This document shows, piece by piece, positions 1 through 64,000 of a stretch of 64,000 bases of DNA; the stretch's first letter is position 1, and the number at the start of each line of letters is the position of its first letter. The stretch covers positions 371,046 through 435,045 of the forward strand of contig VIIQ02000724.1 of NCBI GenBank assembly GCA_007449985.2, read 5' to 3'. This DNA comes from Desmodesmus armatus. Its lineage: Eukaryota; Chlorophyta; Chlorophyceae; Sphaeropleales; Scenedesmaceae. Below the pieces are notes generated by a model. That model made no database searches, had not been told where the DNA came from, and saw only the letters and a program-made list of their open reading frames with translations. The position numbers and the translations under genes are program-made.

Positions 1-3000
1 GCAGCACCACACGTCAAGGCGGTCACGGCAGCAGCAGGGTGGGGGGCTGGGTGCCACTGCACACTAGTCTATGAGCCGCCCCCCACCTTACCGTGACTGA
101 CAATTGCCTGCCCATCCAGCAACTGTTGTACTGGGCTGTGAGGGGGTCTAACGACACCTTCACAGTGCGGCGCATGCAGCCTGGGTGGGAGTGTGTCTGG
201 AGCAGCACTTGCAGCGTCAGAAGGGTTCGTAAAGCGGGCGCAGCAACAGCGGCAGCACCACACGTCAAGGCGGTCACGGCAGCAGCAGGGTGGGGGGCTG
301 GGTGCCACTGCACACTAGTCTATGAGCCGCCCCCCACCTTGCCGTGACTGACAATTGCCTGCCCATCCAGCAACTGTTGTACTGGGCTGTGAGGGGGTCT
401 AACGACACCTTCACAGTGCGGCGCATGCAGCCTGGGTGGGAGTGTGTCTGGAGCAGCACTTGCAGCGTCAGAAGGGTTCTTAAATCAGGCGCAGCAACAG
501 CGGCAGCACCACACGTCAAGGCGGTCACGGCAGCAGCAGGGTGGGGGGCTGGGTGCCACTGCACACTAGTCTATGAGCCGCCCCCCACCTTGCCGTGACT
601 GACAATTGCCTGCCCATCCAGCAACTGTTGTACTGGGCTGTGAGGGGGTCTAACGACACCTTCACAGTGCGGCGCATGCAGCCTGGGTGGGAGTGTGTCT
701 GGAGCAGCACTTGCAGCGTCAGAAGGGTTCGTAAAGCGGGCGCAGCAACAGCGGCAGCACCACACGTCAAGGCGGTCACGGCAGCAGCAGGGTGGGGGGC
801 TGGGTGCCACTGCACACTAGTCTATGAGCCGCCCCCCACCTTACCGTGACTGACAATTGCCTGCCCATCCAGCAACTGTTGTACTGGGCTGTGAGGGGGT
901 CTAACGACACCTTCACAGTGCGGCGCATGCAGCCTGGGTGGGAGTGTGTCTGGAGCAGCACTTGCAGCGTCAGAAGGGTTCGTAAAGCGGGCGCAGCAAC
1001 AGCGGCAGCACCACACGTCAAGGCGGTCACGGCAGCAGCAGGGTGGGGGGCTGGGTGCCACTGCACACTAGTCTATGAGCCGCCCCCCACCTTGCCGTGA
1101 CTGACAATTGCCTGCCCATCCAGCAACTGTTGTACTGGGCTGTGAGGGGGTCTAACGACCCCTTCACAGTGCGGCGCATGCAGCCTGGGTGGGAGTGTGT
1201 CTGCAGCAGCACTTGCAGCGTCAGAAGGGTTCGTAAATCAGTCGCAGCAACAGCGGCAGCACCACACGTCAAGGCGGTCACGGCAGCAGCAGGGTGGGGG
1301 GCTGGGTGCCACTGCACACTAGTCTATGAGCCGCCCCCCACCTTGCCGTGACTGACAATTGCCTGCCCATCCAGCAACTGTTGTATTGGGCTGTGAGGGG
1401 GTCTAACGACACCTTCACAGTGCGGCGCATGCAGCCTGGGTGGGAGTGTGTCTGGAGCAGCACTTGCAGCGTCAGAAGGGTTCGTAAAGCGGGCGCAGCA
1501 ACAGCGGCAGCACCACACGTCAAGGCGGTCACGGCAGCAGCAGGGTGGGGGGCTGGGTGCCACTGCACACTAGTCTATGAGCCGCCCCCCACCTTGCCGT
1601 GACTGACAATTGCCTGCCCATCCAGCAACTGTTGTACTGGGCTGTGAGGGGGTCTAACGACACCTTCACAGTGCGGCGCATGCAGCCTGGGTGGGAGTGT
1701 GTCTGGAGCAGCACTTGCAGCGTCAGAAGGGTTCGTAAAGCGGGCGCAGCAACAGCGGCAGCACCACACGTCAAGGCGGTCACGGCAGCAGCAGGGTGGG
1801 GGGCTGGGTGCCACTGCACACTAGTCTATGAGCCGCCCCCCACCTTACCGTGACTGACAATTGCCTGCCCATCCAGCAACTGTTGTACTGGGCTGTGAGG
1901 GGGTCTAACGACACCTTCACAGTGCGGCGCATGCAGCCTGGGTGGGAGTGTGTCTGGAGCAGCACTTGCAGCGTCAGAAGGGTTCTTAAATCAGGCGCAG
2001 CAACAGCGGCAGCACCACACGTCAAGGCGGTCACGGCAGCAGCAGGGTGGGGGGCTGGGTGCCACTGCACACTAGTCTATGAGCCGCCCCCCACCTTGCC
2101 GTGACTGACAATTGCCTGCCCATCCAGCAACTGTTGTACTGGGCTGTGAGGGGGTCTAACGACACCTTCACAGTGCGGCGCATGCAGCCTGGGTGGGAGT
2201 GTGTCTGGAGCAGCACTTGCAGCGTCAGAAGGGTTCGTAAAGCGGGCGCAGCAACAGCGGCAGCACCACACGTCAAGGCGGTCACGGCAGCAGCAGGGTG
2301 GGGGGCTGGGTGCCACTGCACACTAGTCTATGAGCCGCCCCCCACCTTACCGTGACTGACAATTGCCTGCCCATCCAGCAACTGTTGTACTGGGCTGTGA
2401 GGGGGTCTAACGACACCTTCACAGTGCGGCGCATGCAGCCTGGGTGGGAGTGTGTCTGGAGCAGCACTTGCAGCGTCAGAAGGGTTCGTAAAGCGGGCGC
2501 AGCAACAGCGGCAGCACCACACGTCAAGGCGGTCACGGCAGCAGCAGGGTGGGGGGCTGGGTGCCACTGCACACTAGTCTATGAGCCGCCCCCCACCTTG
2601 CCGTGACTGACAATTGCCTGCCCATCCAGCAACTGTTGTACTGGGCTGTGAGGGGGTCTAACGACACCTTCACAGTGCGGCGCATGCAGCCTGGGTGGGA
2701 GTGTGTCTGGAGCAGCACTTGCAGCGTCAGAAGGGTTCTTAAATCAGGCGCAGCAACAGCGGCAGCACCACACGTCAAGGCGGTCACGGCAGCAGCAGGG
2801 TGGGGGGCTGGGTGCCACTGCACACTAGTCTATGAGCCGCCCCCCACCTTGCCGTGACTGACAATTGCCTGCCCATCCAGCAACTGTTGTACTGGGCTGT
2901 GAGGGGGTCTAACGACACCTTCACAGTGCGGCGCATGCAGCCTGGGTGGGAGTGTGTCTGGAGCAGCACTTGCAGCGTCAGAAGGGTTCGTAAAGCGGGC

Positions 3001-4713
3001 GCAGCAACAGCGGCAGCACCACACGTCAAGGCGGTCACGGCAGCAGCAGGGTGGGGGCTGGGTGCCACTGCACACTAGTCTATGAGCCGCCCCCCACCTT
3101 ACCGTGACTGACAATTGCCTGCCCATCCAGCAACTGTTGTACTGGGCTGTGAGGGGGTCTAACGACACCTTCACAGTGCGGCGCATGCAGCCTGGGTGGG
3201 AGTGTGTCTGGAGCAGCACTTGCAGCGTCAGAAGGGTTCGTAAAGCGGGCGCAGCAACAGCGGCAGCACCACACGTCAAGGCGGTCACGGCAGCAGCAGG
3301 GTGGGGGGCTGGGTGCCACTGCACACTAGTCTATGAGCCGCCCCCCACCTTGCCGTGACTGACAATTGCCTGCCCATCCAGCAACTGTTGTACTGGGCTG
3401 TGAGGGGGTCTAACGACACCTTCACAGTGCGGCGCATGCAGCCTGGGTGGGAGTGTGTCTGGAGCAGCACTTGCAGCGTCAGAAGGGTTCTTAAATCAGG
3501 CGCAGCAACAGCGGCAGCACCACACGTCAAGGCGGTCACGGCAGCAGCAGGGTGGGGGGCTGGGTGCCACTGCACACTAGTCTATGAGCCGCCCCCCACC
3601 TTGCCGTGACTGACAATTGCCTGCCCATCCAGCAACTGTTGTACTGGGCTGTGAGGGGGTCTAACGACACCTTCACAGTGCGGCGCATGCAGCCTGGGTG
3701 GGAGTGTGTCTGGAGCAGCACTTGCAGCGTCAGAAGGGTTCGTAAAGCGGGCGCAGCAACAGCGGCAGCACCACACGTCAAGGCGGTCACGGCAGCAGCA
3801 GGGTGGGGGGCTGGGTGCCACTGCACACTAGTCTATGAGCCGCCCCCCACCTTGCCGTGACTGACAATTGCCTGCCCATCCAGCAACTGTTGTACTGGGC
3901 TGTGAGGGGGTCTAACGACACCTTCACAGTGCGGCGCATGCAGCCTGGGTGGGAGTGTGTCTGGAGCAGCACTTGCAGCGTCAGAAGGGTTCGTAAAGCG
4001 GGCGCAGCAACAGCGGCAGCACCACACGTCAAGGCGGTCACGGCAGCAGCAGGGTGGGGGGCTGGGTGCCACTGCACACTAGTCTATGAGCCGCCCCCCA
4101 CCTTGCCGTGACTGACAATTGCCTGCCCATCCAGCAACTGTTGTACTGGGCTGTGAGGGGGTCTAACGACACCTTCACAGTGCGGCGCATGCAGCCTGGG
4201 TGGGAGTGTGTCTGCAGCAGCACTTGCAGCGTCAGAAGGGTTCGTAAAGCGGGCGCAGCAACAGCGGCAGCACCACACGTCAAGGCGGTCACGGCAGCAG
4301 CAGGGTGGGGGGCTGGGTGCCACTGCACACTAGTCTATGAGCCGCCCCCCACCTTGCCGTGACTGACAATTGCCTGCCCATCCAGCAACTGTTGTACTGG
4401 GCTGTGAGGGGGTCCAACGACACCTTCACAGTGCGGCGCATGCAGCCTGGGTGGGAGTGTGTCTGGAGCAGCACTTGCAGCGTCAGAAGGGTTCGTAAAG
4501 CGGGCGCAGCAACAGCGGCAGCACCACACGTCAAGGCGGTCACGGCAGCAGCAGGGTGGGGGGCTGGGTGCCACTGCACACTAGTCTATGAGCCGCCCCC
4601 CACCTTGCCGTGACTGACAATTGCCTGCCCATCCAGCAACTGTTGTACTGGGCTGTGAGGGGGTCTAACGACACCTTCACAGTGCGGCGCATGCAGCCTG
4701 GGTGGGAGTGTGT
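1..4713. repeat. 251-bp tandem satellite array, about 18.8 copies
   Basis: The same unit recurs every 251 bases from the left edge to about 4713, where the last copy is cut off inside the unit. One copy (about 2854-3103) is 250 bases because a G run is one base shorter. Copies are nearly identical and differ at a few diagnostic sites: TTACCG or TTGCCG near the unit boundary, and CGTAAAGC or CTTAAATC in the middle. The array continues beyond the window. Each unit has open frames on both strands, but 251 is not a multiple of three and no protein continues from unit to unit, so I treat it as non-coding satellite. Centromeric or subtelomeric location cannot be decided here. Confidence 0.97.
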
Positions 4714-4836
4714 ACATGGCCGCTTTTTTGCGTCTGTCATCCACACTGCATCACCCTTGTACTCTGCATTCTATCACACTTGCACCCTGCATCACTCTTG
4801 TACCCTGCATGACGTCACAGCCTGTGAGGGCGGCTC
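4714..4836. repeat. Short degenerate repeat bordering the satellite
   Basis: Immediately after the broken last satellite unit there are three to four imperfect copies of a motif like CACTCTTGTACCCTGCAT (about 4745-4815). It marks the edge of the array. Nothing coding is visible. Confidence 0.55.
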
Positions 4837-4896
4837 CTAGTGGCTGTCTGAGGCGTGCACCCGTGGCCAATGATGGCAGTGCCCGAGGCTCACTTC

Positions 4897-4982
4897 AGCT
4901 TGGTAGCTCAACGGCAGAGCATCCCGCACTAGGCCACGTGCCTGTGTTAGGGAGGTGGCGGGTTCGATCCCTGCCCCAGGCG
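4897..4982 (+). tRNA. tRNA-like element (tRNA gene with extended anticodon arm, or tRNA-derived SINE)
   Basis: An A-box-like D arm (TAGCTC...GAGCA, 4904-4921) is followed 40 bases later by a good B box (GGTTCGATCC, 4961-4970) inside a five-base T stem. Total length is about 86 nt. Between them lies a hairpin made of TCCC, CAC and AGGC pairing with GCCT, GTG and GGGA, which is longer than a normal anticodon arm and gives no clear anticodon. The acceptor stem pairs at only about four of seven positions. This fits a tRNA pseudogene, an intron-containing tRNA or the head of a SINE better than a clean functional tRNA. A G run follows at about 5010. Confidence 0.4.
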
Positions 4983-6419
4983 TAACACAGTTCAGGTCGC
5001 ATGATAGAGGGGGGGGGGGGTGAATGCACTTGAAGAAAGTATACTCATGACAACCTAGAATATCGCGGTGCCCAAGCCCACTGTACCGTTGCATGCCCAG
5101 TAAGACACTGCTGCACGCGCTGTTCTGCAAGAACTTCTTCAGAAGGGTTCGATCCGTCTCTGTTTGTACAGAGCACAGCGTATGCGGCACAAACTCCAAG
5201 TGAAGGCTTAAACCTGCTGCTTTTGCAGCTGGTCTATCCTGCAGGCTACACTCCCCAATCTGCAACACTAGGATCAGCTTTGTTGTCCACAGACAGGAGA
5301 CTGCAGCATGGTAACATGCTTACAGCTACGCAGCTGTGTCAGGTCAGGCGCAGGTACTGGTCAGCCGGGACGACACATCATTTCAGGTCAGCAACGGCGA
5401 AGCATGCTCTGCACGGTGGCTGCGTCTGCTGCCGGTATTGCTAGCTCAGTCTCCATGATTGTCCCGCGCTGACAGCAACCACTGGGTGTGGCACGCCGTC
5501 ACCATCAGCAGCATGCAGTAGTACTTTGCATCATTGTGTAGGAGGAGGTCCTGACGTTGCTTGTATGCACTCTTGTTTTGCTTCCCCCAACCCTGCATCT
5601 AATCACCTCTATCGCGCACCAACAACAGTGTATGGACACCGCCATGTTCAAGCACCCCTGTGGCTTCCAAGTGGGACTGTGCTGCCTCCATTGCAGGCCT
5701 CTATTGTGACTGATGCCTTTTCACCCTATTCAAGTCACAGCCAACAATGCAGGGGGTGTCGCCAGCCCGAGGGGTCTGTTCCTGATTTTGCACGTGCACA
5801 ATCTTGACGAATGCCACGCAGGGAACATTTGCACAAGACTGCAGCAGGCTGACGATGCAGACGTCACGTTGCAGTTGCACCGCGGTTGTGCCATCTCGTG
5901 TGTGTGCATGGATCGTGCTTCTTTGCGCAGTGGTCCTGCAGTCCTGCACTGCAGGAACTTATTGAGCTCTGTTGTGCACCAAGCTTGCGCCCGCAGCTGT
6001 TGAAGTTCAAGTGATCCGGTAGCACAGTACTGGAGATGAAAAGGCTGGTTCTGCTGGTTCCTTGGTTGGTGTGTCTAGTGCTTCTGTTTCAGAGTGCCTT
6101 CCATGCCTGTGTTGGAGGTTGTAGGTTTGGAGGCTGGTGTGGTTTCTGTGTTGGTGGGTCTCAGCATTTTGTTGGAGTGGAGGGCAAGGACTGGCCTGAC
6201 ATAGCTTGGTGTTGGAGTGCATGCAGCGCTGTGTTGATAGGAGGGGGGGCGGTACCAGGGGGGGGCGGACTCCCACTGGATGGCCACACACAGCGCAATC
6301 AGATGAAGCCAAGTGCCGTGGGCCCGAGGCAAAGCCACGCCAGTACGGTCAGGGGGGGCGCTGTGCTATTCCTAGAAGAGTCGGATCAGCCTGCGACCCA
6401 CAGTCAGTATGTGTGAATT

Positions 6420-6540
6420 GCAGCAGTTGGAGGGTCTCATTGGTTGCAGTGGTTGCCGCAGTTGGATAGTTGCAGCGGTTGCAGCTGTTGCAGCAGTCTG
6501 GGCTGTCCCTTGGTGGCAGTTGTGGCAATTGCAGCATGTA
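6420..6540. repeat. Degenerate GTTGCAG minisatellite
   Basis: The words GTTGCAG, GTTGCCG and GTTGGA recur irregularly about ten times, giving a Cys/Asn/Leu-rich conceptual translation on the minus strand. It is low-complexity DNA, not a gene. Confidence 0.5.
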
Positions 6541-6834
6541 TGTTGGGCTTGAGCCCGCATGTGTGTACAACACACTGTGAAGGGCAATCCTGTGGGAAGC
6601 ACGCTGACAGAGTCAGACACCTAGAAAGGTGTGCAGCCCAAAGCGGGGTGCCTGTTGTCCAATTTGGTTCGGCAACAATTCTCGCGCTACATATACGGAT
6701 GAGCATCCCCTTTTGGCCTGTCCCAGCAGTAAAAGTCATCGGCTGACATCACCCTCCGGCTGGTACATAATGCATTGGAGCACCAGCCGCACCATCTCCA
6801 CAAGTCTAAGGGTTGCACTTGGCATAATTTTTCC

Positions 6835-6905
6835 TTGGTACTTCCTGCGGGCTTGCTGCAGCTGGCATCAATTTTTGTACTTCCTGCAGGCTTCCTGCAG
6901 CTGGC
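6835..6905. repeat. Two-copy direct repeat of about 37 bp
   Basis: TACTTCCTGC followed by GGGCTTGCTGCAGCTGGCAT in the first copy is repeated immediately as TACTTCCTGCAGGCTTCCTG and CAGCTGGCATCA in the second. Confidence 0.6.
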
Positions 6906-7668
6906 ATCACTTTCCAATGGCTAGTTCAAGGCTTGTGTGGGTGCAAAATCAGGTGTCCCACAGCACCACATGTCTCGCCTCCAGTCAAGTGCTTGCTGTA
7001 CAACTGCAAGCCTTGGCAACTGCAGCCATTATGCCACAATGCCGCTGTTTGGTGCTGGGACTGGAGCTCCTGAGCAGACCATGCCCCTGTCCCAACTGGC
7101 ACCGGTGCCACTTGGCACTGGCAGTGTGTCTTTGCACAGGGAAACCCTCTCAATTTGGTTGGCTTTGTTAACAAACCTTGTATCCTGTGATTTTACGGGT
7201 TTCAAGGAAAAACAAGCACCACAGTCCATCAAGACCCCAAGGTCTCAGGAGGCCTGAACTGTGACAGTGCTGTTGAGACCCAACGAGGCTGCATTGCTCA
7301 GTCGCTACGCCAGTAACATCCCAAGGCTACTTCAACTTACTCCCTTCTTCACACCGGATCCAGAGCGAAGCTGTGCAGCAGTGTTTGAAATTGTTTGAAG
7401 TCCTGCTTCGCATCCCTGCTCAACAGGAGATTTTCAGGCCCGCTGGAGGATCCACACGTCTACTGTTCGCTTTGTGAAGGCATAGCTCCGCCCAATCGCT
7501 GCTGGCTGCAGACATCTGATGCCTGCCCGCCATCCCACCCTCGTGGCTCAAGCGAGAGCACGCAGCTGATATTCAGGTTTTTGTAGAGCTTCCATCAACT
7601 AAACACTACACAGCGTCCCTTGGGCAAGAACCTCTGCACTGGCGGGTTGCTGCTGCCTCGGACCGCAG

Positions 7669-10086
7669 ATGTCTGCTCAACAGCACTCCCTGTGCACACC
7701 AACCCTGCAGCTGCAGCGGACGGTGCCAGACGGGTGTACAACACGTGTTCAGAATCTCCCAGCAGCTGCTATGGCCGCGGGCAACGTAGCCCGCACGTAC
7801 CACTACACGCCAGCAGAAGTGCAGGGCTGTGTTGAGGAGTGCTGCCCAGGAGCACTTGCAGTGCTGGGCGTCGACTATGATGATACCTCCAGTACCTTCC
7901 CCCTGGACACCTGCTCAGCGTCCACGGGTGGTGCTCATCCCCCCCAGCACAGAAGCAACCTGCAGCTGCGGAGCGTGCTGACACTCACACTCACCAAGCA
8001 GCAACTCCTGGACAGTTACACCATCATCGGCTTCCTGAAGCACTTGCCAAATGGGTTCCAGGGAGTGCGCCACAAGCTCCAACGCTTGCACACCAACCCT
8101 GCTGCCTGCCCAGATGAGCGGCTGCGCCTCTTTGGCACGGAATCCCGCAGCTACGCAGTGGAGCGGCTGCAGGAGGAGCTCGTGGTGACTGCAGCCACAC
8201 CAGAGGAGGCCCAGAGCAAGCTGCTTAGCTTCAGCATGGGCATCGCGCTGCTGGCCAAGCTGGGCCTGAGCAGCAACCCGGCCTGCACAAGCATGCCTGC
8301 GGCCAACAACCCCCTCAGTGCAGCAATGGCAGCAGCAAGCACACCTACTGCAGGACAGCAATCAAGCGGGGACAGCACCACGCCTGCATCAGCAACAGCA
8401 GCAGCAGCGTCTGCTTCTTTGTCATCAGCAGGTGGAGCCTCAGGCGATTCTGTCACTTCCTGCTCACCAGCTTCCTTTGCAGCAGCCGCTCCTGCAAGCA
8501 GCAGCAACCAGCACACTGCCTGCAACATGCTGCCAGACAGGGCCCAGGCGCAGCAAAAACTGCAGCCAGCACCAGCCATCAGCACAGGGCAGCCCCTGGT
8601 GCATGGGCTTGATGCGGGCAGCCCCAGCCCCCCAGCACCATCCTCAGCAGGCCCCAGCACAGCTTTGCATCCTGCCAATGCGGCTGCGCAACACAGCCTG
8701 TCCATTGTTGGCAGCACTGGCCCTGCTGCTGTTGCAGCCTACATGGCTGCCTGCATACCCCCCACAGGCAGCAAGGCTCCATCAGCTGCCAGCCTGGCAT
8801 GCATCTCGCCTTCCGCTGTACGCCGCTCCCGCACCATGCCAGTCAGCAGCAGCTCTGGCAGCTATGGGCGTGGCACTGTGTCAGTGGGCATCAGCAGCAC
8901 TAGCCCTACTGGCCGCCTCACACCCCCGAGGACATCATCAGGCGCACTGCTGGCCAGCCCCATGGGCGGGAGCCCCTTTCGGCCACCGCAGCCCCTTGAC
9001 GGCGGCATCCTGTCTTATGTGGGCGCTGGTGCTGGTGCTGGTGCTGGTGCTGCTGCTGCTGCAGCAGCTGCTGCTGCTGCTGAGCAGGAGAGCAGCAGTG
9101 GAGGAGTGGTTGCTGGTGCTGCAGGCAGGTCTGCACGCTTATCCTGCAGACAGCGCAGCCGCATCAGCACTCCAACCCACAGCAGCAGCCAGCAGGGTGC
9201 ATGTGGCACAGCGGCGGGAGATGGTGCAACCACCATGCTGCCACTCCACCAGCCCCCGCCGGCCCTGGACACAGTGCCAGCTTCACTGCAACCCCTCCTG
9301 CCCAGCATTGCATCAGGCCACAGCCAGGAAGCCCAAGCCGCGGCCTCATCTTCTGCGGGGTACAACGACCTGTCTCCTCGTGACCACCCTTCATCCGCAG
9401 CGGCAGCAGCAGCTGCTGCTTCTGCAGGAGGTTGGGCCTCAGCTGCTGCTGTTGGCTCCTCAGCTTCAGCAGCAGATCCAGCACGCAGCAGTAGCGACCA
9501 CTCCTCCATGCTGCAGAACAGGGCTGCAGGCACAGTGTGCAGCTCAGGCAGCAGCCGCCCGGGGCTGCTGCAGCGCAGTGGCAAGCAGGGCGCACAAAGT
9601 GCAGCTGCAGGCGTCCGTCCAACTACCAACAGCAGCATGCAGCAGCCCAGTGTCAGGACAGCTGTACCTGCCAGCAAAAAGCTGTCTGCGGCCCCGAACA
9701 GCAGCTTTCCCTACCCCAGCAGCACCATTTCAAGTGTGCCAAGGCCGGCACAGCGAGGCAAGACCCTCCAAGCTGCAGGTGCAGCCTCTGCTGCTGCCAC
9801 TGCTGCTCCTGGGGCTGTAAGCGCCCTGTGCAGCTCAAGCAGCAGCCGCCCGGGCAGGCTGCAAAGCAGCAGCAAGTATGGCGCACCAAGCGCAGCTGCA
9901 GGTGCCACCTGTGGTGCGGCCACACACGGCAGCATGCGCAGGCCCAGCAGCGCTAGCACAGCTGTAGCTCGCAGCAAAGGGCTGTCTGCAGCCCTGAACA
10001 GCAGCTCTGCTGGCCCCTGCAGCACAAAAGCAGGTGTGCCAAGGCCAGCACCTGAAGGCAAGGGCATCCCAGCTGCAGGTGCAGCC

Positions 10087-10124
<38 letters not shown>

Positions 10125-13100
10125 TGGGGCTGTAAGCGCCATGTTCAGCTCAAGCAGCAGCAGCCTGGGCAGGCTGCAGCAAAGCGCTCCGCACAGTGTG
10201 CCAAGTGCAGCTGCAAGTGTTCATGCAGCCAGCAGCAGCAGCCTGCAGAAGGCCTGCAGCTCTGGCACGGCTGCACCTCGCAGCACGAGGCTGCCTCCTG
10301 TTCGCAGCTGCACTTCTGCCGCCGTTGGCAGCACTGCCCCAGCTGCATCCAAGGCAGACCAGCACGGGAGCTCCAGGGCTGCAGGAGCAGCCCCTGCTGC
10401 TGCTGCTGGTGCAGGTGCTGACGCACAGCAGAGCTCAAGCAGCAGCAGCCTGGGCAGGCTGCAGCAAAGCGCTCAGCACAGTGTGCCGGGTGCAGCTGCA
10501 AGGGTTCATGCAGCCAGCGCCAGCAGCGTGCAGAAGGCCTGCAGCTCTGGCACGGCTGCACCTCGCAGCATGGGGCTGCCTTCTGCCTCAAAGCGCATCC
10601 CCTCTGCTGCTGGCGGGAGTGGCAGCGCCAAGCCAAGTGGCGGCACAGCAGCGCTGCAGGGTGGCAGCTCCCAGGCTGCAGCCTCCGCTGCTGCTGTTGC
10701 TGGGTCTGTTGTCTCCATGCCTGCCTCAAGCAGCAGCAGCAGCAGCAGCAACCTGGGTAAAGTGCACAGCAGCAGCAAGCCAAGCATTCCAGGTGCAGCG
10801 GCAGGTGTTGCTGCATCTACCAGCACCAGCTCACACAAGGCCCGCAGCACCACTGCAGTTGTGCCTGGCAGCAACGGCCTGCCGCCGCTCCCAAAGCGCG
10901 CCCCCTTAGCGGCTGGCAGCGCTAACCCCGGTACATTCAAGGCAGCATTGCAGGGTACGAGCTCCCGGGCTGCAGGTGCAGCCTCTGCTGCTGCTGCTGG
11001 GGCTGGCAAGGCAGCACAGCAAGGTGCGAGCTTTCGGGGTGGTGCAGCCTCTGCTGCTGCTGCTGCTGTTCTTGCTGGCAAGGCAGCACAGGGAATGAGC
11101 TCTCGGGCTGCTGGTGCAGCCTCTGCTGCTGCTGCAGCCTCTGCTGCTGCTGCCGGGGCTGGGTCTGTAAGTATCCTGCGCAGCTCAAGCAGCTGCAGCG
11201 ACCTGGGCTCGCAGCAGCGCAGCAGCAAGCAGAGCCTGCCGGGCGCAGCTGCAGGTGCTCGTTCGAGCACAACCAGCAGCGTGCAGCAGCCCTTGAGGAC
11301 TGGCACAGCTGCACCGCACGGCAGAGGCCTGCCTCCGAAGAGTACCACTTCGGCCCTCAGCAGCGCCAAGGCAGGTGTAGGCAAGGCAGCACAGCTGGGT
11401 ACGAGCGCCCAAGCTGCCGGTGCACCCTCTGCTGCTCCTGCTGCTGAGGCTGTAGGTCTCCTGCGCAGCACAAGCAGCAGCAGGAGCAAGCCTGGCTCAC
11501 TGCAGGGCAGCAGCAAGCACAGCACACCTTGCGCAGGTGCAGGTGCTCATGCAGCCACCAACAGCCGCCTAAAGCCCTGTGGCGTCAGCACAGCCACAAC
11601 TGGCAGCACACGGCTGCCTGCGTCCCTCAGCCGCTCTTCTTCTGCCATTGGCAGGGGTTGCCCAACTGCCAGTGGAGGGTCCAAGGCAGAGCAGCGGGGC
11701 AGCAGCTCCAGGGCTGCTGCTGCTGCTGCTGGGTCAACCCAGGCGGCTGCAGGCTCCATGCAGGGCTCCAGCAGCAGCAGACTGCCACAGAACCGCAGCA
11801 AGCCAGCTGTGCCCACAGCAGCTGCAGGTGCGCGTGGAGCCCCCAGCAGCAGCCTGCAGAAGAGCTGTAGCGCGAGCACCGCTGCACCCAGCAGCAAAGG
11901 CCTTTCCGCGGCAACCAAGAGCACACCTCGTGCTGCTGGCAGCAGTGCCCCAGCTGCATCCAGGGCAAAGCAACAGGACGGGCGCTCCAGGGCTGCAGGT
12001 GCCGCCTCTGCTGCTGCTGCTGCTGCTGCTGCTGGGTCTGTCGCTTCCATGCGTGGCCCAAGCAGCAGCAGCCTGAGCATGCCAGAGCACCCCAGCAAGC
12101 TGGGTGCGGCAAGTGCAGCTTCTGGTGCGCGTGTACCCACCGGTGGCGGTACCGTCAGCGCCCTGCAGAAGCCCCGCAGCATCTGCGAAGACCACCCAGC
12201 ACCAGCAGTTGAGGCCCAAGCCACACAGCCTGGCGGCAGCTCTATTGGGACCGAGGCTAGCTGTGTGACAGCATCAACTGCTGCCGTGGCAGCTGCAGCT
12301 ATTGCACAAGCAGCTGCTTCACTAGCAGCAGCAACGTCAACAGCAACACCAGCAGCAGCAACACCAGCAGCAGCAAAGCCAGCAGCAGCACGACTGATGA
12401 CCTGGGAGCAGGTGGGGCCAGGGCTGCATGCCGTTCGGGACAAGGTCTGTAAAAAGGCCTACTGGCCCTTCAAGTCAATGGCTGCTGCTGCCGCTGCCAA
12501 GGCTGCCGCTGCTGCCACTGCTGGCGGTGATCCTGCCAGGCCAGCAGCAGCAGCACCAGCAGTAGCACCAGGTACGACCTGGGAGCTCCTGCTTGAGCAG
12601 TTGCGGCCACAGCTGCGTGCCGCTGGCAAGAAGGCTCGTGCCAGGGCCGCAGACAGGGCCACTGCTGCAGCTGCCGAGGCTGCCAATGCCGCTGCTGCCA
12701 AGGCCATTGGTGCCGCTGCTGGCTCTGCAGCTTGTGCCACTGCTGCTGCTGCCACAGCAGGCGGCGAGGCTTCTGTCACCGCTGGGGCAAGCAGCAGCGC
12801 CACTGCTGCTGACACTGCAGCTAGCCAGTCGCCAACAGAGGCTTTGGTGACGGAGCTGGAGCGCATGTGGGATGAGGGCATTCTGCCGCCTTCAGGGCTG
12901 GTGGTAGCAACGGCAGATGCCGTGTCAGGCAGCAGCAGCAGCAGCAGCAGCATCTTGCTGCTGCCAGCAGCACAGCAGCGGGACCAGGAGGAGGGATCCC
13001 CCTACAAGGTGATCATCGACCCCTCCTTCATGAAGCTGCTGGGCGACGACATCAGTCCTGGTGCCAGTACACTGATTCAGCCGCAGGAGCTGCAGTGGCT

Positions 13101-13515
13101 GCTCCTGCCTCCTGGCTCCGCACGCAGCGTGTCACTGCAGCAAGCCCCCTCGCCGGACGGCAGCTATACTGACCTCAGCAACAGCAGCAGCATGCCAGAG
13201 CTCATGGAGTCCCTGCCCGGCCTGCTGCACATCAGCAGCTACATGAGCTGCCCTGCAGCACGAGCACGGCTTGAGTACGCTGCGCACACAGCTGCTGGCA
13301 GCAATGGCAGCGCTGCCGGGCTGGGGCGCTTCTGTAGGGTGGCTTCACAGCTGCTGCAGGAGCAGTACAGCAGGGACGAGGTGGTGCTGATTGACCAGGG
13401 GCTGCCTATGGAAGCATTCATCGAGTCCCTGCAGCAGGAGCTGACCTCTGCCGTGCAGCGTGCACTGCTACTGGCAGAAATCATCAGCAAAGGCCGGGAG
13501 CTGCTGTTGCAGTGA
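7669..13515 (+). CDS. Large Ala/Ser-rich protein with about nine internal ~97-residue repeats; function unknown
   Basis: An uninterrupted frame of 1948 codons, far too long for chance even in GC-rich DNA. I do not recognise the family. Residues 1-210 look foldable (mixed composition, with motifs such as TYHYTPAEVQG and LLDSYTIIGFLKHLPNGF). Residues about 210-620 are Ser/Ala/Pro low complexity with a poly-Ala/Gly run. Residues about 623-1511 hold about nine degenerate repeats. Residues about 1578-1720 contain two segments starting TWE (TWEQVGPGLHAV and TWELLLEQL, 58 residues apart), each followed by Ala/Lys-rich stretches that could form helices. Residues about 1723-1948 again look globular and end in EIISKGRELLLQ. 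The protein is rich in Arg and Lys between the repeats. No transmembrane segment or signal peptide is evident. The first ATG of the frame is taken as start; an upstream exon cannot be excluded. A TGTAA signal lies about 620 bases after the stop. Confidence 0.72.
9537..12200 (+). repeat. Coding repeat block: about nine imperfect ~290-bp units
   Basis: Units start near 9537, 9828, 10143, 10429, 10720, 11178, 11463, 11760 and 12051. Each translates to a Ser-rich head with a GRLQ-like motif, a SAAAGA-like segment, an SSLQKxxS segment, TAAPxSKGLP, and a tail RAAGAASAAAAA ending in GSVSxM/L. Unit 5 is longer because its tail is copied about three times. Spacing of 286-315 bp is a multiple of three in effect, so expansion has kept frame. 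Confidence 0.8.
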
Positions 13516-14547
13516 GGCGCTGCGCCGAACGCAGCCGTGCGGCAGGCATGTGGGCAGCATCACCAGCCTGCAGGACAGCTGCGTGCTGGCAATTGCAGGC
13601 CCTGAGGTGGTTTCTGCATGCTGATTGGCTTAGACTGCAGACGGCCTGTCGGCGTGCAACAGGGAGCGACACTGTCAGTCCCACACTTTGGTGCTTCAAG
13701 GGACTCACGGTAGCATGTTTTGTCTGACGGGTCACAACTTGTCCCGGCAGCTTGACGCACCTTGGTTGTGCCTGCATGGTTGAAGGGGTGTGGTGTGGTT
13801 ACCTACCTTGTTGCTGTGTGCCGGTCCAGCATTGACTGCTTATGAGATGTGCCAGGCTGTTGCTGGCAACATATGTGTTGGTATCCGTTTGCAGGAGCCG
13901 GGGGGGGGGGGGACACTTGACGGGGGGTGATGTTGAGGGGAGTGTGATGCTGAGCATGCTATCAGTGGAGTTTGGTACTGGGCCTATGGAGAGCTTGGGG
14001 CTGGGCTGACATTTGTGGTGTTGCTGTGCTAGGTTGTCATGTCATACGGGTGTGCATTGAGTATGTGTGTGCTGTGCTTGGAGATGTTAAAGTAAAGCAA
14101 GCCAGTCTCAAGAGTCGAAAGTCCCTTTGGTCGTGTAAAGGACACACACACATTGTGCCGACGGCTGACGGCAGGAGGTTGTGGTACCACCATGTGCTGT
14201 ACATGGGTCACACGTATGACTTGCCGCAGTGCAGTGCCTCTGGCACGCACACACGGCATCAGCCTCAAAAAGTTCTGATGCAGACGGCATGATGCTGTGC
14301 GCACAGCTTTGTATCATATCCTGCAGACGCTGTTTGTATCTATGATGAGCTTTGGTGTCCTAGAGCCGCCGGCCCAGGAGTGGCTGGTGCTGGTGATCGC
14401 CCCGCCTTGTGCTGTGTGGCACAAAAATTTTCGGTGTTGTGCATCTGTAGTTACTGCAGATTAGATATTTTGTGGCCAGCACAGACCTCCAAGCTTTGAG
14501 TAGGGATGCCGCCATAGTAGGAAGTTTTTTGGTGCAAGCATGCTGCA
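13516..14547. other. 3' region of the Ala/Ser-rich gene and intergenic DNA
   Basis: No coding signal is recognised. It should contain the 3' UTR of the upstream gene. A 13-base G run lies near 13901-13913. Confidence 0.5.
14134..14138 (+). terminator. TGTAA poly(A) signal candidate for the 7669-13515 gene
   Basis: TGTAA is the usual chlorophyte polyadenylation signal and this is a forward copy downstream of the stop at 13515. The distance of about 620 bases is long but normal for these algae. Confidence 0.4.
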
Positions 14548-14552
14548 TTACA
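14548..14552 (-). terminator. TGTAA poly(A) signal candidate for PNPase
   Basis: TTACA on the plus strand, that is TGTAA on the minus strand, lies about 645 bases past the PNPase stop codon. Confidence 0.35.
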
Positions 14553-15194
14553 CAGTGATGCATTGTGTGTCACCGGGTGTTTTGGTTAGGCCAGCTTCCT
14601 ACAGCTGTGATATGCTTCATGATCAAGCATATGCTTTGTGGGGGCCCCGCATGATGATCAGAGTAGTGGTTTTACTGGTTGGAAAGTCTGAGACCTGCAG
14701 CTGGCCAGCACTTGCAGTCGGAAGAGTAACCAGAGTGGTGCTGCGGGTTTATCACCAAGCATCTGGCATGGCAGCAAGCTCAAAATAAATCCTGACGGCA
14801 CTGACATGAGAGTCAAGGCAAGGGACAGCATCACACAAAGCCCTGTGGACTCCGTCATCACACTGCCACTGGCAAGTTGAGGAACTGAGCAATGGTTGGC
14901 AACACAGATCTGTTCACATGGACCAAGTCTGGAAACGGCCTTGAGAATGGTGGGTACGCAAATCATCCTCACACTCAAAGTGATTCAAGCCATTTTCAAA
15001 AGAAGCGGAAGGTTGCCAATAATCTAGGTACCTGGCAAAAAGCGCCAGGCCGACAGCAGGGCATATGCCCTATGCATACCCTCGCAGGGTGCCATGTGTT
15101 GCAATGGCATGCCCGCAACCAACACTCAGCACTTGTTGCAGGCTGAGACTTGCAACTCTCCTCCAACACGATGCCACCACCTGGCTGCCGCAGG

Positions 15195-18100
15195 TCATGG
15201 CTCTTCTGCCTTCCCGCTTTCATGCGGCCCCTGCTTCTGTTGCCGCTGCTGCTGTTCCTGCTGCTCTGGCGGGGGACGCCAGGTCATGGCACGAGGCAGC
15301 TGCTTCGGCCTGCTACTGCTGCTGCCAGCACCCCCACTTGGCCTGTGCACATGGTGCTGCTGGCTCGCACGTCCAATGCTGCTGCTGCCCCCGCTACTGA
15401 TGGCTGCCATCGCTGATGCCAATCTGCCCTGCGCTGAACCTGCACCCGCTGCGGCAGCAGCTGCTGCCACCAACGTGCTCCCCTGCCTCCCTTCTGCTGC
15501 GTCCCTGCTGTGCTGGGCCCCCTCCTGCCCCTCATCATCTGGCCCAGCCTGCATCGCCTTGAGGCTAAGCTGCACAAAACCCTTACTGTCGCGCCCCTTG
15601 CACACAACATCGAACTCCTGCCCTTCCGAGATGACGTCCCGCACTTCGCGGATCTTCTCATGGCTGAGTTCACTGATGTGCAGCATCGCAGGCATGCCGT
15701 TGGGCAGAGTGACGTAAGCGCCAAAGTCAACGACCTTCAAAACGCGAACGCGGTATACTTCGCCCTTGACGACACCGCGGCCCTCGACCTCTTGGATTGC
15801 GGCCAAAGCGTGCTGGTAGCGCATCTGCGGAGTTGGGGTTAAAAAAGGCGCGAGATGGGGCAGAGCGGGGCAGATCGTTGTGAGGACCGGGAAGTGAGCA
15901 GAGGACGAACTCCCACGTGGAGCATGCAAGGGGTGTGCACATGCTATGCGCATTGGCGTCGGCATCACCACATTGTGCAGCTGGGACAGCTCCACACCCA
16001 GGGAAGCTCTATGCGAGGATGAACCAACACAGTGTACTGCATATGCGGACGGGTGCCGCCTTGTCTTTGCAGCTGCAGCTGACCAGCCAGGCAACACCCA
16101 GACAATGGGCGGGACCGTTGTTGTGCACAACAACAGTCTACCGCATTGTCTGGTCTGTTTCCTGGCTGGCCTGCTACAGCTGCAAAGACAACGCGGCCTT
16201 GAAGGTTTAGCTGTGCACAGCTGTGCACAGCTGTCCACGCGGCTCTTCTGCAAGTCCTGGGGCATCAGTAGATGCGGCTTTCAGAGGCTGCACCGCTGTT
16301 GTAGTTTGAGCACCGCGGGGATGCTCAAACTACAACAACGGTGCAACCTCTGGAAGCCACATCCACTGATGCCCCCCTTCGAGCTAGGGGTTCTTGAGGT
16401 GGCAGTACCACTTGAACGACATGTACTTCCTGGGGTGCAGCAACAACTGCAGCGGTGCAGCCACCGGGTGCCGCATCAAGTGGTATGACCGTGTTGGGCA
16501 CAGTGTACTGCACTGCTACTAGCCTCCTTAGCAATAGCGCTATCCCTCTGCTAGCATCACCATCCTTACACGTGTTCCAGCCAAGTTCATTGCGCATGCA
16601 GCAAACCGACCTTGGTGTAAGACAAGCAAGACACCACCAGGCGACCAGTGGCCTAGTCCACTAGAGAGCTTGGGCCAGTTATGCTAGCAGAGTGACATAT
16701 TCTGTGTGTATGCAGGAGGTTTACACACCTGCATTGGTGCATAGGCATTAATGGTGCCTGTGTCATCTGAGCATGTTAGCCAGTGTGGCCTGCTTACCAA
16801 TAGCGCTGTCGCTCTGCTAGCAGAGTGACATATTATATGACACTGTGCGCGTGCAGGAATTGCACCCACCTGCGTTGGCGCGTAGACGTTGATGGTGCCT
16901 GTGTCGTCCACAATGAGTGAGGCCCCACAGCCCTCCTCTAGCTCAGTGAGTGTTGAGCCCTGGGGTCCTATCAGGCGGGGCACCAGCTCCTTCATGATCT
17001 GGGTGCTGCCAAACTGAGCCAGATCAAGGGGGGAGTGGCCTGAAGGGGGGGGGGGGGTGAAAGAGGCAGAGGCAGGGTGTCAGCGTAACAAGCAGGGGCT
17101 TGTTGCAGCGGTGGGATGTGCAACTGGTGGAAAATGAAGGCGCCGGCGGTGGCACAAGTGACATCTGCATTGTCTTGCCCGCCCACCCCTTACCCGGCCC
17201 ACCCATCCACCTCTCCTGATTTACCCCCCCCCCCCCACCCTGAACATGTCTCCTTCAGCTCCATTGTCTCCCACAACAACCACACTCACCTGATGTGAAA
17301 GTCTGCAGTCACGGTGCTCCCTCCATTGCTGCCAACAGCTTGGCTCGCGCTTCAGCAGCACCCCACTCAACCCCCCTCCTCCTGCCACCCCCCCCCCCAA
17401 AAACTCAAGGTGAAGGTCTGCCCCCCCCCCCCCCCCTGCTGCCAGCAGTCTGGCTCTTGCCTCAGCAGCCCCCCCTCCCCCCCCCCTCTGTCCCTGGCCG
17501 ATCACAAATACGAACATCAATACCAATATTGCAGGGGTTGACCCTGCACACTCACTTGATGCAAATGTCTGCAGCGCACCCTCCATTGCTGCCAGCAGCT
17601 TAGCTCGTGCCTCAGCAGCAGGGAGCAGTGCAGCCTCTAGCAGGTGCAGGTCAATGCCAGGGAGCTTGGTGTCCAGCTGAACAGCAGTGATGCCGCCAGC
17701 TGTGCCAGCAACCTGCGGGTAACAGACCGTGCAGCATATCAGGCACACAGCCTCAGTGCAATAAAGGCTACACTATTGACAGTAAGGCTGAACGAAAGCA
17801 ATGCCATGTGCTGTGTGGCAACAGTTGCAGGTTTAAGCAACACAGGTTGACGCCACAACAGGAGAATGCAAGCATGTGACTATTGCAACAGGAAGCAATG
17901 CACAGATGTTTGGGAGATAGGAGAATGCAGGGGGGTCCTGCAGTGAGCCCTGTCACCAGGCCCCACCACGCCCCCTGCCGTACTATGATACCCGTTTGAT
18001 CTAGGTGTCACTGTGAGTGGGGGCCGCCGGGATAACCCCAGCAGCAGCAACAGAGCCATGAGGGACCTCACAAGGGAGGGGCTGCACCCTGATAAGCAGT

Positions 18101-21100
18101 GACACCAAACACACCCAATGAACCAATGTCCTGCATGACTCCTACAGCGCACACATACTTGCAGTGGGGGGTGGTCCCCCAGGTGTCCCTCTGTGCCCCT
18201 CACCCCTTTGAATACGTCTAGCACCAACGAGGGAGGGCTCCACCCAGATAAGCAGTGACACCACACACTCCTATCCAATTGCCAACTTCCTGCAGGATTC
18301 CCGCAACACGTCCTGCTACAATGCAGTACTACTGCACCTAGTAGGGGGGTGCACCCCCACATGGACAGTCCACCCCCCCAGGTGTTTGTGCCCTCTATGC
18401 CCCTCTATTCCTCAAGCACCTGAAAGATTGTGCCTCAACTCTCATCACAAGCCTGTACCCCACACTGCATCTGTGTACTGTGTACTGCCTACATAAGCAC
18501 ATTGTCCCAGACCTGTGCAAGCACATCTGATCTTTCTTCGCACCCCACCTGTCCAGCACAGGCTGCCAGCCCCGAATCATCCGGTATCAACAGTCAAAAC
18601 CAAGCATACCTTGAAGTCCAGGTCCCCCAGGTGGTCCTCTATGCCCCCCCCCCACCCCAGCAACCCATGTGCACCAAATTCTCCCTCTCCTGCACATCCC
18701 TGCATCTGGACCTCAAAACAAGACGCCCCCCCCCCCCCCCCCGCGCCAACCCATGTGCACTCCACTCTCCCCCGTCCTTGAACACTCCACCCCCCCCCCC
18801 TCAAAACACACACACACACACGCACACCCCACGTTCTCTGTCTCAGCCTGGACGCACAGAGCAGCGGTCTACCCCCACCTTGAAGTCCATGTCCCCCAGG
18901 TGGTCCTCTATGCCCTGGATGTCAGTCAGCAGCAGCGCACCACCATAGCTGCTGCTCAACAGACCACCACTGCTGGTGCTGCTGCTGGCGGCAGCATAAT
19001 TGTCATCATCACTGCTGCCGCTGCTGCTGCTGCTGCTGTCACTGCTAGACCCCTCGCTATCACTGCTGCTACTGCTGCTGCTAGCTTCTGCACTGCTAGG
19101 AAAGCTTTCTGCCCCATCCACCTGCTGCTGCTGCTGGGACAGTGACATGACAGTTGCCACAAAACTGCTGTAGCTGCTAGGGTCAATGTACCCCACAGAA
19201 GAAACACTGGGCTCTGTTACCCCCTGCCCCCCACCCTGCTGCTGCTGACCGGCAGCAGCAGCAGCAGCCGTCGCTGCTGCACCAGCATCACTAGCACCAG
19301 CGTCACCAGCAGCGTCACCAGCAACGTCAACAGCAGCAGCACCAGCAGCAGTGCCTGTGCCCTGCTGAGTCAGGTGTGGTGTGCCCAGCTGTGGGGGTGT
19401 CTGTGTGACAAGTCCCACCGATATGCCTGCTGCCAGTCCTGCAGTGGGCACCCCCGCTGTCCTGAGTGCGAGTGACGCTGCACACACTGCTGCCATGCTG
19501 CTGCTGCCGCTGCTGCTGAGTGTGTCTGCTGTCACCCGCACACAGAAGGGGAACTCATCCACACTGGGCATCACTCCTGGAGGCACGGGGAGGAGGAAAC
19601 ATTGAGTGAGAACAGGATGGCACATAGGGTGAGAGAGAATGGAACAAAAGATTGAGAAACACAGGGTGGATTCTGTTAGTAGACGAGCTATTGCTGATTC
19701 GCTCACAAACATGGAGCCTCCCGGTGTTCTGTGTGGCTCTCCAATGAACACGGGCAGAGTGAGAGGAGGCCAGACACACACACACACACACAGGTGGTAG
19801 GTGAAGCTTGTGAGAGCTGACACATATGCAAGCTTCAGAACTGTGGCAACACACCACACTCGTTGGCCCCTCTGCAACACATATACACACACATGAACAA
19901 GGGTGCCGATACTCACAGAAATACACGCACGCCGCAGAATGTCCACCAGGCATCATAAACCACTGATGGGGGGCTGTAGTATAACCCCACCGTAGGGTTT
20001 CAGCCGGCTCAACCCTGGTAGGCAATGTGTGACACCCACACCCCGCTCTGTACAAATTTCTCACCTGCCACTCCAGCGCGTGCCAGGTTGCCGTGCCCCA
20101 CCTCCCTCCTGTTTGGTGGCCCCGTCTTGCCCACCTCCCCCACACTGAAGGGAGGGAAGCTGTAGTGCAGGTGCAGCGGGCTGCGCCCACGGCGACGCCA
20201 CAGACCCTCCTCCTGTGTTAGGGATGAGGAAGGGAAAGAGTGAGTGACAGAGTGAGTGACAGGGGGGCAGAGAGGACAGGCAATTGACTGGTTGATGTCA
20301 TCACTTCCTTTTTCTTTTTTTCTTTTTGTTTGTGTTGTTGAAGCAGACGCTGCAGGATAGCTAAGAAGATGATGAAAAGCATCAGAACTGCACAACAACG
20401 GGACCTTGACGATTGACGAAGGTCTCACACAAAACAACTGTGACCTGTGACAGCTAAAAGAACTGCCACTCCCATAGAGTCCTATCCAAATGGTGATGAA
20501 AATTAAACTTGACTGCTCCAGGGGCAGCAGTTTTGCAGTTTATGCGAGGGCACCACCACACTTGAACCACCACGATAACTCATCAAGCAGGTATGAAGGG
20601 TGCTCCACGCCCCAAACCACCTGCACCTGAACCCTCACACACAGGGTTCTGCTATGCCGGTTGCTTGATGAAGGTACACTCCACAAAGCTGTGTGTGTAT
20701 GTAACCTGAATGCACCCCATCAGGTCATACGTAATGACCTGTCCTGCAAGAACGCTCAATGAGGGCTCAAGATGCAACAATTGCGCCTCCACACCCACAC
20801 TAACACACCCACGCTCCCCCTGTGTGGGCCCTCCCTCCCTGCTCACCGATGCACCGTGTCGTGCAAGCATGCTCAACCAAGGCTCAGGCTGCATTGTTCG
20901 TGCCCCCACAGACACACCAACACACCCACGCTCCCTCTGTGTGCCGCCCCCCTCCCTGCTCACGGAGCCACGTCGGTGTCGTGTCCCACTGTAGCTGCAG
21001 CCAGGCACTGCGTCTCACCCCTACTGAACAGGGCGGAGCCGTGGACATTGCGGGGCAGGGGCCCAGCCTCACAGCTGATAGGCCGCAGCTCGTTGGTGAG

Positions 21101-22328
21101 ACGACCGTCAACACGACGCGGCTCCTGCACACAGTTGAGTTGGCGTACGAGGGGGGGGGGGGTGGGGGGGGGGGGGGGGAAGAGAGGGTGAGTGAATAAG
21201 TGGATAGGGCGCAGCTCGTTGGTGAGACGGCCATCAACACGGCGCGGCTCCTGCCGACAATTAGTTGGGGTGGAAGGGGGCGGGGTGAGGAAGGGAGGCA
21301 GTGAGGAAGAAGGGGGTGAGTGAGAGGGGGTGGAGGGGGTGGAGTGAGAGAGGGGTGAGTGCAATGGGGTGTGGAGAGGGGTTGAGTGAGTCAGCAAACG
21401 GGGCTGCCTGTGTGCCGATGCGGGGTGCGCAGGCGCAAGGGTGCGCGAGTGTGTCCAGCCTCACAGCTGATAGCCCTAGGGCGCAGCTCGTTGGTGAGGC
21501 GACCATCAACACGGCGCGGCTCCTGCAGACAGTGGAAAGGGTGTGAGTGACTTAGTGGACGGGACTGCAAGTGTGCCAATGCCCAGTATACGCGCGCGGG
21601 TGCAAGTATGCAAGAAAATCAGTGCGCATGTGGGTTGCAGGCAATAAACCGTCGAGGAGATGAATGTGATTGGAGGGGGTCAGAAGCATGGGGTGAATGG
21701 GTTGGTGGCTGGGTGGGTGAGGGATTGCACCCCTGCAAGCGAGACCGATTCAGCACTGTCGCCGCAACAATTTGCGATTGACAGTGCATCTACCAACAGT
21801 GTTGAGGGCCCACTACCGGCCCTACTTGCACGGCGTAGGCCCCTACCCTGCTTTAGTCTGCCCACCCTGACTGCCCTGCCCTGTCAACCAAAAGCATGCT
21901 CACTGCTGTGCTTCTGCACTCCCAAGAGCCTTGCTGCCGCAGAAGCAACATTTGGCCTACCTGCTACTAGCACAGGCATAGTATACCTACTTTCTCTCCT
22001 TATTTGCCGCCACTGTCTCAGCTGTATGCAGCAATGCCCCCTGCACTGTGCCCCCTGCCCCTACCCCTCTGCTACCCCCCTGCCCCCAACCCCCCTCTGC
22101 CCACCCCCCGCCTCTGCAACTGTTGATCTGTTCTTACTGCTGTTGCCCCTCTCACCTGGCTGTTGCCCCTACCCCTACCTACCCCCCCCCCTTACCACCC
22201 CCGGCTGTATCACTGCCGCTCTGTTGCTGTTGCCCCTCTCACCTGGCTGTTGAGCAGCACCTCCCTCATCACGCGACTCTGAAGCACATCAAACGCTCGC
22301 AACACATCCTCACGACAAAACATGCCAC

Positions 22329-22371
<43 letters not shown>

Positions 22372-25284
22372 TGTTTCTGCTAGCAGCCCTAGCCGCTGCA
22401 GGTCCCTTAGAAGCTCAGCCTGCAGCCCCGCCAGTGCTGCTGCTCGCGACTTCTTGTCACTGCTGCCGCTGCTAGTGACACTACTGCCATTGCTGCCGGT
22501 GACACTACTGCTGCCGCTGCTCTCCTGCTGCTGCTGCTGCTGCTCGCGACTGAACAGCGCCCGCAGTGGTCCCCCCGCCAGATCAGCAACCACCTGCTGC
22601 ACCCGCGAATCCGGCCACAGCAGCGGCAAATGCTGCTGCTGCTGCTGCTGGCCGTCGGCGGCTGCTGCCGCTGCTGCTGCCAGCTGCTGCTGTGCCACAA
22701 TCAGAGGCTGGGTGCTAATTGCTGCCAGCTGAAGCGCTGCCACAAACGCATCCTCAGAGGTTGGCTGTCCAGCTGCCTCAATAGCCGTCGCCTTGTACGG
22801 TGTCCCTGCATACACCAAGCCCAGCTTTGCTTGGATACTGCTACTGCTGCTGCTGCTGCTACTGCTGGTGGTCTTGTGTGTGGCACGGATGCTGCTGCTG
22901 CTGCTGTCATAGAGTGCGTCCACTGCTGTATTGACTATCAGCCTGTGGCCCCTTCCCTCCCGCCGCACTCGCCGCACTTTAACAGCACTGCAGCAAGCAA
23001 CGTCAAGACAGCGACAACAGCAGCAGCAGCAGCAGCAGCCGCAGCAGGCAAAAACAGCAACGAAAGCGGCAGCAGGAGCAAGCAGCAGCAGCAGCAGCAA
23101 GCCAGTGAGTGTTGATGGCTGTGACAGCTTTGATGTTAGCATGACAGCCACAGGGCAGCGCATGCCCATAGCTGAGGTCTGGAACGCGTACGGAAGGACA
23201 CACATATGGCAGCAATGGCGTGTTGAGGACCCTCGCAAAATTCGTACCACCACATCATCACAGTGCACCTGCTGCAACAAAAGGTTGCTTGCAATTGCTT
23301 GAGTGCCTCGCCACCTTGGCCCACAACTGCTGGAGTCGGACGGCATTGCATGAAGTGAAACCCCACCCCCGGGGTATGAAGGCTTCATACTGCTCCCTGT
23401 CCATTCATGCCTTGCCCCGCCACATGGAACTTACCCCACTGGGTGTGTGAAGGGTATATTGCGTGCCAGCAGCAGTGCTGCACTTGCTGCATTGATGGCC
23501 ACTACCTCAGGGTCGATGCCACCATCAGCACTCAGCAGCTGAACATGCACCTGCAAGCCACAGCACAGCACAGCACAGCACAGCACACCATACCGTCAAT
23601 GCGACATCACACAGCACAGCATAACATGGCACAACACTCATTGCCTTGTTGATCAGGGTGTTTGCTCAAACGCAACACACAGCATCCTTTTCTACTCGCG
23701 TGCATGTGCTTGTGCGTTATGTGTAGCCCCCCCCCCTCCCTGCTCCCCCCTACCTGTGGGTCGTACAGGAAGCCAGGTGGCAGCAGGGGCCTCAGTGCCC
23801 TGTCCACCAGCCGGCCTTTCCCCTCCCCAGTATCCCTCTTCTCTCCCCTCTCTCCCCCCTCCCCCCCCCCCCCCGCCCCCCAACTGTGTATCGTACAGGA
23901 AGCCAGGTGGCAGCAGGGCCTCAGTGCCCTGTCCACCAGCCAACCTTCACCATCCCCAGCGTCCCCCCCTCCCCCCCACCCCCACCCCAATCCCCCCCCC
24001 ACCCGCCCGCCTTCTGCCCCCCCAACCCTTCCCCCTACCTGTGTATCGTACAGGAAGCCAGGTGGCATCAGTGGCCTCAGTGCCCTGTCCACCAGCCGAT
24101 CTTCACCGCCCCCAGCGTTCCTCCTCTCCCCCCGCCCCCACCCCAATCCCCCCCCCCCCCCCGTTCCCCCCTACCTGTGTATCGTACAGGAAGCCAGGTG
24201 GCAGCAGGGGCCTGAGTGCCCTGTCCACCAGCCGATCTTCACCGCCCCCAGCGTTCCTCCTCTCCCCCCCGCCCCCACCCCATCCCCCCCCCCCCCCCTA
24301 CCTGTGTATCGTACAGGAAGCCAGGTGGCCTCAGTGGCCTCAGTGCCCTGTCCACCAGCCGATCTTCACCGCCCCCAGCCTTCCTCCTCTCCCCCCGCCC
24401 CCACCCCAATCCCCCCCCCCCGTTCCCCCCTACCTGTGTATCGTACAGGAAGCCAGGTGGCATCAGTGGCCTCAGTGCCCTGTCCACCAGCCGATCTTCA
24501 CCGCCCCCAGCGTTCCTCCTCTCCCCCCGCCCCCACCCCAATCCCCCCCCCCCCGTTCCCCCCTACCTGTGTATCGTACAGGAAGCCAGGTGGCAGCAGG
24601 GGCCTGAGTGCCCTGTCCACCAGCCGTGCCACCAGCAGCTCCCGCTCACTGCCCACGCGCTCACGCCTGTCGGGCGCAGCGGCAGCCGACCCACCGCAGA
24701 CAGACGCTCACGGTAATCAACCTGGGACAACAGCAGCAGCAGCACAAATGATGTGATTGAAGGGCGCAAGTTGGGTTTCGATTAGCAGCAACTGCTGTGT
24801 GCTGGTTGCTGGGTGCTGATCCACCCCTACCACCATCTGTGGCTTGCAGCACGCTGCTGCTGGCACAACGTGTTACATTGACTTGACTTTGACTTTGACC
24901 ACACCTGACATCATTCAAAAGAAGTGACCTCAAAACCGCCTCACCCACCTGCAGGGGCACCCCATCTGCCTCCAGCTGAGGGGTAGGGTCAACTACTGCT
25001 GTGCCCAGCACGGAGGTGCCCTCCACGGTCACCACACAGGAGCCATGGGCCAGTCCTGCCAGCCTGCCTGTCTCAAAGGTCCAGATACGCCCAGCAACCT
25101 TGCAGGAGGTCTGCAGGACACCGCCTGCAGCTGCTGCTGTGCTGGGATCTGGTGCAGCGGTGTGCTGGGCCGCATCTGAAGCAGCTGCTGCTGCTGCTGC
25201 ATCTGCAGGTGCTGCCTCAGGTGCTGCTGCTGTTGTGCTGAAGGAGTGGTATCTGCTGGCGAAACTCTGTACAGCACGCAGCAC
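15195..25284 (-). CDS. PNP: Organellar polynucleotide phosphorylase (PNPase), eleven exons
   Basis: Exons in order: 24949-25284, 24567-24721, 23435-23550, 22243-22987, about 20972-21124, 20706-20738, 20065-20212, 18879-19576, 17556-17712, 16870-17039, 15195-15824. The protein (about 1110 aa) has an Arg/Ser-rich transit-like start ([15 protein letters not shown]), a first RNase PH core ([39 protein letters not shown]), a helical linker, a second core ([44 protein letters not shown], and the catalytic [15 protein letters not shown]), a KH domain ([20 protein letters not shown]) and an S1 domain ([18 protein letters not shown]), then a Gln/Pro tail. It is a phosphate-dependent 3'-5' exoribonuclease for organelle RNA. 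Ala/Ser/Gln insertions in exons 4 and 8 enlarge it. Exon 2 needs one extra base (CGCCC to CGCCCC near 24675) to join [14 protein letters not shown] to [11 protein letters not shown]; with that base the total is a multiple of three. The donor of exon 5 is uncertain. Confidence 0.9.
16051..16203. repeat. Near-palindromic inverted repeat in the last PNPase intron
   Basis: Arms of about 65 bases meet at GTTGTTGTGCACAACAAC (16117-16134). Left arm begins TTGTCTTTGCAGCTGCAGCT near 16061 and its imperfect reverse complement ends GCTGCAAAGACAA near 16191. The transcript would fold into one long hairpin. Confidence 0.75.
16258..16375. repeat. Inverted repeat with ~54-base arms in the last PNPase intron
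   Basis: GGGCATCAGTAGATGCGGCT and the following bases up to TTGAGCA (about 16259-16312) are matched by their reverse complement, TGCTCAAACTACAACAACGG through CACTGATGCCCC (about 16322-16375). The loop is about nine bases. The inner 20 or so bases of each arm pair perfectly. Confidence 0.8.
16547..16683. repeat. Dispersed repeat, copy 1
   Basis: About 120 bases, from TTACACGTGTTCCAGCCAAG to GGGCCAGTTA, are closely similar to 27966-28110 and share the perfect stretch AGACAAGCAAGACACCACCA. It sits in the last PNPase intron. No terminal repeats or target-site duplication are clear. Confidence 0.7.
16683..16905 (-). repeat. Tandem duplication of the KH-exon 3' edge
   Basis: 16683-16768 is a diverged copy of 16816-16905. 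Both hold GCTAGCAGAGTGACATATT, then the end of the KH exon (DDTGTIN.YAP.Q) and its donor. The copy at 16870-16905 is the one inside the intact exon. The left copy has changed residues and no upstream exon body, so it is probably non-coding. Confidence 0.8.
17290..17475 (-). repeat. Two extra copies of the exon edge encoding [13 protein letters not shown]
   Basis: The intact exon 17556-17712 ends with [21 protein letters not shown]. The downstream intron carries a copy with a donor at about 17290-17365 and a shorter copy at about 17395-17475 ([11 protein letters not shown]), separated by long C runs. Neither extra copy has the exon's 5' part. Confidence 0.75.
18050..18310. repeat. Two-copy direct repeat of about 180 bp in a PNPase intron
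   Basis: The segment with GATAAGCAGTGACACCA and a following Cys-less, C-rich stretch near 18090-18160 is repeated near 18249-18310. Non-coding. Confidence 0.55.
18607..18925 (-). repeat. Duplicated exon edge encoding [12 protein letters not shown]
   Basis: The intact exon 8 ends at 18879 with [12 protein letters not shown] and a GT donor. A second copy at 18611-18645 ([12 protein letters not shown], with a donor) lies in the downstream intron, framed by C runs and a CA repeat. A weaker remnant is near 18372-18415. Confidence 0.75.
20742..20975. repeat. Two-copy intronic repeat of about 130 bp
   Basis: The stretch containing CACACCCACGCTCCCTCTGT and CTCCCTGCTCACGGAGCCAC near the exon 5 donor is repeated once further along the intron (about 20740-20850 versus 20855-20975). 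Confidence 0.6.
21070..21535 (-). repeat. Three copies of the exon start encoding [15 protein letters not shown]
   Basis: The acceptor plus first 45 bases of PNPase exon 5 occur three times, at about 21480-21533, 21210-21256 and 21078-21126. Only the last (most 3' in the gene) continues into the full exon ([18 protein letters not shown]). The upstream copies read through into intron-like sequence. Confidence 0.8.
23750..24640 (-). repeat. Exon-bearing minisatellite: seven copies of the [15 protein letters not shown] exon edge
   Basis: A unit of about 126-160 bp made of 65-75 coding-like bases (translating to [20 protein letters not shown]), a GT donor and a C-rich intron spacer occurs seven times, at about 23752, 23880, 24039, 24171, 24299, 24430 and 24564. 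Only the copy at 24567-24721 continues into the 5' part of the exon. Copies differ at single residues (LLPPGF, LMPPGF, LRPPGF). Confidence 0.9.
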
Positions 25285-26065
25285 AGACGCAGTGGGCGGG
25301 TGTGATTATAATATTGAATCTTATGAGTGTGATACGTGTGATTTTTTTCAAACGCTTTCTCTGGCACTCACCCGAGCAGTGTGAAGGGTTGCCCTAGCAG
25401 CAGTAGCAGCAGTAGCGGCAGCAGCAGTTGCGAAGTCACCCGGCCCTGCAGACACCACATGGAGGCCTGAGCTGTGTCCCAACAGTGATGATCTATACAG
25501 GCATCGTACACGAGTGAAAAGAAACCTGCCTGGTTGCAATTGCAATAACTGTCGGGTGATCAGTCTATGCAACAACAACAACTGCCGTGTGCGTTCTGCT
25601 GATGCCATGCTTGAGGCAGGGCGGGTGGTCTACTTTCTGCACAAACTAGAGATGCTTGTCGGGATGAAAAGGCGCGCTGATACCTTTTCAGTTTTGACCA
25701 GTCAAACTATAATTGTGTTCTGCAGCCGTGTGCCACCCAGCTAAGATAACTGGATATAATGTTATCCAGTTTGTGTGCCTGTGCTAGTACCTCTGGTCCA
25801 TTGTGCAGGCTGTGTACACAGAAGATAAGGTACCAGATCTTTTGTCCGAGACTCCAGGTTGTCACCAAAGCCATGCAGGTGGCTCTGCAGTCCCTCGGCA
25901 GGGGTCTCATACACCCTGGATGTCTATCACATGCCTCACGGCTTGCCGCGGTGCGTGAACTTGGGTTGGTGCCCACTTTCCTGGGGGAGCTGAATGAATG
26001 ACCCTGACAGCCAAGGCAACAACAACCAGTACAAAAAGCTTTCGACATCCACATGACTGTTCCAG
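25285..26065. promoter_or_regulatory. Divergent promoter region between PNPase and the 293-aa gene
   Basis: About 780 bases separate the start codons of two genes pointing away from each other, so both promoters should lie here. I see no gene and no clear TATA box; CAG trinucleotide runs lie near 25400-25430. Confidence 0.45.
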
Positions 26066-28832
26066 ATGCTCTCACTGCAGGTGGCATGCTGCAGCAACGC
26101 ACCAACAAGACTGTCTGCAGAGGCTGTGCACGCTGTCAGCAGCAGCCCCTTCTCCACCTTGGCTGATGAGCAGCAAAGCAGCAGCAGAGGGATTGCCTCG
26201 TTTGCCCCTTCAAGCTTTAAATATGCCATTTCTGAAATCCGGAGGGCAGCACGGCTGGACTCAGAGGCTGGTGAATGGCCAGGCCCGGACCGCACCAGGT
26301 ATGATTGAGGTACCACAGCAGCTGCTGGTGGGAGTCAGCTTGCAAATGCCTCCATGCCTCCATGCTTGATGCGATAACGTTTGAAACGGTTGTGGACTTT
26401 GATCAAGTCACTGTGTGATGTAAAGTAGATGCTGTAGCAGCAGGTTTGCAAACACTAGGTCACACAGATGTGCCTGGAGGAAGATCGACGGAGACAGGCC
26501 CTTGAGCTATAAGGATCACTTTTCACGAGCTGCACAGGGTGACATCTAAGCCCTGTACCCCCAAGCTGCTGCCAATCTGAATTGTGCAAGCTTCACCCAT
26601 ACAACCTTGTGGTGTCCTGCAGCCGCTGCAGTTGTAACAGCAGTGCTGACCCCTTATGCCGCTTCTCTGTACCCAGGTTGATGCTGGAGAAGGTGAACGA
26701 GCTGATGGGGGGACGCTGGCTGCTCATAGAGTGCGGCAAGTTTCGGGACGGCCACCCACTGGCTGGCAAGCCGGAACGTGCCCTGGTGCATGTCGCACTG
26801 GGCTACATGACACCAGCTGCTTTAGACAACATCAAGGCAGCAAAAAAGCCTGGCAAGCAGCGGACTAGCTCGCGAGTTGACATTCACTTGCTCAAGGAGC
26901 CAACACCGCTTGCAGAGCTGCCGCCTGGCAGCAGCCCTATGCTGTACTATTTCCCGTATGAGATCGACGCACACGGCCTGCTCACAGGTGAGCCTGGTGA
27001 AAGGCATCACCACACTACACTGTCTTGTACTGGTCTGTACTGCACTTTACTGTACTGTAATGTGCTGTACTGTGCTGTACTGCCAGTAGTACTGTACCGC
27101 ACTGTACTGTACCGTACTGTACCATACTGTACTGTACTGGCACAAGATGCATGTCTAGGTCACTGCAGGGGCAGCAACACAGTCTGAACACCTCCCCTGC
27201 AGCCTTGCAACACGCCAGCATAAGGGAGTCACATGGAGGCTGGCAGCTGCTGTTGCACTCAAGTCAACCCTTTGGCAATGAACATGAACTGAACCAACAG
27301 AGCTAAATCAAACGACCCATACTATAAAGCAACTAGCTCTCTACTCTCCACACAGTGTATGCCAACACAGAATGATATGAAGTAAGTGTGTTTCGACACA
27401 TAGTTGCGTCCAGCAAGTACATGTCATTATGAGTGAATGGTAACCGGGTGTTTGTGTGCTAGATACGTCTTTACATGGGGCAACGTATTGGCTCCTAGCA
27501 ATGATGCATTGTTTGCCTGTGCTGCTGTTGTGCCCAGGCCGCATGCACAACTCTGCCACCGCACTGGAACTGCAGACAGACAAACATGCTCAGAAGAACC
27601 CCAAGGACACCTTCAAGCTGGTGTGGGATGGGCAAGTACAAGAAAGCCTGCAGAAATGGCGGTTGAACAGGCTGGCCGTTGAGCCATACAGGTGGGACAT
27701 CAGAACTGTTTTGCTGTCAGTACAGCTGTCAGTGTCACCTTGAGACTTGACTGGGATACTTGAGCCTCCAGCATTTCCGTTGTCCCCGTAAGTCCCTGCT
27801 ATACTCGCGGGTTGCACAGCTTTGCCGTGCCAAATGCTGCACCTGTAACTGCAGTTTTGCTATGAATCCGGTCAGCATCCCTCATGTTTACAACAAGCTC
27901 GTCCCAAGAGACCAGAGTCACCCCATTTTTGTAACACAAAACTGGCAGCACCTTGGAGCCCATACCTCACATCATCATTACACGTGTTTCCGGCCAGGTT
28001 CATTGTGCAAGCAGCATGCTGCAAGCAGCAAATCGACCTTGGTGCAAGACAAGCAAGACACCACCAGGCGACCAGTGACCTAGGACACTAGAAAGCCTGT
28101 GCCAGTTACGGCCACAACGCAGGCATACAAAGGGCATAAAAGCAGCAGCGCTGAAACGGGCTGCTGACGACCACCCCACACATGCTGCTCTGTGGTTTCA
28201 AAACCAAACTACTGTAGTGGTATTCCCAAGGACCTGTGGTCAGCAAGTCGCTCGAGTGCCCCAAGCAAGCACTAGGCGTAGCTGGGTGAGCAGAGCTCTG
28301 CAACCCACAACAGTAGCTGTTCGCCAGGTCACCACACCAGCTGCTGTGCAACCACACATTGAAAACCGCCCCAGAAAACCATCCATGTGGCATCCATATG
28401 TCCGTGTTGTGGGATAGGGCGGGTGATCCTGTGAGCTCCTCACATAGGCATTATATTGTAAGGATAAGGGGGGCGGACCCCCACCGGCTGGCCACACACA
28501 CAACAGCCGAAGCGGCCGCATAGGCATTAGGCCACATAGGCATTGTGCGCAGCTCCTACGCCTCACTAGCTGCTCCATGCGATGCTGTTTGCAGACTCTG
28601 TTGCCAATACGTTATGCACCTCACTATGTCTCTCTCGCTGCTGTGCAGGGTGGAACGCATTGACAAGAAGTGGAGGCACGTCGTCACCAAATGGTACAAA
28701 GACATGATCAAGCCTGCAGGGGTGGTGGAGGTTTTGGGAAAGCTAAATGCAGCTGAACTAGCTGAGCAGCTTTCTCAGCGCCAGAAAAATCCTTCTCAAG
28801 GTGGCCCCAGAGACGCAGGCAGCACGGCCTGA
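26066..28832 (+). CDS. Unrecognised 293-aa protein with organelle-type N-terminus, four exons
   Basis: Exons 26066-26298, 26677-26987, 27538-27691 and 28649-28832 join with matching phases and good GT-AG borders and end at a TGA. The first exon starts MLSLQVACCSNAPTRL and is rich in Ser, Ala and Arg and poor in acids, like a mitochondrial or plastid presequence. The body has MGGRWLLIECGKFRDG, a Lys-rich segment and SPMLYYFPYEIDAHG; the C-terminal third is charged and probably helical (KKWRHVVTKWYKDMIK). No Cys/His cluster, nucleotide-binding motif or membrane segment is visible. I cannot name the family; an organelle ribosome or respiratory-complex accessory protein would fit its size and charge, but that is a guess. 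The second intron has a TGTAC repeat and the third a dispersed repeat. Confidence 0.75.
27015..27145. repeat. Degenerate TGTAC pentanucleotide repeat
   Basis: TGTAC/TGTAA-type words repeat every five bases for about 120 bases in intron 2 of the 293-aa gene. Confidence 0.85.
27966..28110. repeat. Dispersed repeat, copy 2
   Basis: Closely similar to 16547-16683, same orientation. This copy has an internal short duplication (AAGCAGCATGCTGCAAGCAG). It lies in intron 3 of the 293-aa gene. Confidence 0.7.
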
Positions 28833-29928
28833 GCCATGATGTGTTCTGAGAAGGCTTCACCTTTATGATGGTGGTGTTACCGCTACTGGCGGCATGCACA
28901 GCTGAGTTCTGGGCCAACTATAAGGCCTGGGGTTGACAGTCAAGTTGAGCCGTGTGACAGCCGCGCATGTCTTGGCTGATTAGCTGGTGTTACTGTAATG
29001 CTGTGGCACCGCAATGGTCTTGTAATCCGTGCTTGCTGCTGACAGTGGAGCATAGCGCACATATTGGACAACAGCCTTGTACCCCGGGTGGCATTGAATG
29101 TTTACAACTTACATAGGGCACTGCAGCTCAACCACCCGGAGGGGGTACATACCTCCTGTCCTTTGATATCTGCAGTGGTTGCTGTGACAAGCTGCCAGCT
29201 GGTGTGTTGCATGCAGTTGATGAGTCAGGGTTTTGTTCTGTTGTCTAGCTCTCTGGAGGCCTCGGTCTCCAAGAGTGGTGAGGGTCTGTTTGCTTGCACG
29301 GGTTGTGTGAGTTGTGTGGTTGTGCCCGGCACACCTTCTTGGTAAGATGGCGGCATTGCTCCAAGGCAGGTGCAAAGAATAACTCGCAGCTCGTTGACCC
29401 CAGCTGACGCGTCACGGGCTGAGGTGTGCAGCTCTGGGTGGTGATGCTGCCGAAGCTGTACAAAAGTCCTGCAGCATCCGTGAACCTTCTTCACTGAGTG
29501 TTGCCTGCAAGATGCATCGTGCTGTTTTGCGGCAGCCAATGCACCAGCAATTAAGCCAACATCATTTTACCCATGGCAAAGGTTGGCAACATGCCTGATA
29601 TGCCCAGGGGCTGTCATATGTTGGCCGCAACAGGACGGCAGGTAGTGGTGCATCCTCAAGGGTGGAATGTCAACCCAACCTGCAGCACAGGGTCATGCCC
29701 TTTATTCATTGGACGTTACTGCTTCATGTGTGCTGTTTGTGTAGGAGGGGGCCCCGTGTGTAACCAAGCCTGCTTTTCCTGATGGCCCAGAACTGTTGTC
29801 AACCACCCCTCACACGTCTTGGGTCGCTGCTACTTCGGACAGAGGCTGTACACTGCGTTTTGAATGCTTTCGAGTCATTTCTTAGCCTACAGGCAACCGG
29901 TGTTTGCTTTTGGCGCGGGCAGTAAAAT
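28833..29928. other. Intergenic region between two plus-strand genes
   Basis: It should hold the 3' UTR of the 293-aa gene and the promoter of the phosphorylase-like gene. No other coding region is recognised. Confidence 0.5.
28994..28998 (+). terminator. TGTAA poly(A) signal candidate of the 293-aa gene
   Basis: First TGTAA after the stop at 28832, about 160 bases downstream; another follows near 29020. Confidence 0.5.
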
Positions 29929-32900
29929 ATGGCGCGCTCATCACGATTGTTGCTTCTGGTCGCCGCAGCTAGCATTTGTATGGTTTATGCATCCAAGTAA
30001 GTTCCGAAGATCGCGTGTCTGTCAGACAATGCGGTCAGTGTGTACCGTGCCGAGCTTGACAGTGTCAGACCCGGCAGGTTCAGACATGCCAAATCCTGTA
30101 TGCCTTGCCTTCTGTACATATTACATCAATTCAGTGTGCGCACGTGGGGTTTTGTGTGACATCTGCAATTCAAGCAAACCCTTGATTCACTTAGGCATGC
30201 CTAAGTGCTGTGCAGGCTGGTGGTGTTTGGTGGTGTGCTTGTTTTGTCTGTTGCAGTGAGACCGCCTGCAACACTTTTCCTCGTGATCTGCAGGAGTTGC
30301 CCACTGGAATTGAAGCATGGCACCACTTTGTTGTTTGTGGCAGATCCAGGCGAGAGCACAACCAACACTCTCTATGGTGGCCACGTGGATGCCATGTGAG
30401 GGATACAATCCACATTACTGCATAACCTGCAGCATCAATGCATTCAACGTAACACGCTGGCCCCGAGTGCCCCTAGCATACTGTTACAACGTTTGGCATG
30501 CATGCGTTTATCGTACACAGGCAGCTTCAGCAGTACTGCCGAGGCTGCCTACTACCTGGCAAACCTGCAGAGGAAGGTTGAGATACCAAAAGGCGCTATC
30601 GCCTGTGAGGGAGGCTACAAGGGCGTCATCATGAGGCAGGACGTGGCAGTCATCACCACAGGTGAGTTCAGCCTGTCCCTTCCACAAGAAGTACTACTGT
30701 GGCACACACGTGTGGTCTGTTCTGATGCTTAGCGACTGCAGACCAAGGAGGCTGAGTTGTTGAACTCATACACATCTTGTGGTTGAAGGCCCAGCAGGGC
30801 CGTGCACATGCTGCAGTCCTGCAACAAGCCGGACGGGGTAGCAACCCTACATTGCCGACCAGTACAGAACCAGTCACTTGGTCAAATAGCGGTATAAAAG
30901 TGGTATGCCTGGCATACCTTCTTGGACCTTGGCACATGGGCCCCACGGCACCTGCCGTGCCCACCACCACCAGGGCCCTGACCAGCTCAAACTCAAACTC
31001 ACATGCAATTGCGTGCTGCAGGCATCGGCCCCACTGCTGCTGCGTTGTGTGTGTATGATGTTGTGTCCAACTGTGGCCAGTTCATCAAGGACATCTTCTA
31101 CAGCGGCACGTCTGGCTGGTCGGCGCAGCTGGGGGGTGTCATCAACAACAGCACCTGCTCTCAGGGGCTGGCCAACACAGACACGGCCAACATTGTCAGG
31201 TGGGCTTGTGCAGTCAACGTTGTGTGAACACAATGACCCACCTGTCTGTAGATTTCATGCCACCATGTCGCTGGGTGTGATACAGCTTTTCGAGCGCCGG
31301 TCGGTGTACTTTGGAGTGAGAAGTTCGTAACAACACATTAACCTATTGTTGTGTCTCTCAAACTGAGACTCCACTCACCAAGGTGCATCTGATGCATGAG
31401 TGCACTGAGTGTCTGCGTGCAGGACCGGAGATGTGTGTGTGAGTCCCTTCAGTGTAAACTGGGACTGCCGCCAGGCCAGCTGGTCAATGTCGGCAGAGGG
31501 GTACCCCAACCAGTGCACCTTCCCACAGCAGACCGGCTCCCCCAGTGACGCCAGCCTGTTCGGCCAGTGCCAGTTTGCAGACGTGTCAGCACGTGAGCTG
31601 GCCTTGTCGGATGAGGTGCTGGCAACAGCAGCTGCCAAGGCGGACAAGCTGCCTGTCAGGAACAGCATCATACAGGTGAGGCCAGGGGGGCAGGCAGAAA
31701 TAAAAGTTGGGACACCACCCTGAAAAAGTTCAAACGGGTTCAGAACCCCCCCCCCTAACATATATCCTGAAGTTGGCAGGCCAATGTGTAGGGTGGTGCT
31801 GTCCAGCTGACAGACTGCCCCCAACCCCCGTGGTGAAGCACACATTGTAGTGCTTCTGCTGGGACAGCTGTGAGGTGCTGGTGTGGCCAGTGTTGTAATC
31901 GCTGCGGAACTGCGCATGTGTTGCCGAGCGCTGTTGGTTGCACATATGCCATGAGACTGGCGCGCAAACCTGTGGCATGTTTTGAACACTGGTGTTGCTT
32001 CATGTCAGCGAAGCAATGAACTCAACATAGATGCTGTGTGATTGCATGTCTGCCTGCTGCTGAAACAGGCTCTGGATGTTGCTTATTGGGGCAACATGAG
32101 TGCTGGCGTGCCTGACGTGCAGTACCCAAGCCTGAGCGCAACTGGTATGTGTCTGGGCGGCTACGTCATTTGGGTGGCATTGCTACACAGTGTTGGCGCC
32201 TCCCGCTGCCTTGCACCTCAATGTGTGGTTGCCAGAAGATTGTCCACAACGTTCTCTCGAGTATCGTGTATCAGATTCTTTCTTTCTATCTATCTCTCCA
32301 GGCAACTGCTGTATGTGGTGTAGCGCACCTGCGACTTGTCCCAGCCACTCAGTGATAGGCAGACTTGTAACAGTGCATAAGTACAAGCTCACTACTGCCG
32401 GGCAGTTATGCTGTGCATATCACCCATTGACCGCTGCTGCCACCTGCATGTTTGACCTGCAGCTCCACCCCGGGTGTGGGGTTATGAGCAGTGCATGGAG
32501 ATTGACTCTCAGTTCTTCTGGAGTGGGGCTCCCTGGGACATGGTGTCACGTGCGTATGTGGCAGACACACTCAATCAGGGGCTGCACCGCAGCAGCTACG
32601 ACCAGACGAATGTCATTGCGGTGTCAGCTATGGAGGCCATAGGGCTGTCAAGTAAGTGCGCTCTCCATATGCATTCTGGTACCAGCCTGAGCTAGCTGTA
32701 GCTAGTACTGAAGCAGTACATGCTGGTGTTGTCGGGGGTTGTGAGCACATTGAAAGCACTGATGTAGGGGTTGAAATCGACTGAGGCCGGCTGCTTGCCA
32801 GGGAGGGAAAAATGCTTGTGCATGTCTGTTGGCACACACACTGTTTCCTTTGTGCTGCTGTGGCTGGTATATTGCAGTGGCTATGCAGCGGTACAATGCC

Positions 32901-33526
32901 CTGAGCAGTACACAGAGGCGCATCCCCTACACCGTTGTCAGGGGCATGAGTGACTGGGTACATACACCCTTGGTGTACGAAGGCTCCGGCAACTGGGCAG
33001 CAGGGCCGGCTGTGGAGGACTTTGTCAATGGCTACCAGTGAGTCGCGGGCCATGCAGCCCTGCACCTTTGCATAATGATATGTAGACTGCATGGCATTCG
33101 GTATGCGCACATGGCATAGGCTGCTAGCCTTCTTAGCAATGATGTTGGTGGCATGGGGCTGTCAGTCATGTGATATGTGCGCAGGGCTGTGTGCTAAGCT
33201 TGCCGGCCATACATCCTGGCTGCTGCCATGGTGGCGTACAATGTCCAGCTGCAATGGGGCTCAGCAAGTGCAGTTTGCACATCAGTGCACCTTGGTAACC
33301 TGTACATGGCCATGTGCACTGTGCAAGAACTCAGACTGCTGTACGGCTTTTGCTGCTGCTTGTGTGCAGGTATGCCATTGCGACGGCGTCAGGCGTGGTG
33401 CTGAACACATTGCAGGCTCGCTGCCTGAAGCAGCTGGGAGTGGCAAGCATTGCAAGCACAAGCCCTCAATCTGCTTCTGCTGCTCATAGGGGCAGGCCCT
33501 GCACATACACTATTGACTACAGCTGA
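29929..33526 (+). CDS. Secreted nucleoside-phosphorylase-superfamily protein (PNP/UDP family, bark-storage-protein-like), about nine exons
   Basis: Exons: 29929-29996, 30257 to about 30340, 30521-30661, 31022-31199, 31423-31675, 32069-32144, 32463-32651, 32878-33037, 33370-33526. All phases match except at the end of exon 2, where the donor is unclear. The start, MARSSRLLLLVAAASICMVY, is a clear signal peptide. The family is recognised from ITTGIGPTAAALCVYDVV (nucleoside-binding Gly-rich strand), GDVCVSPFSVNWDC, AVSAMEAIGL (the acidic residue that contacts ribose) and VVRGMSDW (the Asp that protonates the base in this superfamily), followed by the usual C-terminal helix. Family members cleave the N-glycosidic bond of nucleosides or, in plants, serve as storage proteins. 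With a signal peptide and many Cys residues this one is probably secreted or vacuolar, perhaps for scavenging external nucleosides; substrate cannot be read from sequence. Confidence 0.75.
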
Positions 33527-33537
33527 TGATTGCAGCT

Positions 33538-33542
33538 TGTAA
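33538..33542 (+). terminator. TGTAA poly(A) signal candidate of the phosphorylase-like gene
   Basis: TGTAA only 12 bases after the stop codon; the 3' UTR would be very short if this one is used. Confidence 0.4.
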
Positions 33543-33589
33543 TGTTGTGGTTTGGCTGTACATAATATGTTCTGTGGATACTGTTCATT

Positions 33590-34510
33590 GCAAGATTTGA
33601 CTTTCACGTCTTAGCCCAAACGGTTGAACATGGTTTTATTTTTCCGGCCTCGGCAGGGCCGACGGTGCACACCAGTAAATACCGCAGCATAATAGCTGCT
33701 GTTTGATGCCGGTTTGCCTGCGAACAGGCCAGGTTGGCGCTCGGACCGGCAGTTGGCGCCGGGGGGCAGGTGGACATCCGTCGATCGCCGGTGCCATGGC
33801 ACATGCTGCTTGGCTGTCAAGCCAGATCGGCTGTAGTGATGCATAAGTGTTAGAATTTCTATTGTTGGACACCCGTTTGCTCGCGGTCAGGCACGTTGAC
33901 GCCGGGTGACAGCACCCCATCGCCGTCGATGGCAGGTGCCTGCCGTGGCCCATGCTGGTGGGCTGCTAAGGTTGCTTTGATGTAGTTATTGCATACCTAT
34001 GTTACATATATACATCAGGCGCGGAAGCTGCATGCTCTTTGCAAGATTTAACTTTCACGTCTTATGCAATAGAAAAAGAATTAGCTTTTTATTCTGAAAG
34101 AGTGACGTGCTGCTCCCGGCCTATCCGTGCCTCTGCTGGGCCGGCGGTGCACACCAATGAATACTGCAGCATAAAGGCTGCTATTGATGCCATTTTGCTC
34201 GCGAATAGGCCAGGTTGGCGCCGGGGGACAGGTGGACATCCGTCGATCGCCGGTGCCATGGCACATGCTGCTAAGGTTGCTTGGCTGTCAAGCTAGCTTG
34301 AGTGACGTGTCGCAAACCTATTACATTCTCTGCTGTTTGGTACCCGGTTTCTCGCGGTGAGGCCACGTTCACGCGGGTGACAGCAGCCCATCGCCGTCGG
34401 TGGCAGGTGCCCGCCGTGGCCCATGCTGGTGGGCTGCTGAGGTTGAAAAGCTGTAGCAATTTCATAGGCGTTTCAATCATATACATCAGCCGCAGAAGCT
34501 GCACGCTCTG
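33590..34510. repeat. Tandemly duplicated ~450-bp repeat (family A)
   Basis: 33590-34040 and 34041-34510 both start GCAAGATTTRACTTTCACGT and end with CATCAG..GCRGAAGCTGCA. Inside each copy a ~85-base segment (CTCGCG, GGCCAGGTTGGCG, CATCGCCGT or CGATCGCCGGTG, CCCATGCTG) is itself repeated, so the structure is nested. No open frame or terminal repeat is evident. Confidence 0.85.
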
Positions 34511-35639
34511 TGACGTCGGTTGATGCAACTTACGACAGCCAAGGTCGCAACGTCGTAAGCAGCAACCTGTTCAACAGCTGCTTTGACATTTTTTTGCCAA
34601 AGTGCATGGCAGCCTGACATGTTTTCTAGCAACATCACACCACAGCAACAATCAAGGGTGAACACCTGACAGTGGCGCTAGCATAACATGTTTGCAAATC
34701 ACCTAGAGTTGTGTGCACACAACAATGCCTAGGGTGCTGCAGGAGTCACCCTTACTGTTTATAATATGCAGTGCGGCCCATACCGGGTGTGACATACTGC
34801 AACCCCCACGTCAGGTGCACCTAAACTTCTCAGCCTGCATCAAATGCAAGCCTTGTGGCAGTCATGCCATGCAGCTGCAGCTACACACAGGCCACTGACA
34901 TGGTGCATGCTGACTGTCCTGTGCAGCATGCAAGTAACAGTCATGGTGATGCTGCATGGGTGCCAGCTCACGGCTGGCACATATGTTGGGTCGCAGAGGT
35001 GACAATATTGTTTCTGTTCTGTAGGAGAGGGAAGACAGGACTCTGTTCATGTCTTGTTGCCGTTTCACACTGGCAGACTCCTGGCCTTGGAAAAGCTAAA
35101 TGCAGGGAAAACACAGATCCGAATCTTGCCCCTCCCACTAATTGACGTCGGTTTATGCAATTCACGACGGTGAAGGTCGTCAGGTCTGGGCTGGGTCTGT
35201 GAGCAGCAAATCCTGCTCAGCTGCTTTGACAGTTTCTGTGCATGGCAGCATGGCTTGGTGGCCAGTCACCTAGTCATCTCACCACAGCAACAACTGAGGG
35301 CGGACACCTGACAGTGCGCCAGCATGACATGTTCGCAGGCCACTAAGAATTCTGGGCACACAACATCAACTGGGGTGCTGCAGGTGTAACCCTTACTGTA
35401 TAAAATGTGCAGTGCAGTGTGACCTGCTGCAATCCCTTAGTCAGGCCCACCTCATGCTGATGTTGCAGGCTGCCAGGTCATGGCTGGCACATAATGTGGG
35501 TCGCACAGGTGACACCTCTTGGACATTCAACATTCATGTCTCATTGCCGTTTCACACAAACCCTGACGGCAGAGTCCTGGCCTTAGGCACACCAAATGCA
35601 GGGAAAACACAGATTCGAATCTTGCCCCTCCCACTAGTT
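34511..35639. repeat. Tandemly duplicated 500-630-bp repeat (family B)
   Basis: 34511-35142 and 35143-35639 both start TGACGTCGGTTKATGCAA and end ACACAGATYCGAATCTTGCC plus CCTCCCACTA. The second copy lacks about 130 bases present in the first. The last 25 bases resemble a B-box region. Family B abuts family A directly at 34510/34511. Confidence 0.85.
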
Positions 35640-36549
35640 GTTTTTTTGCTCATTGAGTAAACTACCCCCCTTCTGTCCCATCAAGCTTGTGGTATTTGTG
35701 TGTCCTTGTTCAACAGTTACTGGTCCAAACATGCACAACTGTTGGGGAACAAGCCTGCTGAGTTGCCAATGTGCATGGCCTAAGAAGCCGCCCCGCTCTT
35801 GGCAGACTGCACTGTTCGCACCATTGTGCTGCCACCATGCTGCAACAACCGTCATTGTCACAGGCTGAACATAACTGCAGGACTGCACATTGCTGTGCAA
35901 CAGACATCAGCTCAAAAGCTTCAACACCAGTAGAACGACACTAACATGATAGTTGCTCAACAAGGGCCACTGCACCCTTGTGATAGCGGCACACATCTTC
36001 AACTAGTCAACTGGCAAACAATCCATGGCAGACAGCCAGAACACGATTGGGTCCATGTGCAAGCATGCATTGCGCAAGGCTTGCTGTAGGCTGCACAATT
36101 CACAGTGCAACAACGGAGTGGCATGTAACAATGCCCTAACTGCCAGGTTGCCACAACCTCAGCATGACACCACGCACACTCTGCCTGTACAGACCATACA
36201 CACGCACTACACTGCCTGCCACTCTACCCCAGACCGCAACCACTCACATGACAGCAGCAGCATTACATGCACTGCAGCTCTCTCACACGGCGAGGTCAGA
36301 CACAATGCCTGACCACATCCTGCACAGCCTGCTAGAGACTGATGTTGCGGCAGCTGACATGCGCACGCACTGCCGCTACCTGCTGCACCTGACAACTACC
36401 CAAGCACACACAGCACAAGCGGGCCACACCCTCAGACCAAAGCCACACCTGCATCTGCACAGCTGCTGCCGCTTGCCAAATGGCATGGTCACAGCACAAG
36501 CAGCCCTGCTCAGAAACAGCACAGCGGATGCGCTGCCTGACTTCTAGCC
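35640..36549. other. Intergenic region and METH 3' UTR
   Basis: No gene recognised. The right part should be the METH 3' UTR, with a reverse TGTAA (TTACA) at 36263-36267, about 285 bases past the stop. Confidence 0.5.
36263..36267 (-). terminator. TGTAA poly(A) signal candidate of METH
   Basis: Minus-strand TGTAA downstream of the METH stop at 36550. Confidence 0.45.
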
Positions 36550-39500
36550 TCACGGCTCATAGTTGAGGCTGGTTGCCAGCCAGCGCTCCGCCTCCTTGCC
36601 GTCCATCTTCTTGCGCAGCGCATAGTCGGTCACTTGCTCCTGCGTGATCTTGCCCACGGCAAAGTAGCTGCTGCACTTGCCCGCAAAGTACAGGCCGCTC
36701 ACACTGGCCGCCGGCATCATGGCCAGGGACTCGGTGAGGGTGATGCCCGTCTGCGGCTCGATGTCCAGCAGCTCCCACATGGTCAGCTTCTCCGTGTGGT
36801 CAGGCTGGCTGGGGTAGCCCGGCGCGGGGCGGATACCCTATGAGTAGGACACGCAGCGCCAGGCAGGGACAGGCAGAGAGAAAATGTGGGCTGTGGTCAA
36901 ACCTCCCACTGGATGCTTTTTTTTTGCCAGTCAAAAACCAGAAGGCCTGCTCATGAAGGCGTGAGATGGGCTTGTGATTGTCTCCTCAATTCACGCCCCT
37001 GCAGCACCCCTACTGACATAGTGTGGTGCGACACGCGATGCTGCCCACACTGCTGAACTGTGCACACTGCGGAACTAACGAATCGCAAACCAACCCCCCT
37101 GGTACAGAAGCAGTGGCGGCCAAACCTACCTGGTACTTGACCTTGAGCATGTCGTCCACACTCATGTTCTCGTCAGGCGCGTAGGCCCACAGCTCGCGGC
37201 GCACCAGCTCATGCAGCTTCTCAGCAAAGGCCTCCGCCAGCCTGTCGGCCAGTGCCTCTGCCATGATGTAGCTGTAGTCGTCGCCTGCAGTCAGCACAAT
37301 CAAGCAACATGACAGGAGGAGCAAGAGTGTGCTGTCAGCGACTCGCCGTGTGCACATGCCATGTATGCATTCATGCTGTCTGGCCCTGTGCAAATGCAAC
37401 TGCCAAACCAATGTGAACTACTCCGTACATGGTCACGCCTCAGAACAATTGACGCAATACACACCTATGTCTCTCTACAAACACAACCGCATGTTGCAAT
37501 GGCGGCGGCCTGACAAAAGCAACACCAAGCAAGCTAGCGTCCAGCAACACCCCTGTGCAAGCCTGCGATGCCACACAGTCCACCAGCACCCACCTGCTTC
37601 CTTGAAGCCTGCCACCACCTTCTCCAGGCCGTGTCCCGCTGAACAGGCAAAGGCGCCCACGTAGTCAGCCACGCCGCTGCCCTTGGGCGCGATGAAGTCA
37701 CTGACACACATGTAGGGCTCGTCATTGTCCTTCTCAGCCTGCTGCCTCAGCCCGTAGAACTTGCCGATGGCGTTCTGGCGCTCCTCATCGGTGTACACCT
37801 GCACACAAAGCAGCCACACAGGATGAGCGTCAAAACAGCAACAACACAGCACCAAACCTTCTTGATGCAGACAGTGCATGCAGCCCACAACTGCAGCCGC
37901 ATGTCCTGTTCATACAGACATACAAGCAAAGCCACCAGGCACGCCTGTTTGCGAACGGCCTTTGCTGCTGTGCCGTGCCAGCTGCTGGCTCACCTCAACA
38001 TCGTCGCCGACAGAGTTGGCTGGGTAGAAGCCCACGATGCCGTTGAGCTCCACGCGCTTGTTCTTCACAAAGTCCGCCAGCATCTCCTGCGCCTCTGCAA
38101 ACAGCTTCTTGGCCTCTTCGCCCACTGTGGCGTCGTTGAAGATCTTGGGGTAGCCACGGTTGGGGTAGCGGCCACGCAGCTGCCACACCTGTGGGCATCC
38201 AGGTCATAGACGGGGGCAGAGCAGGCAGCAGCATGGTCGCGAGTGAACAATTGCAACTGTACAAAACCACTTGCAAAGGTGGGAGGCCTGCAAGTGAGCA
38301 CCACCAGTTGAGCAGGCTAGGGGCACAAGTTGACTGCTGGTGTGACATCAACTGCCTTCGTTTCCTGTACTTCCAGCCAACAGGTGGACTGCCAAACAGG
38401 GTGTTCCTCTCCCCAGCTGCAAGCTGGCCAGACAGCTGTCAGCAGCCCCCAATCCCACCAAAGGCATGTCTGAAGCTCACCTGGAAGAAGGGGTTCCAGT
38501 CGATGTACTCCACAACGTCCTCAATGGGGAAGCCCCTGAACGCCTTGGTGCCAATGATCTTGGGCTTGATGGGCTTGTTGATGGGGTCCTTCCAGTCAAC
38601 CACAAAGGCCTTGGCCTGCGCCTGGGCCAGTGTGAGGTACCTGGGGGAGGGACGCACGGCAGCGGCACAGGCAGGGCAGATGCCTCAGCACACTATAATG
38701 AGCACCATAAGCCTACCGTTCTGCCCCGACAGCATATTGCCCAGCAAAGATCAGCACCGCGTTGGTTACAGGACATGCTGTTCAAAAGAGTGTAGGACCA
38801 TGCCAAATTCCTACAGCAGCTGCACAGTCACAGTGAACGTTTGATTGTAGCAAGTGTGTGAATGAAAGGTGCAAGGAAACCCAGCCACTTGAACCCTCCC
38901 CTGCAGACCACCAGGACTCACTTCCTGTCCTCCAGGCCAGCATAGAACTCCTCCCTCAGCTCAGCATACTGCTCCGCGACCTCATCCACAAACTCCTGCC
39001 GCTGCTTCTGGTTCTTGTCCACCAGCGCCTGCACCACCGGCACGCTGCGGCTGGCGTCCAGCACGTGCACCACAGGCCCGCTGAACACGGGGCTGATCTT
39101 GACGGCCGTGTGCATCTTGCTGGTGGTGGCGCCGCCGATGAGCAGGGGAGTCTTGATGCCGCGCTCCTCCATCTTCTTCGCCACAGTGACCATCTCATCC
39201 AGTGAGGGCGTGATGAGGCCTGACAGGCCGATGACGTCGGCCTTGACCTCCACAGCAGTGTCCAGGATCTTCTCCCAGGGCGTCATCACGCCGAGGTCGA
39301 TCACCTGTCAAAAACCAGCAGCAGCAGCCGCAGCAGCAGCAGCATTAGCAGGACCGAGACAGGCTCATGGGACTGTGGGTTACTGAGTGGGCGCTTTTTG
39401 GGCTAATGAGGATGGCCATTCCGCCCAGGTGGCAACGTATCATAATGATTGCAGAAAAAGGGCCCATGATACATGTTGAAGGCAGACAAGCCACATGAGC

Positions 39501-40992
39501 TTTCCACAGAGAGTTATGTATGGTCAAACTCCGACCTGCACTTCAGCCTCTAGCCGCCCTAGCCCCCAGCTGGAATAACCCGCCAGCATCAGCACCAGTG
39601 GCACACCTTGAAGTTGTTGCAGCCCAGCACAACGGCCACGATGTTCTTGCCGATGTCGTGCACGTCACCCTTGACCGTCGCGATCACAAACACGCCTGCG
39701 TTGCTCTCCTCCTCCATGTTGCCTCCCGCCAGCCGCTTCTCCTCCTCGATGAAGGGGATGAGGTGGGCCACAGCACGCTTCATCACACGCGCAGACTTGA
39801 TGACCTGTGAGCGGCACGTGACGCAGCGCAGGATCGGATGGCATTGTCAGCAACGGACTGCATAGGTGGGCTTTTGTTGGACTGCAGACGGCTTTCAACC
39901 TGCCCTGGCAACCATACTCAAACAACAACCCCGCTGCAGAGCATCCAGACAGCAGACACAAGAAAGGCCCTGGAACAGGAGGGCGCTCCTGTCATGAACC
40001 CAGGCATGATGATGCATACCTGTGGCAGGAACATCTTGCCAGCACCGAAGAGGTCACCAACGACGTTCATGCCGTCCATCAGCGGGCCCTCAATGACGTT
40101 CAGCGGGCGAGCATACTTCCCGCTGGCACGAGCCTCCTCTGTGTCCCCCACAATGAACTCATCAATGCCCTTGACCAGTGCATGCTCAATGCGCTTCTCA
40201 GGGGGCAGTGAGCGCCAGGAGTCAGCCGCCTTCTTGCCTGCACCGCCTGCTGCTGCAGGACCGCCCTTCTTCACAACCGCTGTGGGCTTGCACTTGGGGT
40301 CCAGGGTGGCTGCATACTCCAGCATGCGCTCAGTGGCGTTCTCACACCGGTTGAGCAGCACGTCCTCCACATACTCCAGCAGCTCCTTGTCGATCTTGGT
40401 GTAGTCATCCTCAATAACCTGCAGCAGCGGAGGCAGGCATCAGCAACGGCAACTTGAGAACACAGCAAGACCCCAGAGTATTCTTACAGCAGCACAACAG
40501 CCCTTGCTGCACCACGCACAGTTGCCGCTGCATCGTCCATCCTCACGTGGCAGGTCCCTAATCTAGAAGAATAGCCAAATTGCCCAATGCTGAGGCAGAA
40601 ACACATGTTGCACACAGGTAGCAGATGTACACCAGACCAAAACACTGCTCTGTAGCTAGCTAGCTGCTGGAATGAACACCAGAGCACATGTTCCATATCA
40701 AGACAGTAGCCACTCCACGTCCTCACCAGTCCAGCCGCACTGCGTGCACCTGCTGCAGTGTTCACCCACCTGTGCTGCATTCACAATGCCCATATCCATG
40801 CCCTGCAGGCAGGCGTGGTGCAGGAAGGCGCTGTGGAAGGCACGGCGCACCGCCTCGTTGCCACGGAAGGAGAAGGCAATGTTGGACACGCCGCCGCTGA
40901 TCTTGCAGCCTGGGCACACACGCTTGATCTCCCGGGTAGCGCGGAAGAAGTCCACAGCGTAGTTGTTGTGCTCGGCCATGCCTGTGCCGACT

Positions 40993-41023
<31 letters not shown>

Positions 41024-44000
41024 GCGGCTCAAAGCCGACCTCCTCCACCAGCATGCGGTAGGCGCGCTGGCACATGCTGACCTGCAACAGTGCACAACAG
41101 CGGTTCACGTGCTGAAAAGAAGGTTGCAAGGGATTGCGCTAATATTATGGAAATATTGTGCAGACTCATCCGATGTCAGTGACATCACAACTATTTTGAA
41201 TTGGTGCACCGATTACTGATTGCTACTGGCAACTGGCCATAGCTTTTGGCAAGACTTGCATCACACAACAAAGCGCCTGTGGCAGCTCCTGTACAGGTTG
41301 CTTTGCACAGCACTGTTGCAAGTCTGGCATGTAGTGCCTGCCGCCATGAAGCTGGCGTGTACTTCAGCATCCCAGAAGGATGGTTGTCAGCTGCATGTGA
41401 TGCCAGAGCTCCTCACCACCAGCAGTAACTGCAACAATGGACTGCTGCATGGTGGCACGACAACCCAGCAACAGTGGTAGCTGGCAAGAGGCAGTCCTAT
41501 CTATGATCTAACACACAGCAAGCCTTGCATACAGCAGCACACTGCCTGCCTCACCTTGTCCTCAAAGCCGGCTGCCTGCCCCGTCTCGTCAAACGCCATC
41601 ACCACCACTGCAGCGCCGTGGTTCTTGACGATGGTGGCCTGCTCCCTGAACTTGTCCTCGCCCTCCTTCAGGCTGATGCTGTTGACAATGCACTTGCCCT
41701 GGGAGCACTTGAGGCCAGCCTCCACGATGTGGAACTTGCTGCTGTCAATCATGAAGGGCACACGACTGATCTCGGGGTCTGCAGCAAGGCACGGGCAGGC
41801 AGGGCATGAGCACAGGACAGGACGGGCTCAGTTGCGAGTGGCTGATAGCAAGGCTGATTGCATGTGCTAACCACAACAAGTTAGGGAACAACCACTGTGC
41901 AGGACGCTGACAGCCTTCAAATATCCTGACCTGGCTGCACGCTACCAACCATTGCCAAGGACAGACACATGTATCACCACAACCCCCGCCAGCAAGTCAA
42001 CACACCTGAGACACACAGGTTGACAAACTTGGTCATGGCGGCCACGCCGTCGATCAGGCCGTCGTCCATGTTGATGTCCAGCACATGTGCGCCCTGCTGC
42101 ACCTGCTTCAGCGCGATGGCGAGTGCCTTGTCGTAGTCGTTGTTGACGATGGCCTTCTTGAACAGCGCAGAGCCAGCAACGTTGCAGCGCTCGCCCAGGT
42201 TGAGGAACGTGGAGCGCATGTTGGACGCATTGGGCTGGTAGTTGAGGGGCTCCAGGCCGCTGATGCGCATCAGGGGCTCCACATCATGCACTGGCCGGGG
42301 AGGGTAGGCGGAGGCCATCTTGGCAATGGAGGCGATGTGCTCAGGTGTGGAGCCGCAGCAGCCGCCGATGGCGTTCACCAGATTCTCCTCGCAGAAGGGC
42401 CTGATCTCCTCAGCCATCTCATCACCCTTCTGGTCGTAGCCACCCATGGCATTGGGCAGGCCGGCGTTGGGGTAGCAGAACACAAAGCAGTCGGCGCAGG
42501 CGCTCAGGTTGGCGATGTACTTCTTCATGTCGGTGGCTCCCAGGGCGCAGTTGAGGCCCACCGCCAGGGGCTTGGCGTGGCTGATGCTGTTCCAGAAGGC
42601 CTCGTTGGTCTGGCCAGACAGGGTGCGACCGCTGTTGTCCACAATGGTGCCGCTGACGAACACGGGGATGCGCACGCCGTTGTCAGCAAAGAACTTCTCC
42701 AGCGCGTACACGGCAGCCTTGGCGTTCAGGGTGTCAAAGATGGTCTCCACCAGGAACATGTCCACGCCACCAGCATACAGGCCCTCCAGCTGCTGGTAGT
42801 AGGCGTCCACAACCTCGTCGTAGGTGATGCCCCTGAACGCAGGGTTCTCCACAGACGGGGACACACTCAGGGTCTTGTTGGTGGGGCCCACAGCGCCAGC
42901 AACAAACTTCAGGGACCCAGGGTTGGCGGCCATGTAGTCAGCAGTGGCCTTCTTGGCCAGCTCAGCAGCAGACTTGTTGATCAGGAACACCTGGTGGCAC
43001 AGCAGGGCCAGGCCAGTGCAGGAGAAGCAGAAGGTGGAGGGTTAGCAGGCATTCAGAACACCAGGACGAGCCCTCTACTTGAACCAACGCCAATAAACCA
43101 TATAAGGCAGTACAAAGCGGCGACAGCAAGCAGCGCTGAATGATGTATCAATACTGTAGCAACAAGGCTAATGCTGCAGCAGCTGCATTTGCTGCTGTCA
43201 GACTGCATGCTGCCAATCAGGCCATAGCAGAGCACCAAGCAACTGCAGGAAAGCACACATTCACTGCACCATCCTGCCCTGGCACTGCTTGCAGTGTTGC
43301 GCACCTCCTCGGGTGCCTGCAGCTCGTAGTCTGCCTGGCTGATGGTGGTGCCGTTGAAGGTGTTGGTCTCAATGATGTCTGCGCCGCCCACCAGGTACTG
43401 CATGTGGATGTCGTAGATCACGTCTGGCCGCGTGATGACCAAAATGTCGTTGTTGCCCTTCAGCTCGTGGCCGTGGTTGGCGTAGCGCTCACCCCTGAAG
43501 TCCTCCTCCGTCAGCTTGAAGCGCTGGATCATGGTACCCATGGCGCCATCGATGAAGATGATGCGCTCCTTCATCAGCCGCGTCAGCTGGTCGAATGCAG
43601 GGGAGCACTCCAGGGGGTCCTCCTTTCGCTTGTACACAGGCACAGGTGATAGGACTGCTGGGGGCGCACACGGATCAAAGCCAGCCGGGATGGGGTTGAG
43701 CTTGGGCGTGATCTTGGGGCCTGCTGATGCTTCCGCCTCACCCAGCTTGCGCACTGCTGTGGGGTGGCACTTGGGCTCCAGGGTGGCTGCGTAGTCCAGC
43801 ATGCGCTCGGTGGCATCCTCGCGCCTGTTGAGCAGGACATCCTCAACGTACACCAGCAGCTCCTTGTCAAGCTTGCTGTACTCGTCCTCAAGCACCTAAA
43901 AACAAACAAAAAGGGCGATAGGCAGTCACAGTTGAGTATCATGTTGTGTCATGTTCCCAGGCACGATGATACCAGTGCTGTGCAGGCGAGGGTACACCAC

Positions 44001-44779
44001 AAGCCTATCAGTTGCTTTTCTTTGGCACTTGGATTGTGTGCGGATGACAATCCACTTCCACCTAGGATATGAAAAGAGCCAAGCAGAGTCAACTCTGCTG
44101 GCGTCAGCAACAGTCAAACAGACCCCAAAAGACAGCACGTGACGCCCACTGCTGCATAGACAACATTTGGCACTACAGCTACAATCTTGGCTACACATGA
44201 TAGCTATCACCGGTGCTGATCTTTTCCTCCCCCCCCTTTTTTCCTTTTTTCTGGTTGGCTTGAAAGCAATTTTAGGCTGCATCGGACACTGTGCTTGCCC
44301 AGCCGCTGAGCAGCTTACAATCTTACAGTCTTAGACATAGGGAAGTGTGGGCACTGGCTTCAGCCTGGCAGGCTGAAGTCAGAACCCACACTTCCCTATG
44401 TCTAAGACTGTAAGATAGGCAGGCTGCTGCAGGAGTTGCAAGCAACAACACAGCCATGTCAATCACACTGTGTGACTGCATGCAAATGAGGTCTAAGATG
44501 ACCTTGTCATGCACACTTGACAGCCCCTGAACCCCTCAGTGAGAAGCTTCACCCACCTGGGCTGCGTTCACAATGCCCATGTCCATGCCAGCCAAGCAAG
44601 CGTGGTGCAGGAAGGCGCTGTGGAAACCGCGGCGCACCGCCTCGTTGCCGCGGAAGGAGAAGGCGATATTAGACACGCCACCGCTGATCTTGCTGCCAGG
44701 GCACACACGTTTAATCTCTGTTGTGGCCTTGAAGAAGTCCACAGCGTAGTTGTTGTGCTCTGCCATGCCTGTGCCAATA

Positions 44780-44810
<31 letters not shown>

Positions 44811-47450
44811 GGGGCTCAAAGCCCACCTCCTCCACCAGGATGCGGTAAGCGCGCTGGCACATGCGCACCTGCAGGCCGCAATGCAGACAACATAGCAGGT
44901 GTGCAGACAGAGGGAGGAGCCTGTTGATGTGAGATTTGCGACTGGCGAGATACACAGTCCATGTCAGTGAGTGAGACGACGCCGGCATGTGCAGAGCATA
45001 TGCCAGCAGATCGTCTGTTGCAATATGTTTGGCACATCTGTCACAGCAGCGATGTTAACAGAGACGACGCCGGCTTGTGCAGAGCATGTGCCAGCCGATC
45101 GTCTGTTACAAGATGTCATGGCACATCTGTCACAGCAGCGATGTCAACATCGCTTGTAACATACGATCTGCTAGCATATGCTCTGCACAAGTCGGCTGTC
45201 TCACTAACAGACATGGACCGTTCCATGGGGTGACACAATCCAGTGGACAACGGGCAGCTGTCAGTAAGAGAGCCAAAATCCCTCACCTTGTCCTCAAAGC
45301 CGGCTGCCTGCCCCGTCTCGTCAAAGGCCATCACCACCACTGCAGCGCCGTGGTTCTTGACGATGGTGGCCTGCTCCCTGAACTTGTCCTCACCCTCCTT
45401 CAGGCTGATGCTGTTGACGATGCACTTGCCCTGGGAGCACTTGAGGCCAGCCTCCACGATGTGGAACTTGCTGCTGTCAATCATGAAGGGCACGCGGCTG
45501 ATCTCAGGGTCTGCAGCAAGGCACGGGCAGGCAGGGCATGAGCACAGGAGGAGGAAGGACATGGTCAGTGGCAGGTGGCTGATAGCAAGGCTGATTGCAT
45601 GTGCTAAGCACACCAAGGGAACAACCACTGTGCAGGACGCTCACAGCCTTCAAACATCCTGGCCTGGCTGCACGCTACAGCCACTACTCAGGACAGGAAG
45701 CATATAGAGCAAGGGTCAGGAGGCTGCAGCATCGCGACCCCGCCAGCAAGTCAACACACCCGAGACACACAGGTTGACGAACTTGGTCATGGCGGCCACG
45801 CCGTCAATCAGGCCGTCGTCCATGTTGATGTCCAGCACATGCGCGCCCTGCTGCACCTGCTTCAGCGCGATGGCGAGTGCCTTGTCGTAGTCGTTGTTGA
45901 TGATGGCCTTCTTGAACAGCGCAGAGCCAGCAACATTGCAGCGCTCGCCCAGGTTGAGGAACGTGGAGCGCATGTTGGACGCATTGGGCTGGTAGTTGAG
46001 GGGCTCCAGGCCGCTGATGCGCATCAGGGGCTCCACATCATGCACTGGCCGGGGAGGGTAGGCGGAGGCCATCTTGGCAATGGAGGCGATGTGCTCAGGT
46101 GTGGAGCCGCAGCAGCCGCCGATGGCGTTCACCAGGTTCTCCTCGCAGAAGGGCCTGATCTCCTCAGCCATCTCAGCACCCTTCTGGTCGTAGCCACCCA
46201 TGGCGTTGGGCAGGCCGGCATTGGGGTAGCAGAACACAAAGCAGTCAGCGCAGGCGCTCAGGTTGGCGATGTACTTCTTCATGTCGGTGGCTCCCAGCGC
46301 GCAGTTGAGGCCCACCGCCAGGGGCTTGGCGTGGCTGATGCTGTTCCAGAAGGCCTCGTTGGTCTGGCCGGACAGGGTGCGGCCGCTGTTGTCCACGATG
46401 GTGCCGCTGATGAACACGGGGATGCGCACGCCGTTGTCAGCAAAGAACTTCTCCAGCGCGTACACGGCAGCCTTGGCGTTCAGGGTGTCAAAGATGGTCT
46501 CCACCAGGAACATGTCCACGCCACCAGCATACAGGCCCTCCAGCTGCTGGTAGTAGGCGTCCACAACCTCGTCGTAGGTGATGCCCCTGAACGCAGGGTT
46601 CTCCACAGACGGGGACACACTCAGGGTCTTGTTGGTGGGGCCCACAGCGCCAGCAACAAACTTCAGGGACCCTGGGTTGGCGGCCATGTAGTCAGCGGTG
46701 GCCTTCTTGGCCAGCTCAGCAGCAGATTTGTTGATCAGGAACACCTGGTGGCACAGCAGGGCAGAGCCATTGCACGAGGAGCAGAAAGCAGGAGAGTCGG
46801 CACGGAAGCAACCCACCAGAAGCGTTGGAAGCCAAACTGACTTTAACCCCAACCATAGGAGCAGCGCAGAATGCCCCATGCAAGCAGTGCTGCATGCATG
46901 CACTGTGACTTTAGCAATGAGCCTGATACTGCAGTAGTAGCAGCATGTGCCACTGTCAGGTTGTTAGCGAATGCAGCAGGCATAGCAAGGAGCAACAAGC
47001 AACTGCAGGAAAGCACAGGAACTGCATGCACTGCCCCGGCACTGCCTTGCGCACCTCCTCGGGTGCCTGCAGCTCATAGTCTGCCTGGCTGATGGTGGTG
47101 CCGTTGAAGGTGTTGGTCTCAATGATGTCTGCGCCGCCCACCAGGTACTGCATGTGGATGTCGTAGATCACGTCTGGCCGCGTGATGACCAAGATGTCGT
47201 TGTTGCCCTTCAGCTCGTGGCCGTGGTTGGCGTAGCGCTCGCCCCTGAAATCCTCCTCCGTCAGCTTGAAGCGCTGGATCATGGTGCCCATGGCGCCATC
47301 GATGAAGATGATGCGCTCCTTCATCAGCCGCGTCAGCTGGTCAAACGCAGCTGTGCGCTTGATTGGGTCGACCCACTGCTTGTAACCCTCAGGCGCTGGG
47401 GCTGCGGCGCGGCTGCAGGACACACAGAGATGGACAGACACAAGCAGCAC
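36550..47450 (-). CDS. METH: Cobalamin-dependent methionine synthase with duplicated Hcy and folate modules
   Basis: Exons in order: 47055-47412 (47450 if the local ATG is the start), 45760-46744, 45287-45510, 44557-44868, 43305-43895, 42006-42990, 41555-41778, 40770-41081, 40020-40418, 39607-39804, 38922-39304, 38481-38640, 37994-38188, 37594-37798, 37130-37284, 36550-36837. All phases match, giving about 2000 aa; the usual length is about 1230-1265. Domain order is Hcy, THF, start of cap, Hcy, THF, cap, cobalamin, AdoMet activation. Both Hcy copies have the zinc ligands (GLNCALG and [13 protein letters not shown]); both THF copies have [22 protein letters not shown] and [14 protein letters not shown]. 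The single cobalamin domain has [13 protein letters not shown] with the B12-binding His; the activation domain has RPAPGYP. Exon 43305-43895 is chimeric: it starts as cap ([17 protein letters not shown]) and, through a ~45-residue linker, becomes the Hcy N-terminus ([17 protein letters not shown]). The enzyme moves methyl from 5-methyl-tetrahydrofolate to homocysteine via B12. Three further upstream exons may belong to it. Confidence 0.9.
44321..44415. repeat. 95-nt near-perfect hairpin in a METH intron (miRNA-precursor-like or MITE)
   Basis: 31-base perfect arms: 44321-44351, starting TCTTACAGTCTTAGACATAG, and its exact reverse complement at 44385-44415. An inner pair GGCTTCAGCCTG / CAGGCTGAAGTC continues the stem at 44356-44380 with one mismatch and a one-base loop. 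Confidence 0.9.
44956..45222. mobile_element. Short TIR element (MITE-like) in a METH intron
   Basis: Imperfect terminal inverted repeats of about 28 bases (GTCCATGTCAGTGAGTGAGA at the left; the right end is its reverse complement GTCTCACTAACAGACATGGAC). Inside, an ~88-base unit (GAGACGACGCCGGC...GCAGAGCAT...GATCGTCTGTT...CACATCTGTCACAGCAGCGA) occurs twice directly and once inverted. The equivalent intron of the other METH copy lacks it. No obvious target-site duplication and no coding capacity. Confidence 0.65.
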
Positions 47451-47996
47451 TATGTGAGAGATACTCAGGCAGTAAATCTGCAGACTGTCCTGGGTAAATC
47501 TGACGTTTCACCATGTGCTGCTGCAGTGCGCACGGCATGACGCATGCGTCCTGCGCACAGGCATGAGGCAGCTCATGCACCCCGCCCAGCAGTACTTGGT
47601 GACTGTGCCGCAGACATGTCAGATGTTCTTCTTCCCCCAGCACACTGCAGGACAACTAGCTGATATGCGGTCCAAGTGCCCATGCATGCTGGCAGGCGCA
47701 TCAACGCTAGCTGGCAGCCCGGGTCCAGCACACACACTGCAGAAGCCGCAGGTTATGCCGCCCATTTGGATGCAGCGTGCCAGGACAATGCAGGACAAGT
47801 GGTGCTGGTCTGTGCTGCTGCATCCTGGGATGTCCTCAAGCATCCCAGCACTGCTACCACCCCAGCACGCATCACTGCTAGCATCCCAGCACGCAGCACT
47901 GCTAGCACCCCAGCACGGGCGCTGCAAGAAACAGCTGCTGGCTGTATCTGAACCAGCGTGACCGCATGCATGTGCTGCTTGTCCAAGCAACCATGG

Positions 47997-48799
47997 TCAT
48001 CCCGGCACTGCCACACACCTTGGGATAATGGGCACAGGATCGCCAACCTCAGCTGCTGGGACCGCATCTGACTCCTGCTTTCGCACTGCGCGAACTGCTG
48101 CAGCATCCTCAGAAGGAAGCACCTCTGCTGACTTGGCTGAAGTCGCCACTGCTGCAGCGCCTGCAGCTGCTGCCACACCAGCAACGCCAGCACCAGCTGC
48201 CAGGGCAGCTGAGGCACCGCTGCTTGCGTGCTGACTGGCTGCAGTGTCATCCTCACGTGCTGCTTGCACCTTTGCTTGTAGGGGAGCCGCTGATGCTGCT
48301 GGTGGTGCAGGGCTGCTGGCACCTGTTGTAGGCCAAAGACAGTGCAGCAGCATTGTTAGGGTAGTGAAGGGTTTGCTATGCAGGTCAGGGCAACCTGCTT
48401 GGCAGAGGGATGTGCAGCTGTTCAGCAGGGTCCTTTTACTCAAGTCATCTGACCTCGGTATGGCATGTCCTTTGACACCCAGCCGCTCACCTGTGCTGCG
48501 TCTTGGAGAGCGCCTAGACAGGACCACAAAACCGACCTGCAGGACAGCAGCAGCATTGTCAGTGCACCTGGCTCCGCAATTGACTGCACATCCAGACAAG
48601 TCTGTGATTCCTGTATGATACTTACCACTGCAAGGAGCAGCGCGGGGACCAACACAGGGGCCAGCTGCACCAGCAAGAACTTCAGCACTGGGATGGCAGC
48701 CAGCACCACCACAGGGGACAGCAGCACTGCCACAACGGCCACGCCAGCTGCCAGCAGGGGATTTTCGACAGCGAACGACTTCATCTGGGACAGATCCAT
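47997..48799 (-). CDS. Membrane-hairpin protein of unknown function, or the 5' exons of METH
   Basis: Exons 48626-48799, 48491-48536 and 48019-48322 join in phase. Translation starts MDLSQMKSFAVENPLLAAG, followed by about 50 very hydrophobic residues with Pro (SPVVVLAAIPVLKFLL and APVLVPALLLAVVGFVVL), then a basic SRRSPRRS, then an Ala-rich segment ending GDPVPIIP. Two readings are possible. If the last exon reads on, it ends at a stop at 47997 as a stand-alone protein of about 180 aa. If it splices at the GT at 48018, its phase matches the first METH exon at 47412, giving a METH of 2165 aa with a membrane-anchored N-terminus. I see no TGTAA signal on the minus strand between 47997 and 47412, which slightly favours the second reading. 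An alternative start lies 11 codons upstream (48832). Confidence 0.55.
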
Positions 48800-48839
48800 G
48801 ACGCTGGGCTTGTGATGAGAGTTTGGCCGCAAGCATCAG

Positions 48840-49165
48840 GCAATCAGAGAGAGTGCATTTCTGGAAATGCAGATCCGACTGAGTGGAAGCCAGACTGCTG
48901 TCGAACTTGGATCAGAAAGGTGAGGTTACTTCAGCCGACGTTTGCGTACCGTGGCACTGTCAGTTGAGTTTTCTCAAGGGTGGTTGTCAAAAAGGCAGCA
49001 ATGCATTTCATAATGGTAAGTTGACGATCCCGATGTTTTACATCATACAGCACCGCTGGCGGGTGACCACCTTGTGTGGTGGCTACCCCTCCAAGGGCCA
49101 GCATCAGCTCCAGCCTGGCTGCCAAGCTCAACCATGGAACTATCAGCAACTCAGCAACTCAGCAA
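48840..49165. promoter_or_regulatory. Short gap between KRI1 and the METH locus
   Basis: Only about 330 bases separate the KRI1 stop from the next minus-strand start codon, so KRI1's 3' UTR and the downstream promoter share it. A reverse TGTAA lies at 49038-49042. Confidence 0.45.
49038..49042 (-). terminator. TGTAA poly(A) signal candidate of KRI1
   Basis: Minus-strand TGTAA about 125 bases past the KRI1 stop. Confidence 0.5.
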
Positions 49166-52100
49166 TCACTCTGCCCCCTTCTTCTCCTTTCGCTTCAAAG
49201 ACCGCAGCAGGTTCTTCTTCTGCGCCTTGGTCAGCGGCGTGTCCACAGGCACAGCCGCCAACCGGCCCGCTGGCTGCGGCTGCGGCTCCTTCCGCTTCTT
49301 CTGCTGCCCCTGCTGGTCGTCACCTGCTCTGTGCTTCTTGTGCTTGTGCTGCGTGCCATCACCGGCAGCACTGCCCCGCTCCCCGTCCTGCTGCGCAGGC
49401 TTCAGCGTCAGCTTGGCATATGAGGCCAAGCGGGCAGCCTGCTTCTCCTCTGCCGTCATCTCACTGAGGGGCTTCTGCTGCTGCTTCTGTTTATGCTGCT
49501 GGCCATGTGGCTTGCCATGAGCCTGCTCAAAGCGCCGCTTGTAGCCAGCATGCTGCTGCTGCCTCTGCTTGGCCGGCCGCTGCTGCTGCTGGCCATTCTG
49601 CTGCCGGCCCGCATGCTCCGCAGCCTCCTGCTGCCGCTGCTCCTGCTGCTGCTGCCGCCGCTGCAGGCGCTCAACATCCTTGTGCTTCTGCCGTTGCCGC
49701 TTGTGCTGCCGCATGGCCTCCGCAGCTGCTGCCTCGCCCTTGATGCGCTGTAGGGCTTTGTAGTTTGGCCGCAGCCGCTTGCTGTCATCCCGGTAGGGTG
49801 CTGCAACCATCTTCATGCCTATGATCTGATTGAGCTCCTTGTCTGGCAGGTTCAGGATGTCACCCACGGACAGCCCAAAGTTCTCGGCTGGCACCTGCAC
49901 AACAGCGGCATTGGCGGCAGCAACGGCACAACAGGGCCATGTCTTAGGAAGGGCAAGACAATCAGGCAATACTAACCATGTGGCAGGTTTGTGCACGAAA
50001 CCTCACTGGTGTGACAGCACAGCACAGAGCAGCTAACAGGGGCATAAACCATCGACTCCTTTGCAGACATCACACCAGCACAGTTCACTATGCACAGGAT
50101 AGCACCCCCCGGCTGTAAGCACCACAGCAACTGCCTACTAGGTAGTCCCAACTGTCCAAGGGGCCTGTGCAACTCGCCACCAACCTGTCCGTTGCCCACC
50201 AGGCGCCAACTCAACCCACCTGTCGGTACTTGAACCTGCATGGTATGCCCCCAATGTTGTCCTCACAGTCCAGCTTGTAGTACTCCTCAAGCTTGCGCTG
50301 CAGCTGGCTACGCTGCTCAGCCCTGGCTGCTGCTGCAGCTGCCTTCTCCTCTTCTGTGGCACCATCATCCTCTTCACCCTCCCCTTCATCTTCATCCCCG
50401 CTGTCTGACCCCTGCTGCTGCTGCAGCTGCTGGTGCAGGACTGCAAAGCCCCCTGCTGCCTCGTCGTCTCCCAGGGCTGTGGCTGCTGCAGGTTTTAGGA
50501 CATCGTCCTCTGCTGCTAGCTCCTCATCTGCATCGCCAAACAGCTCATCATGCTCGTCATCACCCTGTGACAGCAGGCAGACAGCAGCCACGTTTCATGC
50601 AGCACACACAGCAGGCAAGCAGGGGGCACAGAGCACTCAGGATTAGAATTGAGCAATGTCGAAACTGAAAGCTGGCCAGGGGTTGGGTGCGCCATCAGGA
50701 CAAGGCTTGGGTGTGCCTAGAATCAAGGCACTGGCAGCTGACAGCCAGTCCAGGTTGCATGGGCTGTTGCAGTTGACACACTGTTTTGATGCATGCATGT
50801 ACACATACTGCCACACAAGCAAAGGCGCTCACAAGAAGCCTATGAGCCAAAGCCAGCCCACACAACCCAGCCAGCCCACATCCAAGCATGCTGCCACTGC
50901 AACAGCTTACACCCCTGCTGCTGCACCCACCTCATAGTAGCTATCATCAAAGGCAGCTGCCATCCTCTTGTCGTAGGCATCAGGGTCAAAGTCACCCTCC
51001 AGCAGCTCATCAAGCAGGTTAGCCAGGCCACCAGACTTGGCGAGGGCAGCTTCGTCATCCTCGTCGATGCCATGGCCGGCCTTCTTGGACTTGATGCCAG
51101 CCTCCTGCTGAATGCGGCCAAACCTACACAGTACAAGCACCACCAGGTATGGATTGTGAGTTTTGATAGCGGGTGTTGGTGGCTGCAGGAGGACTTGTGC
51201 AACCACAGAGGCGCATGCTGCATGCTGCGATCTGATCTTGCAGAGGCTACGCACAACACCCCTCCAAGCACACCCCTTCAGACTTGGCCATAGGAGGTAT
51301 GCTGACTACTTCACTACCACTATCAGCATCACTTTCACCAATCACACTCAAGCCTGTAAAAGACACAAAACAAGACGAACAAGAAAACAGCGCACTGCCC
51401 AGCACAGCAGCCATTGCCAACTCACATGTCGTGGATCTCCTGCTTCTTGAGGTTCTTTAGGCGCCTGATCTCCGCCTCGCGCGCCTCCTTCTCCGCCTGC
51501 TTGCGCGCGGCCTTGGAATCACGCTGCCGCTTGCGGCGTTCATCTGTGCGGCGGACGCTATCCTCAATCACACGAGGGAAGCTCTGGATGCGGTGGGAGC
51601 CTGGCTCCTCGTACCTGCAGCAACAAGGGAACACACCACAAAAGCAGGGCAGAAGAAATGCACAACAATGTCAAGCCAACATCAAGTTGTACTGGTGCCA
51701 TCAGCCTGTGTGAGAGGTGCGGGAGCCGCACGCACCACTGGCTACACAGACAGAGATGTGAACAGGAAGGGATGTGAACAGGGCGCAGCTGCTGCTGTTT
51801 GGTGCGCCAACACAATTGTGGACGAGCCTGTGTGCAAGACTTTGGTGCACATACGAGCCCATGCAAGCACGGGCTCACAAGAAAGCTCACTCGACTGCAC
51901 TTCCCGCCCCTAAATTGGCTTGTGAAGAAGCGTCTTGCAGCAGCCTGGAGCGTGACAGGCCCTGTGGCCCCAACTGGGCCTGCCACACAGCCTTGCCAGC
52001 ACAACACAGCATCACCTCCTGCCCTTATGGAAATCACTCAGTCACCCACCGTCCCCACACTACTTGCAAACACCGTCCTGCAGGAGCCTAGTGCACGAAC

Positions 52101-54682
52101 TACAGGGCCTCTCACGCAGCCTTGTCACCACCCTCCTATACATGTGGCAGTCCACCAGTCCCTTCACCCACCTGAAGTTGTACGCTGCCTCAAAGCGATC
52201 AACCTCCTCCAGAAACTCCTCATCTTCATCCACATTGATGTCCCCACTGCCGCCCTCACCATCGCTGCTGCTGTCTCCTTCATCCTCACTGCTGCTGCTT
52301 TCGCCGTCCAGACCCTTGAGCCGCTTCTTCTTGCGGCCGCTGCTGCCATCGCCCTCCTTCCATGCCTTGTTGGCTATGTAGGCTTTGAGGAAGGCACCAG
52401 CGGGGTCGAGGTCCTCTCCCTTGCCAAAGTACTCATCCAGCAGCTGCATCACACAGCACAGACATACACACATGTATTGCAAACTGACGGCAGACTGCTG
52501 CTGCCACTGGACCATGACAACGGCCAGCATGCATCTCGACAGTGTTGCAGTAGTCCTTGCACATCTACAGCTTCCCCAACGTTCCTGGTCGTGAGGCATT
52601 GCAGTGCCAGCTGCTGGCTGTGCTGCTGCAACAACAACCATCTTGAGCCCCAGCCAGCATGCTGGTGCCAGACCTGCCTGGCGCAAAAGCATCAGGCAGT
52701 CCAGGCTACAGTCCAGCACACACTGCCAGCCTGGCAAGATTCGATACAATACGTAATGCATGGGTCGACAACACACAAGATGTGCTTCCTCAACAACTCG
52801 ACCACAGCAGCAATGCTCACCTTATTGACCTGCTGCTCCTTGTCCTGCCTCTCCACCCCTGCATCTGCTGCTGGCCGCTTTCCCGCCCTTTTGCGCAGCA
52901 CGCCGGCCTCGTCAGCCAAACCGCCCTCCTCGGCCTCTTCTGCTGCCTGCAGGAATGCCTTCTTCAGCTCCTGCTGCTCTGCTGCATAGGAGTGAGCTAC
53001 AGGCTGCTTGGGCACTGCTGCATCACCACCCTCTGCATCACTTTCACTGCCTGCACCGCCCTCCAATGCCTGCAGCAGGATGCAAAGGGCATGACACAGT
53101 GCGGTACAGCAAGGTACCAGGAATTATGAGAAACTCAGCAGAGTACTGCAGGGTCAGTCAGATGTGCTGGCTGGCCTAGCCGAATGCATTTGCGCTCACT
53201 GAGACTGCCAGCTGACACATACTGACTGCCTGCTCATGCTGCCAGCTGCTGCAAGTCTGATCTCCAACACTACGTGTCATGCGGGTTTGCCCAGGTGCTG
53301 CTCAGCCCCTACAGCTGCATTGGCTCAACAAACTGCTGCTGGTGCTGGTATGGCAAGCTGCAAATGTCACGCATCCCCCACCTGCTTTGCCAGCACTGTC
53401 CTGAGGTACATTGGCTTTGACTTCTTGCCTCCCTCAGCTGCCTGCTGACCATCCTGCTCCTCATCGCTGTCAGCAGGCTTGGGGAACAGCACCACATCCG
53501 GCTGCTTCAGCGCAGGATCCTTCTTCTTCAGCCGCACCAAAGTCTCCAACACCTGCAACATAGGTAAGCAGGCAGCGGCAGTGGCAATATCAGATTCCTT
53601 ATGCATGTCCCAAGCCATGCTTGCAGCCAGGGTTCGCACTTCCAGCATGAGGAAATGTCACTGCTGCTGTCTATTGCAGTAATGCAGACACACAGTGCTA
53701 CAGAGAAGATGATTCCGGAGGTTCTGCAGCAGAGAGGGCAACTGCAGCCACCTCCATGAGCCTGCTGTACTTTGTAGTCCTGCACCCAAACTGTGCTACA
53801 GACAAGCACGCCCTGTTGAGGAGGGGAGCTGCAGCCGCCTCCATCAGCCTCCCTGCCTGTTGCTGCTGCTGGTGCTGCTCTTTCGCAAGCATATGGCAGT
53901 ACCGCAGCTTGCAAATCAGTAGCTGGTTGTATGATGCTGTCACACAGCCTGAAACACAACCCCACCTTGTCTGTGTCATCATCTGCATCCAGCTCTGCAT
54001 CATCATCATCGTCTGTTGAGCTCTCATCCTCATCATCCTCTTCGTCATATGCACCGCCACCTGCTACTGCTGCCGCCTGACGAGCCGCCCTGGCTGCTTC
54101 AGCTGCTGCCTGCACATGAAACCAACGCCAGGGCAGGAGGTCACCAACACAGTGGATGCACCGCAGGCTGAGATTTCGGTGCTGGTTGCCTCAATTTGAG
54201 TCTACTGGTGGTGACGGATCCTTCTTACATACACTGGGATACCAGGTCACCCATTGCTTCTGGTTGCTTGAGCTGCATGTTGGACGACGTGACTGGCTAG
54301 CTGTCAGGTGTCATCCGATCTCACCTTGTTCGTAAGCCTGGCTGCTACTTCAGGGTGCTTTTCCTGCAGTCTGTGCAGCTCCTCACGGCGCTTGTTGTGC
54401 TGCACAGTGGTAGGAAGCGGAGTAGGAGGGGTTGGAACCAGCAGCAGCAGCAGCAGCAGCGGCAACAGCACCAGCAGCACCAGCAGTGGCAACAACAGCT
54501 CCCAACACCGCCGGCTAGCTACAAAGAGTCGAAGGTGGTCTGAGAAGGCCAAGAGGACAGCACGACATTCAAGGTATCATAAAAGCTGCCATGCACACCT
54601 CAAACCGCCTTGCATACTCCTCGTTGACTTTGATGGTGGGCTGCTCGTCCAGTTCATCGTCCAGCAAGGCGCGTTTAGGCAT
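49166..54682 (-). CDS. KRI1: KRI1-like ribosome biogenesis protein, ten exons
   Basis: Exons in order: 54599-54682, 54325-54399, 53966-54109, 53382-53552, 52821-53069, 52172-52443, 51426-51614, 50931-51123, 50220-50564, 49166-49894. All junctions are GT-AG with matching phases, giving about 816 aa. Recognised from KVNEEYARRFE at the start, KKKDPALKQPDVVLFP, SKPMYLRTVL, FLEEVDRFEAAYNFR followed by YEEPGSHRIQSFPRVIEDSV, the Arg/Lys-rich helix RRKRQRDSKAARKQAEKEA, RLKNLKKQEI, the GDFDPDAYDKRM and FDDSYYE segment, and the C-terminal domain (EEYYKLDCEDNIGGIPCRFKYR, shown here only as EEYYKLD and RFKYR, then NFGLSVGDIL and DKELNQIIGMKM). KRI1 binds KRR1 in the nucleolus and is needed for small-subunit pre-rRNA processing. 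Acidic Asp/Glu runs in the middle and Gln/Lys-rich C-terminal repeats are longer than in yeast or human. Confidence 0.9.
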
Positions 54683-57600
54683 TTCAATATTCAAAAGCGA
54701 ACACTGTGCTCTGGACAGCTAAACAAACTGCAGGTGGGTGGAGCAAACTCTGGAGATCTTCGGATGCTGCTGCTGTGGACTGGGACGTGCAAACCGTGTG
54801 TCAGGGTCTGATTGGTCGATAGGCACTTGCACGTATCACCTCTCCTCCCCTACGTCTGCACAGGGTTCTCCAAGATCACCTTGTTTGACCAGGGGGTGCA
54901 AGGGTTGACAGCCTGCCGGCGCTGCGGGGCCCCTCAGGTAGGTAGGATTACAGGAGCAATAACTGGTGGTAAATTCAGCTACTCAATCAAGCCAAATCAA
55001 GCCAAATGCTCACATGTCGCCCACTTGTTCATGCACACTGCAGCACTGAGTGTGAAGCTGAACAGAACACGTGAGGGGTGAGACACGAACTGGATTTATA
55101 ACAGATCTGAATAACAGATCTGAAGGAACACCTAGGAGGCACGTTCATGTTGCAATTACATATGACGATTTCGGGCAGTGTGCTGGGCGACAACCAAGTC
55201 AGCTGCAGCCACAGCTATGATCAATTGGCAAGGCCAGGTACGGAAGACTGCGGCCCCAAGACCTCTACTGCCCACCAGAAGCACTGCCAGCGACAGCATA
55301 GCCCCTGCTTCTCAGCTTCTCAGCTGGCTGATCCCGATTCCTACTGCGGCTGCTTCTGCCTGCCCCCCTTTGCAGGGGCGCCCGAGCTCAGACAGTCAGA
55401 CCAGCAGCCCCTGAACAGCTCAAAGAGGCAGCAGTGGCCTGCATCATGCAGCACGTATCCTCACAACAGTGCCTCGCCTGCCGCACCCTGGCGTGCCAAT
55501 GATGGGCAGCAGCAGCAGCAGCAGCAACACCTAGTCGGCCTATAAAGTCCCTGACCCAACCCCTCAGCACGACAGCAGGCTTTGCAGCCCTCAGCCCAAC
55601 ATACACAGCTCTTCCAGCGGGCGCACGACCAGCTGACTTGCGCTACTAAAAGCAGGGCACCTCACACTCTGCTCATGGCTCGCACAACAAGCTGCAAGCT
55701 GGTCAGCGGGCTGGCACCTTGGAACTGTTCACACATGCCACCATGCAGTATCAGGCCCAGCACACTGAACCACCTGGGCGAAAGGAAAACTGACAGACGC
55801 CTTCTTCGTACATGCGCATGTACACGCGGCTGCCAAGCATCCAGGCAAAACACACTGCAACACCTGTGGCACAAGAAAACAACATGAGCGCTCGAAGCTC
55901 GTCTAACCGCATTTGCACATGCATATGCATCACTTACTACTTCTTTTCGTTGACAGACACGGCAGCTTCAGCCTCTGCGATCTTAGTACAACATGAGCGC
56001 TCAGCTTAGTCAGTCCAGTCCTAAGGCCGCCAAAAGGGCAACAAGAAAACACACGCAAGCCATGGGCACTGCCAGCACAGATGCCTGACGACCTGAACAT
56101 GCGGCTGTTCCTTCTCAACTGCAGGCTGAGGATGCTGGTTGGAAAGGGACTGAACACAGTACGCTTCGAGTGCCGGGAGGCTAGAGAGCCGGGCAGCCAG
56201 CCGAGTGACAGGCGTGTCAGGACCGTCAGCGGCTGTAGCGCAAACTCCAGCACAGCAAGCAGCCGCAGCAAGTGGCCGAATCCCATTGACTACGTTACCG
56301 CGCTACATCATCCGCATCTTGGTGCCGCCGCTGCTGCTGCAACCAGCTGGGTGTGACTGCAAAGGGCCTTCATGCTGCGGTTGCAAAAGGCTTGCGCAGG
56401 GTGAGGATTCGCCGCAGTTGGTGATGCATGTTGATGGCTGTTGCACCTGCTCTGTAAGGCAGCAGCTCTGTGAGACACTAGCTCTAGAGCACTGCATCCT
56501 TGGGTTGGTGGCAGGGGAGAGTCGATATGCAACAAGGGTGACGGGCAAAACGGCGGGCAGATCAGCACGGGCACCGGCACAAGTGACTATGCAGCGAGCG
56601 AGCCAGCATACATGTCGGGGTTCAGCAACACAGCCTGGCCAAAGGGTAAAGCTGCAGGATGCGACAGCGCTTGCTGACGTTCTGCTGTTTGCTCCGTTGG
56701 AGCTCCAGGATCAGCTGTTGTGTGTTGCCTGCCTGCCTAGGTGTCTTCCCTGCAGCAGCTTTAGCGCCACAGACGTTTTCGCGCGTCATTGGGGTTGGAG
56801 GTGCTCCGACAGCTGCTGTGCTACCCCTGCATCGATGGCAGCAACAAGGTACAACTGTTGAACATCAGCAATGATGGAGACCACACCCTGAATACAGTCC
56901 CACGTGCACAGCAGCTACGTAGCTGGGGAGGCAAGACAGGCTCTGGCATGTCAGCACGTGGATGCATGCGCCCTTTCTGCTGTCAAGCGTCCTTTCAGCC
57001 TCGACCATTGGAACATGTGGCCAAACATCCGAGGCTGGTCTCACTAGCAGCCCTGATGGGTCGTTGCGTGCACTGCTGAGACACGCGGCTGCCAGCAACT
57101 CCCTACAGGGAGGCTGCCGCCCCCCCCCCCCCGCAGACTTACCTGCTCTCCTGCTCTGCCTTGCTGTTGCTTGTGAGGCTACTACTGCTGTCTGCTTCCT
57201 GGATCGCCAGGGTAAGGCGCACAGCGCTGTGTGGAAGTGCTGGTGGGTCAACAAGGGCTGCGTGTGAGTGGACCAATGCCGGCAGCAGTGTTCACTTCCA
57301 GCATGGTGCTGGCCAGCACCAACTGTGGACGACAGGCTCCTGAAGCAGCATACCATATGGGGCAGGGCAGGCAGACGTCACGTCAGTTTCCATGGTGGCG
57401 GCATTGCATCACACCGCCACTACTGATCACACTGAGTGAGAGTTGTAGTGAGAGTGAGAGTGTGAGAGTGACTCTCTGCAGCCCTGGCTGGCAGGTGGAT
57501 TTGCACCTGCTGCATTGCTTGTGCAATTCATCTGACAGCTCCTGCTGCTCGCAACAGAGGTCATGTGACATCGTATGAGGAGATTAGAACTGGGAAGCGT

Positions 57601-58038
57601 GAGTAGAGAGCCTCACGAGGATCAGAGTTGTTCTTGACACACCAACGTTCAGTTGGATGATCTTACGTTCACTTGTCCAATGTTTGCGAAGTGCCTTGAT
57701 GGAGAACATTTTACGTGTGTGGTTGTGCCTAAATGCCGTGTAAGCTAAAACCAGCAGCAAAAACACTGTCGCCGCCCGGTGATGACGTAAGATGACCAAT
57801 GACGATTTTGTGGTTGGTGCAGGATTGTGACGTTGAGGAACGTTGACAATCGCACTCACAACGACTACACGGGTCACACTCGGCAGCCTAGGCCCAACCC
57901 CCAGCTTCAAAGTCCTGATCAATCTGTCCAGCCTGGCAATCAACCATGGATGGTTGATCATGGGTACAACGTGCCATGAATTACCCCTTACAAACAGTTT
58001 GAGCAGTTCACAAATTATCAGGCCTGCCAGCTCCTGCC
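54683..58038. other. Divergent intergenic region between KRI1 and the CBP60-like gene
   Basis: About 3.3 kb with no recognisable protein on either strand. It should contain both promoters. Seen in it: a 13-base C run near 57119, a GAGAGT-rich stretch near 57430-57475, and a small palindrome ATCAACCATGGATGGTTGAT near 57939. A gene too diverged or too interrupted for me to recognise cannot be excluded. Confidence 0.45.
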
Positions 58039-61000
58039 ATGGGCGACACACCTGTCAAAGTCCCGAAGGAGTTGCTTGGGGTCAGTGCTACTGCTCTTGA
58101 GGTAAGGCCGCCCAGGGGGCTGACAAGTGAAGTGGACAGAGACCCACATATGCATCCCGTTCTGGTAGCTGCTGCAGCAGCTGGCACATTTGTGCAATGC
58201 ACCGTTCAGTCTGGGCCAACCACTTTGGGCCTGGCCAGGCCCCATAGGGCCCCGGGAAGGTGCTGGGGGTGGGTGAGGTCTGTGAAGTTGTCACATGACC
58301 ACAGCACCTGATGTTCAGCCAAGGGCAGCATACACTCACCCAGCAGGCGCCTCTAGGGCGAGCCAGTGCCGGTCAACGCTGGTCAATGCAGCGTCAACCT
58401 GACTTGAGCTGACAGCAGCGCATCTAAGCACCAATGCAGCCCCAGGGCCAGGCACCTGTGCCCCTGTAGCTTCAATGCTCTCCTCATCCCTGAATACAGA
58501 AGGCACCAGCCTGGCACGCCTCCATTCACGCAAGCCTGGCCCATTCATATTGGGCCTCAGCAGGGTGGCCAGCCAAGCAGCATAGGCACACAGCCATCAA
58601 GGGCTGTTACGTTTTACTTTTCTTTAATGTGGCATCCATTGGAGTGCACGCGCTCAGCGTCAGCGCCCCCTGGGTTGTTGTGTTCGGCTTCACCAAGCAA
58701 CCCATGCGTACATTCTGCTGCTGCTGCTACAGGACTATGTACGCAGCCGTCTGCTGCAGTTTATCAAGCGCTTTGGTGTGTCCCTTGGGCTACTGCTGCC
58801 AGGCATCAACCCCGGGCTGCTGGACAGGGCAGTGCATGACACACTCAGGAGCCTGCCCCTGCCAGACTATGGACAGGTATGCTAGCCAGAGGCTGTCCAG
58901 TTGGGTTGGCAGCGCACTGTAGGTCGTGCGTGTGCCTTGACACAGCGGCTGAGTGGTGGGAGGAGGGCTTTCTGACATCAAAGCCACTCGGACGTGTGAC
59001 GTGTGACGGTTGCCTGGAACAGAGGGCAGGCAGCCTGATGGGCGTGTGTGTGTGGGGCGGAGTGGGGTTGGTGGCAGTCATGAGAAAGCAACATGCATTG
59101 CTGACTTCATGGGCTCAAAGGCTGTGCGCTGCTTGCTCTGTTTGCCTGTCGTAGGTCCCACTGGAGCGGCGCCAACTGCAGCTGGTGTTCCGCCACGACT
59201 GCCAGTGAGTGAACTGTAGCAGAATGCACATGTGTACAGCGCTGCTAGCATGCAAGGCTCTCTCCTGTTGCTTTGGCTAGTAACTTGTGCTGACTGGTTG
59301 CAGTGCACCTCCTGAGTGCCACTGCACTTGGTGTATGCTAGTTTTGTGTGAATGGTGCTGCGGTACTCACAGCTGTAGCCTCCAACAGCAGCAACAAGTG
59401 ATAGCTGCTAGGGTAGAACTCTGCATGTGATGTTGCAGCAGACTCCACACCAGATGCAGGGAGCAGGTGCCTGTTTCGACCAGCCTAGTTTGCCTCTGCC
59501 ACTGACAGGCCTAGGGGTGTGTCAGCCCACCAGCAGGAGCGCTGCCATACAACATGCTTGATACCCAAATTGCTATAACCAATTGGCTGCAGCTAGAGAC
59601 GACCTTTCTCTGCACCTTCCACTATCTGCTATCCTGCACCCTCCCTCCCACCCTGCGCAAACTGCCAGGGCATTGGGCTGCCTGGAGCCTCAGTGTCCCT
59701 TGTGTCAGCACAATGGCAAGCGCCGTTGCACTGTCAACTTCTGCAAAAAGGTGAGCGCTGCAGCAGCTGGCAAGGCCTTGCTGTGAATTCAGCGAGTTCG
59801 AACACCAGCAAAGGTTTCATCATCACGGCGGGCAAGCTTGCGGTTTTGTTTGACTGCCATGATGTGGGGATACTGGGCGAGCAGCAGCTGCGTTGTCGGG
59901 GGTACACGCAAGCCCCCGCCTCACTGTCAATGGGGGCAGCGTCAACACATGTCCGCATGGAAGTGGCATGGCACATGCATTGGTGGTGTCAGAAGGTGTG
60001 GTGTCAGAGGCAGTGGTTGAGCTGTGTTGCCTTGTGCGTGCTTGCTGTCATTGCAGTACCTGGTGAGTGACCGTCTGCTGGCGCGCTGTGGTGCCCAGAT
60101 CCGCATTGAGGTCATTGACAGGGCCACAGGGCGGCTGTGTGACTCAGACCTGTCTGACGTCTTCTTGGAGGTGTGTGTGTGTGGGGGGGGGGGACATGTA
60201 ATTAGGTGCATGCAGATGCTTGTGTGGTAGCTGTCCGTGCTATCATGACACATTTCAGGTGTCTTGGGCAGCAGGGAGGAGAGAACGGCCGTATTCCTTA
60301 GGCGGCTGGAGTTCCGTCTTGCTGGTGGATTTGTGGGTGCCAAGTTGCAGTCAGTGTGCCAACTGACCAACTGCTGTGTGTTTCAGATCCCATTTTTGTC
60401 GTATGTGCCTGCTTGTCTGTGTGTCCAGGTGTTTGTGCTGAATGGTGCATCATACGACCAGCGCTTCCTGGATGCCACTCGCACCAGCAGCCTGGCACGA
60501 GCTGACAGCAGCAACCCCGACAGGTATGGGCTGTGCGCACCCACTATATACGCATGATATGGGGGGGAAGGTACCCCCTGCGCACCCCGCTTGTCTGCCG
60601 GCAGGCGCTCCTGCACAACATGACACATGAATATTGTGGTATCATCCCTGCTTGCACATCATGCCAGGCAAGCACAATAGCGCATTGTTGGTGGTCTTGT
60701 GCAGCATGTACAGGCAATTGAGTGCTACAGCAACTGGCAGACTGACTTTGGTCCTCAAGGAAGGCACTAGCATGCACTGCTGTGCATTCATGGCTTCACA
60801 GCTTTGGGGCGGTCTCTTCACAAACGTATGGGCCTTGGTCTCACCCTGGTGTAGTAACTGCTTCAAGCTGGCCAAAAAAACCTCAGCCCAAAACCCTCTG
60901 CCTGACCCTACCCTGCCCTGTGCTGCTCTGTACCTGCAGTGTTGCTGCGCTGAACCACGACCTTGATGAGTGTGCACTTCTGACCAACAACAAGGGCAAA

Positions 61001-63638
61001 CCACTGCTGACCTCACTGGCGGGAGGGAAGTGCACTGAGGAGGGCGACTCATCATACAGGCAGCGGTGCGTCAAGGGGGGGGGGTGCGCTGGGGGCGGGG
61101 AGTGATGGTGTCTGGGTACATATGGGCGAGGGGCAGAGGTGCAAGGTGGGGAGGTGTAGCTGAAGATGGAATACGGTTACCGTAATCAAGGCTGAGGCTG
61201 TTGTGCTCTGCTGTGCTGTGCTGTGCTATGCCTGCGGTTTGCCCTGCTGCAGCGTGGGCGTGTGGTGCTGCCCGACCTTGTTGTGAGTGACAGTAGTGAG
61301 GCGCTGCTGTCAGGGCGCAAGCCTCCATTCAGGCTGGTGGTGAGGGCCAAGCACAAGCGGGGCCAGCACATTGCACTGCGGCCGGCAGTCAGTGAGGCCT
61401 TTGTGGTGGCCACACGCAGGGTCAAGACATCACACAAGGTGATTGAGTTGCAAGCAGGGCCGGGTGGGGAGTTGCAAGGAAGGCCGGACGGGGAAAGCAA
61501 CGAGGCAGTGTTGAACAAGAGCCGGCAGTACTCCATTGTGTCAGTTGCCAGCCCTGTGTGCTATGTGTGGCAAGTATCGACTGCACAGTCAGAGAGGGCG
61601 GGGGGGGGGTATGTGCACATGTACATGTACATGTTATACCTGGACAAGCTTGCAATGCAGGCAGTGCCGACACCCATGTAGACATGCCTCACAAAGCAAA
61701 GCAGCAGTGGCAAACACACAGCACACCCCAGGCTGACTGTCGATACCCTCAATATGAGTTATTAATAACTCGTGCTTACGCCCTCTACCCTGCAGGCTGA
61801 CATCCCCAGCATGAGTAACCTTCAGGCAACAGCAGTTCTGCATTGTGGTGCTTGGTATAGCACTGTATACTGCTGGCATGACCGTGTTGCTGCGGCTGTG
61901 TCTTATTACTTCAGGCTGACATTCCCAGCATGGACGACCCTGTTGCCAAGCTGATGCACATGGGCAAGGAGACCTGCAAGAAGCTGGCAGACCTGACTGC
62001 CGCAGCAGAACAGACAAGCATGGAGCTGGACCTGGAGGCACACCTGGCTTGCGTGGAGAAGGTGAGGTCTAAGGGGGGGGTGCATATGTAGGGAATGTAT
62101 GTGCATACGTGGAGAAGGTGAGGGGTGCATCAAGTGGCACCAAGCCATTTTTTGAACATTGGTGTATTGCAGAAAATATCAGGCACGAACCCTGCATGCA
62201 CTGCGCAGTGAAAATTTAGTGACGTTATCCCTGTGTGTGAGGGGTTTGGGGGGGGGGGGGGAGTAGGAAGGCGGGCATGGTGTCGGGATGTGGGGAGGGA
62301 GTCCCTGCGCAGTCAACATCCATAGGGGAGGAATGCAGCTGGTTTTGTGTGGGCAATGGCCCTGCTTCCCATATTACCATGTGACCTAAATATTGCCTGC
62401 CATGCATGCATGTACCTCTTGACCTGCAGGTTGAGGACTTCAAGGCGCTGGCGCTGCGTGCGGAGGGTGACTCCCAGCTGCGGCAGCAGCTACAGACCCT
62501 GCTGAAGCTACCCAAGGACAAGTGGGTGAGCTGTGGTCGGCCAAGGGCGCAGTGTTTCCTGACAGCAGGCCACGTGCATGGTTTGCTGACCGCAGCGGCA
62601 CCTTTGGACTGCTCTTCAGGGCAACACTGGGGGGGTGGACCTCAAGCGCCCTGAAGGTGCGAGTGTTCAGGGTTCGAAAGGTGTTTCCGGGGGCTCAGGG
62701 AAGCAGGGTTTTGGGGTCGGGAGTAAACCGTGGGGGTGTAGGGTTTGTTGGGCCCCCTTTGGACTGCTGTTCACGGCGACACTAGGGGAGGTTGACATCA
62801 AGCGCCCTGAAGTGTGTGTACGAGGTGCAGTGTCAGGGCTTCCAGGCTCTGCGCTTGGGATTTCAGTCATGATGAAAGGGTTTGTCGTTAGCAGTAAGCG
62901 TTGGCGGGTCGGTGTTGGGTACCTTTGGCCCACTCTTCAAGGCTGCACTGGGGGAGGTGGACCTCAAACGCCCTGAAGGTGTCATTGGGGTTTAGGGTTT
63001 ATGGGGTTTGTTGTTAGAACGGAGAGTTGGGGTTGTGGAGGCAGGTGTCATAGCTTGCAACAATTGTTCAAAGCGGACACTGGGCAGTTTGGACCCAAAG
63101 TGCCCCTAAGATGTGACTGTTTTTTGGGAGTGGGTTTTGGGCTAGGGTTTGGGGTTTGGGGTACTGTGACGCTGTCCGCTCCAGGTCGGAGTCATGCTGA
63201 CTGCATCATAGAGATGGGCATCGCTGGCAATGTGCACCAGCACAGCCTTTGTTCTAGCTTGCATTGTGGAACTGCAGGGCGGTATTCCTCATTGCGGCTG
63301 ACGTTTGAACACAAGCAGCTGCAGACTCCTTGTTTCTTCGAGTTCTTCCAGAGATAGATAGAGGCACAAAAGGCGGTTTACATCAACATTTGCACTGACG
63401 TCACTCCGCTGTCCTCTTACCCCTGTGGCCCCTGCTGCCTGTTCCGCTGCGCAGCGCTGCTCCAGCGTGTGGTTGACAGCAGCAGCGGGATGAGTCAGCT
63501 TCAGGTGGTGCCGCAGCAGCTCAGACCCCCATGCACGGATGCTGTGCGGCAGCTGCTGCCCCAGGCTGAGGAGTGCTGGTGGTCACCTGGCACATTGGCT
63601 GGACACTCTTTGACCCCAGCGGGACAGACACAGGACAG
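58039..63638 (+). CDS. CBP60-like (calmodulin-binding protein 60 family) protein, at least eleven exons, 3' end uncertain
   Basis: Exons 58039-58101, 58733-58876, 59155-59204, 59669-59750, 60057-60170, 60429-60523, 60940 to about 61067, 61253-61438, 61915-62061, 62430 to about 62655, and about 63455-63638. Most phases match; the donor of the seventh is unclear. The plant CBP60 pattern is visible in order: RRQLQLVFR, GAQIRIEVIDRATG, VFLEVFVLNG, GKPLLTS, VVLPDLVVSDSSEALLSGRK with FRLVVRA, VSEAFVVATRR, DDPVAKLMHMGKETCKKL, VEDFKAL with a leucine-rich helix, and a conserved Trp after KLPKDK. CBP60 proteins of land plants are calmodulin-binding transcription regulators. Between the QLQLVFR and GAQIRIEV strands this protein has an inserted six-Cys segment (spacing C-x4-C-x4-C-x2-C-x8-C-x4-C). 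Three joins need one extra base each, at G or C runs near 62529, 62637 and 63594. The gene probably continues past the right edge. Confidence 0.6.
61790..61940 (+). repeat. Duplicated exon start (ADIPSM) in the CBP60-like gene
   Basis: The acceptor and first bases of the exon at 61915 (CAGGCTGACATTCCCAGCAT, then GGACGAC) are preceded by a copy at 61793-61815 that reads CAGGCTGACATCCCCAGCAT and then a different tail with no continued frame. A short copy of the exon's 3' edge (CGTGGAGAAGGTGAGG) also recurs at 62108-62123. Confidence 0.65.
62601..63112 (+). repeat. Three to four tandem copies of the LLFRATLGEVDLKRPE exon edge
   Basis: Copies at 62601-62657, 62756-62812, 62932-62980 and a weaker one at 63065-63110 are spaced about 140-175 bp apart and separated by G-rich intron sequence. 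Each translates to a variant of GLLF.ATLGEVDLKRPE. In the first copy, which continues the upstream frame, the G run is one base short so VDLKRPE is out of frame; copies 2 and 3 read through cleanly but lack the 5' exon body. Confidence 0.8.
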
Positions 63639-64000
63639 GTCAGTACCACAGCACTATACAGGATAAGTCCCAGTATCGTGGGGTTGACTACATCTACTTG
63701 GTGATGCCTTTTGTAGTGGTTGGTTGAAAGGCGGGTGTGTGTGAGTGTGAAAAGCATTTGACAGCAGAGGGGCCTGCTGATGTTGTGTCTGAGTCATGAG
63801 TTCTGAGGAGGCAGGCTTTGCGGGTTCCAGTGGCGGGGTGTGAGGGTTGGGTGTAGGTGGGTGGGCATGTCAAGCTGAGGAGTGGTTGGTGGGGTGGGAG
63901 GTTGGTGTGCAGCAGCCAATGAGGATCTGACCCATGCCTGTACCTGTGACACTGCTGTCCCTGTACCGGGTCCCAGCCCTGTGCTGACACCTCTGCCGCA
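63113..64000. other. Right edge: introns and probable 3' exons of the CBP60-like gene
   Basis: One exon-like stretch is recognisable (about 63455-63638: RQLLPQAEECWWSPG, then after a one-base slip HIGWTLFDPSG and a GT donor). The rest is G/T-rich and gives no convincing coding frame. The window ends inside what may be the next exon. Confidence 0.4.

What the first reader, a model, noticed from the sequence alone, without database searches (positions are those of the whole stretch)
36550..47450. Double-headed methionine synthase: in-frame tandem duplication of the Hcy and folate modules
Sixteen exons join in perfect phase to give Hcy-THF-partial cap-Hcy-THF-cap-B12-activation. The key evidence is exon 43305-43895, a single open exon (197 codons, phase 0 at both ends) whose first part is the beginning of the cap domain and whose last part is the N-terminus of the Hcy domain. 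This is not two adjacent genes: there is no stop, no start signal and no gap between them. All zinc ligands and folate-site motifs are kept in both copies, so one B12 domain could be served by two methyl-donor and two acceptor modules. I know of no described METH with this order.
Basis: partly seen in the sequence, partly recalled or inferred. Interest (0 to 1): 0.92.

Follow-up and report, generated by a model that had tools for sequence, protein, structure and literature searches.

The report
Multi-headed B12-dependent methionine synthase gene
This algal gene encodes a vitamin-B12 enzyme that carries its substrate-binding half twice in one chain, and the same multi-headed design turns up in many green algae and some other algae, where textbooks show only one head.

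Summary
Sixteen exons (window 47412-36550, minus strand) join in phase through GT-AG introns into one frame, Hcy-Fol-linker-Hcy-Fol-Cap-Cob-Act. Three upstream exons extend it to 19 exons and 2165 aa with a hydrophobic N-terminus. No second METH locus was found in the 116-Mb assembly.

Two corrections. The "partial cap" is the folate-domain tail; the chimeric exon hits only PF02574. And the architecture is not unique: of 257 METH sequences examined (256 fetched, plus the window), 157 have at least two Hcy and two Fol domains. They come from green algae (2-4 heads), diatoms, thraustochytrids and pelagophytes. 0 of 80 prokaryotic MetH loci do.

Heads cluster by protein in 60 of 63 multi-headed representatives, yet tails differ by position and the green linker is shared. 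This suggests an ancient duplication kept uniform by gene conversion. Zinc-site cysteines and five folate contacts are invariant in 217 of 217 heads. Likely function (inferred): several donor/acceptor modules serve one cobalamin. One earlier remark on a doubled METH exists, in a diatom (PMC4523565).

The parts
48626..48799 (-). exon N1: in-frame ATG and hydrophobic N-terminal segment with prolines (MDLSQMKSFAVENPLLAAGVAVVAVLLSP...LAPVLVPALLLAV)
   Evidence: phase-compatible GT donor; 23 of 35 assessable non-stramenopile representatives (window included) have a comparable hydrophobic N-terminus
48491..48536 (-). exon N2
   Evidence: phase 0 in, phase 1 out
48019..48322 (-). exon N3: Ala-rich spacer up to the pre-head motif
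   Evidence: phase 1 in, phase 2 out
47055..47412 (-). exon A1: pre-head motif and start of Hcy domain A
45760..46744 (-). exon A2: rest of Hcy domain A (Zn-site Cys) and start of Fol domain A
45287..45510 (-). exon A3: Fol domain A
44557..44868 (-). exon A4: Fol domain A
43305..43895 (-). chimeric exon AB: Fol-A tail (43895-43773), inter-head linker (43772-43599), start of Hcy domain B (43598-43305)
42006..42990 (-). exon B2: rest of Hcy domain B (Zn-site Cys) and start of Fol domain B
41555..41778 (-). exon B3: Fol domain B
40770..41081 (-). exon B4: Fol domain B
40020..40418 (-). exon B5: Fol-B tail (NRCEN type), linker to the cap, most of the cap domain
39607..39804 (-). exon B6: end of cap, start of cobalamin domain (GDVHDIGKN)
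38922..39304 (-). exon B7: cobalamin domain
38481..38640 (-). exon B8: start of activation domain
37994..38188 (-). exon B9: activation domain
37594..37798 (-). exon B10: activation domain
37130..37284 (-). exon B11: activation domain
36550..36837 (-). exon B12: end of activation domain and stop codon

Best explanation
The locus is one gene for a double-headed cobalamin-dependent methionine synthase. Each head is a complete Hcy-Fol double barrel (methyl acceptor plus methyl donor site); both are tethered in series to a single Cap-Cob-Act half. The head duplication is old: tails and linkers suggest that in green algae it precedes the split of chlorophytes from the two early streptophyte lineages sampled. 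Since then intragenic gene conversion has kept the head bodies nearly identical, while head number drifts between one and four. The single cobalamin domain most likely visits whichever head has bound homocysteine or methyl-THF, so more substrate modules work per cobalamin, which would pay where B12 is scarce. Shown here: the gene structure, the distribution among the sequences fetched, intact sites, heads alike within proteins, position-specific tails. Inferred: gene conversion as the cause, that both heads are catalytically used, that they share one cobalamin, and that economy of B12 is the benefit.
For: In-phase gene model, no second METH locus found. Relatives: 108 of 257 sequences (window included) have >=2 Hcy, >=2 Fol, Cob and Act in one chain; 49 more have >=2 of both but lack Cob or Act. 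Named examples: Chlorella vulgaris (2 heads); C. sorokiniana, Volvox carteri, Myrmecia (3); Bryopsis (4, one Fol shortened). Some full-length copies nearly fill their contigs, e.g. 1955 aa with a longest contig of 6084 bases (P0067), which leaves almost no room for splice-model errors. One double-headed record comes from an MMETSP transcriptome (P0205). Three Zn-site Cys and five folate residues are invariant in 217 of 217 heads. Heads are monophyletic within the protein in 60 of 63; support could be read for 54 of these 60 and is >=95 in 52. Green tails: first head R.D in 22 of 31 two-headed and 10 of 12 three-headed representatives; last head C.N in 25 of 31 and 12 of 12. Window: synonymously differing codons 29 of 500 in exons 1-3 against 33 of 152 in exons 4-5, p 9e-8. 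Human MTR: N-half rigid, flexible linker to the C-half, halves seen only as separate particles (PMC13376404, passages).
Against: No transcript, protein or enzyme data for this organism. Nothing here shows that the N-terminal head can reach the cobalamin domain of its own chain. Heads could be kept alike by conversion even if only one is needed. Single-headed relatives exist in the same broad group (e.g. Chlorella variabilis P0090, Auxenochlorella P0119), so one head suffices there if those models are complete. The tail pattern has exceptions: the first tail is C.N in 8 of 31 two-headed green representatives, and no position-specific pattern is visible in the stramenopile-type set. R384 of the folate site is not kept in most heads. 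Representatives were picked at <90% identity of the last head, so the between-protein identities are capped by construction.
Confidence: 0.72

Rival explanations
1. Recent lineage-specific duplication in this alga only, with high A/B identity simply reflecting youth.
For: Head parts of exons 1-3 are 97-98% identical between copies; the window heads are 96.9% identical in protein.
Against: The junction and linker motif are shared with many green algae; introns 3 and 4 are only 45-47% identical and exons 4-5 have dS 0.53-0.62; tail signatures are position-specific in most green representatives.
Confidence: 0.04
2. Two products from one locus: a long form and a single-headed METH made by splicing A1 directly to B2, or by starting inside the chimeric exon.
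For: A1 ends and B2 starts in phase 0, so that splice would give a complete single-headed enzyme; an in-frame Met (MKERI) exists in both A1 and AB. Near-identical metagenome proteins of 1439 and 2144 aa, one 705-residue module apart, exist (P0097, P0047).
Against: No stop separates the heads; relatives with almost no room for introns are double-headed; the conserved linker implies that it is translated. Promoters were not examined.
Confidence: 0.12
3. The extra head is dispensable baggage: conversion preserves it, but only the last head works with the cobalamin domain.
For: Head number varies from one to four among relatives; in most two-headed green representatives the cap-proximal C.N signature is on the last tail only.
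Against: Zn-site Cys and five folate residues are intact in every head examined, also in proteins whose heads have diverged to 79-88% (P0011, P0014, P0015), which conversion alone does not explain.
Confidence: 0.2
4. Assembly artefact (haplotype or repeat wrongly placed in tandem).
For: Tandem repeats are a common source of such errors; head number may be miscounted in some genomes.
Against: Copies differ in exons and strongly in introns, with long inverted repeats in introns A3 and A4 and none comparable in B3 and B4; exon AB is a fusion whose linker is found in other species; no further copy was found in the assembly.
Confidence: 0.02

Closest known systems
Cobalamin-dependent methionine synthase MetH / human MTR (PDB 9SSP, 4CCZ, 8G3H, 8SSC)
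   Same: Same domains; the head of a modelled relative, P0121, is 59% identical to human 9SSP over 647 columns; Zn-site Cys and most folate contacts kept; single Cap-Cob-Act half.
   Different: Full-length solved chains are 1150-1265 aa, the size of one head plus C-half; 80 of 80 prokaryotic METH frames examined have at most one Hcy domain. Here two heads in series with a 58-aa linker, plus a hydrophobic N-terminal extension.
Green-algal METH proteins in databases (e.g. Chlorella vulgaris P0018, Volvox carteri P0009, Chlamydomonas incerta P0004, Bryopsis P0001)
   Same: Same order and a homologous linker; two to four heads; heads alike within each protein.
   Different: Deposited as methionine synthase or hypothetical protein; I found no text on the repeated heads in nine library searches. 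Head number differs.
Phaeodactylum tricornutum METH (Phatr2 23399, PMC4523565)
   Same: Reported there as a doubled MetH plus pterin-binding domain, encoded in a supposed in-frame intron (section 11 read).
   Different: Diatom-type proteins in my set have a different, longer linker (about 105 aa), so the duplication may be independent. I did not fetch the P. tricornutum protein itself.
mtrA duplication in methanogens kept alike by gene conversion (PMC4632066; title and start of abstract seen in a listing)
   Same: Long-lasting gene conversion between duplicates in a corrinoid methyltransferase system.
   Different: Separate gene copies, not tandem modules in one chain.

Membership tests
Cobalamin-dependent methionine synthase (METH) | Hcy domain (PF02574) with three Zn-binding Cys | tested here: met
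   Both heads match; C260, C323, C324 equivalents present in both. That these bind Zn is recalled.
Cobalamin-dependent methionine synthase (METH) | Folate domain (PF00809) with methyl-THF contacts | tested here: met
   Both heads match; N470, D537, N579, R585, R591 equivalents kept, R384 not (residues named in PMC13376404, passage).
Cobalamin-dependent methionine synthase (METH) | Cap, cobalamin and activation domains | tested here: met
   Own HMM matches over 98-100% of each; PF02965 in four exons; GDVHDIGKN in the translation (meaning of the motif recalled).
Cobalamin-dependent methionine synthase (METH) | One Hcy-Fol half per chain, as in known structures | tested here: not met
   Two complete Hcy-Fol heads. 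I treat this as a variant, since all catalytic domains are present.
Multi-headed METH of green algae (as described here) | At least two Hcy-Fol heads joined by the conserved linker (..NPIPxGxDPLAPxxxLPPVPxYKxWxDPLxKSxAF) | tested here: met
   (motif read by eye from the listing)
Multi-headed METH of green algae (as described here) | Heads of one protein closer to each other than to other species | tested here: met
   96.9% between the window heads against at most 85.7% from head A to any fetched relative; monophyletic in the tree
Multi-headed METH of green algae (as described here) | Both heads catalytically active on one cobalamin | not testable with these tools
   needs enzymology
Two adjacent genes | Stop, start or intergenic gap between copies | tested here: not met
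   Exon AB is open across the junction

The most novel reading that the evidence does not exclude
Many green algae and several stramenopile lineages use a distinct class of multi-headed METH in which two to four near-identical Hcy-Fol heads, kept uniform by intragenic conversion, feed one cobalamin domain: a cofactor-sparing machine. In green algae it is also anchored to a membrane by an N-terminal hydrophobic hairpin. Head number would be an adjustable trait tied to B12 supply.
Probability: 0.35. Interest if true: 0.87.

Novelty: new variant of a known kind. Interest (0 to 1): 0.7.

Why it matters
METH decides whether an alga can use vitamin B12, and it is taught as an enzyme with one substrate-binding half. 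If multi-headed forms are common in green algae and diatoms, kinetic models, protein quantification (molecules of METH per B12) and heterologous expression need revision. The system also gives a clean test of how many substrate modules one swinging cofactor domain can serve. The heads are a striking case of modules inside one protein evolving in concert while their short tails keep position-specific identity.

Tried and rejected
Rejected: two adjacent genes; assembly artefact; recent private duplication; 'partial cap' label (reasons in the report). Left open: one or several origins. By eye, the diatom-type and green linkers do not look homologous, and in both groups the linker's end resembles the sequence in front of that group's own first head, which favours separate duplications; but conversion could have overwritten older linkers.

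Led nowhere: a genome-contig scan with exon B2 alone matched 65 stretches, none confirmed. A viral-contig scan with P0038 matched 2, none confirmed. P0073 was aligned as a modelling candidate but lacks parts of both heads, so P0121 was modelled instead. No Pfam match was found for the N-terminal segment of the window or of P0006, P0021, P0062, and a protein search found only the window's own copy in the genome. A paper search on concerted evolution of this enzyme returned none.

Limits: the five domain HMMs were built from the window protein and its own hits, so strongly diverged domains may be missed; a domain was counted at >60% profile coverage, >50%, >40% for prokaryotes. Each of three protein searches listed the best 120 of about 8000, so 157 of 257 is not a frequency in nature. 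The 80 prokaryotic loci are the best 80 of 588 confirmed; in 7 of them the METH frame showed no Hcy domain at that threshold. 14 of 257 sequences gave no full head and were dropped from head-based counts; the tree, tail and N-terminus counts use the 83 representatives only, not the 91 proteins added. In one search, 27 green and 4 stramenopile-type N-termini were not assessable. C. reinhardtii P0010 and Aureococcus P0220 look like damaged models.

Full report
What is there. The minus strand of window 48799-36550 encodes one gene. The first of these exons has no start codon ahead of the Hcy domain apart from a Met at its beginning (MKERI). Three more exons upstream (48799-48626, 48536-48491, 48322-48019) join with matching phases and begin with ATG, giving 19 exons, 2165 aa and 234.8 kDa. 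They encode a long hydrophobic stretch with internal prolines, then an Ala-rich spacer.

Domains. With HMMs built from the window and its relatives the parse is Hcy-Fol-Hcy-Fol-Cap-Cob-Act, every domain covered over 98-100%. Pfam agrees on the parts: PF02574 in four stretches of the gene, PF00809 in six, PF02965 in four. The chimeric exon 43895-43305 alone matches only PF02574. Its first 38 codons align with the last part of the human Hcy+folate structure 4CCZ, so they are the folate-domain tail.

Only copy found. In the 115.8-Mb assembly the activation domain was found only here. The Hcy domain was found here and in one other place, C24, probably a stand-alone methyltransferase (naming inferred); the pterin-binding domain also on C584. 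A DNA query over copy B finds itself, copy A and one short stretch in exon B5. A METE family (PF01717) matches in seven pieces on C2, so the alga may not depend on B12 (inference; the N-terminal METE domain was not tested).

Not unique. A search with the junction region (residues 600-880 of the 1990-aa model) against 5.8 billion proteins listed 120 relatives. Parsing these plus the window gave 49 complete double-headed proteins (window included), 10 complete triple-headed and one quadruple-headed (Bryopsis sp., 3361 aa, one Fol domain shortened). Named triple-headed ones include Chlorella sorokiniana, Chlamydomonas incerta, Volvox carteri, V. africanus, Myrmecia bisecta and Ostreobium quekettii; named double-headed ones include Chlorella vulgaris, Parachlorella kessleri and Pleodorina starrii. 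Two proteins known only by portal codes (Chlat1, Mesvir1; taken as the streptophytes Chlorokybus and Mesostigma) are double-headed too. Searches seeded with two distant hits added stramenopiles: diatoms (Nitzschia inconspicua, Epithemia), thraustochytrids (Hondaea; Mucochytrium, the latter from an MMETSP transcriptome) and a pelagophyte with three heads (Chrysophaeum taylorii) (group names recalled). The oomycetes and the raphidophyte Fibrocapsa in the same listing parse as single-headed. Over all 257 sequences 157 have at least two Hcy and two Fol domains; 108 of those also have both Cob and Act.

Not a gene-model error. Several metagenome proteins nearly fill their contigs: P0067 is 1955 aa with a longest contig of 6084 bases, P0070 1932 aa with 6068, P0074 1930 aa with 6200, so there is little room for introns. 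As a control, among the best 80 of 588 confirmed MetH loci in prokaryotic genomes none has two Hcy domains in one frame: 73 METH frames show one, 7 show none at the threshold used, and two loci have a second Hcy domain in a separate frame.

Active sites. The human MTR paper (PMC13376404, passages) names the folate contacts and two Hcy-site cysteines. In an alignment of 272 heads, 217 of them from proteins with two or more full heads, C260, C323, C324 and N470, D537, N579, R585, R591 are invariant in 217 of 217 (and in 55 of 55 single heads). R384 is not conserved in either class.

Concerted evolution. From 157 proteins of the first two searches (window included) with at least one full head I kept 83 representatives at 90% identity of the last head, 63 of them multi-headed. 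In a FastTree of 158 heads, rooted at the midpoint, the heads of one protein are monophyletic in 60 of 63 (exceptions P0011, P0015, P0067). For 54 of these 60 a support value could be read: median 100, minimum 74, at least 95 in 52. The last two heads of a protein are 98.0% identical at the median (minimum 85.8%), against 86.5% at the median for the best match in another representative; the latter is capped below 90% by how representatives were chosen. The first heads of P0011 and P0015 group with each other rather than with their own sisters, as expected if head positions are old.

Why old and not sixty recent events. Divergence between the last two heads is about 0.6-2.7% per 50-residue block up to residue 600, then 21% in the tail. 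In the green set the tail is mostly position-specific. At the two variable places of EDVLLNR-[C/R]-x-[N/D], the first head reads R.D in 22 of 31 two-headed representatives (C.N in 8, S.D in 1) and in 10 of 12 three-headed ones (C.N in 2). The last head reads C.N in 25 of 31 (C.D in 2, T.D in 2, R.D in 2) and 12 of 12; the middle head of three is C.N in 12 of 12. The two streptophytes show R.D then C.D. The stramenopile-type set shows no such pattern. Linkers of the green set share a motif with the window, in part even in Chlorokybus. In the window itself exons 1-3 have dS 0.07-0.15, exons 4 and 5 dS 0.53 and 0.62. Synonymously differing codons are 29 of 500 against 33 of 152, p 9e-8. Intron identity falls from 67 and 84% (first two) to 45 and 47%. 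This mosaic fits gene conversion over exons 1-3.

Origins. Diatom-type proteins have a linker of about 105 aa unlike the green one. In each group the linker's end resembles what precedes that group's first head. I read this as two or more origins, with moderate confidence.

How it may work. In human MTR the Hcy-Fol half is rigid and tied to the C-half by a flexible linker, and the halves appear as separate particles (PMC13376404, passages). An AlphaFold2 model of a relative with Hcy-Fol-linker-Hcy (P0121, 1057 aa) has mean pLDDT 79.8, pTM 0.68 and a linker core below 50. A head-sized part of it superposes on human 9SSP (TM 0.92 by target length). So the heads may be beads on a flexible chain. 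The simplest mechanism is that the single cobalamin domain samples all heads of its own chain, raising the chance of meeting a loaded donor or acceptor site. That this spares B12 is inference. Splicing A1 straight to B2 would keep the frame and give a complete single-headed enzyme (phases), so a shorter product cannot be excluded without RNA. Head number looks variable: P0097 (1439 aa) and P0047 (2144 aa) agree in 168 of 170 N-terminal and 599 of 600 C-terminal positions but differ by one 705-residue module. This may be real polymorphism or assembly collapse.

Literature. Nine searches of the held library gave one relevant statement: PMC4523565 (section 11 read) reports a doubled MetH/pterin domain in the P. 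tricornutum gene and asks for experimental proof. PMC11439496, a survey of B12 enzymes with 1666 strains, shows no mention of repeated heads in the passages I saw. Passages of PMC12538271 and PMC5765456 do not mention it. Most subscription-journal papers and all preprints are missing from the library, so an unseen report is possible.

Noticed in passing
window 48626-48799 (-) and N-termini of relatives P0003, P0006, P0021, P0031, P0062, P0066: Hydrophobic, proline-interrupted N-terminal segment (hairpin-like) on METH: 23 of 35 assessable non-stramenopile representatives (window included) reach a 19-residue mean hydropathy of 1.9 or more, 0 of 17 stramenopile-type ones. No Pfam match in the four tested. 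Suggests a membrane or lipid-droplet anchor; untested.
   Followed up: partly
P0075 (Mesvir1, taken as Mesostigma), pre-head region and residues 814-879: A glycogen-binding-like domain (PF16561, AMPK1_CBM, two matched stretches, one at 814-879 in the inter-head linker; similar sequence in front of the first head).
   Followed up: no
window 44320-44416 (intron A4) and 44954-45221 (intron A3): Strong inverted repeats (48-nt arms 94% complementary with 1 nt between; nested 43-44-nt arms) in introns of copy A, none comparable in introns B3 and B4; possibly foldback or MITE insertions.
   Followed up: no
P0097 and P0047 (near-identical metagenome proteins): Same protein with one and with two heads, one 705-aa module apart: head-number polymorphism or assembly collapse.
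   Followed up: no
P0129: A record named Sphagnum compactum carries a double-headed METH that groups with the stramenopile-type ones; contamination is likely.
   Followed up: no
window 7603-13512 (+): A 1970-codon open frame without any Pfam match at E 0.001.
   Followed up: no
window 15198-16280 (-), 18846-19952 (-), 49169-50002 (-): Neighbouring frames with an S1 RNA-binding match, a marginal RNase PH match just under its cut-off, and a KRI1 C-terminal match, i.e. probably ordinary RNA-processing genes.
   Followed up: no
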